From: Candidatus Peregrinibacteria bacterium | GTDB taxonomy: Bacteria; Patescibacteriota; Gracilibacteria; UBA1369; UBA12473 | Direction: 5' to 3' | DNA: 54,283 nt | Assembly (NCBI GenBank): GCA_018659585.1 | Contig: JABJMC010000035.1 | Coordinates: 1 to 54,283, forward strand | Shown: positions 1 through 54,283 of the stretch, piece by piece | Layout: each line of letters opens with the position of its first letter | How positions within the stretch are numbered: position 1 is the stretch's first letter | Translations under genes and position numbers: made by a program | Notes under the pieces: generated by a model | Databases searched by the model: none | The model's input: only the letters and a program-made list of their open reading frames with translations | Told to the model about the DNA's origin: nothing

Positions 1-439
1 AAATTCCAGCCGTCACCAGGGAGTCTTTCCCGCCACCCAGTGGGACTAACGCCCGATCTTGTACTCCGATTTCCTCGGCTAATTCAATGTTTTTATCCCC
101 ATACGGGAATCTTATAAAATTCCGAAAATCAATTTGGTTTTGATAAAAAAATTCACCCAAACCATTAGCATAAACCTTATCCCAAAACTCCGCCATGTCA
201 CGCGTTAATTGTCCGGATTTAACCTTAATTTCGGGCGCTAAATAAGCTTTGTAATAACTAATCCCAAGCGCCAAATGTAAGTGAAATAAAACCGGCTCTA
301 TCAATTCAGAATCAACTTTTCCAATTTCCAAAACTTCTTCAAAATAAAGCTCACGATCATAAGAATAATTAAATCGCGCCACCCCCTCCTCTGGCTCAAA
401 AGTATATTTTTCGAAGTAAAAAGTCTGAAAAGAACTCAT
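1..439 (-). CDS. PP-loop domain protein, MurL-like (partial, N-terminal part)
   Basis: The gene runs off the left edge, so only about 146 N-terminal residues are visible. It begins MSSFQTFYFEKYTF and contains LALGISYYKAYLAPEI, then LVPLGGGKDSLVTAGI, which is a PP-loop nucleotide-binding motif of the SGGxDS type. From memory this layout resembles MurL, the epimerase that converts UDP-MurNAc-L-Ala-L-Glu to the D-Glu form in bacteria that lack the usual MurI/MurD route; that assignment is inference. Its ATG overlaps the stop codon of the upstream flippase in a TAATG junction, so the two genes are probably co-transcribed and translationally coupled. Another PP-loop ATPase, such as one acting on a cell-surface sugar, is the main alternative. 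Confidence 0.6.
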   Translation of the reverse strand, partial: MSSFQTFYFEKYTFEPEEGVARFNYSYDRELYFEEVLEIGKVDSELIEPVLFHLHLALGISYYKAYLAPEIKVKSGQLTRDMAEFWDKVYANGLGEFFYQNQIDFRNFIRFPYGDKNIELAEEIGVQDRALVPLGGGKDSLVTAGI

Positions 440-1923
440 TATTTATTCCTTAAAAGTGCAAGTCGTTCCTTGCTAACAACTCCAGTCAACCACAACATCG
501 AAACGTAAACAAGCGCTCCGAGTGGTACCAACACCAAGAAGTTAAAATTCTCAATCCTCACATACAAAGGATCTCTAAGCACATAAACCACCAACCCCAT
601 CACCGCCGCTGACAAAACAATCTTCAAAGCTCCACCCAATTTAATTTTATAATCAAAGTATTTCTTCAGCATGATTGCCGCTAAAATTACAATTATCATC
701 TCACTCAAAACACTCGTAAAAGCAGCGCCACGGAACCCCCAAGTCGGGATCACTAACAGATTGGCTATGATATTAAAAATCGCCCCAGTCGCACTAATAT
801 AAAGCAGCTTTCCTTGGTACCCAATCGCAATCAACGTAAAAGTAAAAACCGTACTCAAAAAAGCAAACATCATCGCAAAAACCAAGATTCGCAAAGCCAC
901 ATCAGACCCATAAAATCCTTCATCCATTCGACTTAAAAATTCCGGACTACTAATTATAAAAATCAAAGGATAAGCCAATACCTGCGCCCCCACCACAATC
1001 GGCAAACCCATGGCAATCAAAAAATCAAAAGCATGTTGAACAGTACGAGCTGCCTTTTCTGTGGAATCCTTAATTTGTCTGGTCAAAGTTGGTAAAACCG
1101 AGTTCATAAAATAGATTGGAATAATCGAAAGAATATCTAAAACACGCATTGGTACTCCATATAAACCAACCTCTTCCGGACCCTTCATCAACAACAATAA
1201 AATCGAATCAATCCGGAAATAAACCATATTCAAAATCAGCGCCAAACCATATGGCAAAGCTTTCCAAATCGTATCTTTCCAGTAATCAAAATCAAAACGA
1301 AACCAAATCTTGGCATAACGAGAAGCAAAGAAATAAGTAATCAAAAACATCACCAAATTCCCAAAAATCCCAGCCCACAACAAATGGTAAAACGCCTGCG
1401 CAGACGGCTCAGTAAAAGCGTAATAAACCACGTACAACATGTAAGAAAAGCTAATTACTTTTCCCACAATCAACCCAATTGTCGGGTACTGCATCTTTAA
1501 ATTAACCTGCAAAACACTCGAAACCGTCCCGTACATCAAAGACAAAAACACCGACAGCGACGCAATAGCCACTCCCACCGGAATAAAAGTGTCACTATAT
1601 TGGGGGATCAAAAACGCTGCCAAGACAGCCAAGCTCATGGTCGAAATCGACAAAATAAATCGCAAACTCAAAATATTCCCAATAATAAATTCCGTCTTTT
1701 TTTCATCCTTGGCCATCTCTCGTACTGCAATCGTAAACAATCCTAAATCCGCCGCAATTCCAAAGAAAGCCAAGAATTCAAAAATCGCCACATACTGCCC
1801 ATATCCATCCACACTCAAAAAATTCGTAATCAATTTAACAATTGCCACGCTCACAAGAGCACCAGCAATTTTCCCAGCCACCTGGATAAAGGTATTTGAT
1901 AATATTTTGCGAGCCATCGACAT
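439..1923 (-). CDS. Polysaccharide/lipid-linked oligosaccharide flippase (Wzx/MATE-like)
   Basis: The 494-residue protein is almost entirely hydrophobic, with about 12-14 predicted membrane segments. Its start, ARKILSNTFIQVAGKIAGAL, is typical of the polysaccharide transporter (PST/Wzx) branch of the MOP flippases. LGLFTIAVREMAKDEKK after the second helix and LSVPVR-like short loops also fit. Length matches the family (about 450-520 aa). Members move lipid-linked sugar units across the inner membrane for surface glycan assembly. The next gene overlaps by TAATG and carries a PP-loop; the pair may belong to a cell-surface glycan operon. ATG at 1923 is followed by a second ATG two codons in; either could be used. 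No clear Shine-Dalgarno sequence is seen. Confidence 0.85.
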   Translation of the reverse strand: MSMARKILSNTFIQVAGKIAGALVSVAIVKLITNFLSVDGYGQYVAIFEFLAFFGIAADLGLFTIAVREMAKDEKKTEFIIGNILSLRFILSISTMSLAVLAAFLIPQYSDTFIPVGVAIASLSVFLSLMYGTVSSVLQVNLKMQYPTIGLIVGKVISFSYMLYVVYYAFTEPSAQAFYHLLWAGIFGNLVMFLITYFFASRYAKIWFRFDFDYWKDTIWKALPYGLALILNMVYFRIDSILLLLMKGPEEVGLYGVPMRVLDILSIIPIYFMNSVLPTLTRQIKDSTEKAARTVQHAFDFLIAMGLPIVVGAQVLAYPLIFIISSPEFLSRMDEGFYGSDVALRILVFAMMFAFLSTVFTFTLIAIGYQGKLLYISATGAIFNIIANLLVIPTWGFRGAAFTSVLSEMIIVILAAIMLKKYFDYKIKLGGALKIVLSAAVMGLVVYVLRDPLYVRIENFNFLVLVPLGALVYVSMLWLTGVVSKERLALLRNK

Positions 1924-1993
1924 TTGGCGCCTGTTAAGAAGCCTTCATAAGATACAGGGATTTATTCCGAGAGGCTACTAATTTCCCAAGGGC

Positions 1994-3100
1994 TTAGCTC
2001 GCGCGTCTCAAAATCGCAGCTCCCTCTTCCATGGTGGGTCTTTCTGATCGATCGTAAGTCAACATAGAGGCCACTAGCGAGCAAGTTTTAGCTGGTAAGC
2101 TAGATTTAAAGTAATCAGATTTTACTTCTTGGAGATGCTGCAAGGCCTGTTCAATTTGAATAGCAGTAGGCTGAGAAGGTAATGAGTCTCGTAAATCATT
2201 AACAAAAGGCCCAATTTTTAAAGGATTCACATAAAATTCAAGCAAAGAAATTCCAGCCGCAAAAACATCTGTAGATGGATCATGAACATCAAGCGGATAC
2301 TCATACCACACTAAATCCACATAACGATCTGTCCCGCAAGTATAGGTCTCCATGGGAGCTCCTTTTGGGATGGCTGCATCATGGTCTCCAAGCTTCGCCT
2401 TATCTCCAATAACCCAAATATTTCCAGGTTTAAAATCACGATGAACCCAGCCTTGTTCATGAGCGTAGCCACATCCAATCATGGCCTGCGCCAGCAAATC
2501 CAAATAAACTTCCTCATCTAGCTGGGTTTTAATCCAATCAAGAGAGTCGGCTCCTTCATACCATTCTTTTAAGCGGACTCGACCCCCAGAATGGCCGGAA
2601 GAACAAGGAAAAATTCCTTCCGTTGCCAAATGCTCATGTCGTGGGAAATGAATGGGTCGAGAATGCATAGACTGATAACTTTTAGCTGGCCCCACTCTAA
2701 TATCTGGAGCATCTTGCAAATAAGGATCTCCATCACAAACCATTCGAGCTTGGTCATAACAACGATCCAGAGTGTTTGATTCGCAATAAACCAAGTTTTG
2801 TTTATTAGCTAATAAATCAGTCACAGCTCTTCGTAAGCGATCATAAAAATGAGAAAGTATATGAAAAATCTCAGCCCTTTCTTCTTCTGGAATTGATAAA
2901 AATTCTGCCATTTCACAGACGTGTTCTGACTCATTCGGCCACCATAGATGATTTTCGGAATGGCCATTTAAAGCAGACTCTTCAAAAAGCGCTTCAATCT
3001 GGGTATTCGTAAAAGTTTCTAACATTGGGCCTTCTTCAAATTTTCCTGATTCAATTAAATCATTTAAGGCGCTTGGCATATTAACTTCTTTCATTCCCAT
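1994..3100 (-). CDS. Eukaryotic-like protein kinase domain protein, paralogue 1
   Basis: The 368-residue protein has the kinase catalytic loop WVHRDFKPGNIWV at about residues 220-232. A LGDHDAA segment follows where canonical kinases have ADFGLA, so the metal-binding Asp is kept but DFG reads DHD. DVFAAGISLLEFY matches the helix F region of Ser/Thr kinases, and RSERPTMEE matches the conserved Arg of the C-lobe. The N-lobe is hard to align; VGPAK near residue 138 may hold the strand-3 lysine. About 100 acidic residues precede the kinase fold. It shares DLLAN-N-VY and PIHxPRH segments with the 4318-5727 paralogue. No membrane segment is seen, so it is probably cytoplasmic. Activity as a kinase is likely but not certain. 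Confidence 0.7.
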   Translation of the reverse strand: MGMKEVNMPSALNDLIESGKFEEGPMLETFTNTQIEALFEESALNGHSENHLWWPNESEHVCEMAEFLSIPEEERAEIFHILSHFYDRLRRAVTDLLANKQNLVYCESNTLDRCYDQARMVCDGDPYLQDAPDIRVGPAKSYQSMHSRPIHFPRHEHLATEGIFPCSSGHSGGRVRLKEWYEGADSLDWIKTQLDEEVYLDLLAQAMIGCGYAHEQGWVHRDFKPGNIWVIGDKAKLGDHDAAIPKGAPMETYTCGTDRYVDLVWYEYPLDVHDPSTDVFAAGISLLEFYVNPLKIGPFVNDLRDSLPSQPTAIQIEQALQHLQEVKSDYFKSSLPAKTCSLVASMLTYDRSERPTMEEGAAILRRAS

Positions 3101-3103
3101 AAA

Positions 3104-4318
3104 TTAATTGATTAAATATCCATCTTGTATTTCCCTTGGTTTTAATTCATGTGCTTTTTCAATTTCTCTCACAAACTGCCCCATAGTTGGCCTTTCCCAA
3201 ACACAAGCTGACAAAGCGTGTGCTACTACATACAAAATTCGATCTGGAATTTCTCTGAGCTCCCACCTCTCTAATCCTTTTAAAGTAAAATAAATCATAT
3301 CCGCATCTCTTTCTTCTTCTGGGAATTTGCATAACTCAGTCCACAAAATCGGTAAAAATTGATTTTCAATATCACCAGTCATGTAATGTTTGGGGAAATA
3401 TTGCTCCAATAAAGAAATTCCAGCCGCAAACGAATCAGAAGCTTTGGTAGCCACATAATCTTTAGGTAAGCCTCTAGAAATGCTAGGTTTATTGTCACGC
3501 TTGCTAAGCCCGCGATGCCACGCCATATCATTTATATATTCAGTACCCCTTGCCCAGCGATCAGCTCCGAAGCTTTTAGCTATATCCTCAAAACAAGTAT
3601 TTTCTGGCAAGACAAATTCATGATCACCTAACTGGCCCCAAAAAGCCCCAACAATTCCTTTATTAGGATTAAAATGACACAAAACATTAGCTGGTTTTAA
3701 ATCCAGATGAAGCAGTCCATTATCATGCAAACACTCACAACCCAAAAAAGCATCTCTTAGCAAAATCATCCTTTCATCTAGTGTTAAATCAGTTGCTCCA
3801 TCCATCAAATTCATTGCCACTCCTTGTGGCGAATTAATAATTCCCACTTTCCGCCTACCGCCAGGGTTTAGCCTGTTTAAAATATGATAATTCTCTTTTG
3901 CTAAAAAAGGATGATCAGGAATTTCAAAAATTTCAGTATACGAAATAGGCTCCTTAATTTTTACCAAGTGATTTTGATCTCCACTCATAGTTTGCCAGGG
4001 CCTTGATGGGCCATGAGTGTTCCAGAGCTCTCTATTAGCCAACAATGGTCGTGGTTGCGAATTTAAACGCATAACTTTGTGCCCACGCTCTTCTAGCCAG
4101 CCAGCTACCTGGTCTCGCATTCGCTCATAAAAAGGACTAAAATCTTGCCTAGGAGTTAGATCTTCAGCCTGCTCCTCTTCCCATAAAAGAGTTGGCGCAA
4201 AATACCAACCTGAATTTCGATAAAAATCTTCAAAAGCCTCTCTTAGCTGCTCTTGCGTAAAACCTTCCTCTGCTTCGAAAAGTTCATTAATTTTGTCTGG
4301 AGTAGAAAAGCTTTGCAT
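3104..4318 (-). CDS. Eukaryotic-like protein kinase domain protein, paralogue 2
   Basis: The 404-residue second member of a three-gene kinase array. The catalytic loop reads LLHLDLKPANVLC, with the HRD arginine replaced by Leu but Asp, Lys and Asn kept. The metal-binding segment is QLGDHEFV, so DFG reads DHE. HLVKIKEP near residue 150 is a candidate strand-3 VAIK lysine, and SDSFAAGISLLEQYF matches the helix F region. Loss of the HRD Arg is common in kinases that need no activation-loop phosphorylation. Its ATG overlaps the stop codon of the upstream paralogue (TAATG at 4316-4320), and the downstream paralogue starts 4 nt after its stop, so all three should be one transcript. No signal peptide or membrane helix is seen. 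Confidence 0.68.
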   Translation of the reverse strand: MQSFSTPDKINELFEAEEGFTQEQLREAFEDFYRNSGWYFAPTLLWEEEQAEDLTPRQDFSPFYERMRDQVAGWLEERGHKVMRLNSQPRPLLANRELWNTHGPSRPWQTMSGDQNHLVKIKEPISYTEIFEIPDHPFLAKENYHILNRLNPGGRRKVGIINSPQGVAMNLMDGATDLTLDERMILLRDAFLGCECLHDNGLLHLDLKPANVLCHFNPNKGIVGAFWGQLGDHEFVLPENTCFEDIAKSFGADRWARGTEYINDMAWHRGLSKRDNKPSISRGLPKDYVATKASDSFAAGISLLEQYFPKHYMTGDIENQFLPILWTELCKFPEEERDADMIYFTLKGLERWELREIPDRILYVVAHALSACVWERPTMGQFVREIEKAHELKPREIQDGYLIN

Positions 4319-5727
4319 TAGTCTAAAATTAAATCATATTCTTGCACCAAAACATCGTGCATCTCACTTAATTCGCAGCGGTTTTCCGGATAATAAGGAA
4401 AAGAGCTCACCACCATTTTCAATACATCCTCCGGGATAGGTCTATTCGTTGGATTCCACAACAAAAATGTTCGTAAGTATGCCAAAATTTCCTCAGGGCC
4501 ATCACCTGGCTTAACTTGATCAAAAAGAGGCTTAAATTTATCATGTGCAGATTTAGAAATTTTCCCATAATAAGCAAACAAAGTAGTCATTCCAAAAGAA
4601 AAAGAATCAGCTCCTGGTCCATAAACATATCCTGCTCCTCGATGCCGCAAGTCTTCATAAAACCAAGTATCCATAAAGCCTGGAGTTCCGGCAAAACCAG
4701 CTGGCTCCCCCAAATTACGGGACGGACAACAACCATCTTTGCAGACTAATTCACAGTCGCCAATCTTCCCCCGCCAACCAGTTTCTTCAGAGGATACAAA
4801 AATATTTCCCGGCTTAACATCCCGGTGAATCAATTCCGCCTTGTGCATAGCCTCCACTCCCACCATCGCGTCAACAATCACTTGGAGACAATCTTTCAAA
4901 GACATCTTCTTTCGTTGGCTAAGCAAAGATCCAGCCTCTAGCCTTTCCATCACTCCCACAAAAAAAGTTAGATTTTCATATTCTTCCCTAAACATATCTT
5001 CAAAATCATCTAATGGCCCTTCCCAAGCTGCAAGTTCTCGATTTCTTGCCTTAGTCATCAAGTCTTCACTTGGGAGATATCCCCAATCCGCAATCCGCGG
5101 ATGACGTGGTAAATGAATTGGAGCGTGAGGTTGCAACCTCGCGTCACGAGGAGTTTTAATTGCTGCCCCAGGATAATCTCTTAACTCAAAACATTCTGCT
5201 CGCGGCCGAGTAGGGCTCAGCTCTTTGTGGCGCAAAGCATTTTCTTTTTCTTTTGTTGGCCTATAAACAATATTTCCTTCATTAGCTAATAAGTCCGCTA
5301 AATGACGCTGCCATTTTTCCAAAAAATACATCAAAATAGAATAAATTTCTTGAGACGCCGCTTGCTCTTCTTCTAAAGTTCGATTGTGATCATCTTCTTG
5401 TGGTACATACAAAAAATCAACCAATCTACGCAAATCAATCGGACGCATACCTGGACCCTCCAACCCGGCAACTCTAATATCCGTTAATGGTTCCATCATC
5501 ACTCGTTGTTCACGCGGGTTATTTTCTACAAAACGCGTTAATCTATCCTTAAAATCTTCAGGGCGAAAAGTCCCAAACGCCCCCTCTGGCTCATCAAGAA
5601 AGTCTTTAGGCGCCCCCTCCGCAGCTCCTGCAAATTCAGTAGACAAAAAACCATCATCATCATTACAGGCGGCACGCAGACCAAACGGTCCTTCAACCAA
5701 AGGCGGGGGTATGGATATTTGGCGCAT
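4318..5727 (-). CDS. Eukaryotic-like protein kinase domain protein, paralogue 3
   Basis: The 469-residue first gene of the kinase array has the best-preserved fold. YPGAAIKTPRD supplies a VAIK-type lysine, MHKAELIHRDVKPGNIFV is a full HRDxKPxN catalytic loop, and GKIGDCELV replaces the DFG segment, keeping Asp but changing FG to CE. GAGADSF-like sequence GPGADSFSFGMTTLFAYY fits the helix F region. A 130-residue acidic N-terminal extension has no recognised domain. The gene is divergent from prfB; a TTGACA lies in the shared upstream region, but no good -10 partner was found. The protein may sense or relay a signal together with its two paralogues; the substrate is unknown. Confidence 0.72.
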   Translation of the reverse strand: MRQISIPPPLVEGPFGLRAACNDDDGFLSTEFAGAAEGAPKDFLDEPEGAFGTFRPEDFKDRLTRFVENNPREQRVMMEPLTDIRVAGLEGPGMRPIDLRRLVDFLYVPQEDDHNRTLEEEQAASQEIYSILMYFLEKWQRHLADLLANEGNIVYRPTKEKENALRHKELSPTRPRAECFELRDYPGAAIKTPRDARLQPHAPIHLPRHPRIADWGYLPSEDLMTKARNRELAAWEGPLDDFEDMFREEYENLTFFVGVMERLEAGSLLSQRKKMSLKDCLQVIVDAMVGVEAMHKAELIHRDVKPGNIFVSSEETGWRGKIGDCELVCKDGCCPSRNLGEPAGFAGTPGFMDTWFYEDLRHRGAGYVYGPGADSFSFGMTTLFAYYGKISKSAHDKFKPLFDQVKPGDGPEEILAYLRTFLLWNPTNRPIPEDVLKMVVSSFPYYPENRCELSEMHDVLVQEYDLILD

Positions 5728-5787
5728 CTTTAAAGGGGTGGGGTGTTTTTGGCGGGGATGGTGACATAAAACACTGATGATGTCAAC

Positions 5788-5816
5788 TTGAATGCTAGCG
5801 TTCCCTACTTTAAGCT
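5788..5816 (+). promoter_or_regulatory. Sigma-70 type promoter of prfB, leaderless
   Basis: TTGAAT at 5788-5793, a 17-nt spacer, then TAAGCT at 5811-5816. The ATG at 5823 lies exactly 6 nt after the -10 box, so transcription should begin at or next to the start codon. This supports ATG 5823 over the upstream GTG at 5817. Confidence 0.55.
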
Positions 5817-5822
5817 GTGGCT

Positions 5823-6929
5823 ATGCAACAAACTTTAGACACCATCGAAACTTTAAAAAAGGAGCTTGAGGATGCCAAAAAATTCCTCAACCTCTCTGAA
5901 ATGGCTACTCGGCGCGACGGCTTAGCCGAGCAAATGAATCAGCCTGGTTTTTGGGACGATCAAGCTCATGCTCAAAAAATTTCTCGCGAACATGGATTGC
6001 TTGAAAACACCATCACCTCCTGGGAAGAATTCGAAGAAAACGTTAAATATGTCGACGAATTATCAGGAGTAATCAACGAAGTAAAGGACGAAGAAGAATT
6101 CAATGAATTAAAAGAAAAAACCACCGAACTCCAACAAACTTTTGAAAAATTAGAAATCCAGCTTTACTTAAATGGCAAATACGACCAACTCCCTGTCCTT
6201 CTTTCTGTTCACGCTGGCGCTGGCGGTACCGATGCTCAAGATTGGGGCGAAATGGTCCTTCGTATGTACACCCGCTACGCCGAGAGCAAAGGTTGGAAAA
6301 CCGAACTTTTAGAACGTTCCGACGGCGAAGAAGCTGGCCTTAAATCCGCCACTATCCGCATCGAAGGAGATTTTACATATGGCTTTTTAAAAGAAGAAGC
6401 TGGCGCTCATCGCCTAGTTCGCCTTTCCCCGTTCAACATCAAACACACTCGTGAAACATCTTTTTGTTTAGTAGAAGTCATGCCCGAAATCGAAGCCGGT
6501 GAAGTTGAGATTAAAGACGAAGATTTAAAAGTAGATGTGTATCGTGCTAGCGGACATGGTGGTCAATCTGTTAACACCACTGATTCAGCGGTCCGAATCA
6601 AACATCTTCCCACTGGAATTGTTGTTCAGTGCCAAAACGAACGCAGCCAACTTCAAAACAAGCAACAAGCCATGAAAGCCTTGGCCTCCAAGCTAGTCTC
6701 CCTCAAAGAGCAACATCATTTAGAAGAGCTTGGCGAAATCAAAGGCGAGCATGTGGAAGGATCCTGGGGTAATCAAATTCGTTCTTATGTTATGCACCCC
6801 TATCAGATGGTAAAAGATCACCGCACTAAACACGAATCCAAACAAATCGAAGCCGTCCTTGATGGTGATACAAATGAAATAGATTTATTTATTGAGCGTT
6901 CACTTAAATCTCATAAGGAATCCAAATAA
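5823..6929 (+). CDS. prfB: Peptide chain release factor 2
   Basis: The 368-residue protein ends translation at UAA and UGA codons. It carries the SPF tripeptide of RF2 (LSPFNIKHTRETSF), which reads the stop codon, and the GGQ motif (SGHGGQSVN), which triggers peptidyl-tRNA hydrolysis. LSVHAGAGGTDAQDW and VQCQNERSQ are further family signatures. Many prfB genes have an in-frame UGA and programmed +1 frameshift near codon 25; here the region KKFLNLSEMATRRDG reads straight through, so that autoregulation is absent. Start: an in-frame GTG at 5817 also exists, but promoter spacing favours the ATG at 5823. The stop overlaps the def start (TAATG), so the two are translationally coupled. Its presence shows UGA is a stop in this organism. 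Confidence 0.97.
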   Translation: MQQTLDTIETLKKELEDAKKFLNLSEMATRRDGLAEQMNQPGFWDDQAHAQKISREHGLLENTITSWEEFEENVKYVDELSGVINEVKDEEEFNELKEKTTELQQTFEKLEIQLYLNGKYDQLPVLLSVHAGAGGTDAQDWGEMVLRMYTRYAESKGWKTELLERSDGEEAGLKSATIRIEGDFTYGFLKEEAGAHRLVRLSPFNIKHTRETSFCLVEVMPEIEAGEVEIKDEDLKVDVYRASGHGGQSVNTTDSAVRIKHLPTGIVVQCQNERSQLQNKQQAMKALASKLVSLKEQHHLEELGEIKGEHVEGSWGNQIRSYVMHPYQMVKDHRTKHESKQIEAVLDGDTNEIDLFIERSLKSHKESK

Positions 6930-7402
6930 TGGCCATTCTCGATATTCCCAAAAAAGAAGATAATCCCATTCTCCGAGAGGTCGCCAAGCCTGTTAAAAAG
7001 GTCGACAAAAAACTCCGCAAACTCATCAAAGACATGGAAGAAACCATGTATAACATCAATGGTGTGGGCTTAGCTGCCCCCCAAATTGGTTTGTCTATTC
7101 AGCTCGCCGTGGCCCGCCTTAATCCCGAGACAAAAAACGAACTCATCCTTGTCCTCATTAATCCCAAAATCACTTACCAGTCCGAAGAAATGACTAAAAT
7201 GGAAGAGGGTTGTTTAAGTGTGCCTGGAACCTGGGGCGACACTCTCCGCCACAAACAAATCATTTTTACTTATCAAGATTTAAAAGGCCAAGAAATCACC
7301 CTATCTCTTGAAGGATTTAACGCTCGCATTATTCAGCACGAAATAGATCATTTAAATGGGAAGTTGTATTTGGATCATTGCGAAAAAGTGCACGAGGAGT
7401 AA
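6929..7402 (+). CDS. def: Peptide deformylase
   Basis: The 157-residue enzyme removes the formyl group from nascent N-terminal methionine. All three family motifs are present: GVGLAAPQIG (motif 1), EGCLSVPG (motif 2, with the metal-binding Cys) and QHEIDHLNG (motif 3, with two metal-binding His and the catalytic Glu). Length is normal. The gene overlaps prfB by one base in a TAATG junction and is probably translated by re-initiation. Pairing release factor and deformylase puts the end of one protein and N-terminal processing in one transcript; fmt, the more usual neighbour, is not here. Confidence 0.97.
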   Translation: MAILDIPKKEDNPILREVAKPVKKVDKKLRKLIKDMEETMYNINGVGLAAPQIGLSIQLAVARLNPETKNELILVLINPKITYQSEEMTKMEEGCLSVPGTWGDTLRHKQIIFTYQDLKGQEITLSLEGFNARIIQHEIDHLNGKLYLDHCEKVHEE

Positions 7403-7420
7403 AAGCCTCGCTCAAACCCC

Positions 7421-7449
7421 TTGCAAAAACATCACTTTTAAGGTAAAAT
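7421..7449 (+). promoter_or_regulatory. Promoter of the 7479-12063 pair
   Basis: TTGCAA at 7421-7426, a 17-nt spacer, and TAAAAT at 7444-7449. It is followed by AAATAGAAACAAAAA, similar to the leader after the -10 box of two other giant-protein genes. The predicted start site is near 7456, giving a leader of about 23 nt. Confidence 0.6.
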
Positions 7450-7478
7450 AAATAGAAACAAAAATAAATTTTAAAGCT

Positions 7479-7874
7479 ATGGCTACTTCTCAAGCACACA
7501 ATTCTTCACAGGATGATACCCAAAAACGGGTAAAACACATCTTTGGAGACCCGCGCCAGCAAATGAATGAACTAGTTAACACTTCTGTTGCTATTCAGTC
7601 TTTACCGCAAGGCTTACAAGGCAAATTAGTAAAAGCCTTAGCCGTAATGCCTGAAGAAAAACAAATCCAAGCTGTTCAAGCTTTACAAAAAGAACAAGGC
7701 GCCTACATGGACACCGCTATTCGTAATCAAGCCATGGGTCGCCAAGCCCTTCATAAACTCAAACTATTAAAAAAGAAATACAAGCGAAAAAAACGCGAAC
7801 TTCTCGAGAAATACGAAAAACGCGAAGCTGAAAAGAAAACCACTCAAGCCTTAAACCAAAATCGACATGTTTAA
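7479..7874 (+). CDS. Small basic protein of unknown function, paired with a giant protein
   Basis: The 131-residue protein is not a family I recognise. The middle is a helical segment, LVNTSVAIQSLPQGLQGKLV followed by a helix ending in VQALQKEQ. The C-terminal 40 residues are very rich in Lys, Arg and Glu (KLKLLKKKYKRKKRELLEKY) and look like a long charged helix or nucleic-acid-binding tail. The segment from LVNTS to LQKE aligns by eye with LVVTS to LQNSKE in the 49315-49605 protein, which also lies beside a giant gene. Its 3' end overlaps the next gene by 8 nt, so the two are one transcription unit. A role tied to the giant protein (chaperone, anchor or nucleic-acid contact) is possible but unproven. 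Confidence 0.65.
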   Translation: MATSQAHNSSQDDTQKRVKHIFGDPRQQMNELVNTSVAIQSLPQGLQGKLVKALAVMPEEKQIQAVQALQKEQGAYMDTAIRNQAMGRQALHKLKLLKKKYKRKKRELLEKYEKREAEKKTTQALNQNRHV

Positions 7875-10800
7875 AGAAAATAGAAGAGTTTTTTGGGAAG
7901 AAGTATGGAAAAGATCAAATGAAACAGGGGCGGCTAGTTACGGAAAAGGATCAATTTCAGAAGAAACTGATTTACGATCAGATACTGAAATGGAGGAAAA
8001 TGAAAGTGCGTTAACTGCTGCTGAAGCCGAATCATATTTGAGGCTCTTAGAGGACGACCAAGAAGGAAATCTGAGTTTAGTAGGAGTAATAATTACCCCA
8101 GATAAACTAAAAATAATCTGCGACCGAGCCTTAGAAAGCATAACAATAGACTTAAAGAGCTTAGCCGATCACGATGTCCCTTCGGAAGAGATAGAAAAAC
8201 TTATTCAAGAGGCAGGAGAAGCAATTGATGCCATTCATACAGGATTTAAATTAGAATACGATTATATTAACGAAAACGAAAGCGAACTAAACAGGAAAAG
8301 AGACTTTTACATGGAGCACACACAAATAACAGAAAGAGTTTTGCATGAATTAGTTGGGCTAACGGGACTAGAAAGAACAACTATTCTTCCTGGCTCTGGT
8401 GGACTAAGAAGTGATTTTACAGAAGCACAGGGCTCGATAGAAAGCGCTGGCAGTGACACGCAATCAATTTTGGCCGAACTAAATCGTATTGAAACAGAGT
8501 CTCTAGAAAAAGGAGAGATATGTAGTTTTATAGATGCCTTAGAGGAAATTGCCTTAGAAGACGAATCTTTAATCAGTGGAGACAATCCAATTGCAGATTA
8601 TACTGTTCCAAAAGTATTAAAAGAATATAAAGGGGAAAGATATTTGTCATCACCTTTGTATCTCTACGCATCTGATGAAGTTCAAGCAGCTTTTCGTTCT
8701 CGTGTCGAAGCAGAGTTTAAAGCCAATTTACATATTCAAGATAAAATGGAATGGATTGATTTTGACATGACTCATCAATCAATTCGTTGGCAATTTCAAG
8801 ACCCAGACACCGCGAAAAATCATAATTCATCATATATACGCACTGATGACGCAGTTGCTTTTGCGGCTATTCAAGAAATAGAGCAACGTCCCGAAATAGC
8901 CGCTCAATTAGAAGGAAGACCTTTAAGGCAAAGACTACGAGGCAATAAAGTTATGGAAATCGAACAAATTCCAACCTTTGAACAATGGCACGAATCAATG
9001 CTTGCTCTTCAAGACACGAATCAGGAAAAAGCCAAGGCAAAAATGGCTGAAGGCGCCGAAAAAGCAGAAAATTTAATGGGAAAACTCGGTAGATTAGAGG
9101 CCCAGCTTGTTGCTTTTGATTCAAGCATGACGTTTGAAGGCGCGGCGGGGATTATTTCTGCCAAAACAGGCATAGCAGGCACCCAAGCAAATTTAGAGCA
9201 ACGCGCAACCCCAGACGGATTTATTTATTACGATGAGTATAGTGTTTTACAAGGTCAAATAACCGGACTTGATAAGTTTGAAAGCAGCGCTGTTAGTGCG
9301 TATGTGGTTCTTTTAACAGTTTCTCTGGCAGCCCGTAAAGCAACAGATTTAAATCGCGTCCCAGAAAGTGAAAAAGCCGTCGCAACCCTAGCTTATGCCC
9401 AGGCAGAGCAAGGATTAGCAGGTCTTTCTGCGAAAGGACACACAATTGAAAATCTAGAAAGCGTACTAGCCACAATCGGAATTTTAGGACAAACCTTAAA
9501 CGCCGCTGTTGAAGCCGACCGCCAAGCCAAAAGAAAAGATGCTGAAGAACGCCTAGCCGCCCTTAGCGGAGACATCGATAAATTAGAACCAGAAGGTGGG
9601 GCGTTAACAACCAAGAAAAATGAATTAGTAAACCAAGTAGCCCCCTCAGAAGGACTTCCTTCCGCTAACACAGACGAAGAAATCACCCAAGTTTTAGAAG
9701 AAGTAACCGCCCTCGAAACAGAAGTTGGTCAAAAAATTGAAGCCAAGCGTTCCGTTCGTCGCCAAGTAGGAATAGACGCCTTAGAGGCCCGGACAGTAGA
9801 CTTTATTGCCTCTGGAGACACTAATTTAACAGAAAAACGAGACGCTCTCCTTCAACAATTAAAGGAAAAAATAGAGAATGACACAGTAATAGAATCTTTA
9901 GTAGGTGATGGCGGCCAAGTAGAATTATTATTAGTGGCTTTAGATGCCGCTTTAGCAGCAGCACCACAGCATTCTGCCGGAGGGGCTGTTGGAGATGGCG
10001 CTCAAGGAGCTGTTCTTAACGAAGAAACTGTTCCAGGGTCCGCTGCTAGTCGTACTGGTAGTCGTCCCGCCCCCGTACTTTCACAAGATGGAACATTAGT
10101 TGCTCCAACCCAGGGCCCACAAAGATCTAGCGAAAGTACTTCTGGTGGCCCGCGTGAAGTACAAACCCCTTCTATTAGAAGCTTAGAAAATATAAAAGAT
10201 TTAAACGGATTTATTAAACGCTTATTTAAGCGCAAAAATCCTTCTAGCAGCAGCGACTTAATCTACGCTGGAATGGCTGTTTTGCTAGAAAGCGGTTCTA
10301 AATATTTGAAATTAACAAAAGGAGGAAATGCAACTAGTGGACTCGGTAATAGTAATGCCAATATCTACGAACGTTTTTATAATGCTACTCAAAGCGGTGT
10401 TTACATCCGCGTAACAGGAGATTTATACGAAGCCGCAGTAGCTCGTGGTCTTCAAACCGGAGATCGCGAAAAATTCCAAAAACAACACGACGAATTTTCA
10501 GAAAAATATGATGAAAGTTATGAAAAAGAAGATAAAGAATCAGAACAAAGAAATCGCCGCGATAGAGAAGATGGCAATGATGAGCAGGAATCAGATAACC
10601 GCGAATATCGTAAACGTCGCCACCGTAACGAAAGACCCCCTCTCGAAGACTTCTCTCCTGTTATTAGCCTAGAAAACCTTCCACCGCGCATTCAAGCTGA
10701 AATGGATCGCTTTCAAGATTTCTTAAAAAGCGAAAGACCTTTAGATCTTGCTCTTGACGAAACAGAGAAATTCTTTGGGGAAAACGTTATTGTTAGAGGA

Positions 10801-12063
10801 ATTCCTGATGGATTTAGAATTGATATGTACGAAAGCTACGAAAGCGATGAATGGCTCACTTTTGACGGGCAAATTGAATGGGTTGAGACTGACGATAGCG
10901 TCGAAGCCTCACTTTCTGTGCCTGGATTAACAATTGCCATCGAATTAAACAAAAAAGCTGCTCACGCCATAGTCGGCGCTTTGTTAAGCAAAATGCGAGC
11001 AGTAATGAATGAAGAACAAATAATTGAAGCAGCTAGCCAAATTGCTACTTTAGGCCGAACCAGAGGTGAATTATTAGAATTAAAAGACACTCTTGCCGAA
11101 GACACTCTTAGAAGCGCTATGCTTGAAAACCCAATGGAATTCATATTTAGAGAACTAGAAAAAAGAAAGGAAGCATTAACAGGTTTTGACATTGAAGAGT
11201 TAAAAGACGTTGAAGGTTCTCTGAATTTTCTTCATAACAAATCTAACGGAGACTTAGATGGGGCTGGAACTATTGAAAAAAAATCAGACCGCTCATTCAT
11301 AATTACCTTGAACGAAAGCCCAGACATGCATCTGCCAGAAATTGTTATTGAAATTGAATTTTCAGACTCAAACACAATTATAGATATTCAGGCTCCCCCA
11401 CTTTTAAGTGTTCACATTAATTTAGATGAAGGAAGAATGCAGCAAGAATACGAGCGCTACCAACAATTAACTTCTGGCGAAGTCGCAACAACAGCCCTTC
11501 CTCGTCATGAAAGACGTGAAGTTGAACCTCTAAAACCACGCTTCAAGCCGCTAGAAACAATCGAAGAAGACGACCTTACAACCTTAAAAATGCGTTTTGT
11601 AGATGATATGCGCGATGCCGCCAAAGTTAAGAAAAACGGCCTTCGTTTAACTCGTCGCGAAACAGAATTATTTATGGATATGGACTATTATGATGTCCAA
11701 GAGTTTGCTCAATCTTTAGATGGGGCTAATCGAAATTCTCACTATAGAAAAGCAATTGAAAATCATTTTGGTGACACCGCTGACCCAGCCACTGCTGCCG
11801 AAGCTAAGCGCTACATTAACGCGGTTGATTACGTTGACCAAAGATTTGCCGCTCTTGGCCCAGAATTTGGCTTTGATGGTGGTTTTCAAAAAAATGTCAG
11901 CATGAGAAACGCTATCGACATGCTTCTTCAAGCCGAATGGGCAGCACAAAAAGATTTACCAGCCGGAGCTTATCGTTCTGTGGAGATTTTAGCTGAAACT
12001 AGAAATGGCGACTTTATTACTTCCAAAGCCGCTCCGTATCAATTTGAACGTCGGGTTGCTTAA
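7867..12063 (+). CDS. Giant hypothetical protein, 1398 aa
   Basis: I do not recognise this protein. Residues 1-390 are acidic and mostly helical. About 390-690 is an Ala/Glu-rich stretch with coiled-coil character, including repeated LEA-type heptads. About 696-771 is a Gly/Ser/Pro/Ala-rich linker (around VPGSAASRTGSRPAPVLSQD). About 865-925 is highly charged, with KESEQRNRRDREDGNDEQE. The remainder alternates helical and beta-looking segments. There is no signal peptide or membrane helix. The start ATG overlaps the 3' end of the 7479 gene by 8 nt, and no better start is seen. The stop lies in a TTAA that also supplies the stop of the convergent FemX-like gene. A large structural, filamentous or surface scaffold role fits the composition, but this is inference. 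Confidence 0.75.
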   Translation: MFKENRRVFWEEVWKRSNETGAASYGKGSISEETDLRSDTEMEENESALTAAEAESYLRLLEDDQEGNLSLVGVIITPDKLKIICDRALESITIDLKSLADHDVPSEEIEKLIQEAGEAIDAIHTGFKLEYDYINENESELNRKRDFYMEHTQITERVLHELVGLTGLERTTILPGSGGLRSDFTEAQGSIESAGSDTQSILAELNRIETESLEKGEICSFIDALEEIALEDESLISGDNPIADYTVPKVLKEYKGERYLSSPLYLYASDEVQAAFRSRVEAEFKANLHIQDKMEWIDFDMTHQSIRWQFQDPDTAKNHNSSYIRTDDAVAFAAIQEIEQRPEIAAQLEGRPLRQRLRGNKVMEIEQIPTFEQWHESMLALQDTNQEKAKAKMAEGAEKAENLMGKLGRLEAQLVAFDSSMTFEGAAGIISAKTGIAGTQANLEQRATPDGFIYYDEYSVLQGQITGLDKFESSAVSAYVVLLTVSLAARKATDLNRVPESEKAVATLAYAQAEQGLAGLSAKGHTIENLESVLATIGILGQTLNAAVEADRQAKRKDAEERLAALSGDIDKLEPEGGALTTKKNELVNQVAPSEGLPSANTDEEITQVLEEVTALETEVGQKIEAKRSVRRQVGIDALEARTVDFIASGDTNLTEKRDALLQQLKEKIENDTVIESLVGDGGQVELLLVALDAALAAAPQHSAGGAVGDGAQGAVLNEETVPGSAASRTGSRPAPVLSQDGTLVAPTQGPQRSSESTSGGPREVQTPSIRSLENIKDLNGFIKRLFKRKNPSSSSDLIYAGMAVLLESGSKYLKLTKGGNATSGLGNSNANIYERFYNATQSGVYIRVTGDLYEAAVARGLQTGDREKFQKQHDEFSEKYDESYEKEDKESEQRNRRDREDGNDEQESDNREYRKRRHRNERPPLEDFSPVISLENLPPRIQAEMDRFQDFLKSERPLDLALDETEKFFGENVIVRGIPDGFRIDMYESYESDEWLTFDGQIEWVETDDSVEASLSVPGLTIAIELNKKAAHAIVGALLSKMRAVMNEEQIIEAASQIATLGRTRGELLELKDTLAEDTLRSAMLENPMEFIFRELEKRKEALTGFDIEELKDVEGSLNFLHNKSNGDLDGAGTIEKKSDRSFIITLNESPDMHLPEIVIEIEFSDSNTIIDIQAPPLLSVHINLDEGRMQQEYERYQQLTSGEVATTALPRHERREVEPLKPRFKPLETIEEDDLTTLKMRFVDDMRDAAKVKKNGLRLTRRETELFMDMDYYDVQEFAQSLDGANRNSHYRKAIENHFGDTADPATAAEAKRYINAVDYVDQRFAALGPEFGFDGGFQKNVSMRNAIDMLLQAEWAAQKDLPAGAYRSVEILAETRNGDFITSKAAPYQFERRVA

Positions 12064-12977
12064 AACTTCTTTTTAAGACGCATTAACAGGTACCACAACG
12101 GCCTAAAAACATATTCCCGGGCTTTTTCATAACCCACTATTTCTCCGCCAAACTTTTTCTTAAACTGGGTAATGCCAACCCAGGGATGTTTTGGGTCATC
12201 CGGCGGCGCAATCCCCAAAAAATCATACCATTTAAGTCCTTGTTTTTTGGCCTCCTTCATCGCTGTCCATTGAATTAAATAAGGCGCCATCAAAGAACGA
12301 TGCTCATACGCAGATGCGCCATAATAATACATGCCCGTGTCCCCGTAAAAAGTAGCAATCACTCCTCCAACCACCTCACCCTCATATTCTGCTAAATACA
12401 ACGTTCCCCAGTTATTTTTAGTTGCCGCCGCAATAAATTTTTGATAATAATCTTCGTTATGAATGTGAAATCCATCTCTTCCACCCGTTTGTTTAAGAAT
12501 TTTGTAAAAAGCAGTTACGTCCGCAGGGGCGGAACTGGCCCGCACTGTAACATTATTTTTTTGCGCGACTTTAATGTTATAGCGCCCTTTGGGTTTCATT
12601 TGGGCCAAAATTTCGTCCTCAGTACCCTCCAAATTAACGCGCAAAGTCCATTCTGGCTGATAATGAGCGTGCGCTTTTCGCCAGCCTTTCCCTCCAAATA
12701 AATCCCCATTTTCTCCTGATGGCGGTTCCACCCGCACAAAAACGGCCTTTTCCTTAAGCGCCAACTTTTTAATTTGTTCAAATAAATTTTTCCACGCCTC
12801 TTTTTTCTCCAAAATCGGCCCTCTTTCTATCCCTAGCCAACATAAACCAAATGGCAAAACGTGTCGCACCACCAACACCCTCCCCCCGTTTGCCTCCAGC
12901 AACCAGTATTTTCCTCGCGACGGCAGCTCCGCCTGGAACTTACCCCAAGCTGTAGATTGAAATAACGATTTTTTCAT
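12060..12977 (-). CDS. FemAB/FemX-type peptidoglycan bridge aminoacyltransferase
   Basis: The 305-residue protein matches the Fem family, which transfers amino acids from aminoacyl-tRNA onto the lipid II stem peptide. Signatures are the start SLFQSTAWGKFQAELP, MKPKGRYNIKVAQKNNV, and the second GNAT-like domain with WGTLYLAEYEGEVVGGVI, YYYGASAYEHRSLMAPYLIQW and KWYDFLGIAPPDDPKHPW. Final residues YVFRPLWYLLMRLKKKF match the conserved FemX tail. Length is typical of short Fem proteins. A TTG six bases upstream of ATG 12977 would add two residues, but a -10 box exactly 6 nt before the ATG supports 12977. It converges on the giant gene and shares a TTAA stop overlap with it. It probably acts at the cytoplasmic face on lipid II, upstream of MurJ. 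Confidence 0.9.
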   Translation of the reverse strand: MKKSLFQSTAWGKFQAELPSRGKYWLLEANGGRVLVVRHVLPFGLCWLGIERGPILEKKEAWKNLFEQIKKLALKEKAVFVRVEPPSGENGDLFGGKGWRKAHAHYQPEWTLRVNLEGTEDEILAQMKPKGRYNIKVAQKNNVTVRASSAPADVTAFYKILKQTGGRDGFHIHNEDYYQKFIAAATKNNWGTLYLAEYEGEVVGGVIATFYGDTGMYYYGASAYEHRSLMAPYLIQWTAMKEAKKQGLKWYDFLGIAPPDDPKHPWVGITQFKKKFGGEIVGYEKAREYVFRPLWYLLMRLKKKF

Positions 12978-12983
12978 AATCAA

Positions 12984-12989
12984 ATTTTA
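12984..12989 (-). promoter_or_regulatory. -10 box of the FemX-like gene, leaderless
   Basis: TAAAAT on the minus strand ends exactly 6 nt before the ATG at 12977. No convincing -35 is present 16-18 nt upstream, where the ftsZ terminator stem lies. Confidence 0.4.
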
Positions 12990-13000
12990 ACATAGAACCA

Positions 13001-13030
13001 AAAAAGCCCCACCATCAGGCAGGGCTTTTT
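13001..13030 (-). terminator. Rho-independent terminator after ftsZ
   Basis: A perfect 9-bp stem, AAAAAGCCC with GGGCTTTTT, has a 12-nt loop. On the minus strand a run of six T follows. It lies 14 nt past the ftsZ stop and separates ftsAZ from the FemX-like gene. Confidence 0.85.
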
Positions 13031-13044
13031 CAAAATTCGTAAAT

Positions 13045-14247
13045 TTACTTGGTCATTGAGCGTCGAATGAAAGCTGGAATATCCAATTCGTTTTCGGCAG
13101 TTTTAGGAGTAGAGCTTTCTTCTGAAGAAGATCCACCACTAACTGGGTTTTTGCGAGCAGTATTAGCACTTGCTCGATTTTCAATTCCGCCACGGTACAT
13201 AGTTGCGCCACCACGTTTGCTTTCATCAAATCCGGTTGCAACCACGGTAACTTTAATTTCACCAGTGTAAGAATCATTAACCACGGCACCAAAGATAATA
13301 TTGGCATCTGGATCAGCAGCTTCGGTAATAATTCGAGCAGCTTCATCAACTTCGAACATAGAAAGATCGTTTCCACCTGTAATATTGAACAAGATTCCTT
13401 TCGCACCCACGATATCAAGCTCAAGAAGTGGGCTTTCAATCGCTGCTTTAGCAGCTTCGGCGGCACGATTTTCTCCTGTTCCATAACCAATTCCCATTAA
13501 AGCAGAACCAGCATTTTCCATCACAGTTTTCACATCAGCGAAGTCAACGTTAATCATTCCGCGAACAGTAATCAAATCCGCAATTCCTTGCACTCCTTGG
13601 CGAAGAACATCATCCACAACCGTGAAAGCGTCCATCAACGGAGTTTTCTTATCAATTAAAGAAAGAATCTTATCGTTTGGAATAGTAATTAAAGTATCGA
13701 CTTTGTTTTTAAGGTTTTCTAGGCCTTCTTCACCTTGAACTTTGCGACGCGCTCCCTCAAAAGAGAAAGGCTTAGTCACAACAGCCACAGTTAAAATGCC
13801 AAGTTCTTTGGCAATTTCTGCAACTACAGGAGCGCCACCAGTTCCGGTGCCACCACCAAGTCCACAGGTAATAAACACCATGTCTGCACCTTGCAGCATG
13901 GATTTAATCTCTTCAGAGCTTTCTTCCGCTGCTTGCTTACCAACTTCTGGGTTGGCGCCAGCGCCAAGTCCACGAGTGGTAGCTTTTCCAATATTAATTT
14001 TGGAAGGAGCTTCGGAATGGTAAAGAGCTTGTGAGTCAGTGTTGACTGCTAAAAATTCAATGCCGCGAACATTGGATTTAACCATTCTGTTCACTGCATT
14101 TGAGCCACCGCCTCCCAAACCAATAACCTTGATTTGAGCCACTGGCGTGATGTCAGGAGTGACTTCCATGTTGTGCCGTTTAGGCGAGGATGATGAGAAA
14201 AGATTACGTAGAGCCGCATCTTGGTCATCCTTTTTTTGTGATGCCAT
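13045..14247 (-). CDS. ftsZ: Cell division protein FtsZ
   Basis: The 400-residue tubulin homologue forms the cytokinetic Z ring. The GTP-binding site is complete: [15 protein letters not shown], the tubulin signature [16 protein letters not shown], and the T7-loop region with NVDFADVK and its synergy residues. The N-terminal 30 residues are a charged extension ([20 protein letters not shown]) longer than usual. The C-terminus ends [16 protein letters not shown], the conserved peptide that binds FtsA, joined through a short Ser/Ala/Glu linker. The gene follows ftsA with a 28-nt gap and ends at a strong terminator, so the pair is a compact ftsA-ftsZ operon. Such an arrangement is common in Patescibacteria, which keep few other division genes. 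Confidence 0.99.
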
Positions 14248-14275
14248 GGGTTAGGTATTTAAGGATTAGTAATTG

Positions 14276-15511
14276 TTAAGGGAGGAGGCTCCGCACCCAG
14301 CCTTTGACGCTGTGAAGTGCTTTGCCCAAGTTTAAACTGCGGAAATCTAGACGATAAGAATGCCCCTCAAAACGAGAGCCCCAAATCGCGAGACCAATAG
14401 CCGTGGAATAAGCTGGGTCATCAATCTTATCCACAACTCCCTCGAAATTTTGAGGGAAGCCTACTTGAACTGGTAAATTAAGTGTTTCTCGAGCTAAATC
14501 AACTGCTCCAGGCATTTTTACACCAGCGCCGGTTAGAACAACACCAGCTGGAAGCATGCCGTCTCGGTTAATCTTAGCTAGCTCATCTTTTACTAAGACA
14601 AATATTTCGTGATAACGAGCCTGAATAATTTCAGACATGTGACGTTTAGAAACGGTTTGCGTATCAATCTTACTAATCAAAGAAAGATCAATAGTTTCGC
14701 GTTCATTAACATCTTCTGGAGTACAAGATCCATATTCAATCTTTATCTTTTCAGCGGTGTCGATGGAAGTGCGAAGACCAATAGCAATGTCATTGGTTAC
14801 ACTTTCACCACCAACAGGGATAGTAGCGGTATGAAGAGTTGTTCCTTCTTCAAACACCACTACGGAAGTTCCGCCGCAACCAACATCAATTACTACTACA
14901 CCAAGCTCTTTTTGACGCTTGGAAAGCACAGATTCAGCAGCAGCTAAACCAGTTGGGATAATGTCATCTACGTCTACACCAGCTTGGTGCACACATTTTT
15001 CAATATTAGCAATCGCTGGAGTTAATCCAGTTACTAAGTGAGCTTCAACTTCTAAGCGAATACCAGTCATACCAACTGGATACTTGATTCCTTTTTGCTC
15101 ATCAACAGTGAAGGCTTTAGGAATAATACGAAGAATTCGACGATTCGAAGGAATAGACACAGCTTGAGCTGCCTCTAAAACACGATTTACGTCTGATTCT
15201 GTAATTTCGTTACCGTCTGGGACAGCAATCACACCCTTAGAATCCATAGATTCCAAGTGCCCTCCTCCAATACCAAGGAAAACATGATTGATTGGTTCAC
15301 CAGACATTCGTTCCGCGTCTTCTAATGAAGAAGAAATACTATTAATGGCTTCTTCCACGTCAATAACGCGGCCTTTGCGAAGCCCCATAGAAGGAGCTAC
15401 ACCAACACCAATAATATTAAGATCCGAAGATTTCTCTCCGAGTGTTCCTACGACAGTCCGAATCTTGGAGCTACCAATATCGAGACCAGCAATAACATGA
15501 CTTTTGGCCAT
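14276..15511 (-). CDS. ftsA: Cell division protein FtsA
   Basis: The 411-residue actin-like ATPase tethers FtsZ to the membrane. The start MAKSHVIAGLDIGSSKIRTV is the phosphate-1 loop. VVVIDVGCGGTSVVVFEEGT is the phosphate-2 segment, and GVVLTGAGVKMPGAVDLA is the adenosine motif. The 1C (SHS2) domain includes NHVFLGIGGGHLESMDSKG. The C-terminal tail, LHSVKGWVRSLLP, is a short amphipathic helix of the membrane-targeting type. Length matches the family. A good promoter lies 35-63 nt upstream of the start, at 15546-15574. The downstream ftsZ follows with only a 28-nt gap. Confidence 0.98.
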   Translation of the reverse strand: MAKSHVIAGLDIGSSKIRTVVGTLGEKSSDLNIIGVGVAPSMGLRKGRVIDVEEAINSISSSLEDAERMSGEPINHVFLGIGGGHLESMDSKGVIAVPDGNEITESDVNRVLEAAQAVSIPSNRRILRIIPKAFTVDEQKGIKYPVGMTGIRLEVEAHLVTGLTPAIANIEKCVHQAGVDVDDIIPTGLAAAESVLSKRQKELGVVVIDVGCGGTSVVVFEEGTTLHTATIPVGGESVTNDIAIGLRTSIDTAEKIKIEYGSCTPEDVNERETIDLSLISKIDTQTVSKRHMSEIIQARYHEIFVLVKDELAKINRDGMLPAGVVLTGAGVKMPGAVDLARETLNLPVQVGFPQNFEGVVDKIDDPAYSTAIGLAIWGSRFEGHSYRLDFRSLNLGKALHSVKGWVRSLLP

Positions 15512-15545
15512 GGGCGATTAAGTTAATGTCAGAAAATCTGGGCTG

Positions 15546-15574
15546 ACTATAGAGCATCAAAAAGGTCCGCGCAA
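15546..15574 (-). promoter_or_regulatory. ftsA: Promoter of ftsA-ftsZ
   Basis: On the minus strand TTGCGC (15574-15569), a 17-nt spacer and TATAGT (15551-15546). The predicted leader is about 30 nt, so unlike several neighbours this gene is not leaderless. Confidence 0.6.
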
Positions 15575-16011
15575 GAGCTTTTCCCCTAGGAAAGCGCTTA
15601 TTTAAGCCATTTGTACAAAAAAGTGATGCAGTTTTTTGGGGTTGTTTAAGCCAAAAACCCCCTCCAGCCCCAATGCGAAAAAAGCCCTTAAAAAAGCCAA
15701 AAAACGGCTATTTTAAGCCAAAAATTAAGCCTTTTTGGCGAACAAATTTATTACACGCAAATCAGAGTGAGTAAATTAATTGTACACCAAGCGTTATTTA
15801 AACCTGTTAATTTCATAAAAAACAAAATATTAAAATCCCACAAAATCTCAAAAAGTCCAAAAAATACACGAAAAAAGTAGCCAAAATGAAAAACACCCTA
15901 AAAATCACGATTTTCCGCTTGTTTAAGCCAAAAAATCGTCCCCCGCCCCACGCATCTTCAAAAATCAATATGTACAAAACATTTCCTTAAAAAGCGCAAT
16001 AAAAGATTACC
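15575..16011. other. AT-rich intergenic region with repeated short motifs
   Basis: About 440 nt between the 5' nuclease and the ftsA promoter hold no convincing ORF. The 9-mer TTTAAGCCA occurs four times on the plus strand (15601, 15645, 15712, 15922), mostly followed by a run of A. TGTACA occurs three times (15612, 15781, 15971). An 8-bp hairpin, GCCAAAAA with TTTTTGGC, is at 15717-15739. No DnaA-box cluster is visible. It could be a regulatory region for division genes, an untranslated end of the nuclease transcript, or a small RNA locus. Confidence 0.5.
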
Positions 16012-16929
16012 CTAAAACAGCGCCTGTTGGTTTTCCGTCTGCCAGGAATTTTGCAAATTATCGAATTTTTGCAACAACGACCGAAATTCTAATTCACCAA
16101 ATAGTAAGCGAACTTGTCCGCCATCAACTTCATGTGTTTGGCAAGATTCTAAGTCAAAATCCATCGGTGCATCAAAACGTAATTGTACGAGCTCCTGCGA
16201 CTTATAAGCTAATTCTCGCCCAAACTCCAGTTTATTCAGCATCGCGCCTTTTAAGTCGCTTAAATTCTCATAAACACCGTCTAGAGTTTCATACTCTTGT
16301 AACAATTTAGACGCAGTTTTCTTTCCAATGCCAGGCACTCCAGAAATATTGTCACTCGTGTCCCCTACCAAGGCTTTGTAATCCACCATTTGATCAGGGC
16401 GGACACCGTATTTTTCAAAAACAACTTCAGCATCATAATTTTTCACTTCATGAAAGCCAGAAATTGGCGCCACTACCTTTACTTGATCTGTTATTAGTTG
16501 GGTTAAATCCATATCTCCAGTCAAAATAGCCATTTCCACCTCGGGATAATCCTCAATTTTTTTAGCCAAAGTCGCGATCATGTCATCTGCTTCAAACCCG
16601 GCTTGTTCAAAAATAGGAATTTTGAAAGCCTCTACAATTTGTTTAATTCGCGGCACTTGGGCAATCAAATCATCTGGAGTTTCGGGTCGTGTAGCTTTGT
16701 AATCTTCATAAGCTTCGTGCCGAAAAGTTGGGGCTTTCAAATCAAAAGTTACGGCCAAATAATCTGGCCGTAGTTTTCCTAACATATTCAGCATCACGCT
16801 CGTAAATCCAAAAACAGCGTTCACTAGCTCGCCTTTTTGAGTAGTCAAAGGCGGCAACGCATAATATCCACGATAAATCAGGGCGTGCCCGTCAATTACC
16901 ACAAACTTTTTAGGCTTTTGATCCGTCAT
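16012..16929 (-). CDS. Stand-alone 5'-3' exonuclease (Pol I N-terminal type)
   Basis: The 305-residue protein is the 5' nuclease domain of DNA polymerase I without a polymerase. Seen motifs are FVVIDGHALIYRGYYAL at the N-terminus, AVTFDLKAPTFRHEAYEDYK, the metal-binding FEADDMIATLA and AILTGDMDLTQL, and the helix-hairpin-helix segment GDTSDNISGVPGIGKKTA. The domain appears complete and the stop (TAG) is clean, with 0.4 kb of non-coding sequence after it, so it was not recently truncated here. It should act on RNA primers and flaps, possibly with a polymerase encoded elsewhere. A Shine-Dalgarno AAGGA lies 6-7 nt before the ATG and fixes the start. It follows the pilin gene with a 17-nt gap. 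Confidence 0.93.
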   Translation of the reverse strand: MTDQKPKKFVVIDGHALIYRGYYALPPLTTQKGELVNAVFGFTSVMLNMLGKLRPDYLAVTFDLKAPTFRHEAYEDYKATRPETPDDLIAQVPRIKQIVEAFKIPIFEQAGFEADDMIATLAKKIEDYPEVEMAILTGDMDLTQLITDQVKVVAPISGFHEVKNYDAEVVFEKYGVRPDQMVDYKALVGDTSDNISGVPGIGKKTASKLLQEYETLDGVYENLSDLKGAMLNKLEFGRELAYKSQELVQLRFDAPMDFDLESCQTHEVDGGQVRLLFGELEFRSLLQKFDNLQNSWQTENQQALF

Positions 16930-16946
16930 GCAAATTCCTTCTTAAA

Positions 16947-17327
16947 TTACTCTAACCGCTCGATTCCACTGTTCCCACTATCCCCTGCTTGAGAGGTTAG
17001 CTCACGAACAGTTTCGAAAATATCGGAAGGGTTTAGGTATTGGATAATATCCAAACCTAAGGCTCGGCCCACGAGTCCAACAATTACAATTGCCATAACT
17101 GTCACAATAAGGCCGATGATCGCATAACGAATAGTGCTAACCGCTTGTTTGATCTTGTCTTCTTGACCACCAGACAGAATAAACGAAATACCACCTAAAA
17201 AGATGAACACCACTGATAAAAAACCAGCAATGATAATGGCATACGCAATTCCGCGGTTGAGAATCTCAAGGATATCAAACTGCTCGGCAGCGTCGATAAT
17301 GGAGGAAGCATTATTATCTTCGATCAT
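16947..17327 (-). CDS. T4SS_pilin-type small membrane protein
   Basis: The 126-residue protein has two or three membrane helices. The first is AYAIIIAGFLSVVFIFLGGI, and the second is YAIIGLIVTVMAIVIVGLVG. Between them is FILSGGQEDKIKQAVSTI, which strongly resembles the Patescibacteria family known as T4SS pilin (VirB2-like). Such proteins are thought to build pili or uptake channels together with a T4SS-type ATPase; one lies at 51986. A longer reading from TTG 17363 would add 12 residues. ATG 17327 is preferred because a -10 box ends exactly 6 nt before it. The gene lies between a terminator and the 5' nuclease, with which it likely forms an operon. Confidence 0.75.
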   Translation of the reverse strand: MIEDNNASSIIDAAEQFDILEILNRGIAYAIIIAGFLSVVFIFLGGISFILSGGQEDKIKQAVSTIRYAIIGLIVTVMAIVIVGLVGRALGLDIIQYLNPSDIFETVRELTSQAGDSGNSGIERLE

Positions 17328-17333
17328 GCAATC

Positions 17334-17363
17334 ATTAAACCAAAAAGCCCTCACTAATAGCAA
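17334..17363 (-). promoter_or_regulatory. Promoter of the pilin-like gene, leaderless, overlapping a terminator
   Basis: On the minus strand TTGCTA (17363-17358), an 18-nt spacer and TTTAAT (17339-17334), then 6 nt to the ATG. The -35 box lies in the loop of the khpA terminator hairpin. Confidence 0.5.
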
Positions 17364-17370
17364 GGGCTTT
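17344..17370 (-). terminator. Rho-independent terminator after khpA
   Basis: An 8-bp stem, AAAGCCCT with AGGGCTTT, has an 11-nt loop and then TT on the minus strand, giving five T in all. It is 27 nt past the khpA stop. Confidence 0.75.
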
Positions 17371-17396
17371 AAATTGCGAGTTTCTCAGAAAAGATT

Positions 17397-17807
17397 TTAA
17401 ACCTCTTCTGGCATGTCAGCGTGAAGGTCAGCTACTTCTTCTTCTAAAACAGCTGGAATTTCTTCTGCTGGGGCCTCTTCAGCAGGAGCTTCTTCGGCTG
17501 GAGCAGTCTCCGCAACAGGAGTCTCGTCTTGAGGAGCACGAGTCTCGCTGCCATCTGGCTCAATAATTTTTAGGTTTACACGAGCATTGTTTTTGGAACC
17601 AATCACGCGAAGCAAAATACGAAGAGCTTTGGCTGTTTGGCCACTCTTTCCAATAATTTTACCCATATCGTGCGGGCCAACTCTTAATGTAATAAGTACA
17701 CCAAGTTCGTCAACGCTGCGAATAACCTCAACCAAATCTGGTTCATCCACGATTTGTTTAACAACATACTCAATAAAATCGCGGTCAATACCTTGCGAAT
17801 CGTTCAT
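17397..17807 (-). CDS. khpA: KH-domain RNA-binding protein KhpA with acidic tail
   Basis: The 136-residue protein starts with a type II KH domain of about 80 residues. Its GxxG loop is MGKIIGKSGQTAKALRILLR, and the flanking YVVKQIVDEPDLVEV is typical of KhpA (YlqC). Usual KhpA proteins are about 75-85 residues. This one carries an extra tail of about 50 residues rich in Ala, Glu and Pro, with repeats of APAEE. The gene follows rpsP, as in many bacteria (rpsP-khpA), with a 17-nt gap, and ends at a terminator. KhpA binds RNA with KhpB and affects cell division and envelope gene expression in Gram-positives. Confidence 0.9.
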   Translation of the reverse strand: MNDSQGIDRDFIEYVVKQIVDEPDLVEVIRSVDELGVLITLRVGPHDMGKIIGKSGQTAKALRILLRVIGSKNNARVNLKIIEPDGSETRAPQDETPVAETAPAEEAPAEEAPAEEIPAVLEEEVADLHADMPEEV

Positions 17808-17824
17808 AGTAAATAAGGTTAAAT

Positions 17825-18373
17825 TTACGAAGCTTCTTCAGATTTTTCATCAGAATCTTCAGAAGCAGGAGTTTCAGGTGAATCATCAGCCGAAGCTTCT
17901 TCGGCAGGGGCTTCTTCTTTGGCAGGTTCTTCCTTTGTTTCTTCAGCTTTAACCTCCTCAACAGGAGCCTCTTCGACTTTTTCTTCTTCTTTAGCTTCCT
18001 CAACAGGAACCTCCTCAGCTTTTTCTTCCGCTGGAGCCTCAGTTACCTCAGCACTACCACCACTCTTTTCCTCTTCTTCAGAAGCTTTCTTTTTCTTACG
18101 CTTTAAATCACGGGCACCAATATATTTATCCATTCCTTCCATTCCTAATCCTTTCAAAAGAACAGCCACAGAATCAGAGGGCTGAGCCCCAACAGACATC
18201 CAATATTTAACACGATCTTGATCAACGGTAAGTTCACGTGGATTTCGAGAAACATTATAGTTTCCAATAATTTCTACAAACTTACTTTTAATAGGAGCGG
18301 TGTGTTCCGCCACTACAATACGATAACTAGGTTGACTTTTCTTGCCGGTTTTAGTGAGTCTAATTTTTAACAA
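17825..18373 (-). CDS. rpsP: Ribosomal protein bS16 with long acidic C-terminal extension
   Basis: The 182-residue protein begins LKIRLTKTGKKSQPSYRIVV and continues with VEIIGNYNVSRNP and VKYWMSVGAQPSDSVAVLL, the bS16 domain, which ends near residue 95. The usual length is 80-100. The remaining 85 residues are Glu/Ala/Pro/Lys-rich with APAEE and VEEA repeats, like the tail of the adjacent KhpA. The start codon is TTG at 18373; no ATG gives the expected N-terminus. No Shine-Dalgarno sequence is visible. bS16 is part of the 30S body and is needed for its assembly. Confidence 0.96.
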   Translation of the reverse strand: MLKIRLTKTGKKSQPSYRIVVAEHTAPIKSKFVEIIGNYNVSRNPRELTVDQDRVKYWMSVGAQPSDSVAVLLKGLGMEGMDKYIGARDLKRKKKKASEEEEKSGGSAEVTEAPAEEKAEEVPVEEAKEEEKVEEAPVEEVKAEETKEEPAKEEAPAEEASADDSPETPASEDSDEKSEEAS

Positions 18374-18437
18374 TCAATCAGGAGTTTAAGGAATAAAACA
18401 GGTTGCGACGGCTAGTGTAGCTTGAGTAAGCCAAAAG

Positions 18438-18749
18438 TCAAGTGAAAACCCTGATTCTTAGGTCATTGATGGGAATATCCGGACATGCGGCTCTTAATTC
18501 TAGCAAAATATCAACTCGCTTAAATTGAACCTGTTGAGCCCAGCCAGAATCTTTAGCCACAACTTTCAAAACACCATCTTTAAACGAGGCTGCCTTAATT
18601 GATTCGTCAACAGAATCGTTCCAGAGCTTATGCGCAATTTTCCCAAAATGGTGACAAACTAAGGCGCCTTTAACTTGACGTCCCAAGTTGTAACGTTGAG
18701 TGATTTTTGGAAGGAGTTTGCTTAGTTGTGTAAAATGATCTTTTCCCAT
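18438..18749 (-). CDS. DUF721/DciA-like protein
   Basis: The 103-residue protein ends with VLKVVAKDSGWAQQVQFKRVDILLELRAACPDIPINDLRIRVF, which matches the DUF721 (DciA-type) domain: beta-strand, SxWAQ, helix, then a short terminal strand. DciA proteins load the replicative helicase in bacteria lacking DnaC; whether this short homologue does so is inference. The stop codon is TGA, the only one among 37 complete genes in the window. It starts 12 nt after the glycosyltransferase stop, so it is probably co-transcribed with that gene. Confidence 0.7.
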   Translation of the reverse strand: MGKDHFTQLSKLLPKITQRYNLGRQVKGALVCHHFGKIAHKLWNDSVDESIKAASFKDGVLKVVAKDSGWAQQVQFKRVDILLELRAACPDIPINDLRIRVFT

Positions 18750-18760
18750 CAGACAGGGCG

Positions 18761-19843
18761 TTAAGGGAACTGATTATATAGCTTAAAAGTCTCTTTTGCC
18801 ATTTGTTTCCACGAAAAATCTTTAACACGTTCAAGCCCACGTTCACGCAGATCTTTTTGTAAGGCCTCATCAAACCAAACTTCACTCATTACTTTTGCCA
18901 TATTTTCAACCTGATAGGGGTCAAAAAAGCGAGCATTTTCAGGACCGCAGATTTCTGGGATACAAGACGTATTAGAAGCCACTACCGGTGTTCCCGAAGC
19001 CATTGATTCCAGCGGAGTTAAGCCAAAACCTTCGTAAAAAGACGGTAAAACATACACTTTTGCTTTTTGATAAAGCGCTAATAATTCCGATTCCGAAACC
19101 AAACCTGGCAAATCAACACGGTTTTCTAATTTTAATTCTTTAATAGTTTGTTTAGCTTCTGGGTAATGTGGGTCTTCGCGACCTGTAATTACTAACTTCC
19201 CCTTAAAATCATCTTGTTCACATAATTTTGCAAAAGCCTTTAACAAATTCACCAAATTTTTGTGATTACGCCAAACCCCGGTGTAAAGAAAAAAGTTTTC
19301 TTTTGGAGCATCACTGGGCTTAAATTCTTTAGCTGCGCTTTCATAAATAACTTGCACCTTTTCAGAAGAAGTTTTAAGAAGTTTCAGCAAATCTTTTTTA
19401 GTGTTTTTAGAAACCGCAATTACGCTTTTTGAACGCTTTACAATTGATTTTAAAACCAGGTGATAAGCCATCCGGTGCAGCCAAGAAGTCATCTTTTTCC
19501 CCGGGAAAAAAGATAGGGTTAAATCATGGATGGTTACCACACTTGGGCCACGATATAAAAGCGGCGCGTTAAAGTGTGTGAAGTGAACCAGATCCAACTT
19601 CTCGCGCCGCAATATTCGCGCAAATTTAACCTGTTCACCCCACGAATAATGCCGTGCATTCACCAAAATTTTGCGAACACGTTCATTTGGCGGCTCAAAT
19701 TTTGAAAACTCCGGCTCATTCATAAATAAAACGTACTCATTTTGGGTGTCCATTTCGAACAAATGCCGCGTTAATTCGTAGACATACCGACCAATGCCGG
19801 TAAACGAAGAAGAATACATGCGTGCGTCTATGCCGATTTTCAT
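18761..19843 (-). CDS. Glycosyltransferase family 4 (GT-B)
   Basis: The 360-residue protein begins MKIGIDARMYSSSFTGIGRYVYEL, a typical GT4 start with a glycine-rich loop. FLYTGVWRNHKNLVNLLKAF starts the C-terminal Rossmann domain. VLPSFYEGFGLTPLESMASGTPVV is the EX7E motif that holds the nucleotide sugar. SVVTIHDLTLSFFPG is a further family segment. Members add mannose, rhamnose or other sugars during surface glycan synthesis. A TTG 30 nt upstream would add 10 residues, but ATG 19843 matches the family start and has a TATCAT box exactly 6 nt before it. Confidence 0.93.
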   Translation of the reverse strand: MKIGIDARMYSSSFTGIGRYVYELTRHLFEMDTQNEYVLFMNEPEFSKFEPPNERVRKILVNARHYSWGEQVKFARILRREKLDLVHFTHFNAPLLYRGPSVVTIHDLTLSFFPGKKMTSWLHRMAYHLVLKSIVKRSKSVIAVSKNTKKDLLKLLKTSSEKVQVIYESAAKEFKPSDAPKENFFLYTGVWRNHKNLVNLLKAFAKLCEQDDFKGKLVITGREDPHYPEAKQTIKELKLENRVDLPGLVSESELLALYQKAKVYVLPSFYEGFGLTPLESMASGTPVVASNTSCIPEICGPENARFFDPYQVENMAKVMSEVWFDEALQKDLRERGLERVKDFSWKQMAKETFKLYNQFP

Positions 19844-19849
19844 GGCCAC

Positions 19850-19855
19850 ATGATA
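19850..19855 (-). promoter_or_regulatory. -10 box of the GT4 gene, leaderless
   Basis: TATCAT on the minus strand ends 6 nt before ATG 19843. No clear -35 box is found at the usual distance. Confidence 0.35.
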
Positions 19856-19888
19856 TACCACACTTCTGGTCAATTGGGGTAACAGGCC

Positions 19889-19917
19889 TTGACAAATTTG
19901 GCTAAATATGATTAAAT
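19889..19917 (+). promoter_or_regulatory. Strong promoter with no downstream ORF
   Basis: TTGACA at 19889-19894 (perfect -35), a 17-nt spacer, then TTAAAT at 19912-19917. Transcription would start near 19924 and run into the non-coding 19924-20120 stretch. Confidence 0.5.
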
Positions 19918-19923
19918 TAGATC

Positions 19924-20120
19924 CTTTTTTGTGGGGGCGTATTGTGCCTTGAAAAAAGGCTGCCCTTTGAAAACAAGCTTCAAGCGAACAAGCCTGTGGG
20001 ATAGTAGGCTTTGGCTCTATTTTTTAGGCGCTAACGTCACTTGTCCACAGATTTTGTTTGCTTGAAGAAAAAGGTAATAAAATGCTCGAGTACGCCTGTT
20101 TCGTAGTTTTTATAATTACG
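19924..20120 (+). ncRNA. Possible small non-coding RNA of unknown type
   Basis: This AT-rich stretch after an orphan promoter has no ORF of note but contains hairpins: GCCTT with AAGGC at 19946-19960, and AAGCCT with AGGCTT at 19990-20011. It does not show tmRNA, SRP or RNase P signatures. A single TTGTCCACA, one base away from a DnaA box, lies at 20041. It could equally be untranscribed spacer next to the GC-rich island. Confidence 0.25.
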
Positions 20121-20159
20121 CGATAGTCGTGCTCGAGCATTTGGAGCTCTGTGCTCGAG
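20082..20159. repeat. CTCGAG repeats at the left edge of the GC-rich island
   Basis: ATGCTCGAG at 20082-20090 and CTCGAGCAT at 20132-20140 form a 9-bp inverted repeat. A third GCTCGAG is at 20153-20159. Composition changes from AT-rich to GC-rich across this interval. Confidence 0.5.
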
Positions 20160-20293
20160 TAAGGCCATCCCGGCCACGGACAGCTTGCGTCCCCTGTGGC
20201 GCTCGCTACCGCGCCTTGAGCGCACAACCTAGAAGCTGCCACCGTGCAGCACGTGATTCCGCCGCGTCGAACGCGGCATTTGGAGAATCGATC

Positions 20294-21175
20294 ATGCGTA
20301 CCAACAAACTGCTCATCCCGAGCCTTCTGGCCATTCTGGCCATCCCTCTCACCTTCGGCGGCTGTGGCAAGCCCGCTGAGATTCCGACCGAGTTCTCGGT
20401 GACGGTCACCGTGCCGGGGCTCACCGAGTCCATCGACGGCATCGCCACGTCCATCGACAACCACGCCCTCACCCAGTCGCGCAAGGACGCCGACGGTGAC
20501 GGCATCCGCGACTTCGAGGATCTGCAGCCCACCGTCCCCCTGGACACCGACGGCGACGGCATCACCGACATCCACGATGAGTGCCCCGAGGTGCCCGAGG
20601 ATGACGATGGCTTCGAGTCCGACGATGGCTGCCCCGAGCTGGACAACGACGACGATGGCATCCCGGACAGCGAAGACAATGACCCGAACGTCCCCGTCGA
20701 CGCCGACGAGGACGGCCTCACCGACCGCAACGACTACTGCCCGGTCTTTTCCGGCAAGCCCGACGACGCCGACGAGGCCTGGGAAGCCCCCGAAGACTTC
20801 AGCGGCTGCCCGGAGTGCGTCGACGTCGTCGCACTCGGCAACAGCCAGTACATGGGCACCATCTGCGACCAGGACGGCGACACCATCGACGACGAGTCCG
20901 ACTGGTGCGAGAACCTGGCCGAGGGCGAAAACGGCGCCAGCGGCTGCCCGGTGTGCGTCGACGTCGCGGCCATCATCGAGGCCAAGACGCCCTACGATGG
21001 CACCACCTGCCCGGACGCGGACGGCGACGGCGTCTACGACAAGGACGACCAGTGCCCGGCCCTCGACGGCGACGATGACAGCGTCGGCTGCCCCGAGTGC
21101 ATCCCCGAGGACGAGCGCCCCTTCGCCGGCACCAAGTGCCCCGCACCCAAGCCCCCGAAGCCCGTCCAGGACTAG
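20294..21175 (+). CDS. Putative lipoprotein with thrombospondin type-3 calcium-binding repeats
   Basis: The 293-residue protein starts MRTNKLLIPSLLAILAIPLT followed by FGGCGKP, a signal peptide with a plausible though not perfect lipobox Cys. The body is made of Asp-rich TSP3-type repeats such as DADGDGIRDFED and DTDGDGITDIHDECP, which bind calcium. Near the C-terminus a module of the form GCPxCVDV...Y.GT.C.DxDGDxxxDxxDxC recurs. Cysteines are frequent and probably disulfide-bonded, so an extracytoplasmic location is likely. TSP3 repeats are common in outer-membrane and surface proteins of Myxococcota and similar high-GC Gram-negatives, where they often precede an OmpA domain; none follows here. 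GGAG lies 8 nt before the ATG. An upstream GTG at 20129 in the same frame is rejected as start. Confidence 0.85.
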   Translation: MRTNKLLIPSLLAILAIPLTFGGCGKPAEIPTEFSVTVTVPGLTESIDGIATSIDNHALTQSRKDADGDGIRDFEDLQPTVPLDTDGDGITDIHDECPEVPEDDDGFESDDGCPELDNDDDGIPDSEDNDPNVPVDADEDGLTDRNDYCPVFSGKPDDADEAWEAPEDFSGCPECVDVVALGNSQYMGTICDQDGDTIDDESDWCENLAEGENGASGCPVCVDVAAIIEAKTPYDGTTCPDADGDGVYDKDDQCPALDGDDDSVGCPECIPEDERPFAGTKCPAPKPPKPVQD

Positions 21176-21222
21176 TCTAGCCAGCTAGCTTCTGTCCGTC
21201 CCGCCCCACGTCCTACGACCTA

Positions 21223-21252
21223 GGCCCGGGGGGCGACATAGCTCCCCGGGCC
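21223..21252 (+). terminator. GC-rich hairpin after the TSP3 gene
   Basis: GGCCCGGGG at 21223-21231 pairs with CCCCGGGCC at 21244-21252 over a 12-nt loop. It lies 48 nt past the stop. No T-run follows, so its action as a terminator is uncertain. Confidence 0.5.
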
Positions 21253-21302
21253 ACTCTCCCACCCAAAACCTTTTTCTTCGAGCAACATCCCATCTCAACC
21301 TC

Positions 21303-21334
21303 AATAACTCCATAATTTGAAAGGAGTTATTTTT
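21303..21334 (+). terminator. Rho-independent terminator right of the island
   Basis: AATAACTCC at 21303-21311 pairs with GGAGTTATT at 21323-21331, with five T at the end. This AT-rich hairpin has host-like composition and would block read-through into the tRNA. Confidence 0.7.
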
Positions 21335-21360
21335 AAATATGTTTTAATTCAAAAATTTCC

Positions 21361-21389
21361 TAGACGAATTCAAAAATCCACGTTATCAT
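21361..21389 (+). promoter_or_regulatory. Probable promoter of tRNA-Asp
   Basis: TAGACG at 21361-21366 (4 of 6 matches), a 17-nt spacer and TATCAT at 21384-21389. The start site would lie about 50 nt before the tRNA. Confidence 0.4.
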
Positions 21390-21445
21390 CCGTTCGCTGC
21401 TATTAAAGTGGCTATGGCCACCTTACGCGGCCACAACTACATTAC

Positions 21446-21522
21446 GGGGGCGTAGCTCAGTTGGTTAGAGCGTCTGCCTGTCACGCAGAAGGTCGCCGGT
21501 TCGAGTCCGGTCGTCCCCGCCA
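21446..21522 (+). tRNA. tRNA-Asp (GTC), with encoded CCA
   Basis: The 77-nt sequence folds as a full cloverleaf. The acceptor stem GGGGGCG pairs with CGTCCCC with one G-U. The anticodon stem TCTGC/GCAGA holds loop CTGTCAC with anticodon GTC. The T arm is GCCGG-TTCGAGT-CCGGT. Discriminator G and CCA are encoded. Its composition is not affected by the neighbouring GC-rich island, which ends about 185 nt upstream. Confidence 0.97.
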
Positions 21523-21525
21523 CAG

Positions 21526-21559
21526 AATAGTTAACCTTAGGGTTAGCTATTTATTTTTA
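21526..21559 (+). terminator. Terminator after tRNA-Asp
   Basis: AATAG and TAACC pair with GGTTA and CTATT around one mismatch and a TTAG loop. TTATTTTT follows. It begins 4 nt after the tRNA CCA end. Confidence 0.7.
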
Positions 21560-21572
21560 GTGAAAAATTTGG

Positions 21573-21578
21573 TATACT
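21573..21578 (+). promoter_or_regulatory. -10 box of the FkbM methyltransferase gene
   Basis: TATACT is followed by TAACAGAT, like the sequence after the -10 boxes of two giant-protein genes. The -35 region (TTTATT) is weak. The leader would be about 15 nt. Confidence 0.4.
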
Positions 21579-21599
21579 TAACAGATTTAAAAAACAAAA

Positions 21600-22382
21600 A
21601 TGCTTCCTAGAATAAATTTAATTCAAACGACAATTGGTCAGTTTTTAGTGTTTAGCACCGAAGATTTTATTTCCAAGGCTTTGATTAAATATGGCACTTG
21701 GGAGCCAACAACCTTAAAAACAACACAATTTCTTTTAAAAGATGTGCCAACTCCACATGTTTATGATGTGGGCGCAAATTTAGGAGCTTATGCTGTCCCC
21801 GTGGGGAATATGATCGCTAAAGATGGAGGGCAAGTTTATAGCTACGAAGCACAACGAATAGTTTATAATCAACTTTGTGGAAACACTTTCCTTAACAGAT
21901 TAGATAATGTTTTTCCTCACAATTTAGCAGTCAGTAATAAGCTTTCTAAAATAGCAATTCCGGTAGTTGATTATTCTAGGAGTACTAATATTGGAGCAAC
22001 ATCTCTTGATGAAAATATTAGAAAAGGTCGCAAAGAAAAAGAAGTCACCAGCTCGGAAGAAGTAAAAGCTATTCCTCTAGATAGTTTGATTTCAGAAGGC
22101 TCTACCCCTAAGTGCTCACTTTTAAAAATAGATGTTGAAGGAATGGAATTAGAGGTTATTCAAGGGGCTGAAAAATTTTTAGAAACTAATCAGTTTCCAC
22201 CAATTATTTTTGAGGTGTGGTCTGCTTACCCTTGGTATGAAGAGAAAAAACAGGCTATTTTTGATAAATTGTCAGAGTTAGGGTACGAACATATTATAAA
22301 AGGAGAAATGGCAGTGGCTCAACATCCTTCCTATCCTTATTTTAAGAGTTTTGAAGAGCTTAAAACAATGCTTGGAATCTAA
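21600..22382 (+). CDS. FkbM family SAM-dependent methyltransferase
   Basis: The 260-residue protein has the SAM-binding motif VYDVGANLGAYAVPVGNMIA, then VYSYEAQRIVYNQLCGN, and the FkbM signature SLLKIDVEGMELEVIQGAEKFL followed by PIIFEVWSAYPWYEEKKQ. FkbM enzymes O-methylate sugars of surface glycans or small molecules. The protein has no signal peptide. Its location just before murJ and not far from a GT4 suggests a role in surface polysaccharide decoration; the substrate is unknown. The ATG at 21600 follows a run of A; no Shine-Dalgarno sequence is evident. Confidence 0.9.
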   Translation: MLPRINLIQTTIGQFLVFSTEDFISKALIKYGTWEPTTLKTTQFLLKDVPTPHVYDVGANLGAYAVPVGNMIAKDGGQVYSYEAQRIVYNQLCGNTFLNRLDNVFPHNLAVSNKLSKIAIPVVDYSRSTNIGATSLDENIRKGRKEKEVTSSEEVKAIPLDSLISEGSTPKCSLLKIDVEGMELEVIQGAEKFLETNQFPPIIFEVWSAYPWYEEKKQAIFDKLSELGYEHIIKGEMAVAQHPSYPYFKSFEELKTMLGI

Positions 22383-22391
22383 ATTCGTTGC

Positions 22392-22420
22392 TTGATTTTA
22401 ATAAAACAGTATCCTACAAT
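22392..22420 (+). promoter_or_regulatory. murJ: Promoter of murJ
   Basis: TTGATT at 22392-22397, a 17-nt spacer and TACAAT at 22415-22420, with a predicted leader of about 34 nt. Confidence 0.6.
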
Positions 22421-22460
22421 CCGGATACAAGTTTTAGAAAACACGGCCAAACCCTCTTAA

Positions 22461-23816
22461 ATGAAAAAAATCCTCGCTAAACTCCGTGCTCAAAAACAAC
22501 AAGCCGGAGGTTTTAAGAATCTTCTTTTTCACACGGCTCTGGCCCTTACTTTTACTTCTGGGCTTAGTTATTTTCTAGGATTAGTTCGAGATCGGACTTT
22601 TGCGGTCACTTTTGGAGCTTCTTCTGAGCTCGACATTTATAACGCCGCTTTTGTAATTCCTGATTTTTTCCTCGCTTTACTCGTAACAGGTTCACTTTCG
22701 GCTGCTTTTGTCCCAATTTTTTCTCAACTAGACGAAAAAGAACGCCACAAAGCCCTCAAATACACCAATCAAATTATTAGTTATGGGCTCGTTATTCTCG
22801 TGATTGCTTGCGCTATTTTTGCTCTTGTCCTCCCTTATTTCACCAATTTCCTAGTCCCTGGATTCGACGCTGCTAAGCAAGCCGAGTACATCAATGTCAC
22901 GCGCTTAATGCTCCTCTCCCCAATTTTGTTCGCAATTTCCAACACTTTTGGAAACGCCCTCATCTCCATCAAAGAGTTCATGTGGTACGGCCTGGCGCCA
23001 GTCATGTACAATATTGGCATCATTATCGGAGTCTTCGCTTTTGCGCCAACTTATGGCGTGTTTGGCCTGGTAATGGGAACAATTCTTGGAGCTGCACTCC
23101 ATTTAGGAATCCGCACTCCATCCATGATTCGTTATGGTTGGCGTCCAAATTTTTGCCTTAAAATGAGCCCGGAAATCAAAGAAACAATTCATTTAATGAT
23201 CCCTCGTATTGCCCAACTTGGCATGTGGCAGATTCTATTATGGTGGTTTGTCCGTTTAGCCTCTCAACTAGAAGAAGGCAGCGTTACAATCTATGCTTTT
23301 GCTCGTAATTTCCAAAGCGTTCCAGTTAGCCTCATCGGCATTGCCATTGCCTTGGCTGCTTTTGCTAACTTATCTAGTCTCGCCGCCAAAAAGAAATTTT
23401 CTGAATTCAGCCATCTCGTTCGAACCAAAGCCCTCACAGTTTTTGGATTAACCGCGCTAGCCGCCGCAGCGCTAGCCGCGCTTAGCTACCCAGTTATCAA
23501 CATCCTGCTCGGCGGCGGCAAATTCGACCAAGCCGCTGTTATAGCCACTTCCTCACTCCTGATGGTGTACTGTCTCTCTGTTCCGCTCGAAAGCGTAGTT
23601 CATCTCCTCGCCCGTTCACATTACGCCCTTAAAAACACCTGGCGTCCCTCGTTAATCCACGTTTCTACCATTGCCCTTACCATGTTTTCCAGCGCCTATT
23701 TACTCGAAGATTTCGGGCTATTCGCCATCCCAGCTGCCTTTGCGATTGGGCTTGTACTTCAAACAAGCTTTTTGGTTGGGTCGCTGACACAATTGCTTAA
23801 AGCCAAAAGTTCTTAA
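22461..23816 (+). CDS. murJ: Lipid II flippase MurJ
   Basis: The 451-residue protein has about 12-14 membrane helices. LSYFLGLVRDRTFAVTFGAS and ELDIYNAAFVIPDFFLALLV near the N-terminus are the MurJ/MviN signature. FWQLLWWFV-like sequence MWQILLWWFVRLASQLEEGS and FARNFQSVPVSLIGIAIALA also fit the family. It is slightly shorter than many homologues (about 500 aa), losing terminal helices. It flips lipid II to the outer face for wall synthesis. Its stop lies in a TTAA shared with the convergent 1159-aa gene. Confidence 0.95.
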   Translation: MKKILAKLRAQKQQAGGFKNLLFHTALALTFTSGLSYFLGLVRDRTFAVTFGASSELDIYNAAFVIPDFFLALLVTGSLSAAFVPIFSQLDEKERHKALKYTNQIISYGLVILVIACAIFALVLPYFTNFLVPGFDAAKQAEYINVTRLMLLSPILFAISNTFGNALISIKEFMWYGLAPVMYNIGIIIGVFAFAPTYGVFGLVMGTILGAALHLGIRTPSMIRYGWRPNFCLKMSPEIKETIHLMIPRIAQLGMWQILLWWFVRLASQLEEGSVTIYAFARNFQSVPVSLIGIAIALAAFANLSSLAAKKKFSEFSHLVRTKALTVFGLTALAAAALAALSYPVINILLGGGKFDQAAVIATSSLLMVYCLSVPLESVVHLLARSHYALKNTWRPSLIHVSTIALTMFSSAYLLEDFGLFAIPAAFAIGLVLQTSFLVGSLTQLLKAKSS

Positions 23817-26800
23817 GCCAGCAATTCTTCCGCTCCTTGCAGAGAAGTTAACTCAAATTCTCTAAATTGTGGTTTTTGGGGGGCTTTAAGCACTACTTGG
23901 CGAATACGACGGCGGATCGGGTGGGCAATGGAGCCATCATCTAAATAGTTATGAACTGCGCAGGTAGAGATCTCCAAGATTTTTTCTAAGGCGTCAGGAT
24001 GGATGTTGGGATTATCAACCGGTTCTTCATCTCGAGCTTGAGATCTAAGCCATTCCTCCATTTCTTCTACAGAAATAAAAGCAGCGTCACTTAGTCGTCC
24101 AGACTGGAGTGCTTCTTTGATACTTTCTCGCATCCATTCTTCAATTTCCTCTATAGACATCGAAGCAACATCATCTAATTCTTCGGATTGAAGGGCCGCT
24201 TCAACATGTTTTTGTGTACTTAAAACAATAGCTTCAATTCCAGAGTCTGGCCGGTTTGGATCACTGGGATTCATGGTGACAGTGGTTTTACCGGCGACCT
24301 TTTTTAATAATTTGATACCTAGTGCTTGCTCAGTTAAGCGGAGGCGAGTTTTTGAATCTTCGCTTCGTGAATTTTGTTCGCAAACACGAATAGAAGGCAC
24401 CATTTTATGAGTGTGGCCGCTATAACCTCCTCGGACAGTGCTTCGTTGTTCGTCTGGATCACTAAAAAAAACATCCTCTTTATCCAAATCTCCTTTCGCT
24501 ACAGCAATAAGTATTGGTAGCGGCTCCATTGGGATTGGAATTGAGTGACGCACTCCACCCTCTGTTACAGTGTCTTGAATATAAATACGTAAATTTTCAA
24601 TCTCTTCGGTTTCTACATTTCCTCCAGCTCGGATTTTGGCGATAATTTCAAAAACTTGTTGAGCGATTTCTTCTAAGCTACTCGGCTCATCAGGATTGGG
24701 TGTGGATTGTGATCTGTCAGCGTGAAAAAGTTGTAGTGGTCGAGCACGCAATTTAAGTGAACCCTTTTTCCCAGGAATAGTAACAGTTGGTTTGGTTGGA
24801 TCAGTTGATCTTTCAATGGTTTTTTTGATCTTTCTTTCCTTTTTAACTAAGTGTTGATCTAATCCACCCAAAACAACATGGCGCATTTCGCGATAAAGGT
24901 TCAAAAGACCAGCATTTTGATTTTTTGGTTGGCTAAACCAATTTTTATCTCTTTCTTGATCATCAATAACAGCGGTTATTTCACCTTGTGGATCCATTTT
25001 CCAGTCTAAGCGAGTGAGTTGCCCTTTAACCTCAATTTCAAAAAATCCCTGACAAGCAATGTTTCCCACATAAACAATGTTAACTGGATCTGGATTTTCA
25101 CGCGTGATGTGGCAGCGCTTAATTTGAGGGCAACGTTTGGTAAATTTAGAAATCCCAACTACGTCTCCTTTAACATCACCAACACTGGCATTGTTTTTAC
25201 AGGAGCTTATGAGTCTTTTGAGTTCATTTTCTTCATCCTCGATTTCAGCCTGTTTAGGGACGCGACGCAGGGCTTTGTGTTTAGAGGCAAACGTGTTTAA
25301 ATCGTTAAAATTAGCAAAAGGCACTGCTACGCTCGGATCCGGCTTTTCGAGCAGTTCCATGCTCCGTTCCATCATTGACGGCAAAATTAAATCAACAAAA
25401 CTCTGAAATCCTTCGGGAGTCGGAGATTCTCGTGTTGAGCCCCAACTAGGGGGCGAAGTTGGCGGCGCAGACTCCCAATCAGTAATTAATTTTTCAAAAA
25501 TTTGTTGGATTTCATCAGGAGAAAAGGAGAGGGTTGAATAACTCTGCCCAGCGGCTTCGCAACAACCTTGAAGAATACTGGCAAACATTTTTCGTTCATC
25601 TATAAAAACTGTCACATTGGGGAACTGCGGGCTTTTTAAAGGACGATTATCTTCATCATGAAAACCAACCCCCATACCTTCACAGTTATAATTTGCATGC
25701 AGTCCTCTTAAAAGAGCGAATAAGGTACCTAAATCTTTTAAAAAACAGTCTAAAGTTTGGTTTCGAGGGATGTCATCAATAAGAGGCTCTCCTAGATCAA
25801 CGGGGTTAGCAACCAGGGCTAAGCTGGTGTTAATGGCGGCTAATTGTTGTTCAATTGCTGTCTCAAATCGGGCGCTGGGAACAGTTTCGCACCGAGCAAA
25901 CATGGAAACATGTTTTGATGGTAAATCTGTAATGTCTCGAGATTGAGTGGCTTGTGTGAAGGCGGCTCGATTGTTTAAAGAAAAAGGAAAAACAATTTTT
26001 AGGGCGCGTGGCTGAGGTTTTTTAGGATAAGTTTTTAGGGCGCTGCGTAGGGCCGGCGAGGCAATAGTAACGCCACTTTCTTCTTCTAAGACACCGATGT
26101 TTTTTAAAGCAGCTTGGCATAAACTTGCTCGGGCCTTCATTTCTTTGGCGTCAATCACGACTGGTCGGATTTCAGGGGTGTCAGGAGTTCCTCTAAGAAT
26201 GGCAGCTTGAATTTTCGATTGAGGAATTTCCATTTCTTCCAAAACAGAGACAAGATATGTTAAATCTTCGGCTTGAATATTTGAAGTTCCAAGATGGTCC
26301 TGTCCAGCAGCACCGGTCCAAAGTTCTCGATCTTTTTTTAAACCTATAAATAAGTGTTGATTATTTTCTCCTGGAGCGGCCTCCACTGCATAGACTAGAG
26401 CCATCCTTCTAAGGTCTTGATCACTTAAAACTTTTAATAAAAGTTTAGAATTGGTTTCGTCATTACGAGTAAAAATCAGACTAATTAATGGAGGAAGTTG
26501 ATTTGGTCGAGGGGTTGTTCCGAGGCGTATTTTCATGTTCTGGAGGGTTTTAGTAGCATCTAAGACACCGTCTTCTCCGCGAACTGCAGCCTTGTAATGC
26601 TCGCTGGGAATCTGGGTTAAAGAAACACCACTACCTGGAGGCTGAGCCTCGAGAAAAGCATTAGCTAGTTTTTGAACAATAGTTTCTATGTGATGTCCCA
26701 TTTTTTTCTCTTCTGGGTGTCCTTTAAGGGCAGTTGCCAAAGTAACATTAGGGTCTTCACCTTCTATATATTTTGTGCCGATATATCTTAGTAATTGTAA

Positions 26801-27292
26801 TTCTTTGACATCATCAGGTCTAATATTGCTTTCTCTCGCAGCCTCTAAGTCAATAGTGGCTAAAGCACGAAGAGCTCCGTCTTGAGGATATTGGAATTCT
26901 GCCGGGCGCTCAGCACAAAGATTGGTTAATTGGAAGGAAACTTCTCTGAATCGCTCAGGGATAGCTTTAATAAGATCCTCTGAAGAGGAAGTCCCTCTCA
27001 TTTGTAAGGCTGCAAGCATTACCCGGACGTGATTTTCATCCGGCGTTAAAGGCTCGCCTCTTTGAATTTTTGCAACAACCTCATCTATTTTAGCTTCTCC
27101 TCTTTCAATTGCTTCATCAGAGAATGCAGCTTCTACACGCCAAGTATCTTCGTTAAATCTTAATTCTTGTACTGGGATAGTAAAGCCAGCGGCTTCTAAT
27201 TCAGCGATTTCAGCTTCAATCTCGGCTTCATCAAAGTCAAAACTAGTAACATTAGTATCCAATTCGTCATAAGATGGAGTATCGGGTGGCAT
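23813..27292 (-). CDS. Giant hypothetical protein, 1159 aa
   Basis: I do not recognise this protein. It starts MPPDTPSYDELD; the 1401-aa protein at 32986 starts MPPDRPTQIS, the only sequence likeness found at the ends. The N-terminal third is acidic and helical, and the middle mixes helices and strands (around ACQGFFEIEVKGQLTRLDW). Near the C-terminus a unit of about 28 residues is duplicated: SEELDDVASMSIEEIEEWMR, then SGRLSDAAFISVEEMEEWLR. There is no signal peptide or membrane helix. The stop overlaps that of murJ in TTAA. The 61-nt gap to the upstream C39 gene holds a TATAAT box, so it may have its own promoter. Function is unknown. Confidence 0.72.
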   Translation of the reverse strand: MPPDTPSYDELDTNVTSFDFDEAEIEAEIAELEAAGFTIPVQELRFNEDTWRVEAAFSDEAIERGEAKIDEVVAKIQRGEPLTPDENHVRVMLAALQMRGTSSSEDLIKAIPERFREVSFQLTNLCAERPAEFQYPQDGALRALATIDLEAARESNIRPDDVKELQLLRYIGTKYIEGEDPNVTLATALKGHPEEKKMGHHIETIVQKLANAFLEAQPPGSGVSLTQIPSEHYKAAVRGEDGVLDATKTLQNMKIRLGTTPRPNQLPPLISLIFTRNDETNSKLLLKVLSDQDLRRMALVYAVEAAPGENNQHLFIGLKKDRELWTGAAGQDHLGTSNIQAEDLTYLVSVLEEMEIPQSKIQAAILRGTPDTPEIRPVVIDAKEMKARASLCQAALKNIGVLEEESGVTIASPALRSALKTYPKKPQPRALKIVFPFSLNNRAAFTQATQSRDITDLPSKHVSMFARCETVPSARFETAIEQQLAAINTSLALVANPVDLGEPLIDDIPRNQTLDCFLKDLGTLFALLRGLHANYNCEGMGVGFHDEDNRPLKSPQFPNVTVFIDERKMFASILQGCCEAAGQSYSTLSFSPDEIQQIFEKLITDWESAPPTSPPSWGSTRESPTPEGFQSFVDLILPSMMERSMELLEKPDPSVAVPFANFNDLNTFASKHKALRRVPKQAEIEDEENELKRLISSCKNNASVGDVKGDVVGISKFTKRCPQIKRCHITRENPDPVNIVYVGNIACQGFFEIEVKGQLTRLDWKMDPQGEITAVIDDQERDKNWFSQPKNQNAGLLNLYREMRHVVLGGLDQHLVKKERKIKKTIERSTDPTKPTVTIPGKKGSLKLRARPLQLFHADRSQSTPNPDEPSSLEEIAQQVFEIIAKIRAGGNVETEEIENLRIYIQDTVTEGGVRHSIPIPMEPLPILIAVAKGDLDKEDVFFSDPDEQRSTVRGGYSGHTHKMVPSIRVCEQNSRSEDSKTRLRLTEQALGIKLLKKVAGKTTVTMNPSDPNRPDSGIEAIVLSTQKHVEAALQSEELDDVASMSIEEIEEWMRESIKEALQSGRLSDAAFISVEEMEEWLRSQARDEEPVDNPNIHPDALEKILEISTCAVHNYLDDGSIAHPIRRRIRQVVLKAPQKPQFREFELTSLQGAEELLA

Positions 27293-27318
27293 TTGGGGGT
27301 GGGTGAATGGGGATTTGG

Positions 27319-27324
27319 ATTATA
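27319..27324 (-). promoter_or_regulatory. -10 box of the 1159-aa protein gene
   Basis: TATAAT on the minus strand with a TTGACA further upstream (27351-27346), but the 21-nt spacing is longer than normal. The leader would be about 20 nt. Confidence 0.35.
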
Positions 27325-27353
27325 CCTTAGAGCATTATCTGCTTGTGTCAACC

Positions 27354-28127
27354 CTAATAACCCTTCTTCAAAACCAACACCTTCTTCCCTCCATTCAAAA
27401 TCCCCTCATCGTCATAAGAAGCGCTATCATCCCAATCATGCAGAGCGTTCATAATCGTGTCATAGGAATACACAAAGTTTTCACCGTGCCGCGTGCCCAC
27501 GTCATTTGTAATAAATTCATCATCGTCATACCCCTTAATTACCAACATATGATAAACCGGGCCCAAACCTGTAAAATAAGGATTTCCTAAATAACGTCCG
27601 GCAAAAGGGGCCACAATTGGATGTCCAGACGCCAGGGTCATTTTTAAATCTTCCGCGGTCGGGTTTTCCAAAATTTCCCAATTATCAAAACCCAAATATT
27701 CACTCGCCATTTCTGCGGTTTGCGTAATGTCCGTGTGTTCATATTGCCCAAAATACTCAATTTCCCAGTCCACCATCGCCAATTCTGCAGCCTCAAATTC
27801 ATCTTTGGTGGGCCACTCATCATTCACGTAATACCACGCCAAAAGTAAACTCGCCTCTTCACACGCCTCCTGATACGGCATGCCCCAGTTTCCATAAGGT
27901 GCTTGAGAATAAAAAGGCACACTCAAATTCATCTCCGCCGGAATAGTCGCAATTAATTCTTCGGGATCAAATTCTGTAATTGTCACAACTTCCGTCCGTT
28001 CCACATGCTCTTTACCCTCGCGATCAGTCACTTCCACATCACTTTTATACTGGGCTAATTTGATTTCCGAATAAGAACAGCCGTTCAAAATCAAAGCGAA
28101 AACCATTGTGGCCAGAAGTCTTTTCAT
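27354..28127 (-). CDS. C39-like papain-fold peptidase, lipoprotein
   Basis: The 257-residue protein begins MKRLLATMVFALILNGCSYS, a lipoprotein signal peptide with lipobox LNGC. The C39_2-type domain follows: the likely nucleophile Cys is in YQEACEEASLLLAWYY, the His in GPVYHMLVIKGYDD, and the third residue in ITNDVG. IPAEMNLSVPFYSQAPYGNW is the usual lead-in of this family. It is probably anchored outside the membrane and cleaves peptides or wall cross-links, but the substrate is unknown. The stop is TAG. A promoter lies 30-55 nt upstream. Family members vary between protease and inactive binding domain; the catalytic triad here looks complete. Confidence 0.8.
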   Translation of the reverse strand: MKRLLATMVFALILNGCSYSEIKLAQYKSDVEVTDREGKEHVERTEVVTITEFDPEELIATIPAEMNLSVPFYSQAPYGNWGMPYQEACEEASLLLAWYYVNDEWPTKDEFEAAELAMVDWEIEYFGQYEHTDITQTAEMASEYLGFDNWEILENPTAEDLKMTLASGHPIVAPFAGRYLGNPYFTGLGPVYHMLVIKGYDDDEFITNDVGTRHGENFVYSYDTIMNALHDWDDSASYDDEGILNGGKKVLVLKKGY

Positions 28128-28154
28128 AAAAAAGTTTTAATTAAATGGAAAATC

Positions 28155-28183
28155 ATACTAAAGTAGAGGCACTAAACTGTAAA
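28155..28183 (-). promoter_or_regulatory. Promoter of the C39-like gene
   Basis: On the minus strand TTTACA (28183-28178), a 17-nt spacer and TAGTAT (28160-28155). Confidence 0.4.
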
Positions 28184-28192
28184 CCTTACCTT

Positions 28193-28594
28193 ATGAAAAC
28201 ATTCGACGCGGAAGTCGTTCAAGAAATTAAAAAATATACCCAAGGCGCAGAGCTCGAAGCCTATGTTTATTGTGTAAAAAACAAGTCTTGGATTTTGTTT
28301 TTAATGTTTGGATTGCTTGCTCAAACTCCATATATTATGGCTGTTCGCGATGATCAGTTCTTATTTCTTCGTAGCAATTTTGGTGGCAATAAATTCAAAC
28401 AGGAATATTTTGTCCTTCAAAAAAGTGACATTCAAGACGTCCGCTACAAAAAATTCATCTGGGCCAATTACATAACCATTGTCAAAAAAGACGGCACCAA
28501 GCTGCAGATAGTAGTTTCTGCACTTTACAAGCGCCTCGAAAAACAAGCTGGCAATCTAGAAATCATAAAAAGGAAGCTTGGCATCTTAGGATAA
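28193..28594 (+). CDS. Small PH-like domain protein of unknown function
   Basis: The 133-residue protein (149 if ATG 28145 is used) has a hydrophobic segment WILFLMFGLLAQTPYIMAV and then beta-strand-rich sequence, FLFLRSNFGGNKFKQEYFVL and IWANYITIVKKDGTKLQIVV, with a C-terminal helix LEKQAGNLEIIKRKLGIL. This pattern looks like the bacterial PH-like domain (bPH) seen in small cytoplasmic proteins, but I am not certain. The 28145 start is disfavoured because those 16 residues carry no fold and overlap the promoter of the divergent C39 gene. No Shine-Dalgarno sequence is seen at either ATG. Confidence 0.65.
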   Translation: MKTFDAEVVQEIKKYTQGAELEAYVYCVKNKSWILFLMFGLLAQTPYIMAVRDDQFLFLRSNFGGNKFKQEYFVLQKSDIQDVRYKKFIWANYITIVKKDGTKLQIVVSALYKRLEKQAGNLEIIKRKLGILG

Positions 28595-28606
28595 TTATGG
28601 TATGAT
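28578..28606 (+). promoter_or_regulatory. Promoter of the 1004-aa protein gene
   Basis: TTGGCA at 28578-28583, a 17-nt spacer, TATGAT at 28601-28606. The -35 box lies inside the end of the preceding gene. Confidence 0.5.
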
Positions 28607-28638
28607 TTAAAGATCGAATTCAAAATAAAAACAAAAAC

Positions 28639-31600
28639 ATGGAAGAATCTCACCGTTTTATTTTCCAACACAAACCGCGGCCACCCAAGCCGCGGCCGCC
28701 CGGACCCAAACCAAAACCACCTCTTCCAACAATAGAGTCAGAGCCAATCGCGCAATCTTGCTCGGCTTCTCTCGAAGACATCCGCGCCGAAATTGAATCC
28801 GAAGAAGTCATTCCTTGGCAGAAGAAAGCTATTTTAGGTGAAGTTTTGACTTGCCAATTACAAAGCGGCGACCAAGAAGCCATCGACAAAACTATTGCCA
28901 TGATCGAACAGGTTTTTTGCATTCCAGAGCAACTCCGCATCCTTGATGAATTAGGAGTTACTTTGCCAGAAACTCCCCCCGAGCAACCAGACCCCACTAG
29001 GCTTGAAGAATTAAACCAAAAAATTGCCATTTTAGAAGAAGCTTCCCAGTTGGATGCGATTGAAGAACGCTTTAGATATTTAATGGAATTTCAAACCCCA
29101 GAAGTAGCGCATAAAATCATCGAAGAGCTTACAACAACGCCCTTTGGGCTAAATTATCAATTACAAATCGAAGGACAAGTCCACATTATAGAATCTTTGT
29201 TTGCGAGCGCGGAACCAGAAAACATTCGCCTCGCTTATTTAATGTACCAACAATCTCAGCAAAGCCCCCTCCGAAATCAAACAGTTTTCCCTGATATGCC
29301 TTGGCTCCAGTTCAGAGCTTTTTGGCCTGACTATCAAACTTCCGGCCAACCCGAACCAGAAGAAAAATGGATGATTCCAATTGGGAAAAGATTGGAAGCA
29401 ATTGGTCCAAAATTAGAAGAAGCTTATACAGCTCTTCAAAAATATTCTTTAGATATAGCCATCTCATCATATAATTTAGACGCCCTCCCCGAAGAAGAAA
29501 AAGAATTAATAAAAAATAGATCACAAAAACAACGAGCTGCCGTTGCGCTATACAAAGATTTTGAAGTAGACGGTGATGGGTCAACAGGTGATTCCACAAA
29601 TTTGCATATTGATGATCAAGAAATGGCCGTTATTAATCATGATGCAAAAAGCGCAACAGCTATTGAAAGATTATTTTTAATTCAACACCGAGGTAACACA
29701 ACAGGTTATGATTATTTATCAACGGATGAAGCTTATTATGAGCAATATTTAATCAGTAAAAGCGACCGCTCTTATAGCTCCCACGGCTCTCCTCAAGTCC
29801 GTATTAGCCAACGCCAAGAAATGTTAACGTTTTTAAATGTTCGAGGAGCAGCCTTAGATCCCGCCCTCCGTGCTCGTATTTACATTGATTTAGGCACCAA
29901 TTATTTGCATAAAAAAATTCGAGAACGCGACCCAGAACTTGGCGAACAATTTTTAACACAAGCCATTACTATTCTGGAAAATTATGAAGACGCTGGCAAT
30001 TGGCATTTCAGAAGCACTTCTCCAGAACAAATGCTAGGATACGCTCATTATCGCCGCGCTGCGCTATACATTGAACAAGAAAAATCTCATGAAGAAATAA
30101 CTAAAGAGTTTCAAAAAGCAATCGCCATCGCACCCGAAGGAGATTTTGAAAAAGAAGACAATTTTGACATCATATTTGACGCTTACGTTGACTATATTTT
30201 AGGCCAAGCAAATGGAGTTCAAGAATTGCTAGGCGCTTGTGATGAATATCAAAAAACATATCTTGAAGGAGAGCCCTCTGAAGAAAGATATTCCTACAAT
30301 CAACTTCTCGCTAAGCATTTAGTTAGAGCTAGAATTCGGTGTATTAATATTTTAATGGGAGAAAAATCTTACGAAGAAGCCAAGCAAATAATTAATAAAA
30401 TGAAAGAGAATGCCTATTTTAAGCCATATCTTGAGGGGCCATTGGAAGCCTCGTCTTATAGCGATCGGGATGATAAAACTCGATTCCCGCATGACGACTA
30501 TTTACCACTTCTTATAGAGCATTTAGACTTTCTTAGCTCTCATCTTCAAGAAGGCGGCGGAGATGGCGCAGAGAATTCCGAAATGCGTCGTTATCTAGCA
30601 ATAACAGATGGATTTGCAATCCCAGGAGGAGAAACCGAAAATGATGTAATGAGGAGATATGCCAATTCTCCCGTTGTTGGCGTTGAATATGATGACATTA
30701 TGGCTGGCGGACCAAGCGCAATTTATCTTTTAAGGCGCAACCCTGCTGACTGGAAACTACTTCAGGCTCGTCTCTACGACACTTATTCGCCTGCTGGTCA
30801 GCAAAAACCGGAATTAGCTCTATATGATTACATGGATGCCCTAAGAATGACGGGAATTCCTACTAGATCTACAGTTGCGGGCCGTAGAAAAGAAGATCCG
30901 GATGCTCTTCACTTATTAGGCAACCAAGATATGGCCGAGGCGGTGGCCCGCTGTTATTTTTTATTAAATAGCCCTACTCAATATTCAGTTAGCGATTTTG
31001 GCATTGATTGGTTAGATGCCCGCGCTGGAACAGTCGGAGAACCTTTAGAATTTAATACCGAAAAAAAGGAAGCCTATATCGAAAACGCTTCAAGTAATTT
31101 ACGTGTTTTATATTACGACGACGAAACAAATATGGGAATCGCAGTTAACAGATATATTAACATGCCTTTAATGATGCCTGGGACAGTCCAAGATTTAAGT
31201 GAAGAATGGCAATCATTACGTCAACAACGAAGAGAATTAGACCCAGAAACCGATGCTGATGAGTTAGAACAAATAGAAGCCAGAATCGGAGAAATTAAAA
31301 AAGATCTAAGGCCAGACGAAGTAGGTTACATGTATTGGATTGCAAAAAACGACGAAACTTCTGAGCTCGAGGTGAATCAATTTCCAATAAATAATAATGC
31401 AATCTTCCAATGGGAAGAAATGGATAACCCAGAAGCACTCGGAATAGAAGATCTTAGCCTCCCCTCTAGAACTAACCCAGCAAACAAAAGCGATTTAGGT
31501 AATGGCTGGCACACCTTGGTGGACACAGATTATTTAAATAGCGATGCTTTATATCTAACCGATGATTTAGAAATTGTGGAACAAGGCTTCACTGAATATA

Positions 31601-31653
31601 TTGAAGGTCCGGGTTACGATGATTTCCCCGAAGACCCTGCTTTTGATCGTTAA
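28639..31653 (+). CDS. Giant hypothetical protein with TPR-like helices, 1004 aa
   Basis: I do not recognise a family. After a Pro-rich basic segment (KPRPPKPRPPGPKPKPPLP-like, residues 12-32), the protein is largely helical. From about residue 400 to 600, short helix pairs such as LGTNYLHKKIRERDPELGEQ and YRRAALYIEQEKSHEEITKE resemble tetratricopeptide repeats, though spacing is irregular. From about 640 onward it is mixed alpha/beta. No signal peptide or membrane segment is seen. The gene has its own promoter. Its stop shares a TTAA with the convergent queG. It could be a scaffold or adaptor, but no function can be assigned. Confidence 0.72.
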   Translation: MEESHRFIFQHKPRPPKPRPPGPKPKPPLPTIESEPIAQSCSASLEDIRAEIESEEVIPWQKKAILGEVLTCQLQSGDQEAIDKTIAMIEQVFCIPEQLRILDELGVTLPETPPEQPDPTRLEELNQKIAILEEASQLDAIEERFRYLMEFQTPEVAHKIIEELTTTPFGLNYQLQIEGQVHIIESLFASAEPENIRLAYLMYQQSQQSPLRNQTVFPDMPWLQFRAFWPDYQTSGQPEPEEKWMIPIGKRLEAIGPKLEEAYTALQKYSLDIAISSYNLDALPEEEKELIKNRSQKQRAAVALYKDFEVDGDGSTGDSTNLHIDDQEMAVINHDAKSATAIERLFLIQHRGNTTGYDYLSTDEAYYEQYLISKSDRSYSSHGSPQVRISQRQEMLTFLNVRGAALDPALRARIYIDLGTNYLHKKIRERDPELGEQFLTQAITILENYEDAGNWHFRSTSPEQMLGYAHYRRAALYIEQEKSHEEITKEFQKAIAIAPEGDFEKEDNFDIIFDAYVDYILGQANGVQELLGACDEYQKTYLEGEPSEERYSYNQLLAKHLVRARIRCINILMGEKSYEEAKQIINKMKENAYFKPYLEGPLEASSYSDRDDKTRFPHDDYLPLLIEHLDFLSSHLQEGGGDGAENSEMRRYLAITDGFAIPGGETENDVMRRYANSPVVGVEYDDIMAGGPSAIYLLRRNPADWKLLQARLYDTYSPAGQQKPELALYDYMDALRMTGIPTRSTVAGRRKEDPDALHLLGNQDMAEAVARCYFLLNSPTQYSVSDFGIDWLDARAGTVGEPLEFNTEKKEAYIENASSNLRVLYYDDETNMGIAVNRYINMPLMMPGTVQDLSEEWQSLRQQRRELDPETDADELEQIEARIGEIKKDLRPDEVGYMYWIAKNDETSELEVNQFPINNNAIFQWEEMDNPEALGIEDLSLPSRTNPANKSDLGNGWHTLVDTDYLNSDALYLTDDLEIVEQGFTEYIEGPGYDDFPEDPAFDR

Positions 31654-32693
31654 TTCAACCTGTTAATCGCCCACTGTGCGTGTTCTTGAATCAACTCGCT
31701 TTTGTCGTGCGCCAACTCTTGCAATAACGGCAATAATTCCACAGCTCCTACATTCCCGGCCACCACACAGGCATTCCGAATTAGCCTTTCGCGGCCAGTT
31801 CTTTTAATGGGTGATTTCGCGAACTTTTCTTTGAATTCTTCGTCGGTTTTTAGACGCAAAATTTCTTCTAAGATCTGCCAATCACCCCCAATTTTTACGG
31901 TAAAAGGAGCGTGCGCTTCATCTTTTGGCGCGGCCTTTGCCCAGCCCATATTTTGCGGACAAATTTCTTGGCAAACATCACAACCATACAGCCAATCCCC
32001 CATCAAAGGTCGTAACTCTTCGGGAATCGCCCCTTTATGTTCAATTGTTAAATAAGAAATGCACCGTCTGGCATCTAGTTCATTTGGACCAACCAACGCT
32101 CTAGTCGGGCAAACCCCCACGCAAACCTGACAACGCCCACAAAGTGGTGGTAAATCAGGTTTAGTTGGTTTTAATTTAAGATCTGTAATTACTTCTGCCA
32201 AAAATACAAAAGAACCAAACTTAGGGGTAATCAAAGTTGTATTTTCGCCAATTTCACCAAGCCCAGCTTGCTCAGCATAAGCTTTTTCTAAAACAGCGCC
32301 CGTATCCACGTAAGTTTTGAACTGGTTTTCTGGAAATTTTTCACGCAATTCTCGCGTTAATTTCTTCAACATTTTTTCTAGGATTTTGTGATAATCCTGA
32401 CCGTACGCATAACGCGCAATTTGGCCTACCGACTTGTCCGGTTTTGCCTCCCTTCCCCCCTTGTCTTGACGACAATAATTAACAGCCAAACAGATTACAG
32501 ACTGTGCCTCGGGCATAATTTGTGCCACTCCGCGCCGGCGCCCAACATCCTTCTCCAAATACGCCATCTGCCCGGCGCGCCCTTCCTTCACCCACCCTTT
32601 ATATTTTTCAAAAGCCCCCTTCATTAATTCCGCTCCAGTTATTCCAACCAGATCAAAACCTATTTCTTCTGCGATTTTTACGACTTTTCTCAT
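31650..32693 (-). CDS. queG: Epoxyqueuosine reductase QueG
   Basis: The 347-residue enzyme does the last step of queuosine synthesis, reducing epoxyqueuosine in tRNA with cobalamin and two 4Fe-4S clusters. Both cluster motifs are present: CGRCQVCVGVCPTRAL and CDVCQEICPQN. DGFD-like EEIGFDLVGITGAEL and QGEYADLVGEFAEK-like sequences at the N-terminus, and ICLAVNYCRQ and YVDTGAVLEKAYAEQAGLGE further in, are family signatures. The C-terminal HEAT-like repeats (LPLLQELAHDKSELIQEHAQ) bind tRNA. Length is normal for the family. Stop is shared with the convergent 1004-aa gene through TTAA. QueG needs cobalamin, so import or uptake must occur elsewhere. Confidence 0.96.
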   Translation of the reverse strand: MRKVVKIAEEIGFDLVGITGAELMKGAFEKYKGWVKEGRAGQMAYLEKDVGRRRGVAQIMPEAQSVICLAVNYCRQDKGGREAKPDKSVGQIARYAYGQDYHKILEKMLKKLTRELREKFPENQFKTYVDTGAVLEKAYAEQAGLGEIGENTTLITPKFGSFVFLAEVITDLKLKPTKPDLPPLCGRCQVCVGVCPTRALVGPNELDARRCISYLTIEHKGAIPEELRPLMGDWLYGCDVCQEICPQNMGWAKAAPKDEAHAPFTVKIGGDWQILEEILRLKTDEEFKEKFAKSPIKRTGRERLIRNACVVAGNVGAVELLPLLQELAHDKSELIQEHAQWAINRLN

Positions 32694-32742
32694 TAAATGA
32701 GGGAGTAGTGATTAAGAGAAGACATTTTTAGAAGTTGAGGTA

Positions 32743-32830
32743 GCTCTCGGAGCGAGGCGGGCTTGGTCTTCCGCAAGGAAGTCGCCTCGCGAGAGCGCAG
32801 AAAGTGGTCACCACTGGAGTGACCAACTTT
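32743..32830 (+). ncRNA. Structured element with two stable hairpins (candidate RNA)
   Basis: The first hairpin has outer pairs GCTCTC/GAGAGC (32743-48, 32791-96), inner pairs GCGAGGCG/CGCCTCGC (32752-59, 32783-90) and a terminal CTTCC-GCAA-GGAAG whose loop is a GNRA tetraloop on the plus strand. The second has GGTCAC/GTGACC (32806-11, 32819-24), extended by AAAGT/ACTTT. The element lies between queG and the 1401-aa gene, upstream of that gene's promoter. No promoter for it is visible, so it may be a leader, a small RNA or a DNA structure. Confidence 0.4.
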
Positions 32831-32896
32831 CGATAACGAAACTCTAACAAATGCCTTCTCTTTTATTTCCATACCCTTACTTTAAGGAATAACCCC

Positions 32897-32925
32897 TTGA
32901 AACAAAAGCTAAAATATGTTAAAAT
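32897..32925 (+). promoter_or_regulatory. Promoter of the 1401-aa protein gene
   Basis: TTGAAA at 32897-32902, a 17-nt spacer, TAAAAT at 32920-32925, then TAATAGATAAAAA. The predicted leader is about 54 nt. Confidence 0.65.
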
Positions 32926-32985
32926 TAATAGATAAAAATTAAAAATTATCACTCCCCCTAAAAATATCCCTAAAACAAAAACACA

Positions 32986-35900
32986 ATGCCCCCAGATAGA
33001 CCTACCCAAATTTCTGACGATTCCGAGGCCGGACGCGCTCTCGAGTGGATCGATGAGTTAGAGGAAAAAAAGGAGACAGAAGGACTTCTTACCGAAATTG
33101 ATTTACAAGGAACAGAAGAAATAAGCTTTAGTGTAGAAAAAAGCTTTACCGAAAGTCTCAGTCGATCTCTTTGGGGGGAACCAAGAGGGGGAAATGAAAA
33201 ATCCAAATATGCTCAGCTTCCAGCTGCGCAAAAAAATATTGTACTTAATGTGTGGCTAATGCTGGCGCACCAAGGGATAAGCCCAGCAAAAGCACAACAA
33301 GGTGATCAATGGGCTTTTAATTTTGACACGACCCCACCGACTTATAATTTTAAACCTAGAAAAGGAGGAGAATTAATCGGACAAGTAGGAAGCCTTGAGT
33401 GGCCAGAGCGTCGACAAGCTTTAGAGGATGCTCATAACGTCCTCGGTGAATTCGCCACCGAAGAAGCTCAACAACTTGATTTAAGTGTTCCTAACCCTTA
33501 TGACCGCTCCGAATTAGATGTCGCCACCAGTCCAGGACGCAGTATTATGGATGCTTTCCAGGCTTTTGAACGTCGTGATTTAGCAACTCATTCTGCTCGG
33601 ACTGCTTATATCACCGGTCAAATCAAAGGAGATGCTCTATGGAAAGAAGCTCTTCAAGAAGAACGTATCGGAATTAATAAATGGCTTCATGAACTTTATG
33701 GTGCTGATGCAGCGGCTAACGAATCCCTTGATCCTGATGATGGATATGGTTACACCGGTTCAGCCAAACAAAATATCGCTTGGGTTAACTATCTTCGTTA
33801 TGATGTTTTAAATATTCCAGATTCACCCGAAGAAAAAGAAACTCGCGAAGCACAAGCTAAAAAAATCGAAGAACTGGACGCTGCTTTAAGCGCCAGTTTA
33901 ATCAGTGCTCTTCAAAAAGAATTTGGCGCTGATGTAACAAGTTCTATTCGCAGCACCGCCCACCTAGCTAATTTCGAATTCACTCCTAATGAAGAAGGCA
34001 GTGAAACAGGAAGGTGGACCCAACAAGTAATTTACTCTTTTACTAGCTTAATTGATCGCCCTGGAGCTCAAACCACTCGTCGTCGGGCAACTTATAATGT
34101 TACTAGTTTAGGAACTTTTGAAGAGGCTTTTACGCTTGAGGCCGATGCTTCTGCTATGAAAAGGCTTCTTCTGGAAGAACCAGTTGCCGGCGAACCAAAC
34201 AACCAAGAATTTATCCAAGGCATTCTTGACGCTGAACAAAACGAACGTGAGTATGCCTCTGACCCAGAAGGCGAACGTGATAAATTTGGACAAGCTGAAA
34301 GAGACTCAATTGCAGAAGAGATGGAAGAATATTTTGACTTCCTTGAAGCTAATACTTATCGCAAATTTAATCCTGATGTAAATATTACTTGGGGCAAACA
34401 AGGCCCACTTGGCAAGCGCGAACGATTTGTGCGCGTTGAGTGGGATCAAGCTGATGATGGAATTAGTGAGCTCGAGCAAGTTGCTATGGAAGCCACTATT
34501 CCAATGAAGCCTCTTTCTACTTGGAAAGGGCAATGGGACGAAATGTTAGTTGCTTTCCAAGATGAGCTAGATGCTCACAAAAGGGATGCAACAGGAGTAG
34601 CAAGAGCTCGCCAGGAAGTTAGTGATAGATATGATGCTGACCATGTAAGAGGAGAAATAAATCAAGAAGCTAGAGAGCAAAGAGAATATGAAACAGCAAC
34701 CACTTCTTTAGATGAAGGGGAAGAATTTCTTGCCGCTGACAAAACTCGAAAAGCTCAAAAAGCCCTTACTCGCGCCTTTGATGCCATTGGCTATCTTGAA
34801 TTAGGCGAAGAAACAGAAGAGCTTCGTGCTCTTATGGTCCGCGAAAAGGCTTTAAGAGAAGCCATTTACGGTACTCCAATCCAAGAATTCACTGCCGATG
34901 ATATGGGCGAGATGGATTTTGATGCTCCAGAATTAGCTTCCACAAGGATTGGACGCGAACAAGCTGAGGCTGAGGCGTTATTTGAACGAGCCGAACGATT
35001 TGCTGCTGACCTTAAGACAGCCTTAGAGGCCGCTTTACAAGAAGTCCACGGAGACGGTGTTGGAGGTGTTATAAATGTAGAAGTTATGATCGACAGAAAA
35101 ACTGGCGAACTAGTTACTTATATTACAGACAATCAAGACGCAAGTAGAAGGATGATTTTTAAATGGAGGTTATCCGCTATCCCAGAAGATTATACTGAAG
35201 ACAATGTTAATGAGCTTGCCATTAAGTTTGCCGAGCATGACACAGAAGGTAGTTCTCGAGGAACACAAGACTTTATTGTTGACACAATAAGCTTGCACCA
35301 AGCCGCTCGCGAAGCTGATAAAGCCGTTCTCTTAGAACGTGCCGAAGAAATGGCTGCGGAATTAAAACCAGCCTTAGAAGCTAGGATGCGAGAGGCTTAT
35401 GGCCCTAGCATTTTGGATCATGTGAGGATTGAGGTTGTAGTGAATAGTGAAGATATGAACATTCAGGCTCGCGTTTATGTTATAGACAGTCAAGATCCTA
35501 ATAATTTTGTTTGGATTAACGCTCCTATAGAAGCATTAATTGAATCTAGCACGACTATTGAATCTAGCACTCACAGCATTGTTAATGCCCCTGAAATCAA
35601 TGGATTTATTGTACGAACCATCGAACAGCGCGAACAAGCAGAGGTCGCTCGTCTCGATGAAATAGAGTCTGCCCGTTTAGCTGCCGAACAAGCAGCGGCC
35701 GCCCGGCTCGATGAAGCCGAAGCCGCCCGTTCAGCTGCCGAGCAAAGCGCTCTTGAAAGCGAAAGAAATGCTACCCTTCACGCCGACAAACTCTCTTCTT
35801 TAAGAGAGTTTGGCTCTCAATCTATTGAAGACCCAAGTTTAAACCCAGACCAAAAAGAAGCTGTTCAAGCTTCTATCTATATGTTTTCCATAACCGCAGC

Positions 35901-37191
35901 GGACTATATTAGGGGAGGCGAGGAGCCTGGTCAGGCCCTTAGCGACGCCAGAGACGCCATCCAGAACTCACAACAATATTTCAAAGCTTTAGACCCAGCT
36001 AGTAAAGCAGTCGTTATAGGCGCCATAGGTTCTTATATTTATATCAGTGGGACTTCCCAGGAAGGCTTAGCCCCTGATGTAGAAGGTGCCCTTGAGACTT
36101 TAGCCGGCCAAGCTGAAGCTGAAATCAGAAAACAAATGGTCGAACGATATGGAGAGGATGTTTTTGATTTATTTGTGCCACACGTAGAAGTAAACACAGA
36201 AGAAGAACCTCCAACATTAGTGCTTACTTACGAAGATTTATTTAATGGCACAACAGATTTAAGAATAGAAGGCCCCGCCACAGGAGCAGAGCCACAAGCT
36301 TTAGCTGCTGCCGCTTTAGATACTTCCAAAGGGCAAGTTCAATACATAGAATCAATTATAAGTAATCGCGAAAGAGCCAGGACTCAAATTCAAGAAAACG
36401 GTGCTGATTTTTTGCAATTTGAATTAGATGCCTTAGAAGGCCATGAAGGAGTATGTAAATATGCAAAAATAGACATTAAACCCGAACAAATTAGTATAGT
36501 CCCATCAGGAATTAATAGTAAATGGCTAATCAGTGTAGATTATTCTTTTACAAATTTAGCTACTCAATCTGAAATTTATCTCCGACAGCCTTTCGAGGTT
36601 TTTTCTTGGGGTACAGGCGTAGCTCATAAAAAATTCGCAAAGGCTGTAGCCAAAGGAATTGGGTCCGAAGCGCCAGAATACAAAGAACAAAATAAATTTT
36701 TAAGAAAAGCCATCCGCCAAGGGAAAGCCGCTGAACGTCGAGAAGAATTAACTGGATCTTTAGATTTAGGCCATAAAGCACAAGAGAAAATTTGGAAAGA
36801 CGTGAAATCCTTTATAGAAAATCCAGCCGCTATCAACGCTAAATATCTAGAACTTTTACGCGAAGAAAGAGCTAAAGGAAGTCGTGAGGGTGAGCTTGAC
36901 AGAAGTGATTACACCAGTCTGTATAACGACGCTTTAATGAAAATGCTTGAAAGTCGTGGGTACGAAGCAAACGGCATTGGCTACCCCAAATTTGTAGTTC
37001 GAGTTGGTAGGCAAGAATTTCAGTTTAAATGTAGCGTAAACACACCTCGGATTGGAGCTGACGACGGTTTATTAATAGATTCTGGCCCAGACCCTCGAAG
37101 GGGTGATGGCCCAAAGTATATAGATTTTACAATGTATGACAGGCTTGGGAGTCCTTTATCAAGGAAGACAAGCCTTCGACGCATGCTCTAA
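32986..37191 (+). CDS. Giant hypothetical protein with internal repeats, 1401 aa
   Basis: I do not recognise a family. The protein is strongly acidic, mostly helical, with beta segments. Two adjacent modules align by eye: one near residues 665-790 (RAERFAADLKTALEAALQEV ... DFIVDTISLHQAA) and one near 783-890 (RAEEMAAELKPALEARMREA ... GFIVRTIEQREQA). Weaker copies of the helix-then-strand pattern appear near residues 298-400, 1040-1135 and at the C-terminus. Between them, ARLAAEQAAAARLDEAEAAR-like Ala/Glu/Arg-rich sequence is probably coiled coil. It starts MPPDRPTQ, like the 1159-aa protein (MPPDTPS). No signal peptide or membrane helix is seen. A good promoter precedes it. Repetition suggests a fibrous or scaffold protein. 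Confidence 0.74.
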   Translation: MPPDRPTQISDDSEAGRALEWIDELEEKKETEGLLTEIDLQGTEEISFSVEKSFTESLSRSLWGEPRGGNEKSKYAQLPAAQKNIVLNVWLMLAHQGISPAKAQQGDQWAFNFDTTPPTYNFKPRKGGELIGQVGSLEWPERRQALEDAHNVLGEFATEEAQQLDLSVPNPYDRSELDVATSPGRSIMDAFQAFERRDLATHSARTAYITGQIKGDALWKEALQEERIGINKWLHELYGADAAANESLDPDDGYGYTGSAKQNIAWVNYLRYDVLNIPDSPEEKETREAQAKKIEELDAALSASLISALQKEFGADVTSSIRSTAHLANFEFTPNEEGSETGRWTQQVIYSFTSLIDRPGAQTTRRRATYNVTSLGTFEEAFTLEADASAMKRLLLEEPVAGEPNNQEFIQGILDAEQNEREYASDPEGERDKFGQAERDSIAEEMEEYFDFLEANTYRKFNPDVNITWGKQGPLGKRERFVRVEWDQADDGISELEQVAMEATIPMKPLSTWKGQWDEMLVAFQDELDAHKRDATGVARARQEVSDRYDADHVRGEINQEAREQREYETATTSLDEGEEFLAADKTRKAQKALTRAFDAIGYLELGEETEELRALMVREKALREAIYGTPIQEFTADDMGEMDFDAPELASTRIGREQAEAEALFERAERFAADLKTALEAALQEVHGDGVGGVINVEVMIDRKTGELVTYITDNQDASRRMIFKWRLSAIPEDYTEDNVNELAIKFAEHDTEGSSRGTQDFIVDTISLHQAAREADKAVLLERAEEMAAELKPALEARMREAYGPSILDHVRIEVVVNSEDMNIQARVYVIDSQDPNNFVWINAPIEALIESSTTIESSTHSIVNAPEINGFIVRTIEQREQAEVARLDEIESARLAAEQAAAARLDEAEAARSAAEQSALESERNATLHADKLSSLREFGSQSIEDPSLNPDQKEAVQASIYMFSITAADYIRGGEEPGQALSDARDAIQNSQQYFKALDPASKAVVIGAIGSYIYISGTSQEGLAPDVEGALETLAGQAEAEIRKQMVERYGEDVFDLFVPHVEVNTEEEPPTLVLTYEDLFNGTTDLRIEGPATGAEPQALAAAALDTSKGQVQYIESIISNRERARTQIQENGADFLQFELDALEGHEGVCKYAKIDIKPEQISIVPSGINSKWLISVDYSFTNLATQSEIYLRQPFEVFSWGTGVAHKKFAKAVAKGIGSEAPEYKEQNKFLRKAIRQGKAAERREELTGSLDLGHKAQEKIWKDVKSFIENPAAINAKYLELLREERAKGSREGELDRSDYTSLYNDALMKMLESRGYEANGIGYPKFVVRVGRQEFQFKCSVNTPRIGADDGLLIDSGPDPRRGDGPKYIDFTMYDRLGSPLSRKTSLRRML

Positions 37192-37206
37192 AATGCGCAT
37201 TTAAAT

Positions 37207-37235
37207 TTGCCACCTTTTCGCAACCCCATTACAAT
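37207..37235 (+). promoter_or_regulatory. Promoter of hpf and the cysteine desulfurase gene
   Basis: TTGCCA at 37207-37212, a 17-nt spacer, TACAAT at 37230-37235. The leader is about 24 nt. A 12-nt palindrome, AAATGCGCATTT, lies just upstream at 37191-37202. Confidence 0.6.
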
Positions 37236-37264
37236 GGAAATAGTTTCATCCTTAACCTATTTTC

Positions 37265-37603
37265 ATGCAGGTAAACACCTTTGCGAAGCATTTAACTGAT
37301 ATTGAAAAGGATCTTTTTGAAGACTATTTAAGTAAAAAACTCCCACAATTCGAAAAATTCCTGACTCATTTTGACGCTGATGAAGTAAAATTAAATATCA
37401 CAGCCGAAAAATTCACCCGGAAAGACGCTTATAAAGTAGAAATGTTTATGGAATTGCCCAAGGCTGTTAAGCATAAACCACTTTATTCCAGCGAGGACAG
37501 TCGCGATTTGCGAAAAGCGGTTGAATTTGCCAAGGATAAGCTGATTGATCAGGTTAAAAAGGCGGTTGAAAAAATGCAGCGCCAACACTTACACGCGGCT
37601 TAA
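37265..37603 (+). CDS. hpf: Ribosome hibernation factor (HPF/RaiA type, short form)
   Basis: The 112-residue protein has the alpha/beta fold of HPF/RaiA: ADEVKLNITAEKFTRKDAYK followed by VEMFMELPKAVKHKPLYSSE and the helix RDLRKAVEFAKDKLIDQVKK. The final DLRKAVEFAKDKLIDQ is a close match to the family pattern for the helix that contacts the decoding centre. It lacks the extra C-terminal domain of long HPF, so it would act like short HPF/YfiA, idling or stabilising 70S or 100S ribosomes under stress. Its own promoter precedes it. The cysteine desulfurase gene starts 13 nt downstream, so the two are probably co-transcribed. Confidence 0.8.
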   Translation: MQVNTFAKHLTDIEKDLFEDYLSKKLPQFEKFLTHFDADEVKLNITAEKFTRKDAYKVEMFMELPKAVKHKPLYSSEDSRDLRKAVEFAKDKLIDQVKKAVEKMQRQHLHAA

Positions 37604-37616
37604 TCAGCCTTTAGAT

Positions 37617-38783
37617 ATGAAGCGAATTTATTTAGATTACGCGGCAACTACTCCGGTAGACCCTCAGGTTTTAGAAGTTATGAAGCCGTATTTTACGGAA
37701 AACTTTGCTAACCCTTCTAGTCTTCACACTAGCGGGCAAGAAGCAAAAAAAGACGTAGATCAAGCGCGAAAAAAAGTGGCTGGCGTTCTTGGTGCCTCCT
37801 CTACAGAGGTGGTTTTTACTGGGAGCGGCACAGAAAGTAACAATTTAGCGATTTTTGGGATAGCCGCTAACGCCCCAGCAGGCGCCCATTTTATTACCAG
37901 CGCCATTGAACACGAGTCAGTTTTAGAGCCTTTCAAAGAACTAGAAAAAAGAGGTTTTCGAGTTACTTATCTTATGCCAGAAAAAAGTGGGATCATATCT
38001 GTTGATGATCTCAAAAACGCGCTTACCGACGATACGGTTTTTGTGAGTGTGATGTACGCTAATAATGAAATCGGGACGATTCAACCGATTACGGAAATAG
38101 GAGAAATGCTACGCGCTCAGAAAATCACCAAAAACACGCCAATTTTTCATACGGACGCTTGCCAGGCGGCCGGAGCCCTTCCCTTAGACGTTAACGAATT
38201 AGGAGTCGATCTTTTAACCTTAAATGGTGGCAAAATTTACGGACCAAAAGGGGTTGGAGCACTTTATGTCCGATCTGGAATTGAGATTAAACCCCAAATT
38301 TATGGTGGCGGACACGAACGAGGCCTACGCTCCGGTACTGAGAACGTGCCTGGAATAATCGGCCTTGCCGCGACTCTACAACTCGTCCAGGCCCGCCGTG
38401 ATCAAGAATCCTCTCGCCTCATAACACTTCGCGACCAGCTTTTAACCGGCCTTCAAAAACGCGTCCCAGACCTCATCTTAAACGGCGATTTAGAGCAGCG
38501 CCTTCCCAACAATCTAAACCTCGTTGTAACAGGAGTAGAAGGCGAAATTTTATTGCTTCGTTTAGACATGGAAGGCATCGATGCCTCTGCCGGCTCCGCT
38601 TGCACTGCTGGCCACACCGAGCCATCACACGTTTTATTAGCATTAGGTCGTTCTAAACAGGAGGCTTACCAATCTGTTCGCCTTAGCCTAGGGCATCTAA
38701 CAACCGCCGCTGAAATCGACCGTGTCCTTGAAATTTTTCCGAAAGTGGTGGCAGAAATTCGTAAGGAATCGGGGACTTATTAG
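37617..38783 (+). CDS. Cysteine desulfurase (NifS/IscS family)
   Basis: The 388-residue PLP enzyme takes sulfur from cysteine for Fe-S clusters and tRNA thiolation. YLDYAATTPVDPQVLEVMKP is the family start. SAIEHESVLEP and MYANNEIGTIQPI follow. The PLP-binding Lys is in LNGGKIYGPKGVGALYV. The mobile catalytic Cys is in SAGSACTAGHTEPSHVL. GGGHERGLRSGTENVPGIIG is a further signature. The ATG at 37617 gives the expected N-terminus; a start at 37545 would run through the end of hpf. A scaffold (IscU/SufU) gene is not in the window, so its partners are unknown. QueG and other Fe-S enzymes in the window need such a sulfur source. Confidence 0.96.
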   Translation: MKRIYLDYAATTPVDPQVLEVMKPYFTENFANPSSLHTSGQEAKKDVDQARKKVAGVLGASSTEVVFTGSGTESNNLAIFGIAANAPAGAHFITSAIEHESVLEPFKELEKRGFRVTYLMPEKSGIISVDDLKNALTDDTVFVSVMYANNEIGTIQPITEIGEMLRAQKITKNTPIFHTDACQAAGALPLDVNELGVDLLTLNGGKIYGPKGVGALYVRSGIEIKPQIYGGGHERGLRSGTENVPGIIGLAATLQLVQARRDQESSRLITLRDQLLTGLQKRVPDLILNGDLEQRLPNNLNLVVTGVEGEILLLRLDMEGIDASAGSACTAGHTEPSHVLLALGRSKQEAYQSVRLSLGHLTTAAEIDRVLEIFPKVVAEIRKESGTY

Positions 38784-38805
38784 TCGTGGGTAGTAGTCGC
38801 TGGGA

Positions 38806-38833
38806 TACGCATTTTTGTAGCGCTTTTTGCGTA
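38806..38833 (+). terminator. Possible terminator after the desulfurase gene
   Basis: TACGCA at 38806-38811 pairs with TGCGTA at 38828-38833 around a T-rich 16-nt loop. ATTATTT follows. The stem is short. Confidence 0.35.
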
Positions 38834-38865
38834 ATTATTTCGTAATCACCAAACTAGCCTTGCAC

Positions 38866-38871
38866 TATAAT
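38866..38871 (+). promoter_or_regulatory. -10 box of the HNH protein gene
   Basis: A perfect TATAAT, with TTTTTAACCTGTTAAGG following. No clear -35 is found; TAATCA lies at the proper distance. Confidence 0.4.
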
Positions 38872-38917
38872 TTTTAACCTGTTAAGGTAAAAACACACTC
38901 ACCCTAAAATTTATCCC

Positions 38918-39871
38918 ATGAAATACAAAAAACTATCAGATTCCGAGCTTTACAAACTCTGCCAAGAGTACGGCTTAAACGCGCGTCAGTGGATGCGTAA
39001 ATTTGCTGGGCTTTTACCAGAAGTTAAACGCCGTCGATTATATCGTCGTCATGGTTGTAGTTCAATTCATGAATTTGCTGCCAAAATGGCGGGGATGAGT
39101 CAGCGAAATGTTGATAAAATTTTAAATTTATCGCGAAAATTAAAGGACAAGCCAACGCTACGTGCTCAACTCGAAAGCGGCGAACAAAGTTGGGCTAAAA
39201 TTGAAACAGTAGCCTATATTGCCACACCTAAAGACGAAGAAGAATGGGCGCAAAAATTAGAAAAATTCCCCCAACAAGTTGTAACCCAAATTGTTAAAAA
39301 TGAGCGGATTAACAGAGAAAAATTCACCGCATACGGTCAGGGACAACAAAATAATCAAATGAGTCAATATCGCAATTTTTCCTTCCCTATTAGTCCAAAA
39401 GTTGAATTGAAAATGCGTCAATTTAAACAAAAATATGAGCAAGAAACAGGAGAAACACTTTCTTGGAATGAAGTTTTTGAAAAAGTATTCAAAGAATTAG
39501 AAAAATCTCCTCAAGCCAAAAAACAAGCTATCATAAAACTTTGTCCAGACTGCATTAAAGAGCGCGCGCGTAAAAAAGTTAAAAATAACCAGGTTAAGAG
39601 AGTAATCCCAGCCGAAGTTCAACGATTAATCCGAACTCGCCAACAAAACAAATGCGACACCTTAAATTGCAATCATCCTATCGAGGAATTCCATCATACT
39701 AAACGCTTTGCTTTAAACCAGAGTCATAATCCAGATTTTATAGTTGGACTCTGTAAAAAGTGTCACAATTTAGAACATAGTAATTGGCAAATGATCGAAA
39801 TATCAGCCATCGATCAAAAGGTTTTAAACTATCGGCGTGAAGTAAGTATTGAGCCGCGGGCTGGGCCGTAG
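38918..39871 (+). CDS. HNH endonuclease domain protein
   Basis: The 317-residue protein ends in an HNH zinc-finger nuclease fold: CDTLNCNHPIEEFHHTKRFA, then HNPDFIVGLCKKCHNLEHS. Cys pairs CDTLNC and CKKCH fit zinc binding, and FHHTKR supplies the active-site His. Residues 1-160 are helical: GCSSIHEFAAKMAGMSQRNV resembles a helix-turn-helix of DUF222-like proteins. LCPDCIKERARKK in the middle may be a further zinc ribbon. It has no partner methylase or transposase nearby. Stop is TAG. A homing, defence or DNA-processing role is possible; which one cannot be decided from sequence. Confidence 0.75.
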   Translation: MKYKKLSDSELYKLCQEYGLNARQWMRKFAGLLPEVKRRRLYRRHGCSSIHEFAAKMAGMSQRNVDKILNLSRKLKDKPTLRAQLESGEQSWAKIETVAYIATPKDEEEWAQKLEKFPQQVVTQIVKNERINREKFTAYGQGQQNNQMSQYRNFSFPISPKVELKMRQFKQKYEQETGETLSWNEVFEKVFKELEKSPQAKKQAIIKLCPDCIKERARKKVKNNQVKRVIPAEVQRLIRTRQQNKCDTLNCNHPIEEFHHTKRFALNQSHNPDFIVGLCKKCHNLEHSNWQMIEISAIDQKVLNYRREVSIEPRAGP

Positions 39872-39919
39872 CAAAAAAACCTCCCATTTTGAGTGATTTT
39901 GCTCTACACTCATATCGCT

Positions 39920-41476
39920 ATGGAACCAGTACAAATATTACTCATTTTAGGATCAGCCTCAGTAGGGGGCCTTATAACCTTCTTTCTAACCAAGGGAGGC
40001 GCCTCCAAAGTATCCCCAGAAAGCATCAAAAAAGAGGCTCAAAATCTTATTAAAGAAAGTCGCGAACAGGCTGAGACTCTGCGCAAAAAGGCTAAATCCG
40101 AAATTACTCAAGTAAAACAGGCCGCCAAAGAAGAAAACGAACGATTAGAAGCTCATCTTAATAGACTCCAGGAATCTAGTAAATTAAAGGAAAAACATGT
40201 TAATGAGCGTGTTTCTAAAAATAAGGAAATCTTAAGCTGGCTTAAGGTTGAAAGACAGATGATCACTGAAATGCAGACTGAAATTAAGCAAGGTGCGCAA
40301 AAAACCATTGAAGTTCTCCTTGAAAATCTAGGTGTTACCAAAGGCCAGGCTATTGCGGCGATCACCAAAAAGCTCACTAACGAAATCTTGGCACGTAAGG
40401 AGTCTTTTGTGAAAAACCGTACCGAAGAAGCAGAAGAAGACTCCTTAAAGAGAGCTAAAAATATTTTGATTGGCACGATTCAACGCTATTCAGATAAAAG
40501 TTCAGTGGATCACAACCAAACTTTTGTCGAAGTTAAACAGGAGAGATTCAAGCTTCAGTTAGTTGGCCCTAAATGTGAAAATGTTAGTCACTTAGAAAAA
40601 CGTAGTGATGTTGAGATTATTTTTAATGATTATCCCAAAATTATTACTATTGGCGGATTTAATTTAGTCCGTCGCCATATTGTTAAAAGCGCTATTGAAA
40701 TCCTTCAAAAACATCGTGGAAATATTACACCTAAAGACATTGATGAATCTCTGAAAAAAGCCCAAAAAACAGTTGGTAAAATTATGGTTAGCAAAGCACG
40801 TGAAGCGGTAAGAATTGTGGGGATTAAGAACATTCCAGATGGAGTACTTAAACACATTGGACGCCTTCATTTTCGAACTAGTTATGGACAGAATGCCCTT
40901 CGCCATAGTTTAGAAGTTGGCATGTTTGCCGGTTTAATTGCAGCTGAAGTTGGAGCTGATGTGAAGAAGGCACGAGAAGCTGGTTTTTTGCATGATATTG
41001 GGAAAGCTTTATCTGAAGAAAGTGATAAAGGGCACGATGTACTTACCAAAGAAATTCTCGAAGAAAATGGTTATCCAGAAGATATTGTGCACGCGGCTTG
41101 GGCCCATCATGAAGGTGAACAACCAAATAGTTTAGAGGCCAAGATTATTATGGCCGCTGATGCGCTTTCGGCCAGTCGGCCCGGAGCTCGTTTAGAATCT
41201 TTGGAACGTTATTTACAACGCATTCGTGAACTAGAAGAGACCGCGGCCTCGTTCCCGGGGATTCAAAAAACTTTTGCTTTGTCCGCGGGGCGTGAAGTGC
41301 GGGTGATGGTTAATCCAGATGAAATTCACGATGACAATATGTCAGGACTTGCTCATGACATTGCCGAAAAGATCGAAAACAAGCTATCATATCCAGGAAA
41401 TATTAAAATTAATGTAATTCGAAAAATGCTCTTCAAAGCCCGAGCTAGTGGCAGCGAAGAAAAAGCTAAAAAATAA
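39920..41476 (+). CDS. rny: Ribonuclease Y
   Basis: The 518-residue membrane-anchored endoribonuclease begins decay of mRNA. An N-terminal helix (VQILLILGSASVGGLITFFL) is followed by a long coiled coil (residues about 30-160, with ESREQAETLRKKAKSEITQV), then a KH domain and an HD domain. The HD motif is GFLHDIGKALSEESDKGHDV, with FRTSYGQNALRHSLEVGMFA before it and AWAHHEGE after. It ends NVIRKMLFKARASGSEEKAK; the family usually ends near YPGxIKVTVIRE, seen here as YPGNIKINVIRK. A TTG at 39893 would add 9 residues; ATG 39920 is preferred because it directly starts the membrane helix. Confidence 0.97.
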   Translation: MEPVQILLILGSASVGGLITFFLTKGGASKVSPESIKKEAQNLIKESREQAETLRKKAKSEITQVKQAAKEENERLEAHLNRLQESSKLKEKHVNERVSKNKEILSWLKVERQMITEMQTEIKQGAQKTIEVLLENLGVTKGQAIAAITKKLTNEILARKESFVKNRTEEAEEDSLKRAKNILIGTIQRYSDKSSVDHNQTFVEVKQERFKLQLVGPKCENVSHLEKRSDVEIIFNDYPKIITIGGFNLVRRHIVKSAIEILQKHRGNITPKDIDESLKKAQKTVGKIMVSKAREAVRIVGIKNIPDGVLKHIGRLHFRTSYGQNALRHSLEVGMFAGLIAAEVGADVKKAREAGFLHDIGKALSEESDKGHDVLTKEILEENGYPEDIVHAAWAHHEGEQPNSLEAKIIMAADALSASRPGARLESLERYLQRIRELEETAASFPGIQKTFALSAGREVRVMVNPDEIHDDNMSGLAHDIAEKIENKLSYPGNIKINVIRKMLFKARASGSEEKAKK

Positions 41477-41486
41477 CCCTTTTATT

Positions 41487-41876
41487 ATGTTTGGACGTAA
41501 AAAAAAGGAACAAAAAAAGCGCAGCACCATTGATAAAGTTGTCATGGGCGCCATTATTGGGACGGCTGTAGGATCAGTTATTGGCCTGACTGTTGCTCCT
41601 AAAAAAGGCAAAGACACTCGTAGATTTTTGAGAAAAAAAATGGAAACAAGTAACACTTTTGTAGATGAGGACGTTAAAGAAATTGGGAAGTTAACCAAAG
41701 AAACAGCTACTGGATTGTTAAAAATAGGCAAAAGATTACTCGGCGTTGAACGAAAGCAAAAAGGTTTAAAAGAAATTCCCAGAGAAGAGGTGGCGACTCA
41801 GCAACAAATTACGCCTTCCGCGGGAAAACCCAACGAAAAAGAAACTCATTGGGCCATCCCAGATCAAGAAAAATAA
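41487..41876 (+). CDS. YtxH-like membrane-associated protein
   Basis: The 129-residue protein has a basic N-terminus, one hydrophobic segment (VMGAIIGTAVGSVIGLTVAP) and then PKKGKDTRRFLRKK, the YtxH (gas vesicle protein-like) pattern. The C-terminal part is charged with a helical stretch and ends in a Pro/Gln-rich tail. Its function is unknown; members are often stress-associated envelope proteins. A GTG at 41448 in frame would overlap rny; ATG 41487 is preferred. It follows rny with a 10-nt gap and probably shares its transcript. Confidence 0.72.
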   Translation: MFGRKKKEQKKRSTIDKVVMGAIIGTAVGSVIGLTVAPKKGKDTRRFLRKKMETSNTFVDEDVKEIGKLTKETATGLLKIGKRLLGVERKQKGLKEIPREEVATQQQITPSAGKPNEKETHWAIPDQEK

Positions 41877-41900
41877 TTTTAAAAACATAACAAAAACGTA

Positions 41901-43094
41901 ATGGAGATCCAAAATCTTCTACTAATAATGATAATCGTCTGGGGAACAGGAATTCTGTTCCGCAAAATTAACTTACCAATCTTATTAGGAGAATTAATGG
42001 CTGGGCTTATTTTTGGGCCAGCTTTATTTGGAGTTTTTCAAGATAACGAAAGTGTTCAGTTATTAGCGGAGCTAGGGATTTTCTTTTTAATGTTGCACGC
42101 TGGGTTAGAAACCAGACCTCGTGATTTATTGAATTGTTCTAAGTGTGCCCTGGCTATTGCTTTAGGTGGGATTGCCTTGCCACTTCTTTTAGGGACAGGG
42201 ACAGCTATGGCTTTTGGAAATGAATTACTACCATCTTTGTTTATTGGAATGGCACTTTCTATTACCGCTATTTCGGTGACTACCAAGGTGTTTAAAGACT
42301 TTAAATACAATGATTCTAAGATTGCACATATGGTGATGGGAGCGGCCGTAGCCGATGATATTGCGGCTTTTGTTTTGCTTTCTATTTTGTTAGGAGTGGT
42401 TAGTGGCGGAGGCACAATAAGCCCCTTGGAGATAACTTTTTTGATTGGGAAAGTGGTGCTGTTCTTTGGCGGTGTGATTTTAGCTGGGAAGCATTTAATT
42501 CCGATGTTCAAGCATGTTTTTAAGAGAAAAGGACACAAGGCTTTTACTTTTACTTTAATTATTGCCTTAGCTTTTGGGTGGTTTGCCGAATACATTGGTT
42601 TGCACTTTATTTTAGGAGCTTATTTGGCAGGATTATTTGTAAAAGAAGACCTGTTACATCCGGATGTTTATAAAAAAATCGAAGATCGTTTATTTGGATT
42701 AAGTTATAGTTTTTTAGGGCCGATCTTTTTTGTAAGTTTAGGATTTCACGTTGATTTCTCGATCTTTAAAGACCCCGAAACAGTCTTATTCTTAGCGGCA
42801 ATTGTCGGAGTAGCGATTGTTGGAAAAGTGTTTGGTGCGGGAATTATGGCTAGGCTTTTTGGACAGGGGCGCCGCGAATCACTGATCATTGGAATCAGTA
42901 TGAATGGGCGCGGCGCTGTCGAGCTAATCATTGCCATTATCGGGTTAGAAATGGGCTTAATTGATGAAAAAATATTCTCAGTTTTGGTGTTCATGGCCTT
43001 TTTCACAACTTTAATGACGCCAATTACGCTCAAATTCTTACTAAAAGCGCACGGAAAACGGCAATTGCTTGATACTGAATATGAGGGGGTTTAG
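41901..43094 (+). CDS. Cation:proton antiporter, CPA2 family
   Basis: The 397-residue protein has about 11-12 membrane helices. LPILLGELMAGLIFGPALFG and LLAELGIFFLMLHAGLETRP are typical of the CPA2 (KefB/GerN-type) antiporters. MGAAVADDIAAFVLLSILLG carries the DD motif that binds the transported ions, and GMSMNGRGAVELI-like NGRGAVELIIAIIGL supplies the conserved Arg-Glu of helix 10. No TrkA-N or TrkA-C regulatory domain follows. It exchanges Na+ or K+ for H+ across the membrane. The stop is TAG. It lies 24 nt downstream of the YtxH-like gene. Confidence 0.93.
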   Translation: MEIQNLLLIMIIVWGTGILFRKINLPILLGELMAGLIFGPALFGVFQDNESVQLLAELGIFFLMLHAGLETRPRDLLNCSKCALAIALGGIALPLLLGTGTAMAFGNELLPSLFIGMALSITAISVTTKVFKDFKYNDSKIAHMVMGAAVADDIAAFVLLSILLGVVSGGGTISPLEITFLIGKVVLFFGGVILAGKHLIPMFKHVFKRKGHKAFTFTLIIALAFGWFAEYIGLHFILGAYLAGLFVKEDLLHPDVYKKIEDRLFGLSYSFLGPIFFVSLGFHVDFSIFKDPETVLFLAAIVGVAIVGKVFGAGIMARLFGQGRRESLIIGISMNGRGAVELIIAIIGLEMGLIDEKIFSVLVFMAFFTTLMTPITLKFLLKAHGKRQLLDTEYEGV

Positions 43095-43108
43095 GGAAAA
43101 ACGGACCT

Positions 43109-43136
43109 TTGCAAATTGAAGTCAATGGTATATTTT
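43109..43136 (+). promoter_or_regulatory. Promoter of the VanW gene, leaderless
   Basis: TTGCAA at 43109-43114, a 16-nt spacer, TATTTT at 43131-43136, then exactly 6 nt to ATG 43143. Confidence 0.45.
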
Positions 43137-43142
43137 ACATTT

Positions 43143-44939
43143 ATGGCAAAGCCCAAAATCACAAAAAACTATTTTCTCTCTCTCACTTTTTTAGGAGTGT
43201 TGGTTGGGAGTACAGCCATGGGTTTTGGGGTGCAGTACACCTTAGCCGGCAAGGTTGCTCCTGGTACTTTTGCGGCCAACACCAATATTAGTTTTCAGGA
43301 TGCCGAGCAAGCCCAGGAGGATTTAAGTGCTTTTTTGGATGAATTTGAGGAAGGCTCAATTGATATTGTTTATAAAAATAGCATGTATCGGTTTGGGTTA
43401 GACGACCTTGGCCTCACGTTATTAAAGACAGACACAGTGGAATCAATACCTGTTATTAAGCCAGTTGCTTCACTTTTATCGATTGATGATACGGTTTTGG
43501 GTGGCAAAGAAATTGGAGCACAGTTTGATTTTGATCAGGAGCAAATGGAAGCTAATTTAGCTGCCAAAATTATTAACTTAAATGTAGCGGCCGAAGAGCC
43601 GCGTATTACCTGGAATTCTGCTTTAGAAGATTTCGAATTTACCGAGGAACAGACTGGCTGGGAAGCAGATTTAGATGGGTTTACGAGCCAGTTAACTACG
43701 CAAATTACCGCTTTTAACTTAGATTCAATCGAAATTACGGCTAATGAGTTAATTCCCAGTGTTACCAAGGCGGAATTAGAAGCTCAAAAAGATGATTTAA
43801 CAGATCAGTTAACCCAAAACATAGACATTTTCACAGAGGAAGAAAATTGGGAAATTAATTGGCTTCAAAACTTACATTTATTAGATTTTGAGCCGGTTTA
43901 CGATCCTATAAAAGGCCCTTTAATTGACGTTCAAGTAGACCAAGATTTAATGCAACAACATTTAGAGCAGTACATTGCCCCAAAAGTTGAAATCGCGGCC
44001 GAAGAAGTCACAATTTTAGTCGCTGATGATGGACATATTTCTTTTGATGGCACGGCTGTTCACGGGCTTGGTATCGACTACACAACTTTTTATGAATACT
44101 TAAATTACGCCTTAAATAACGGGTTAGCACGGGTCGAAATCCCAATTGCCCAAACCCAAGCCAAAGTCTATGTCCCAGCTGAACTCCGAGAGCTCGGAAT
44201 CACAGAATTAGTGGCCGATGGCTATTCCAGTTTTTATGGTTCGCCGTACAATCGTATTCACAATATTAGAACCGCAATTGAACGGTTTGATGGGGTTTTA
44301 ATTGCGCCAGGAGAAATGTTTTCTTTTGGTGATCAATTAGGTGTAGTAGATGGTTCAACAGGTTACGCTAAGGAGTTGGTAATCAAAGAGGGCGAAACCC
44401 TACCAGAATACGGAGGAGGAATTTGCCAAGTTTCATCAACTTTATTTAGAGCAATTATGTTTGGGGGCTTCCCAATTAATGAACGAAGAGCGCATTCTTA
44501 CGCGGTTTCCTATTATGCTTATCCGTTAGGTTGGGGCTTGGATGCCACGGTTTATCCCCCAGCTGTAGACCTTAAGTTTACTAATGACACCGAAAATCAC
44601 ATCCTTATGGAAGCCTATACAGATGGGTATTTAGCGACTTTCAAGTTTTATGGAACTAAAGATGGGCGCGCCGTCTCAACGGATGGGCCCTACATTAGCA
44701 ACCGTGCCGGCGCGCCCCCTGCCATCTACGAAGTAACTTCCGAACTCGCCCCTGGCGAAATCGAACAAGTCGATTCTGCTCATAGCGGCTTCACCGCCTC
44801 CTGGAACCGCCAAGTGACTTATCCCGTTGGCCACCATCTTTACCCTGATGGAGCCATTCAAGAAGAACCAATTATTAGCCCTTACACCCCCTGGCCCGCC
44901 AAATACTTAGTTGGCGAAGGGACCGAGGGGTATGAGTAG
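43143..44939 (+). CDS. VanW family protein with peptidoglycan-binding-like domain
   Basis: The 598-residue protein has an N-terminal membrane helix (YFLSLTFLGVLVGSTAMGFG), which acts as signal anchor. A long acidic region follows, partly fitting the PG_binding_4 domain that commonly precedes VanW. The VanW domain is near residues 360-510, with YSSFYGSPYNRIHNIRTAIE, IAPGEMFSFGDQLG, YGGGICQVSSTLFRAIMFGG and the AHSYAVSYYAYPLGWGLDAT segment. VanW proteins occur in vancomycin-resistance and other envelope contexts; the biochemical function is not settled. The track of in-frame starts includes TTG 43116, but ATG 43143 is favoured by promoter spacing. A glycopeptide-resistance cluster is not present. 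Confidence 0.88.
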   Translation: MAKPKITKNYFLSLTFLGVLVGSTAMGFGVQYTLAGKVAPGTFAANTNISFQDAEQAQEDLSAFLDEFEEGSIDIVYKNSMYRFGLDDLGLTLLKTDTVESIPVIKPVASLLSIDDTVLGGKEIGAQFDFDQEQMEANLAAKIINLNVAAEEPRITWNSALEDFEFTEEQTGWEADLDGFTSQLTTQITAFNLDSIEITANELIPSVTKAELEAQKDDLTDQLTQNIDIFTEEENWEINWLQNLHLLDFEPVYDPIKGPLIDVQVDQDLMQQHLEQYIAPKVEIAAEEVTILVADDGHISFDGTAVHGLGIDYTTFYEYLNYALNNGLARVEIPIAQTQAKVYVPAELRELGITELVADGYSSFYGSPYNRIHNIRTAIERFDGVLIAPGEMFSFGDQLGVVDGSTGYAKELVIKEGETLPEYGGGICQVSSTLFRAIMFGGFPINERRAHSYAVSYYAYPLGWGLDATVYPPAVDLKFTNDTENHILMEAYTDGYLATFKFYGTKDGRAVSTDGPYISNRAGAPPAIYEVTSELAPGEIEQVDSAHSGFTASWNRQVTYPVGHHLYPDGAIQEEPIISPYTPWPAKYLVGEGTEGYE

Positions 44940-44948
44940 GCAAAGAAC

Positions 44949-44977
44949 TTGATTTATTTAGAGTAAAATGTTATAAT
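44949..44977 (+). promoter_or_regulatory. Promoter of the 45017-51931 operon
   Basis: TTGATT at 44949-44954, a 17-nt spacer, perfect TATAAT at 44972-44977, then TAACAGATAAAAA. This is one of the best sites in the window. The leader is about 34 nt. Confidence 0.7.
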
Positions 44978-45016
44978 TAACAGATAAAAACTCTAAACTC
45001 TTTCAACAAAAACAAA

Positions 45017-48000
45017 ATGAAAACTTATCTAAATCTCTTGTTTTCTAAAAATATTGGCCCCTTTAAACCAAATCGGTTGGTATTTAAGGAAGCCCCAAAT
45101 CGTCATGATTATAAAAAAATTAATACTTACACGAACAAGGATCAGGAGGTTCATACAGAAAACTTAAGCGTTGAAATGAGAGAGTATAAAAGAGAGGTTG
45201 GTGGTATTAGTTACAATATCTATAAGGCCCTAGAGGATGATGAAAAATTTTCTAAAGAAACTAGTAAATCATATACTTACGAAATGCTTCATGCTATGGA
45301 TGAAAGCTTAGTTGCTAGCGGAGCAGAAAGCCCAGGAAGAACCGGGAAACTAGGAATTGATGCTTTAGAGTCTTATTTAGTTCAACAGAAAGTAGCTCAA
45401 TTCGCGATTATGAACGGATTAATCTATTTTTATAATGATGAAGACGTAGAAATCATGTCTTTACCGATTATTTCTAGCCGGCAAGCAGCCTTAAGGGATA
45501 GTTTTTACGAGCAACGCCAAGGGGTTTTAGAAGAAGATGCCCAGCAAAGGCAAGATTTAAGGGCTGAGTTAAATGATGACGGCGAACCACCAATTGACAT
45601 GGAAAGAGATCAAATTGAATACACTTCCCCAGACGACAGCTTGGCTGTTCAAATCGACTTGCCAAGAGTTGCTCGTCCTCAATTTTCAATGCCTGATAAT
45701 TTTTGGATTCAGCAGGGTGTGGCCCCAGAAAAATTGGCCTCAAAATTTAAAAGATCGGCCCAATGTTCCGGTTACGTTAAATTACGTTTAGCCGATGAAA
45801 TCGGACAACAAGGTTTGGAATATTATAATTTAGACGACAGCACCGAAGCTTGGGCTTGGAAAGGAATTTTAAATGCCCAACCTGAAAAATTTGAACAAGT
45901 GGTCAATTTAAGCCATTACATGGCTATGGACCAAGACACTATTTATCCGATCGACACAGACACGAGTCAGTATGTTTCTGATTTAAATTCTATCTGGGAC
46001 GGCATGGACGAGGCCGATGCTGCCGGTGGCCAAACTGTGATGACCGTTTTTTGGAAAGGATCGGGCTACAAGGGCCAAGTTGCCGAATATAACAGTCAGC
46101 TTACTCCTGAAGAGCGTAGCTTAAATACTCACATTGTTTATTTAGAAGGACGCGATTATCGTCCTATTACCGCCGCTCCTCTTTGGCGCGAAGAGTTAAC
46201 CTCTTATCTTGTTCGAAACCTAGAAATTACCTCCGGCCAAAAAGGTCTTTTGGCCAACACTGAGGTCCGGGTTGAAGATCGTGATTGTGTGTTTGAGGGT
46301 GGATATTTTGTGGATGCCGAAACAAAAGAACCAGTTTACTTAAAACACGGCCAAAAGGTTAAGTTTAAAGATTTTTGGTTTTCACATCATTTTCACGGCG
46401 CCGGTTTAATAAGTTTAACCGAGCTGGCTGGGCAAGACCAGTTTGTTCCAGTTGAAGCCTACCGTTTAATTCCCGAAGAGTTAGAAGAACCACGCTTTGC
46501 CGCCCCTGCCGCCCCAGAACTTCAACCGATAAGTCATTTTTATTTGGAGTCAGGCGGAAACGTTAGAGACTCTTTTATTAGCTACATGAAAACACAGAAA
46601 CAAGTAGAAGTAACAGATACAATGTGGGAAAATTATCGCTGGTATTTAACTTTAGTTGGGTTCAATCCTTCTTCAGTTGAAGCTGAAGTAGACGCGGTTC
46701 CAATTCCAGATTTTAATCAGCTAGCTATCTATATCACTGAGCAAGATGGATGGAGTGGATTAAGATACAAAGAAGTTCAAGCGCAGTGTTCAGAATATAA
46801 CGCCACACATCCCACGGAACACCTAGTCTTTATTCCAAAAGGAGAAGGCAACACTTATATTGGACCTTGGCAGTTAGCAGCTTCATTATTTGAAGAGCTT
46901 GATCCTCAACCTAATCGCCGTGAAAAAGCTTATATCTTAGGCGAAATAGATCGTTTAAATAGCACTCTTGATTTAAGGGTAAATCCTAATAACCAAGCTC
47001 ATTACCGCTGGGAAAGTGGGAGCTATTTTTGGTTAAATGACGATGCTATAGAAGCTATTATTCATAATGTTCGTCGCGAACGTGTCTTAACTCAAATTTA
47101 CGTCCCCCCAACCTTGGTCGTTGGTCAGATGGAGGGTGGTACTAAGCTTGTTGAGATTACTCCTCACGAAAGACAAGTAATTGAATCGGCCACCAATGAT
47201 CCTACCATTCGCACTCTTTTAATTTTAATCCTTCTTAATGAACAAAAAGGAGGAGGAAATCGAAAAGCTTTGGCTGAAGCTGCTGATAAAGTACCATTCA
47301 TTAGTGAGCGATCAGTCGGATTATTTCAGATTGAACCTACTAGAATAGACAGAGAGCGCTTAGAAAAGGAAGGCACTAATTTTGAAACCGTAGAAGATTT
47401 ACGCGTAGCTTTAATTACAGATGATGATTTGAATGCTAAAATTGCAGTTTGGCGCCTTCGGGATGCACAGAATTCTTACCAAGCTTTATTAGACGAAAAT
47501 AATGAAACAGATTATTCAATTATTGATAAAAATTTCATTACCGGAGTTCTAACTTATTACAACCGAAGTCCTTTAAATATGTACGCTGGTATGTTTGGGG
47601 TTATGGGAAACCGAGTCGCCGAACATTTTGGTTTAGAGCTTAGATGTAGCGATTATGAAAAAAAACCAGACAAGCGCTATCACCCCATGGTAAACATGGT
47701 TGCTGATAAAGGTTTAGACTTAGTAAATGAAGGATACGAATTCTTATATGAAAAAGGAATAAATGCAAGAAAAGGACGGTGGGACTGGCAACTTGTTCCA
47801 GCAGAACAAGTTCTTGGGTGGGACAGGGAAGGAATTAGCGAGTTTTGGAAATCCCTAGCTAGAAATTTAGTAGCCCAAGGCAAAATAGATCTTTCTGAGG
47901 AAGAAATAAGCCGAGACGTTAAATTAATCGACGGGCATCCTTACAACTTCTTAAACAGCCCTCTTTATACAGCTGTTAAAGGAACTTACGAAACAGACGC

Positions 48001-49312
48001 AGGAGAAGCTCTTTCTTTGTTAATTAGAGACGAAGAATATCCCACTACCGCTGTCCAAAACTATGGTTATCGTGTTACTCGCTACGAGCAAATTGATAAC
48101 ATAGATGAGTATTCTTTTTACATTGCAGAAGAAGATGCTCTAGCTCAAGACTTACAGGATCCAATAGATTTAAAAAAAATTAATAGCATTCGTTCTCGAG
48201 CGGGCATAGGCACTATGTTGATAGAAATAGACGATGAAATGGTGGAAATGCAATCCTTTTTTAAAGAAGGAGAACCTTTCCGTGTTGAATTAACTGAACA
48301 AGAAAAAGAAAGTCTTCCTGAAGTCAACGAAAATGGGCTAATCAGTATTTTATTAACTGGAGCTAGGGCAACTGGTAGCGGAGTTGGTCTTACTGATACT
48401 AACAAACAAATCTTAATTAATCCTAGAACTTGGGACGTCGTAGTAGTTGATTTACCACGCGACTTAAAAGTCCGATACACTAACAAGCAAAACGCCCCCC
48501 AAACCTCTCGATTAAATAGTGTTCGCAATAATGGAGGCCAAGAAGCCCTTATGGATGTCGTGGCTGAGATTACCGGTCAGGAAGTAGTTCATACTTTTGA
48601 TGTTTCTTTTGAAGATACGATTGAAATTATGGATGAATTACTTCCTTTAATTGGTGGCTTAGAAATAAATGATCCACAAGGAAACAGTTATGTTGGAAGA
48701 TATGTCAGTGAGCATAAAGGGAATCAATACTTCCCTGCTCACACCGTTATTAATAGTGGTCAAGAAGCCCTAGCTTATACTCGTTTCCGTAAGGGGTGGG
48801 TTGTTAATGATTCCTATGATCCTTCAATTATTGATGAAAACGGAGATCCAGTTAACCCTAGATCAATTGAAGGAACACCTTTAGATGGGAGCAATACTCA
48901 TCGCACGGAACGTCAAAATCTATTGCTGACTGCTTTTTATCGACAAGCAGCCAATAGAGAAAATTTACCAAAATTAATACCCAAAATGATTGAGATCTGG
49001 ACTAGAGTTGATACCAATGCCGGAGTTATGGAGCAGGCTCAATACATAAGTGTCGCTGAAGCTATGGCGAGCCAAGTTAGAAGCGGTGCCGCTTTAAGGG
49101 AAAAAATAGCCGCTGTTGGCAGCACTGGAAAAATCGAGCCAATTGAAGTTCCAGGAATTGGCTACCGAGGAGAAACACTTGTACATGACTCTGTTTATAT
49201 TAATGGCATTAATGCCGCCTTTGAGGAGGGTTTAATAGATGCTCTGACTTCTAATGATCAACCAGGAACAGAAGACTCTGGGGATCCTCTAATAACTACT
49301 GACGAACTTTAA
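45017..49312 (+). CDS. Multidomain wall-active protein with LysM-like, transglycosylase-like and LCP domains, 1431 aa
   Basis: The 1431-residue protein has no visible signal peptide. Two segments look LysM-like: near residue 340 (VFWKGSGYKGQVAEYNSQLT ... HIVYLEG) and near 575 (GWSGLRYKEVQAQCSEYNAT ... LVFIPKGEGN). About 726-875 resembles a lysozyme-like fold: LLILILLNEQKGGG gives a candidate catalytic Glu, then SVGLFQIEPTRI and ITGVLTYYNRSP. About 1105-1325 is an LCP (LytR-CpsA-Psr) domain: SILLTGARATGS, TDTNKQILINP, VVVDLPRDLKV, PLIGGLEIND, ALAYTRFRKG and HRTERQNLLL. LCP enzymes attach glycans to peptidoglycan. Normally such proteins have an N-terminal membrane helix; none is seen here. The next gene starts 2 nt downstream, and the GH3-VanY fusion follows, so this is an operon. 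Confidence 0.78.
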   Translation: MKTYLNLLFSKNIGPFKPNRLVFKEAPNRHDYKKINTYTNKDQEVHTENLSVEMREYKREVGGISYNIYKALEDDEKFSKETSKSYTYEMLHAMDESLVASGAESPGRTGKLGIDALESYLVQQKVAQFAIMNGLIYFYNDEDVEIMSLPIISSRQAALRDSFYEQRQGVLEEDAQQRQDLRAELNDDGEPPIDMERDQIEYTSPDDSLAVQIDLPRVARPQFSMPDNFWIQQGVAPEKLASKFKRSAQCSGYVKLRLADEIGQQGLEYYNLDDSTEAWAWKGILNAQPEKFEQVVNLSHYMAMDQDTIYPIDTDTSQYVSDLNSIWDGMDEADAAGGQTVMTVFWKGSGYKGQVAEYNSQLTPEERSLNTHIVYLEGRDYRPITAAPLWREELTSYLVRNLEITSGQKGLLANTEVRVEDRDCVFEGGYFVDAETKEPVYLKHGQKVKFKDFWFSHHFHGAGLISLTELAGQDQFVPVEAYRLIPEELEEPRFAAPAAPELQPISHFYLESGGNVRDSFISYMKTQKQVEVTDTMWENYRWYLTLVGFNPSSVEAEVDAVPIPDFNQLAIYITEQDGWSGLRYKEVQAQCSEYNATHPTEHLVFIPKGEGNTYIGPWQLAASLFEELDPQPNRREKAYILGEIDRLNSTLDLRVNPNNQAHYRWESGSYFWLNDDAIEAIIHNVRRERVLTQIYVPPTLVVGQMEGGTKLVEITPHERQVIESATNDPTIRTLLILILLNEQKGGGNRKALAEAADKVPFISERSVGLFQIEPTRIDRERLEKEGTNFETVEDLRVALITDDDLNAKIAVWRLRDAQNSYQALLDENNETDYSIIDKNFITGVLTYYNRSPLNMYAGMFGVMGNRVAEHFGLELRCSDYEKKPDKRYHPMVNMVADKGLDLVNEGYEFLYEKGINARKGRWDWQLVPAEQVLGWDREGISEFWKSLARNLVAQGKIDLSEEEISRDVKLIDGHPYNFLNSPLYTAVKGTYETDAGEALSLLIRDEEYPTTAVQNYGYRVTRYEQIDNIDEYSFYIAEEDALAQDLQDPIDLKKINSIRSRAGIGTMLIEIDDEMVEMQSFFKEGEPFRVELTEQEKESLPEVNENGLISILLTGARATGSGVGLTDTNKQILINPRTWDVVVVDLPRDLKVRYTNKQNAPQTSRLNSVRNNGGQEALMDVVAEITGQEVVHTFDVSFEDTIEIMDELLPLIGGLEINDPQGNSYVGRYVSEHKGNQYFPAHTVINSGQEALAYTRFRKGWVVNDSYDPSIIDENGDPVNPRSIEGTPLDGSNTHRTERQNLLLTAFYRQAANRENLPKLIPKMIEIWTRVDTNAGVMEQAQYISVAEAMASQVRSGAALREKIAAVGSTGKIEPIEVPGIGYRGETLVHDSVYINGINAAFEEGLIDALTSNDQPGTEDSGDPLITTDEL

Positions 49313-49314
49313 AA

Positions 49315-49605
49315 ATGAATCAAACAAATATTAAACAATTCAAAAATTTAGTTGTCACTAGTTTGGTTTTACCTAAAAAAATTAAACTAGATCTTTTAAA
49401 AATTGCTGACAAATTACCACCAGCTGCTTTAGAAAGATTTATTGAACATCTACAAAACTCTAAAGAAGTCACTCTTAAAAATATTAAAGAAATAGCTAAA
49501 AAAGATCCGCAAAAACTAAAACCTCTATTAAAAGGAGTTAAAAAAATTCAAAAAAATAAAACTCAAATTCTTTCCAAAATTAAAAGAAAATCTATCAAAA
49601 AATAA
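49315..49605 (+). CDS. Small Lys-rich protein, related to the 7479 protein
   Basis: The 96-residue protein is very basic, with Lys making up more than a fifth of it, and no recognised domain. LVVTSLVLPKKIKLDLLKIA followed by DKLPPAALERFIEHLQNSKE aligns by eye with LVNTSVAIQSLPQGLQGKLV and MPEEKQIQAVQALQKE of the 7479-7874 protein. The rest is Lys-rich helix (KPLLKGVKKIQKNKTQILSK). Both lie beside a giant gene: there before it, here after. The start is 2 nt past the 1431-aa stop, and the next gene begins 1 nt after its own stop. It may be a cofactor of the operon or bind acidic surfaces or RNA. Confidence 0.65.
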   Translation: MNQTNIKQFKNLVVTSLVLPKKIKLDLLKIADKLPPAALERFIEHLQNSKEVTLKNIKEIAKKDPQKLKPLLKGVKKIQKNKTQILSKIKRKSIKK

Positions 49606-49606
49606 T

Positions 49607-51931
49607 ATGGCATTTGAAGATATTACTAAAAAAATTAGAAATCCCGAAGATTTTTGCGAAGAAGGCGAATTATCAGAAATTGAAGATTGGGATTTTTATG
49701 CCGAGGATTTAATTTATCAAATTGAAGAAGGGTATTTTTCTTTAGAAGAAGAATTAACAGAAATTCTTGGTGGGGAAGAAGCCCAAGAAGTATTAAATAA
49801 TTATTTAGACGAAATAGAAACAATAATTACAGAAGGTATTGAGGAAGATTTATTTTGTTGCGAAGATTTTATGCTAGACGAAGTAAGGGCAATTTATTTT
49901 AATTATTTAATTTATGCTAGCAATGGAAATATTTTTTCAATTGAAGAGCTACCTTTAAAGACAAGACTAGGGCAAATGTTTCTTATGACTCAATATGAAT
50001 CAAAGGCTGAGAGGGCTTTAGCGCTAGATCGACATAAAGAATATGCTGAAATAGGTGCTTACCATGTTTATTATTATGACGCAGAATCCTTAGAAGAGGC
50101 CAAGCAAACAACAGGGGCCCTAAATGAGAGATTAACAATCCCTCCACTCATTAGTTATGATTTTGAGGGAGGCTTAGTAAGGCCCATAAAAATGACAATG
50201 GAGGATATTGAGGGATATGATTTTCCAGATAGGTTTAAAGAGCTAATTACTGCTAAAGTCTTAAACCCTCCAGCTTTTCGCCACGATACTTTGGACTTAA
50301 TTCCACAATACGTAGAAGATTTATTTGCTTCTGAATGGGTGGCTTTCCCTTCTCAGGAACAAATTGGAAGGCTTTATACAAAGGTCAAAGATGACCCCGA
50401 AGAAAAAACAATTTTCCTTCAAGAGTACAAACAATACGCCCGCTGTATTGGAGAAATTTGTCGTGATGTCGGGATTAGTATTAATTTTGCTCCAAATCTT
50501 GATTTAGTTCCTGATATTGATAGTGATAATCCAATTTCTCGCATGGGAAGATCTTATAGTGATGACGCAAGTGATATTACTGCTTTAGCTTTAGCCTACA
50601 TTGAAGGTTTTCAGGAAGTAGAGGGTGTCACAATTATTCCAAAACACTATGTGGGAGTAGGTTTTACACTTCATGATTTACATCATGGATCAGCTGGTTT
50701 TGAGGGTTTTTCAGAAGATTTATACGAGTCAAAACAAATTTATCAAGATATTCATAATCAATTAAATGGGTTTATGACTACTCATCTAGTAACCGAAATG
50801 GATCCAGTTCATCCAGTGACCACTTCAAGTGACACTATTGATGACATTCGATCTTGGGGTTTTGATGGGGTTTTAATGTCTGACGATTTAACTATGGGAG
50901 CCATAACAACACGTTATAAAAGAGATTCTTATGACATCCCTTACATTGATAGTGATGGTGAAGATCAATTTTTTGAAGTGTCCAAGGAAGTAATGGCCGT
51001 AATAGACACTATTTCTGCTGGGCATGACATAGTTTTTTATAACGATGCTGTAGGAAAATTAGATGAAATAATAGATGGGTTAGTGAAAATGATTAAATAT
51101 AAAGTTGATCGTGATGGCGATGGAGAGCCAGATTTAACCGAGGCAAGAATTAATAAATCCGTAGAAAGACTTTTGGACTTAAAAAGTAGCCTAGGCTTAA
51201 TCGGTAGCGCAGAAGCTGGCGAGTGTTCTTATTACTATATTCCAGCTGAAGAATCACAAGAAATTGAGTTCCAAATAAGCTGGTTTGAAAAAGCAGTTTT
51301 AACAAAAATTAAATCACAAATTAAATTGCAAATGCAATTAAGAGAAAAAGAAGATCCTTTAAATGGACAAACAATTACAGTTGAAGAAGTCATGGCGTAC
51401 TTAACATCTAGTGAGCAAGAGTTAATAAAGAGAATTCTAGACATAAACCCTGCTATTTTAGGATTCCCGGGACCTTACACACCAGATGAAAAAATGTCAG
51501 AAGTGGTGACTATCGAAGGATCAGAAATTGTACTTTTGACCCCCAAAGTCAGAGAAGCTTTTCTAGATTTAAATAGTGCCTACGAAAAAGAAACTGGCAA
51601 GAGAATGGAAGTTGTATCTGGACATAGAGGTTCAGGTTATCAATTATTCTTATTTCTTTGGAACTTAATTGACAATGAGTTTGATGTTAATGCGACCGCT
51701 GAAAAAGTTGCCCTCCCCCACTACAGTGAACATCAAGCCGTTGAGCATATGGCCTTAGATGTAAGAGTAGAAGGCGAAGATATGCATGATTTTGGCGACT
51801 CAGACGCTTATCAGTGGATGCTAGAGCGCGCTCATGAATATGGTTTTACATTATCTTATCCAGAAGGGAATTCAGATGGAATTCAATTTGAACCATGGCA
51901 TTGGCGTTTTGATGGCATTGACGAGACTTAA
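49607..51931 (+). CDS. Glycoside hydrolase family 3 fused to VanY-type D,D-carboxypeptidase
   Basis: The 774-residue protein joins two wall hydrolase domains. Residues about 118-530 are GH3, NagZ-like: LISYDFEGGLVRPI, SINFAPNLDLVPD, NPISRMGRSYSDD, IIPKHYVGVGFTLHDLHHGS (the His region) and GVLMSDDLTMGAIT with the catalytic Asp. NagZ-type enzymes release N-acetylglucosamine from wall fragments. About 642-773 is the M15B VanY fold: VVSGHRGSGYQLFLFLWNLI, YSEHQAVEHMALDV (His and Asp zinc ligands, with two extra residues between them) and IQFEPWHWRFDG. The N-terminal 115 residues are acidic and helical with no signal peptide. It is the last gene of the operon. Because no export signal is visible, it may recycle wall fragments in the cytoplasm. 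Confidence 0.88.
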   Translation: MAFEDITKKIRNPEDFCEEGELSEIEDWDFYAEDLIYQIEEGYFSLEEELTEILGGEEAQEVLNNYLDEIETIITEGIEEDLFCCEDFMLDEVRAIYFNYLIYASNGNIFSIEELPLKTRLGQMFLMTQYESKAERALALDRHKEYAEIGAYHVYYYDAESLEEAKQTTGALNERLTIPPLISYDFEGGLVRPIKMTMEDIEGYDFPDRFKELITAKVLNPPAFRHDTLDLIPQYVEDLFASEWVAFPSQEQIGRLYTKVKDDPEEKTIFLQEYKQYARCIGEICRDVGISINFAPNLDLVPDIDSDNPISRMGRSYSDDASDITALALAYIEGFQEVEGVTIIPKHYVGVGFTLHDLHHGSAGFEGFSEDLYESKQIYQDIHNQLNGFMTTHLVTEMDPVHPVTTSSDTIDDIRSWGFDGVLMSDDLTMGAITTRYKRDSYDIPYIDSDGEDQFFEVSKEVMAVIDTISAGHDIVFYNDAVGKLDEIIDGLVKMIKYKVDRDGDGEPDLTEARINKSVERLLDLKSSLGLIGSAEAGECSYYYIPAEESQEIEFQISWFEKAVLTKIKSQIKLQMQLREKEDPLNGQTITVEEVMAYLTSSEQELIKRILDINPAILGFPGPYTPDEKMSEVVTIEGSEIVLLTPKVREAFLDLNSAYEKETGKRMEVVSGHRGSGYQLFLFLWNLIDNEFDVNATAEKVALPHYSEHQAVEHMALDVRVEGEDMHDFGDSDAYQWMLERAHEYGFTLSYPEGNSDGIQFEPWHWRFDGIDET

Positions 51932-51961
51932 TTGACACTCCCCTCTTTAACAGGATAAACT
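51932..51961 (+). promoter_or_regulatory. Promoter of the T4SS-type ATPase gene
   Basis: TTGACA at 51932-51937 (perfect), an 18-nt spacer and TAAACT at 51956-51961. It starts immediately after the stop of the GH3-VanY gene. Confidence 0.6.
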
Positions 51962-51985
51962 CAAGTCCAGTGTTTATTATAAAAA

Positions 51986-54235
51986 ATGACTCAAAAACAG
52001 CATCTCCTATTAGTTAAAATTCCGCCTGGTAAAAACGAAGAAGCAAGTTTTGAACAAATGCTTGAGAATATTTACGAAACAATGAACAATGCTTCGGTGG
52101 CTTTTGAGGTGGTCTCCATGCACCAGCACATTTATTTTTACGTGCGCGTGGCCACTCGTGTTAAGCATTTAATCGAAGGACAACTTTATGGCCAGTACCC
52201 AGATGCTGAGATTTTTGAAGTTAAAGATTATGTAAAACCAGAAGAACTTAACGCTGCCAACAAAGGTTTTGCTTGTGCTGAAATCGTTTTGGAACGCAGT
52301 GATATTTATCCGATAAAAAATTATCACCAATTCGAAGGAGACTCTTTAGCCGGGATTTTTTCCGTGCTTTCTAAAGGGGGAGATGGTGAGGAAATTTGGA
52401 TCCAAGTAGTTGGTAAGCCGATGCAAGATAATTGGCAGCTCAACTTTAAGCGTCGCGTCAAAATGCGTGTTTTAAGTTTAAAAAATATTTTTCGTTTAGG
52501 TGATTATTTAAAATTAAAAGGAAAAACCGCGCTTCGTGCCTCTGAAAAAGAAGAGTTCAACAAAAAAGCTGATAAAAATTCTTACAACACTAATATTCGA
52601 GTGGCTTATATCGCCAAAACCCAAGGTGAAGCTGACATGAAAATCGAATCTGTTAAACGCGCTTTTCAGCAATTCAATACCACTGACTACAACTCACTCA
52701 AAGGTATAAAAGTTGGGCGCAACGCTTTTCTTCGCAAATACCAAGAAGGAACTTTAGACGGAGGCGTGTTATTTACCACCGAGGAACTAGCCACGCTTTA
52801 TCACTTCCCAGAACCAGACACCGTCCCCCATATTGTGCACGTGGTTTCTCGTAAAAAAGAACCACCAGAGAGTCTTCCCAAAGACGGTAATGTTCCCCCC
52901 AACGAGTTATCAGTTTTTGCGGCCACTAATTACCACAACCAGAACATCCGTTTTGGGATTAAACGAATTGACCGCCGCCGCCATCTCTACGTGGTTGGAA
53001 AAAGTGGTACTGGTAAATCCAAAATGTTGGAGCTACTTATTAACGCTGACATTCAAGCTGGGAAAGGAGTTGGAGTCTTAGATCCACACGGAGACTTAGT
53101 TGATAATATTCTTAAATACATTCCCGAACATCGGATTGATGATGTGATTCTTTTTGATCCGGGAGATGTGGATTATCCGATTGCTTTTAACCCGTTAGCT
53201 GGGGTTGAGCCAGCTTACCGAATTCGTGTAACCATTGGTTTTGTCGAGATTTTCAAAAAATTATTTGGAGCCAACTGGACGCCGCGTTTAGAGCACGTCC
53301 TTCGTTATACGACACTCGCTCTTCTCGATACTCCCAACACCACTGTGCTTTCTATTCTCAAAATGCTATCCGACAAAAACTATCGTCAGAAAGTGGTGGC
53401 AAATATTGAAGATTCGGTTATTAAGAATTTCTGGGTAAATGAATTTGCTGGCTGGAGCGAAAAATTCGACAATGAAGCTATTATGCCGCTCCTCAACAAA
53501 GTGGGACAATTTGTGTCCACTAATTTGATTAGAAATATTGTTGGCCAAGCTGAAAACAAAATCGACATTCGCGACATCATGGATAACCAAAAGATTCTTT
53601 TAATGAAAATTTCCAAAGGTAAATTAGGGGAAGAAAACTGTGGATTAATTGGGGCTATGATGGTCACCAAAATCCAACAAGCCGCCATGCAACGCTCTGA
53701 TACGCCCGAAGAATTACGAAAAGATTTTTACCTTTACTGTGACGAGTTTCAATATTTTGCTACCCAAACTTTTGCTGAAATTTTGTCTGAAGCGCGTAAA
53801 TATCGTTTAAATTTAACCATGGCTCACCAGTACATGGGACAGCTTTCTGATCTGGTTAAAACTACGGTATTTGGGAATGTTGGTTCTATTATTAATTTCC
53901 GTGTTGGCGCCGAAGACGCTGTTATGCTGGAAAAGGAATACACTCCAAAATTCGAAGTTCGCGATATTATTAATCTTGGTGTTCGAGAATTATATTTAAA
54001 AATGTCTGTTGATGGTGAAATTAAAGATGCTTTTTCTGGACGCACAGTTGACGTGCCAGTTGTGACTAATGATTTCACTGAGCAAATCATTGCGGCTTCT
54101 CGTCGTAAATATTGCAGCCCGCGATCCGAAGTTGAACAAACCTTAAAAGCCTGGCAAGAAAACGCTTCAGCTGAACCAGACGAAGATAGCGGGCCACAAG
54201 CTGGCGAAGAAAAATTCGCTACCCCAATTGTTTAA
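51986..54235 (+). CDS. Type IV secretion/conjugation-type ATPase (TraG/TrwB-like, DUF87)
   Basis: The 749-residue protein has a Walker A motif, LYVVGKSGTGKSKMLELLIN, near residue 338, followed by GVGVLDPHGDLVDNILKYIP. The Walker B is FYLYCDEFQYF near residue 580. RKYRLNLTMAHQYMGQL resembles the arginine-bearing region that follows it in TraD/TraG and HerA relatives. Residues 1-300 form an unknown N-terminal domain with alternating beta and helix. No membrane helix is seen. Patescibacteria commonly encode this protein alongside T4SS-like pilin genes, where it probably powers DNA or protein transfer or uptake; the pilin-like gene here is 35 kb away. Its own promoter precedes it. Confidence 0.88.
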   Translation: MTQKQHLLLVKIPPGKNEEASFEQMLENIYETMNNASVAFEVVSMHQHIYFYVRVATRVKHLIEGQLYGQYPDAEIFEVKDYVKPEELNAANKGFACAEIVLERSDIYPIKNYHQFEGDSLAGIFSVLSKGGDGEEIWIQVVGKPMQDNWQLNFKRRVKMRVLSLKNIFRLGDYLKLKGKTALRASEKEEFNKKADKNSYNTNIRVAYIAKTQGEADMKIESVKRAFQQFNTTDYNSLKGIKVGRNAFLRKYQEGTLDGGVLFTTEELATLYHFPEPDTVPHIVHVVSRKKEPPESLPKDGNVPPNELSVFAATNYHNQNIRFGIKRIDRRRHLYVVGKSGTGKSKMLELLINADIQAGKGVGVLDPHGDLVDNILKYIPEHRIDDVILFDPGDVDYPIAFNPLAGVEPAYRIRVTIGFVEIFKKLFGANWTPRLEHVLRYTTLALLDTPNTTVLSILKMLSDKNYRQKVVANIEDSVIKNFWVNEFAGWSEKFDNEAIMPLLNKVGQFVSTNLIRNIVGQAENKIDIRDIMDNQKILLMKISKGKLGEENCGLIGAMMVTKIQQAAMQRSDTPEELRKDFYLYCDEFQYFATQTFAEILSEARKYRLNLTMAHQYMGQLSDLVKTTVFGNVGSIINFRVGAEDAVMLEKEYTPKFEVRDIINLGVRELYLKMSVDGEIKDAFSGRTVDVPVVTNDFTEQIIAASRRKYCSPRSEVEQTLKAWQENASAEPDEDSGPQAGEEKFATPIV

Positions 54236-54246
54236 CAATTTTTTAA

Positions 54247-54283
54247 ATGGAAGAACCGCTTTTTCGTTATAGTCCTAGCTTTC
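54247..54283 (+). CDS. Possible start of the next gene (partial)
   Basis: ATG at 54247 opens MEEPLFRYSPSF to the window edge, 12 nt after the ATPase stop. Too little is visible to identify it. The short gap suggests the same operon. Confidence 0.3.
   Translation, partial: MEEPLFRYSPSF

Follow-up and report, generated by a model that had tools for sequence, protein, structure and literature searches.

LCP (LytR-CpsA-Psr) transferases such as TagU (6uf6) have an active site which handles lipid-linked polymers outside the membrane, and an N-terminal membrane anchor is typical of the family. An export signal is likewise typical of the VanY/LdcB (M15B) carboxypeptidases, and cytoplasmic forms of both the GH3 and the M15 enzymes exist (NagZ and VanX). 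In Gram-negatives the digestion of muropeptides is carried out by NagZ, LdcA and AmpD. In monoderms the VirB1 proteins pair a transglycosylase with a peptidase of the Cys-His type. Secretome predictions for uncultured organisms rest on signal peptides. The pneumococcal wall hydrolase LytA has no signal peptide and nevertheless gets to the wall (PMC12029793).

The window (the whole stretch of 54,283 nucleotides analysed, contig JABJMC010000035.1 of a Candidatus Peregrinibacteria bacterium) contains a cluster of three genes, two of which encode large proteins with wall-active domains and none of which encodes a signal peptide or a membrane helix. The cluster, its domains and its neighbours are the following.

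43116..44939, + strand, VanW protein, upstream neighbour, with an ordinary N-terminal hydrophobic segment
44949..44977, + strand, promoter-like site TTGATT-17-TATAAT with TG before the -10, consensus match only
45017..49312, + strand, ORF1, 1431 aa, multi-domain wall protein without signal peptide or membrane helix
45062..45085, + strand, motif FKPNRLVF, ORF1 residues 16-23, common to unrelated proteins of the order
45689..46306, + strand, candidate Cys-His peptidase/amidase (Cys250, His372), ORF1 residues 225-430, from conserved residues
46529..47041, + strand, LysM-like region, two strand-helix-helix-strand units, ORF1 residues 505-675, from predicted secondary structure
47204..47596, + strand, transglycosylase-like region (NEQ with Glu742, SVGLFQ, YNRS), ORF1 residues 730-860, at motif level
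48392..48802, + strand, LCP domain (PF03816), ORF1 residues 1126-1262
49315..49605, + strand, ORF2, 96 aa, Lys-rich and helical, without clear homologue
49607..51931, + strand, ORF3, 774 aa, GH3-VanY fusion without signal
50423..51178, + strand, GH3 domain (PF00933), ORF3 residues 273-524, nucleophile Asp in LMSDDL and KH motif
51536..51916, + strand, VanY domain, ORF3 residues 644-770, SEH...D and EPWHW metal/catalytic motif
51932-51961, promoter-like site belonging to the VirD4-like gene
51986..54235, + strand, VirD4-like ATPase, downstream neighbour, an adjacency not seen in relatives

The three genes are tightly packed, as the initial annotation had it, with 2 nt between ORF1 and ORF2 and 1 nt between ORF2 and ORF3; the VirD4-like gene starts 54 nt 3' of the cluster. 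The single strong promoter proposed for the cluster holds in part, since a promoter-like site is present and well placed ahead of ORF1, but such sites are at chance level in the region (19 against 20.8 in shuffles).

The LCP domain of ORF1 is genuine (PF03816, 3.8e-12, 47.1 bits against a Pfam cut-off of 24.6) and its active-site residues are kept, the LTDT, PRD, LNS and YTRFRK residues being conserved in an alignment with TagU and five of the order's LCP proteins. ORF1 shares with the LCP transferases the domain with its Asp, PRD and YxRxR residues, and differs from them in that other domains, about 1,100 residues in all, precede the LCP domain in the same chain, and in the absence of the N-terminal anchor. 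The parts upstream of the LCP domain are tentatively described as peptidase-, LysM- and transglycosylase-like. Of the earlier description of ORF1 as a LysM-like/lysozyme-like/LCP protein the last element stands, while the first two found no support in Pfam or the PDB and are hinted at by motifs and predicted secondary structure. In the candidate Cys-His peptidase, Cys250, Ser368, Asn370 and His372 are invariant among nine aligned sequences; the predicted structure of residues 1-540, in which a papain-like fold with this Cys-His pair may lie, had a pLDDT of 47 and no PDB match at E < 0.001. The LysM-like blocks (pLDDT for the most part 58-80, falling to 41-43 in places) are a beta-alpha-alpha-beta prediction only, and PF01476 (LysM) was not matched in the Pfam search. 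For the transglycosylase-like region the hhalign motif alignment gave a P of 0.0023 and a probability of 12.6%, neither SLT nor DUF1615 of Pfam was matched, and the predicted structure of residues 501-1081 (pLDDT 66), in which a lysozyme-like fold with a catalytic Glu may lie, gave no PDB match at E < 0.001. The ORF1 core used as a profile against PDB and Pfam had no credible match, and a scan of the genome contigs with ORF1 found no relative.

The fusion of GH3 and VanY claimed for ORF3 is confirmed, both domains being over the Pfam cut-off (8.2e-24 and 2.7e-20). The features of GH3/NagZ enzymes are all present (PF00933, nucleophile Asp, KH motif), and the SxH...D and ExxH motif of VanY/M15B is found as SEHQAVEHMALD (two extra residues) and EPWH. 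With these motifs intact ORF3 is plausible as a catalytically active enzyme. It resembles the NagZ-type GH3 enzymes and the VanY/LdcB carboxypeptidases in its domains and catalytic motifs, and is unlike either in joining both activities in one chain without a signal peptide. ORF2 is lineage-specific; its best match (E 3e-4), a helical protein rich in Lys, has no wall-related genes beside it, and ORF2 was rejected as a conserved member of the cluster.

Export signals and membrane helices of the three proteins were judged by Kyte-Doolittle maxima, taken for a 12-mer at the N-terminus and for an 18-mer over the whole protein. The values were 0.65 and 1.27 for ORF1, 1.47 and 1.02 for ORF2, and 0.62 and 1.06 for ORF3, in contrast to a score of 2.24 for the VanW neighbour, so that the reported absence of signal peptides and membrane helices from all three is borne out. 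ORF1, with its N-terminal maximum of 0.65, lacks the anchor typical of the LCP family, ORF3 lacks the export signal typical of VanY/M15B, and a twin-Arg signal is not present at the N-termini as read. The Tat route was rejected, as a search of 89 genomes of the order found no TatC.

The combination of wall-active domains with missing export signals, pointed out initially for this cluster, is moreover a pattern across the order. None of the 16 VanY proteins of this Ca. Peregrinibacteria order has a clear signal, four of them being ambiguous. In other Patescibacteria a signal is the rule among VanY homologues, 23 of 26 having one; the difference has P = 6e-9, or 3e-6 when the four ambiguous proteins are taken as anchored. 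Among the 26 SLT proteins whose N-terminus could be read, about 15 are likewise without signal; NlpC/P60 proteins were left out of the comparison since most matches in the order are small and of uncertain location. The ORF1 homologues that were read, from 9 genomes and 3 further families, are all without signals. The N-terminal anchor is kept in seven of eight LCP proteins elsewhere in the order, so that its absence from ORF1 is an exception and not simply a habit of the lineage.

The exact gene order is absent from every other genome searched; its conservation was rejected, and a conserved three-gene operon is not supported. Two related genomes, G001 and G006, each carry an analogous adjacent pair of signal-less wall enzymes. 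Export by the patescibacterial T4SS, raised as a possibility by the initial annotation, has no specific support. No recognisable wall operon lies beside any of the 16 relatives of the VirD4-like gene whose neighbourhoods were read, and a linkage of the cluster to VirD4 was rejected on this count. In Gracilibacteria these VirD4 homologues have been reported as unlinked to VirB4 (PMC12102498).

In the reading which we favour, and to which we give about an even chance, the wall enzymes of the cluster act outside the membrane and leave the cell by a non-Sec, non-Tat route. ORF1, a scaffold with an LCP glycopolymer transferase at its end, and ORF3, a glucosaminidase-carboxypeptidase fusion, are catalytically plausible and belong to a group of wall enzymes, large and without signals, that is characteristic of the order. 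Extracytoplasmic action is favoured for ORF1 because the substrates of the LCP family are lipid-linked polymers outside the membrane. The N-terminal motif of ORF1 would be the best candidate for an address read by the export route or by a docking partner; ORF3, which has no such motif, would travel with ORF1 or stay inside. If wall enzymes across the whole order do leave the cell with neither Sec nor Tat signals, predictions of its secretome miss much of its envelope biology.

Action on wall fragments inside the cell is possible, above all for ORF3, whose GH3 and VanY domains are a fitting pair of activities in a protein without signal, and the order has VanX-like proteins of about 215 aa, which are cytosolic relatives of the usual kind. 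As an account of the cluster, however, cytoplasmic recycling of imported or turned-over muropeptides, with ORF3 as a fused recycling enzyme, appears unlikely, as an LCP transferase with a kept active site makes little sense in the cytosol, and neither do the YkuD transpeptidase, LysM and SLT domains of sister proteins; the GH3 relatives G013 and G019 have either a domain that binds peptidoglycan or a hydrophobic stretch at the N-terminus. Should the enzymes not be exported, the order would instead have an unusual way of recycling its wall in the cytoplasm. Storage inside the cell, with release by lysis or delivery to a host or prey, foreign or sibling walls being the target, is likewise unlikely, even though large proteins with several activities would be suited to attack, Peregrinibacteria, as CPR bacteria, are presumed to depend on other cells, and LytA, which like the predicted wall enzymes of the cluster has no signal peptide, gets to the wall (PMC12029793). 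The domains of the cluster are unrelated to LytA, choline-binding repeats were not noticed, translocation is here presumed, no holin, injection apparatus or immunity gene was noticed beside the cluster, and the T4SS-type VirD4 neighbour is not conserved.

With its candidate Cys-His peptidase and transglycosylase ORF1 also resembles bifunctional hydrolases of the VirB1/CwlT type, which belong to monoderm T4SS; the cluster is followed by a VirD4-like gene, and patescibacterial VirB1 is frequently unlinked to VirB4 (PMC12102498). That the cluster encodes such accessory enzymes, opening the wall for the channel, is still very unlikely; the domain order of ORF1 differs, its folds are without PDB match, enzymes of this type are normally exported with a signal, which is absent here, and T4SS linkage, judged on the VirD4 neighbour alone, is not conserved. 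All genomes concerned are metagenome assemblies, and signals might have been lost through wrong starts, frameshifts or assembly errors. This artefact is nearly excluded, since independent genomes from several families agree and the in-frame open sequence is only 12 codons 5' of ORF1 and 25 codons, with no start among them, 5' of ORF3, which excludes a signal peptide hidden by the choice of start.

The motif on which the favoured export route might act, FxPxR[LF][IVM][FY], is found again close to the N-terminus of other proteins of the order that are otherwise unrelated. It is N-terminal and order-specific; in the discovery set (ORFs of at least 100 aa) 21 of 22 occurrences fall within the first 20 residues, 30 genomes held out from its definition yielded six within residues 1-14, there were no internal occurrences in 54,000 residues, and in the rest of the phylum it is at control level, so that it was rejected as a phylum-wide feature. 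A limited literature search found no description of it. The motif occurs in 3 of about 43 wall enzymes against none of 558 sampled ORFs (P = 3e-4), the wall enzymes having been counted by hand and partly overlapping with the proteins in which it was first noticed. It is rare, with a few large proteins per genome in sampled stretches of the two best-sampled genomes, and it is absent from ORF3 and from the f14 and f15 homologues of ORF1; a general export tag of all wall enzymes was rejected on its rarity and its absence from ORF3. Many signal-less wall enzymes do not have the motif, which is therefore not required. By its position and distribution it is a candidate sorting tag; that it serves one order as a sorting or export signal not described before, by which an unknown non-Sec, non-Tat machine moves very large enzymes, wall enzymes included, out of the cell, is doubtful. 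The short motif offers a concrete handle for tests, and Saccharibacteria are genetically tractable. Most carriers have no known domain, those with one are mostly wall or envelope hydrolases, and one carrier is an M17 aminopeptidase, an enzyme that is normally cytosolic.

The initial annotation had described three genes packed with gaps of 1-2 nt, and the coordinates agree, the gaps being 2 nt between ORF1 and ORF2 and 1 nt between ORF2 and ORF3:

45017-49312, ORF1 (1431 aa)
49315-49605, ORF2 (96 aa, Lys-rich)
49607-51931, ORF3 (774 aa, GH3-VanY fusion)

The single promoter proposed ahead of the cluster is present as a TATAAT-type site with a TG extension, 40 nt 5' of ORF1, but promoter-type matches occur in this region at the frequency expected by chance. 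The reported lack of signal peptides and membrane helices was borne out by a Kyte-Doolittle scan, signal calls in this work being based on hydrophobicity and not on a trained predictor: neither a hydrophobic N-terminus nor a membrane helix was detected in ORF1, ORF2 or ORF3, and there is no in-frame upstream start able to add a signal.

Pfam matches over the cut-off confirm an LCP domain in ORF1 and the fusion of GH3 and VanY in ORF3. Active-site residues are retained in LCP (LTDT, PRD, LNS, YTRFRK), VanY (SEH...D and EPWH) and GH3 (KH and SDDL), and the same LCP residues are present in membrane-anchored LCP proteins of the order of Ca. Peregrinibacteria to which the source genome belongs. LCP enzymes with an intact active site work only outside the membrane, so that ORF1 would most simply be exported, by a route which is neither Sec nor Tat. 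Export, its route and the role of the N-terminal motif described below are what we infer from the sequence. For ORF3, work in cytoplasmic recycling is a serious rival to export. LytA is a wall enzyme which lacks a signal, as the cluster proteins do, and still arrives at the wall (PMC12029793).

In the order, leaving aside small VanX-like proteins, sixteen of the VanY proteins whose N-terminus could be read lack a signal and four have a weak hydrophobic stretch; in two of the sixteen (G025, G014) the start was placed 3' of a hydrophobic leader, since the G435 orthologue begins there. In other Patescibacteria a signal or anchor is found in 23/26, a set which excludes L353 (wrong frame chosen) and counts L345 among its three signal-less members, though it was scored as anchored in one pass. 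The difference is significant (P = 6e-9, or 3e-6 with the four taken as anchored), but VanY proteins of the order are more diverged than the controls and may therefore be a different subfamily. In the small VanY proteins L196-L199 (G033, G047, G443, G041; 252-278 aa) the N-terminal part looks helical and a signal is absent. About 15 of 26 SLT proteins of the order, N-termini read by eye, are signal-less. ORF1 is an exception within its family, since 7/8 LCP proteins of the order keep the anchor. TatC was found in none of 89 genomes, mostly MAGs, the same search being positive in 11/14 control genomes; four SLT proteins (L385, L386, L393, L401) nevertheless have twin-arginine-looking N-termini (e.g. 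SRRNFFRFAGAAV).

The best candidate address for export is an N-terminal motif, FxPxRL[IV][FY], which ORF1 and two related giant proteins have in common close to their starts. A DNA pattern for FxPxR[LF][IVM][FY] was searched in 59 genomes and matches were read, some being left unread, partly for encoding Ser or a stop in place of the motif; in ORFs of at least 100 aa, 21 of 22 occurrences fall within the first 20 residues. Thirty fresh genomes gave six proteins with the motif within the first 14 residues, one of which, PIN-domain-like, may be a chance match; of the other matches, two sit towards the end of short frames that are probably spurious, and the third is in a frame without a start. 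Elsewhere in the phylum the pattern occurs about as often as its reversed control, and ORFs sampled irrespective of the motif carry it in 0/558 cases. Carriers are large and mostly without a recognised domain; the identifiable ones comprise LCP, SLT, amidase, VanY, YkuD, M23 (variant motif) and GDSL proteins and one M17 aminopeptidase. The 43 wall enzymes of the enrichment test were tallied by hand, and some of them belong to the set in which the motif was first noticed. The motif is not needed by all wall enzymes, since ORF3 and certain homologues lack it.

The ORF1 core (residues 213-1066) has homologues in nine other genomes of the order. Cys250, Ser368, Asn370 and His372, invariant in nine aligned sequences, suggest a papain-like peptidase. 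Of the lysozyme-like and LysM-like regions initially proposed there remain NEQ, SVGLFQ and YNRS, weakly in register with SLT transglycosylases (P 0.0023, probability 12.6%), and two predicted strand-helix-helix-strand units which would fit LysM. AlphaFold models of these regions are poor (pLDDT 47 and 66) with no PDB match, and all three assignments are therefore treated as leads. A 1503-aa ORF1 homologue (L187:2580-7091) has at its end, where ORF1 has LCP, a YkuD L,D-transpeptidase-like region (SGGCIRMS); the enzyme closing this scaffold may thus be exchanged from one lineage to another.

As a conserved unit the three-gene order did not hold, there being no second case among 89 genomes for ORF1 and ORF2 and 59 for ORF3. 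What recurs is the style, adjacent signal-less wall proteins: in G001 two giants side by side (SLT, Amidase_2 and LysM, then YkuD, VanY and DUF1615), in G006 a YkuD protein adjoining a DUF1615-VanY protein. The VirD4-like gene 3' of the cluster is common in the phylum, and its relatives had recognisable wall neighbours in 0/16 neighbourhoods read. Further giant ORFs, with no credible Pfam match and no membrane helix, lie at 23813-27292 (1159 aa) and 32986-37191 (1401 aa). Two others without a recognised domain are at 28639-31653 (1004 aa), starting MEESHRFIFQHKPRPPKPRPPGPKPKPP, a truncated motif followed by a proline-rich stretch, and at 7867-12063 (1398 aa), whose first residues, MFKENRRVFWEE, nearly match the motif (score 12.9).
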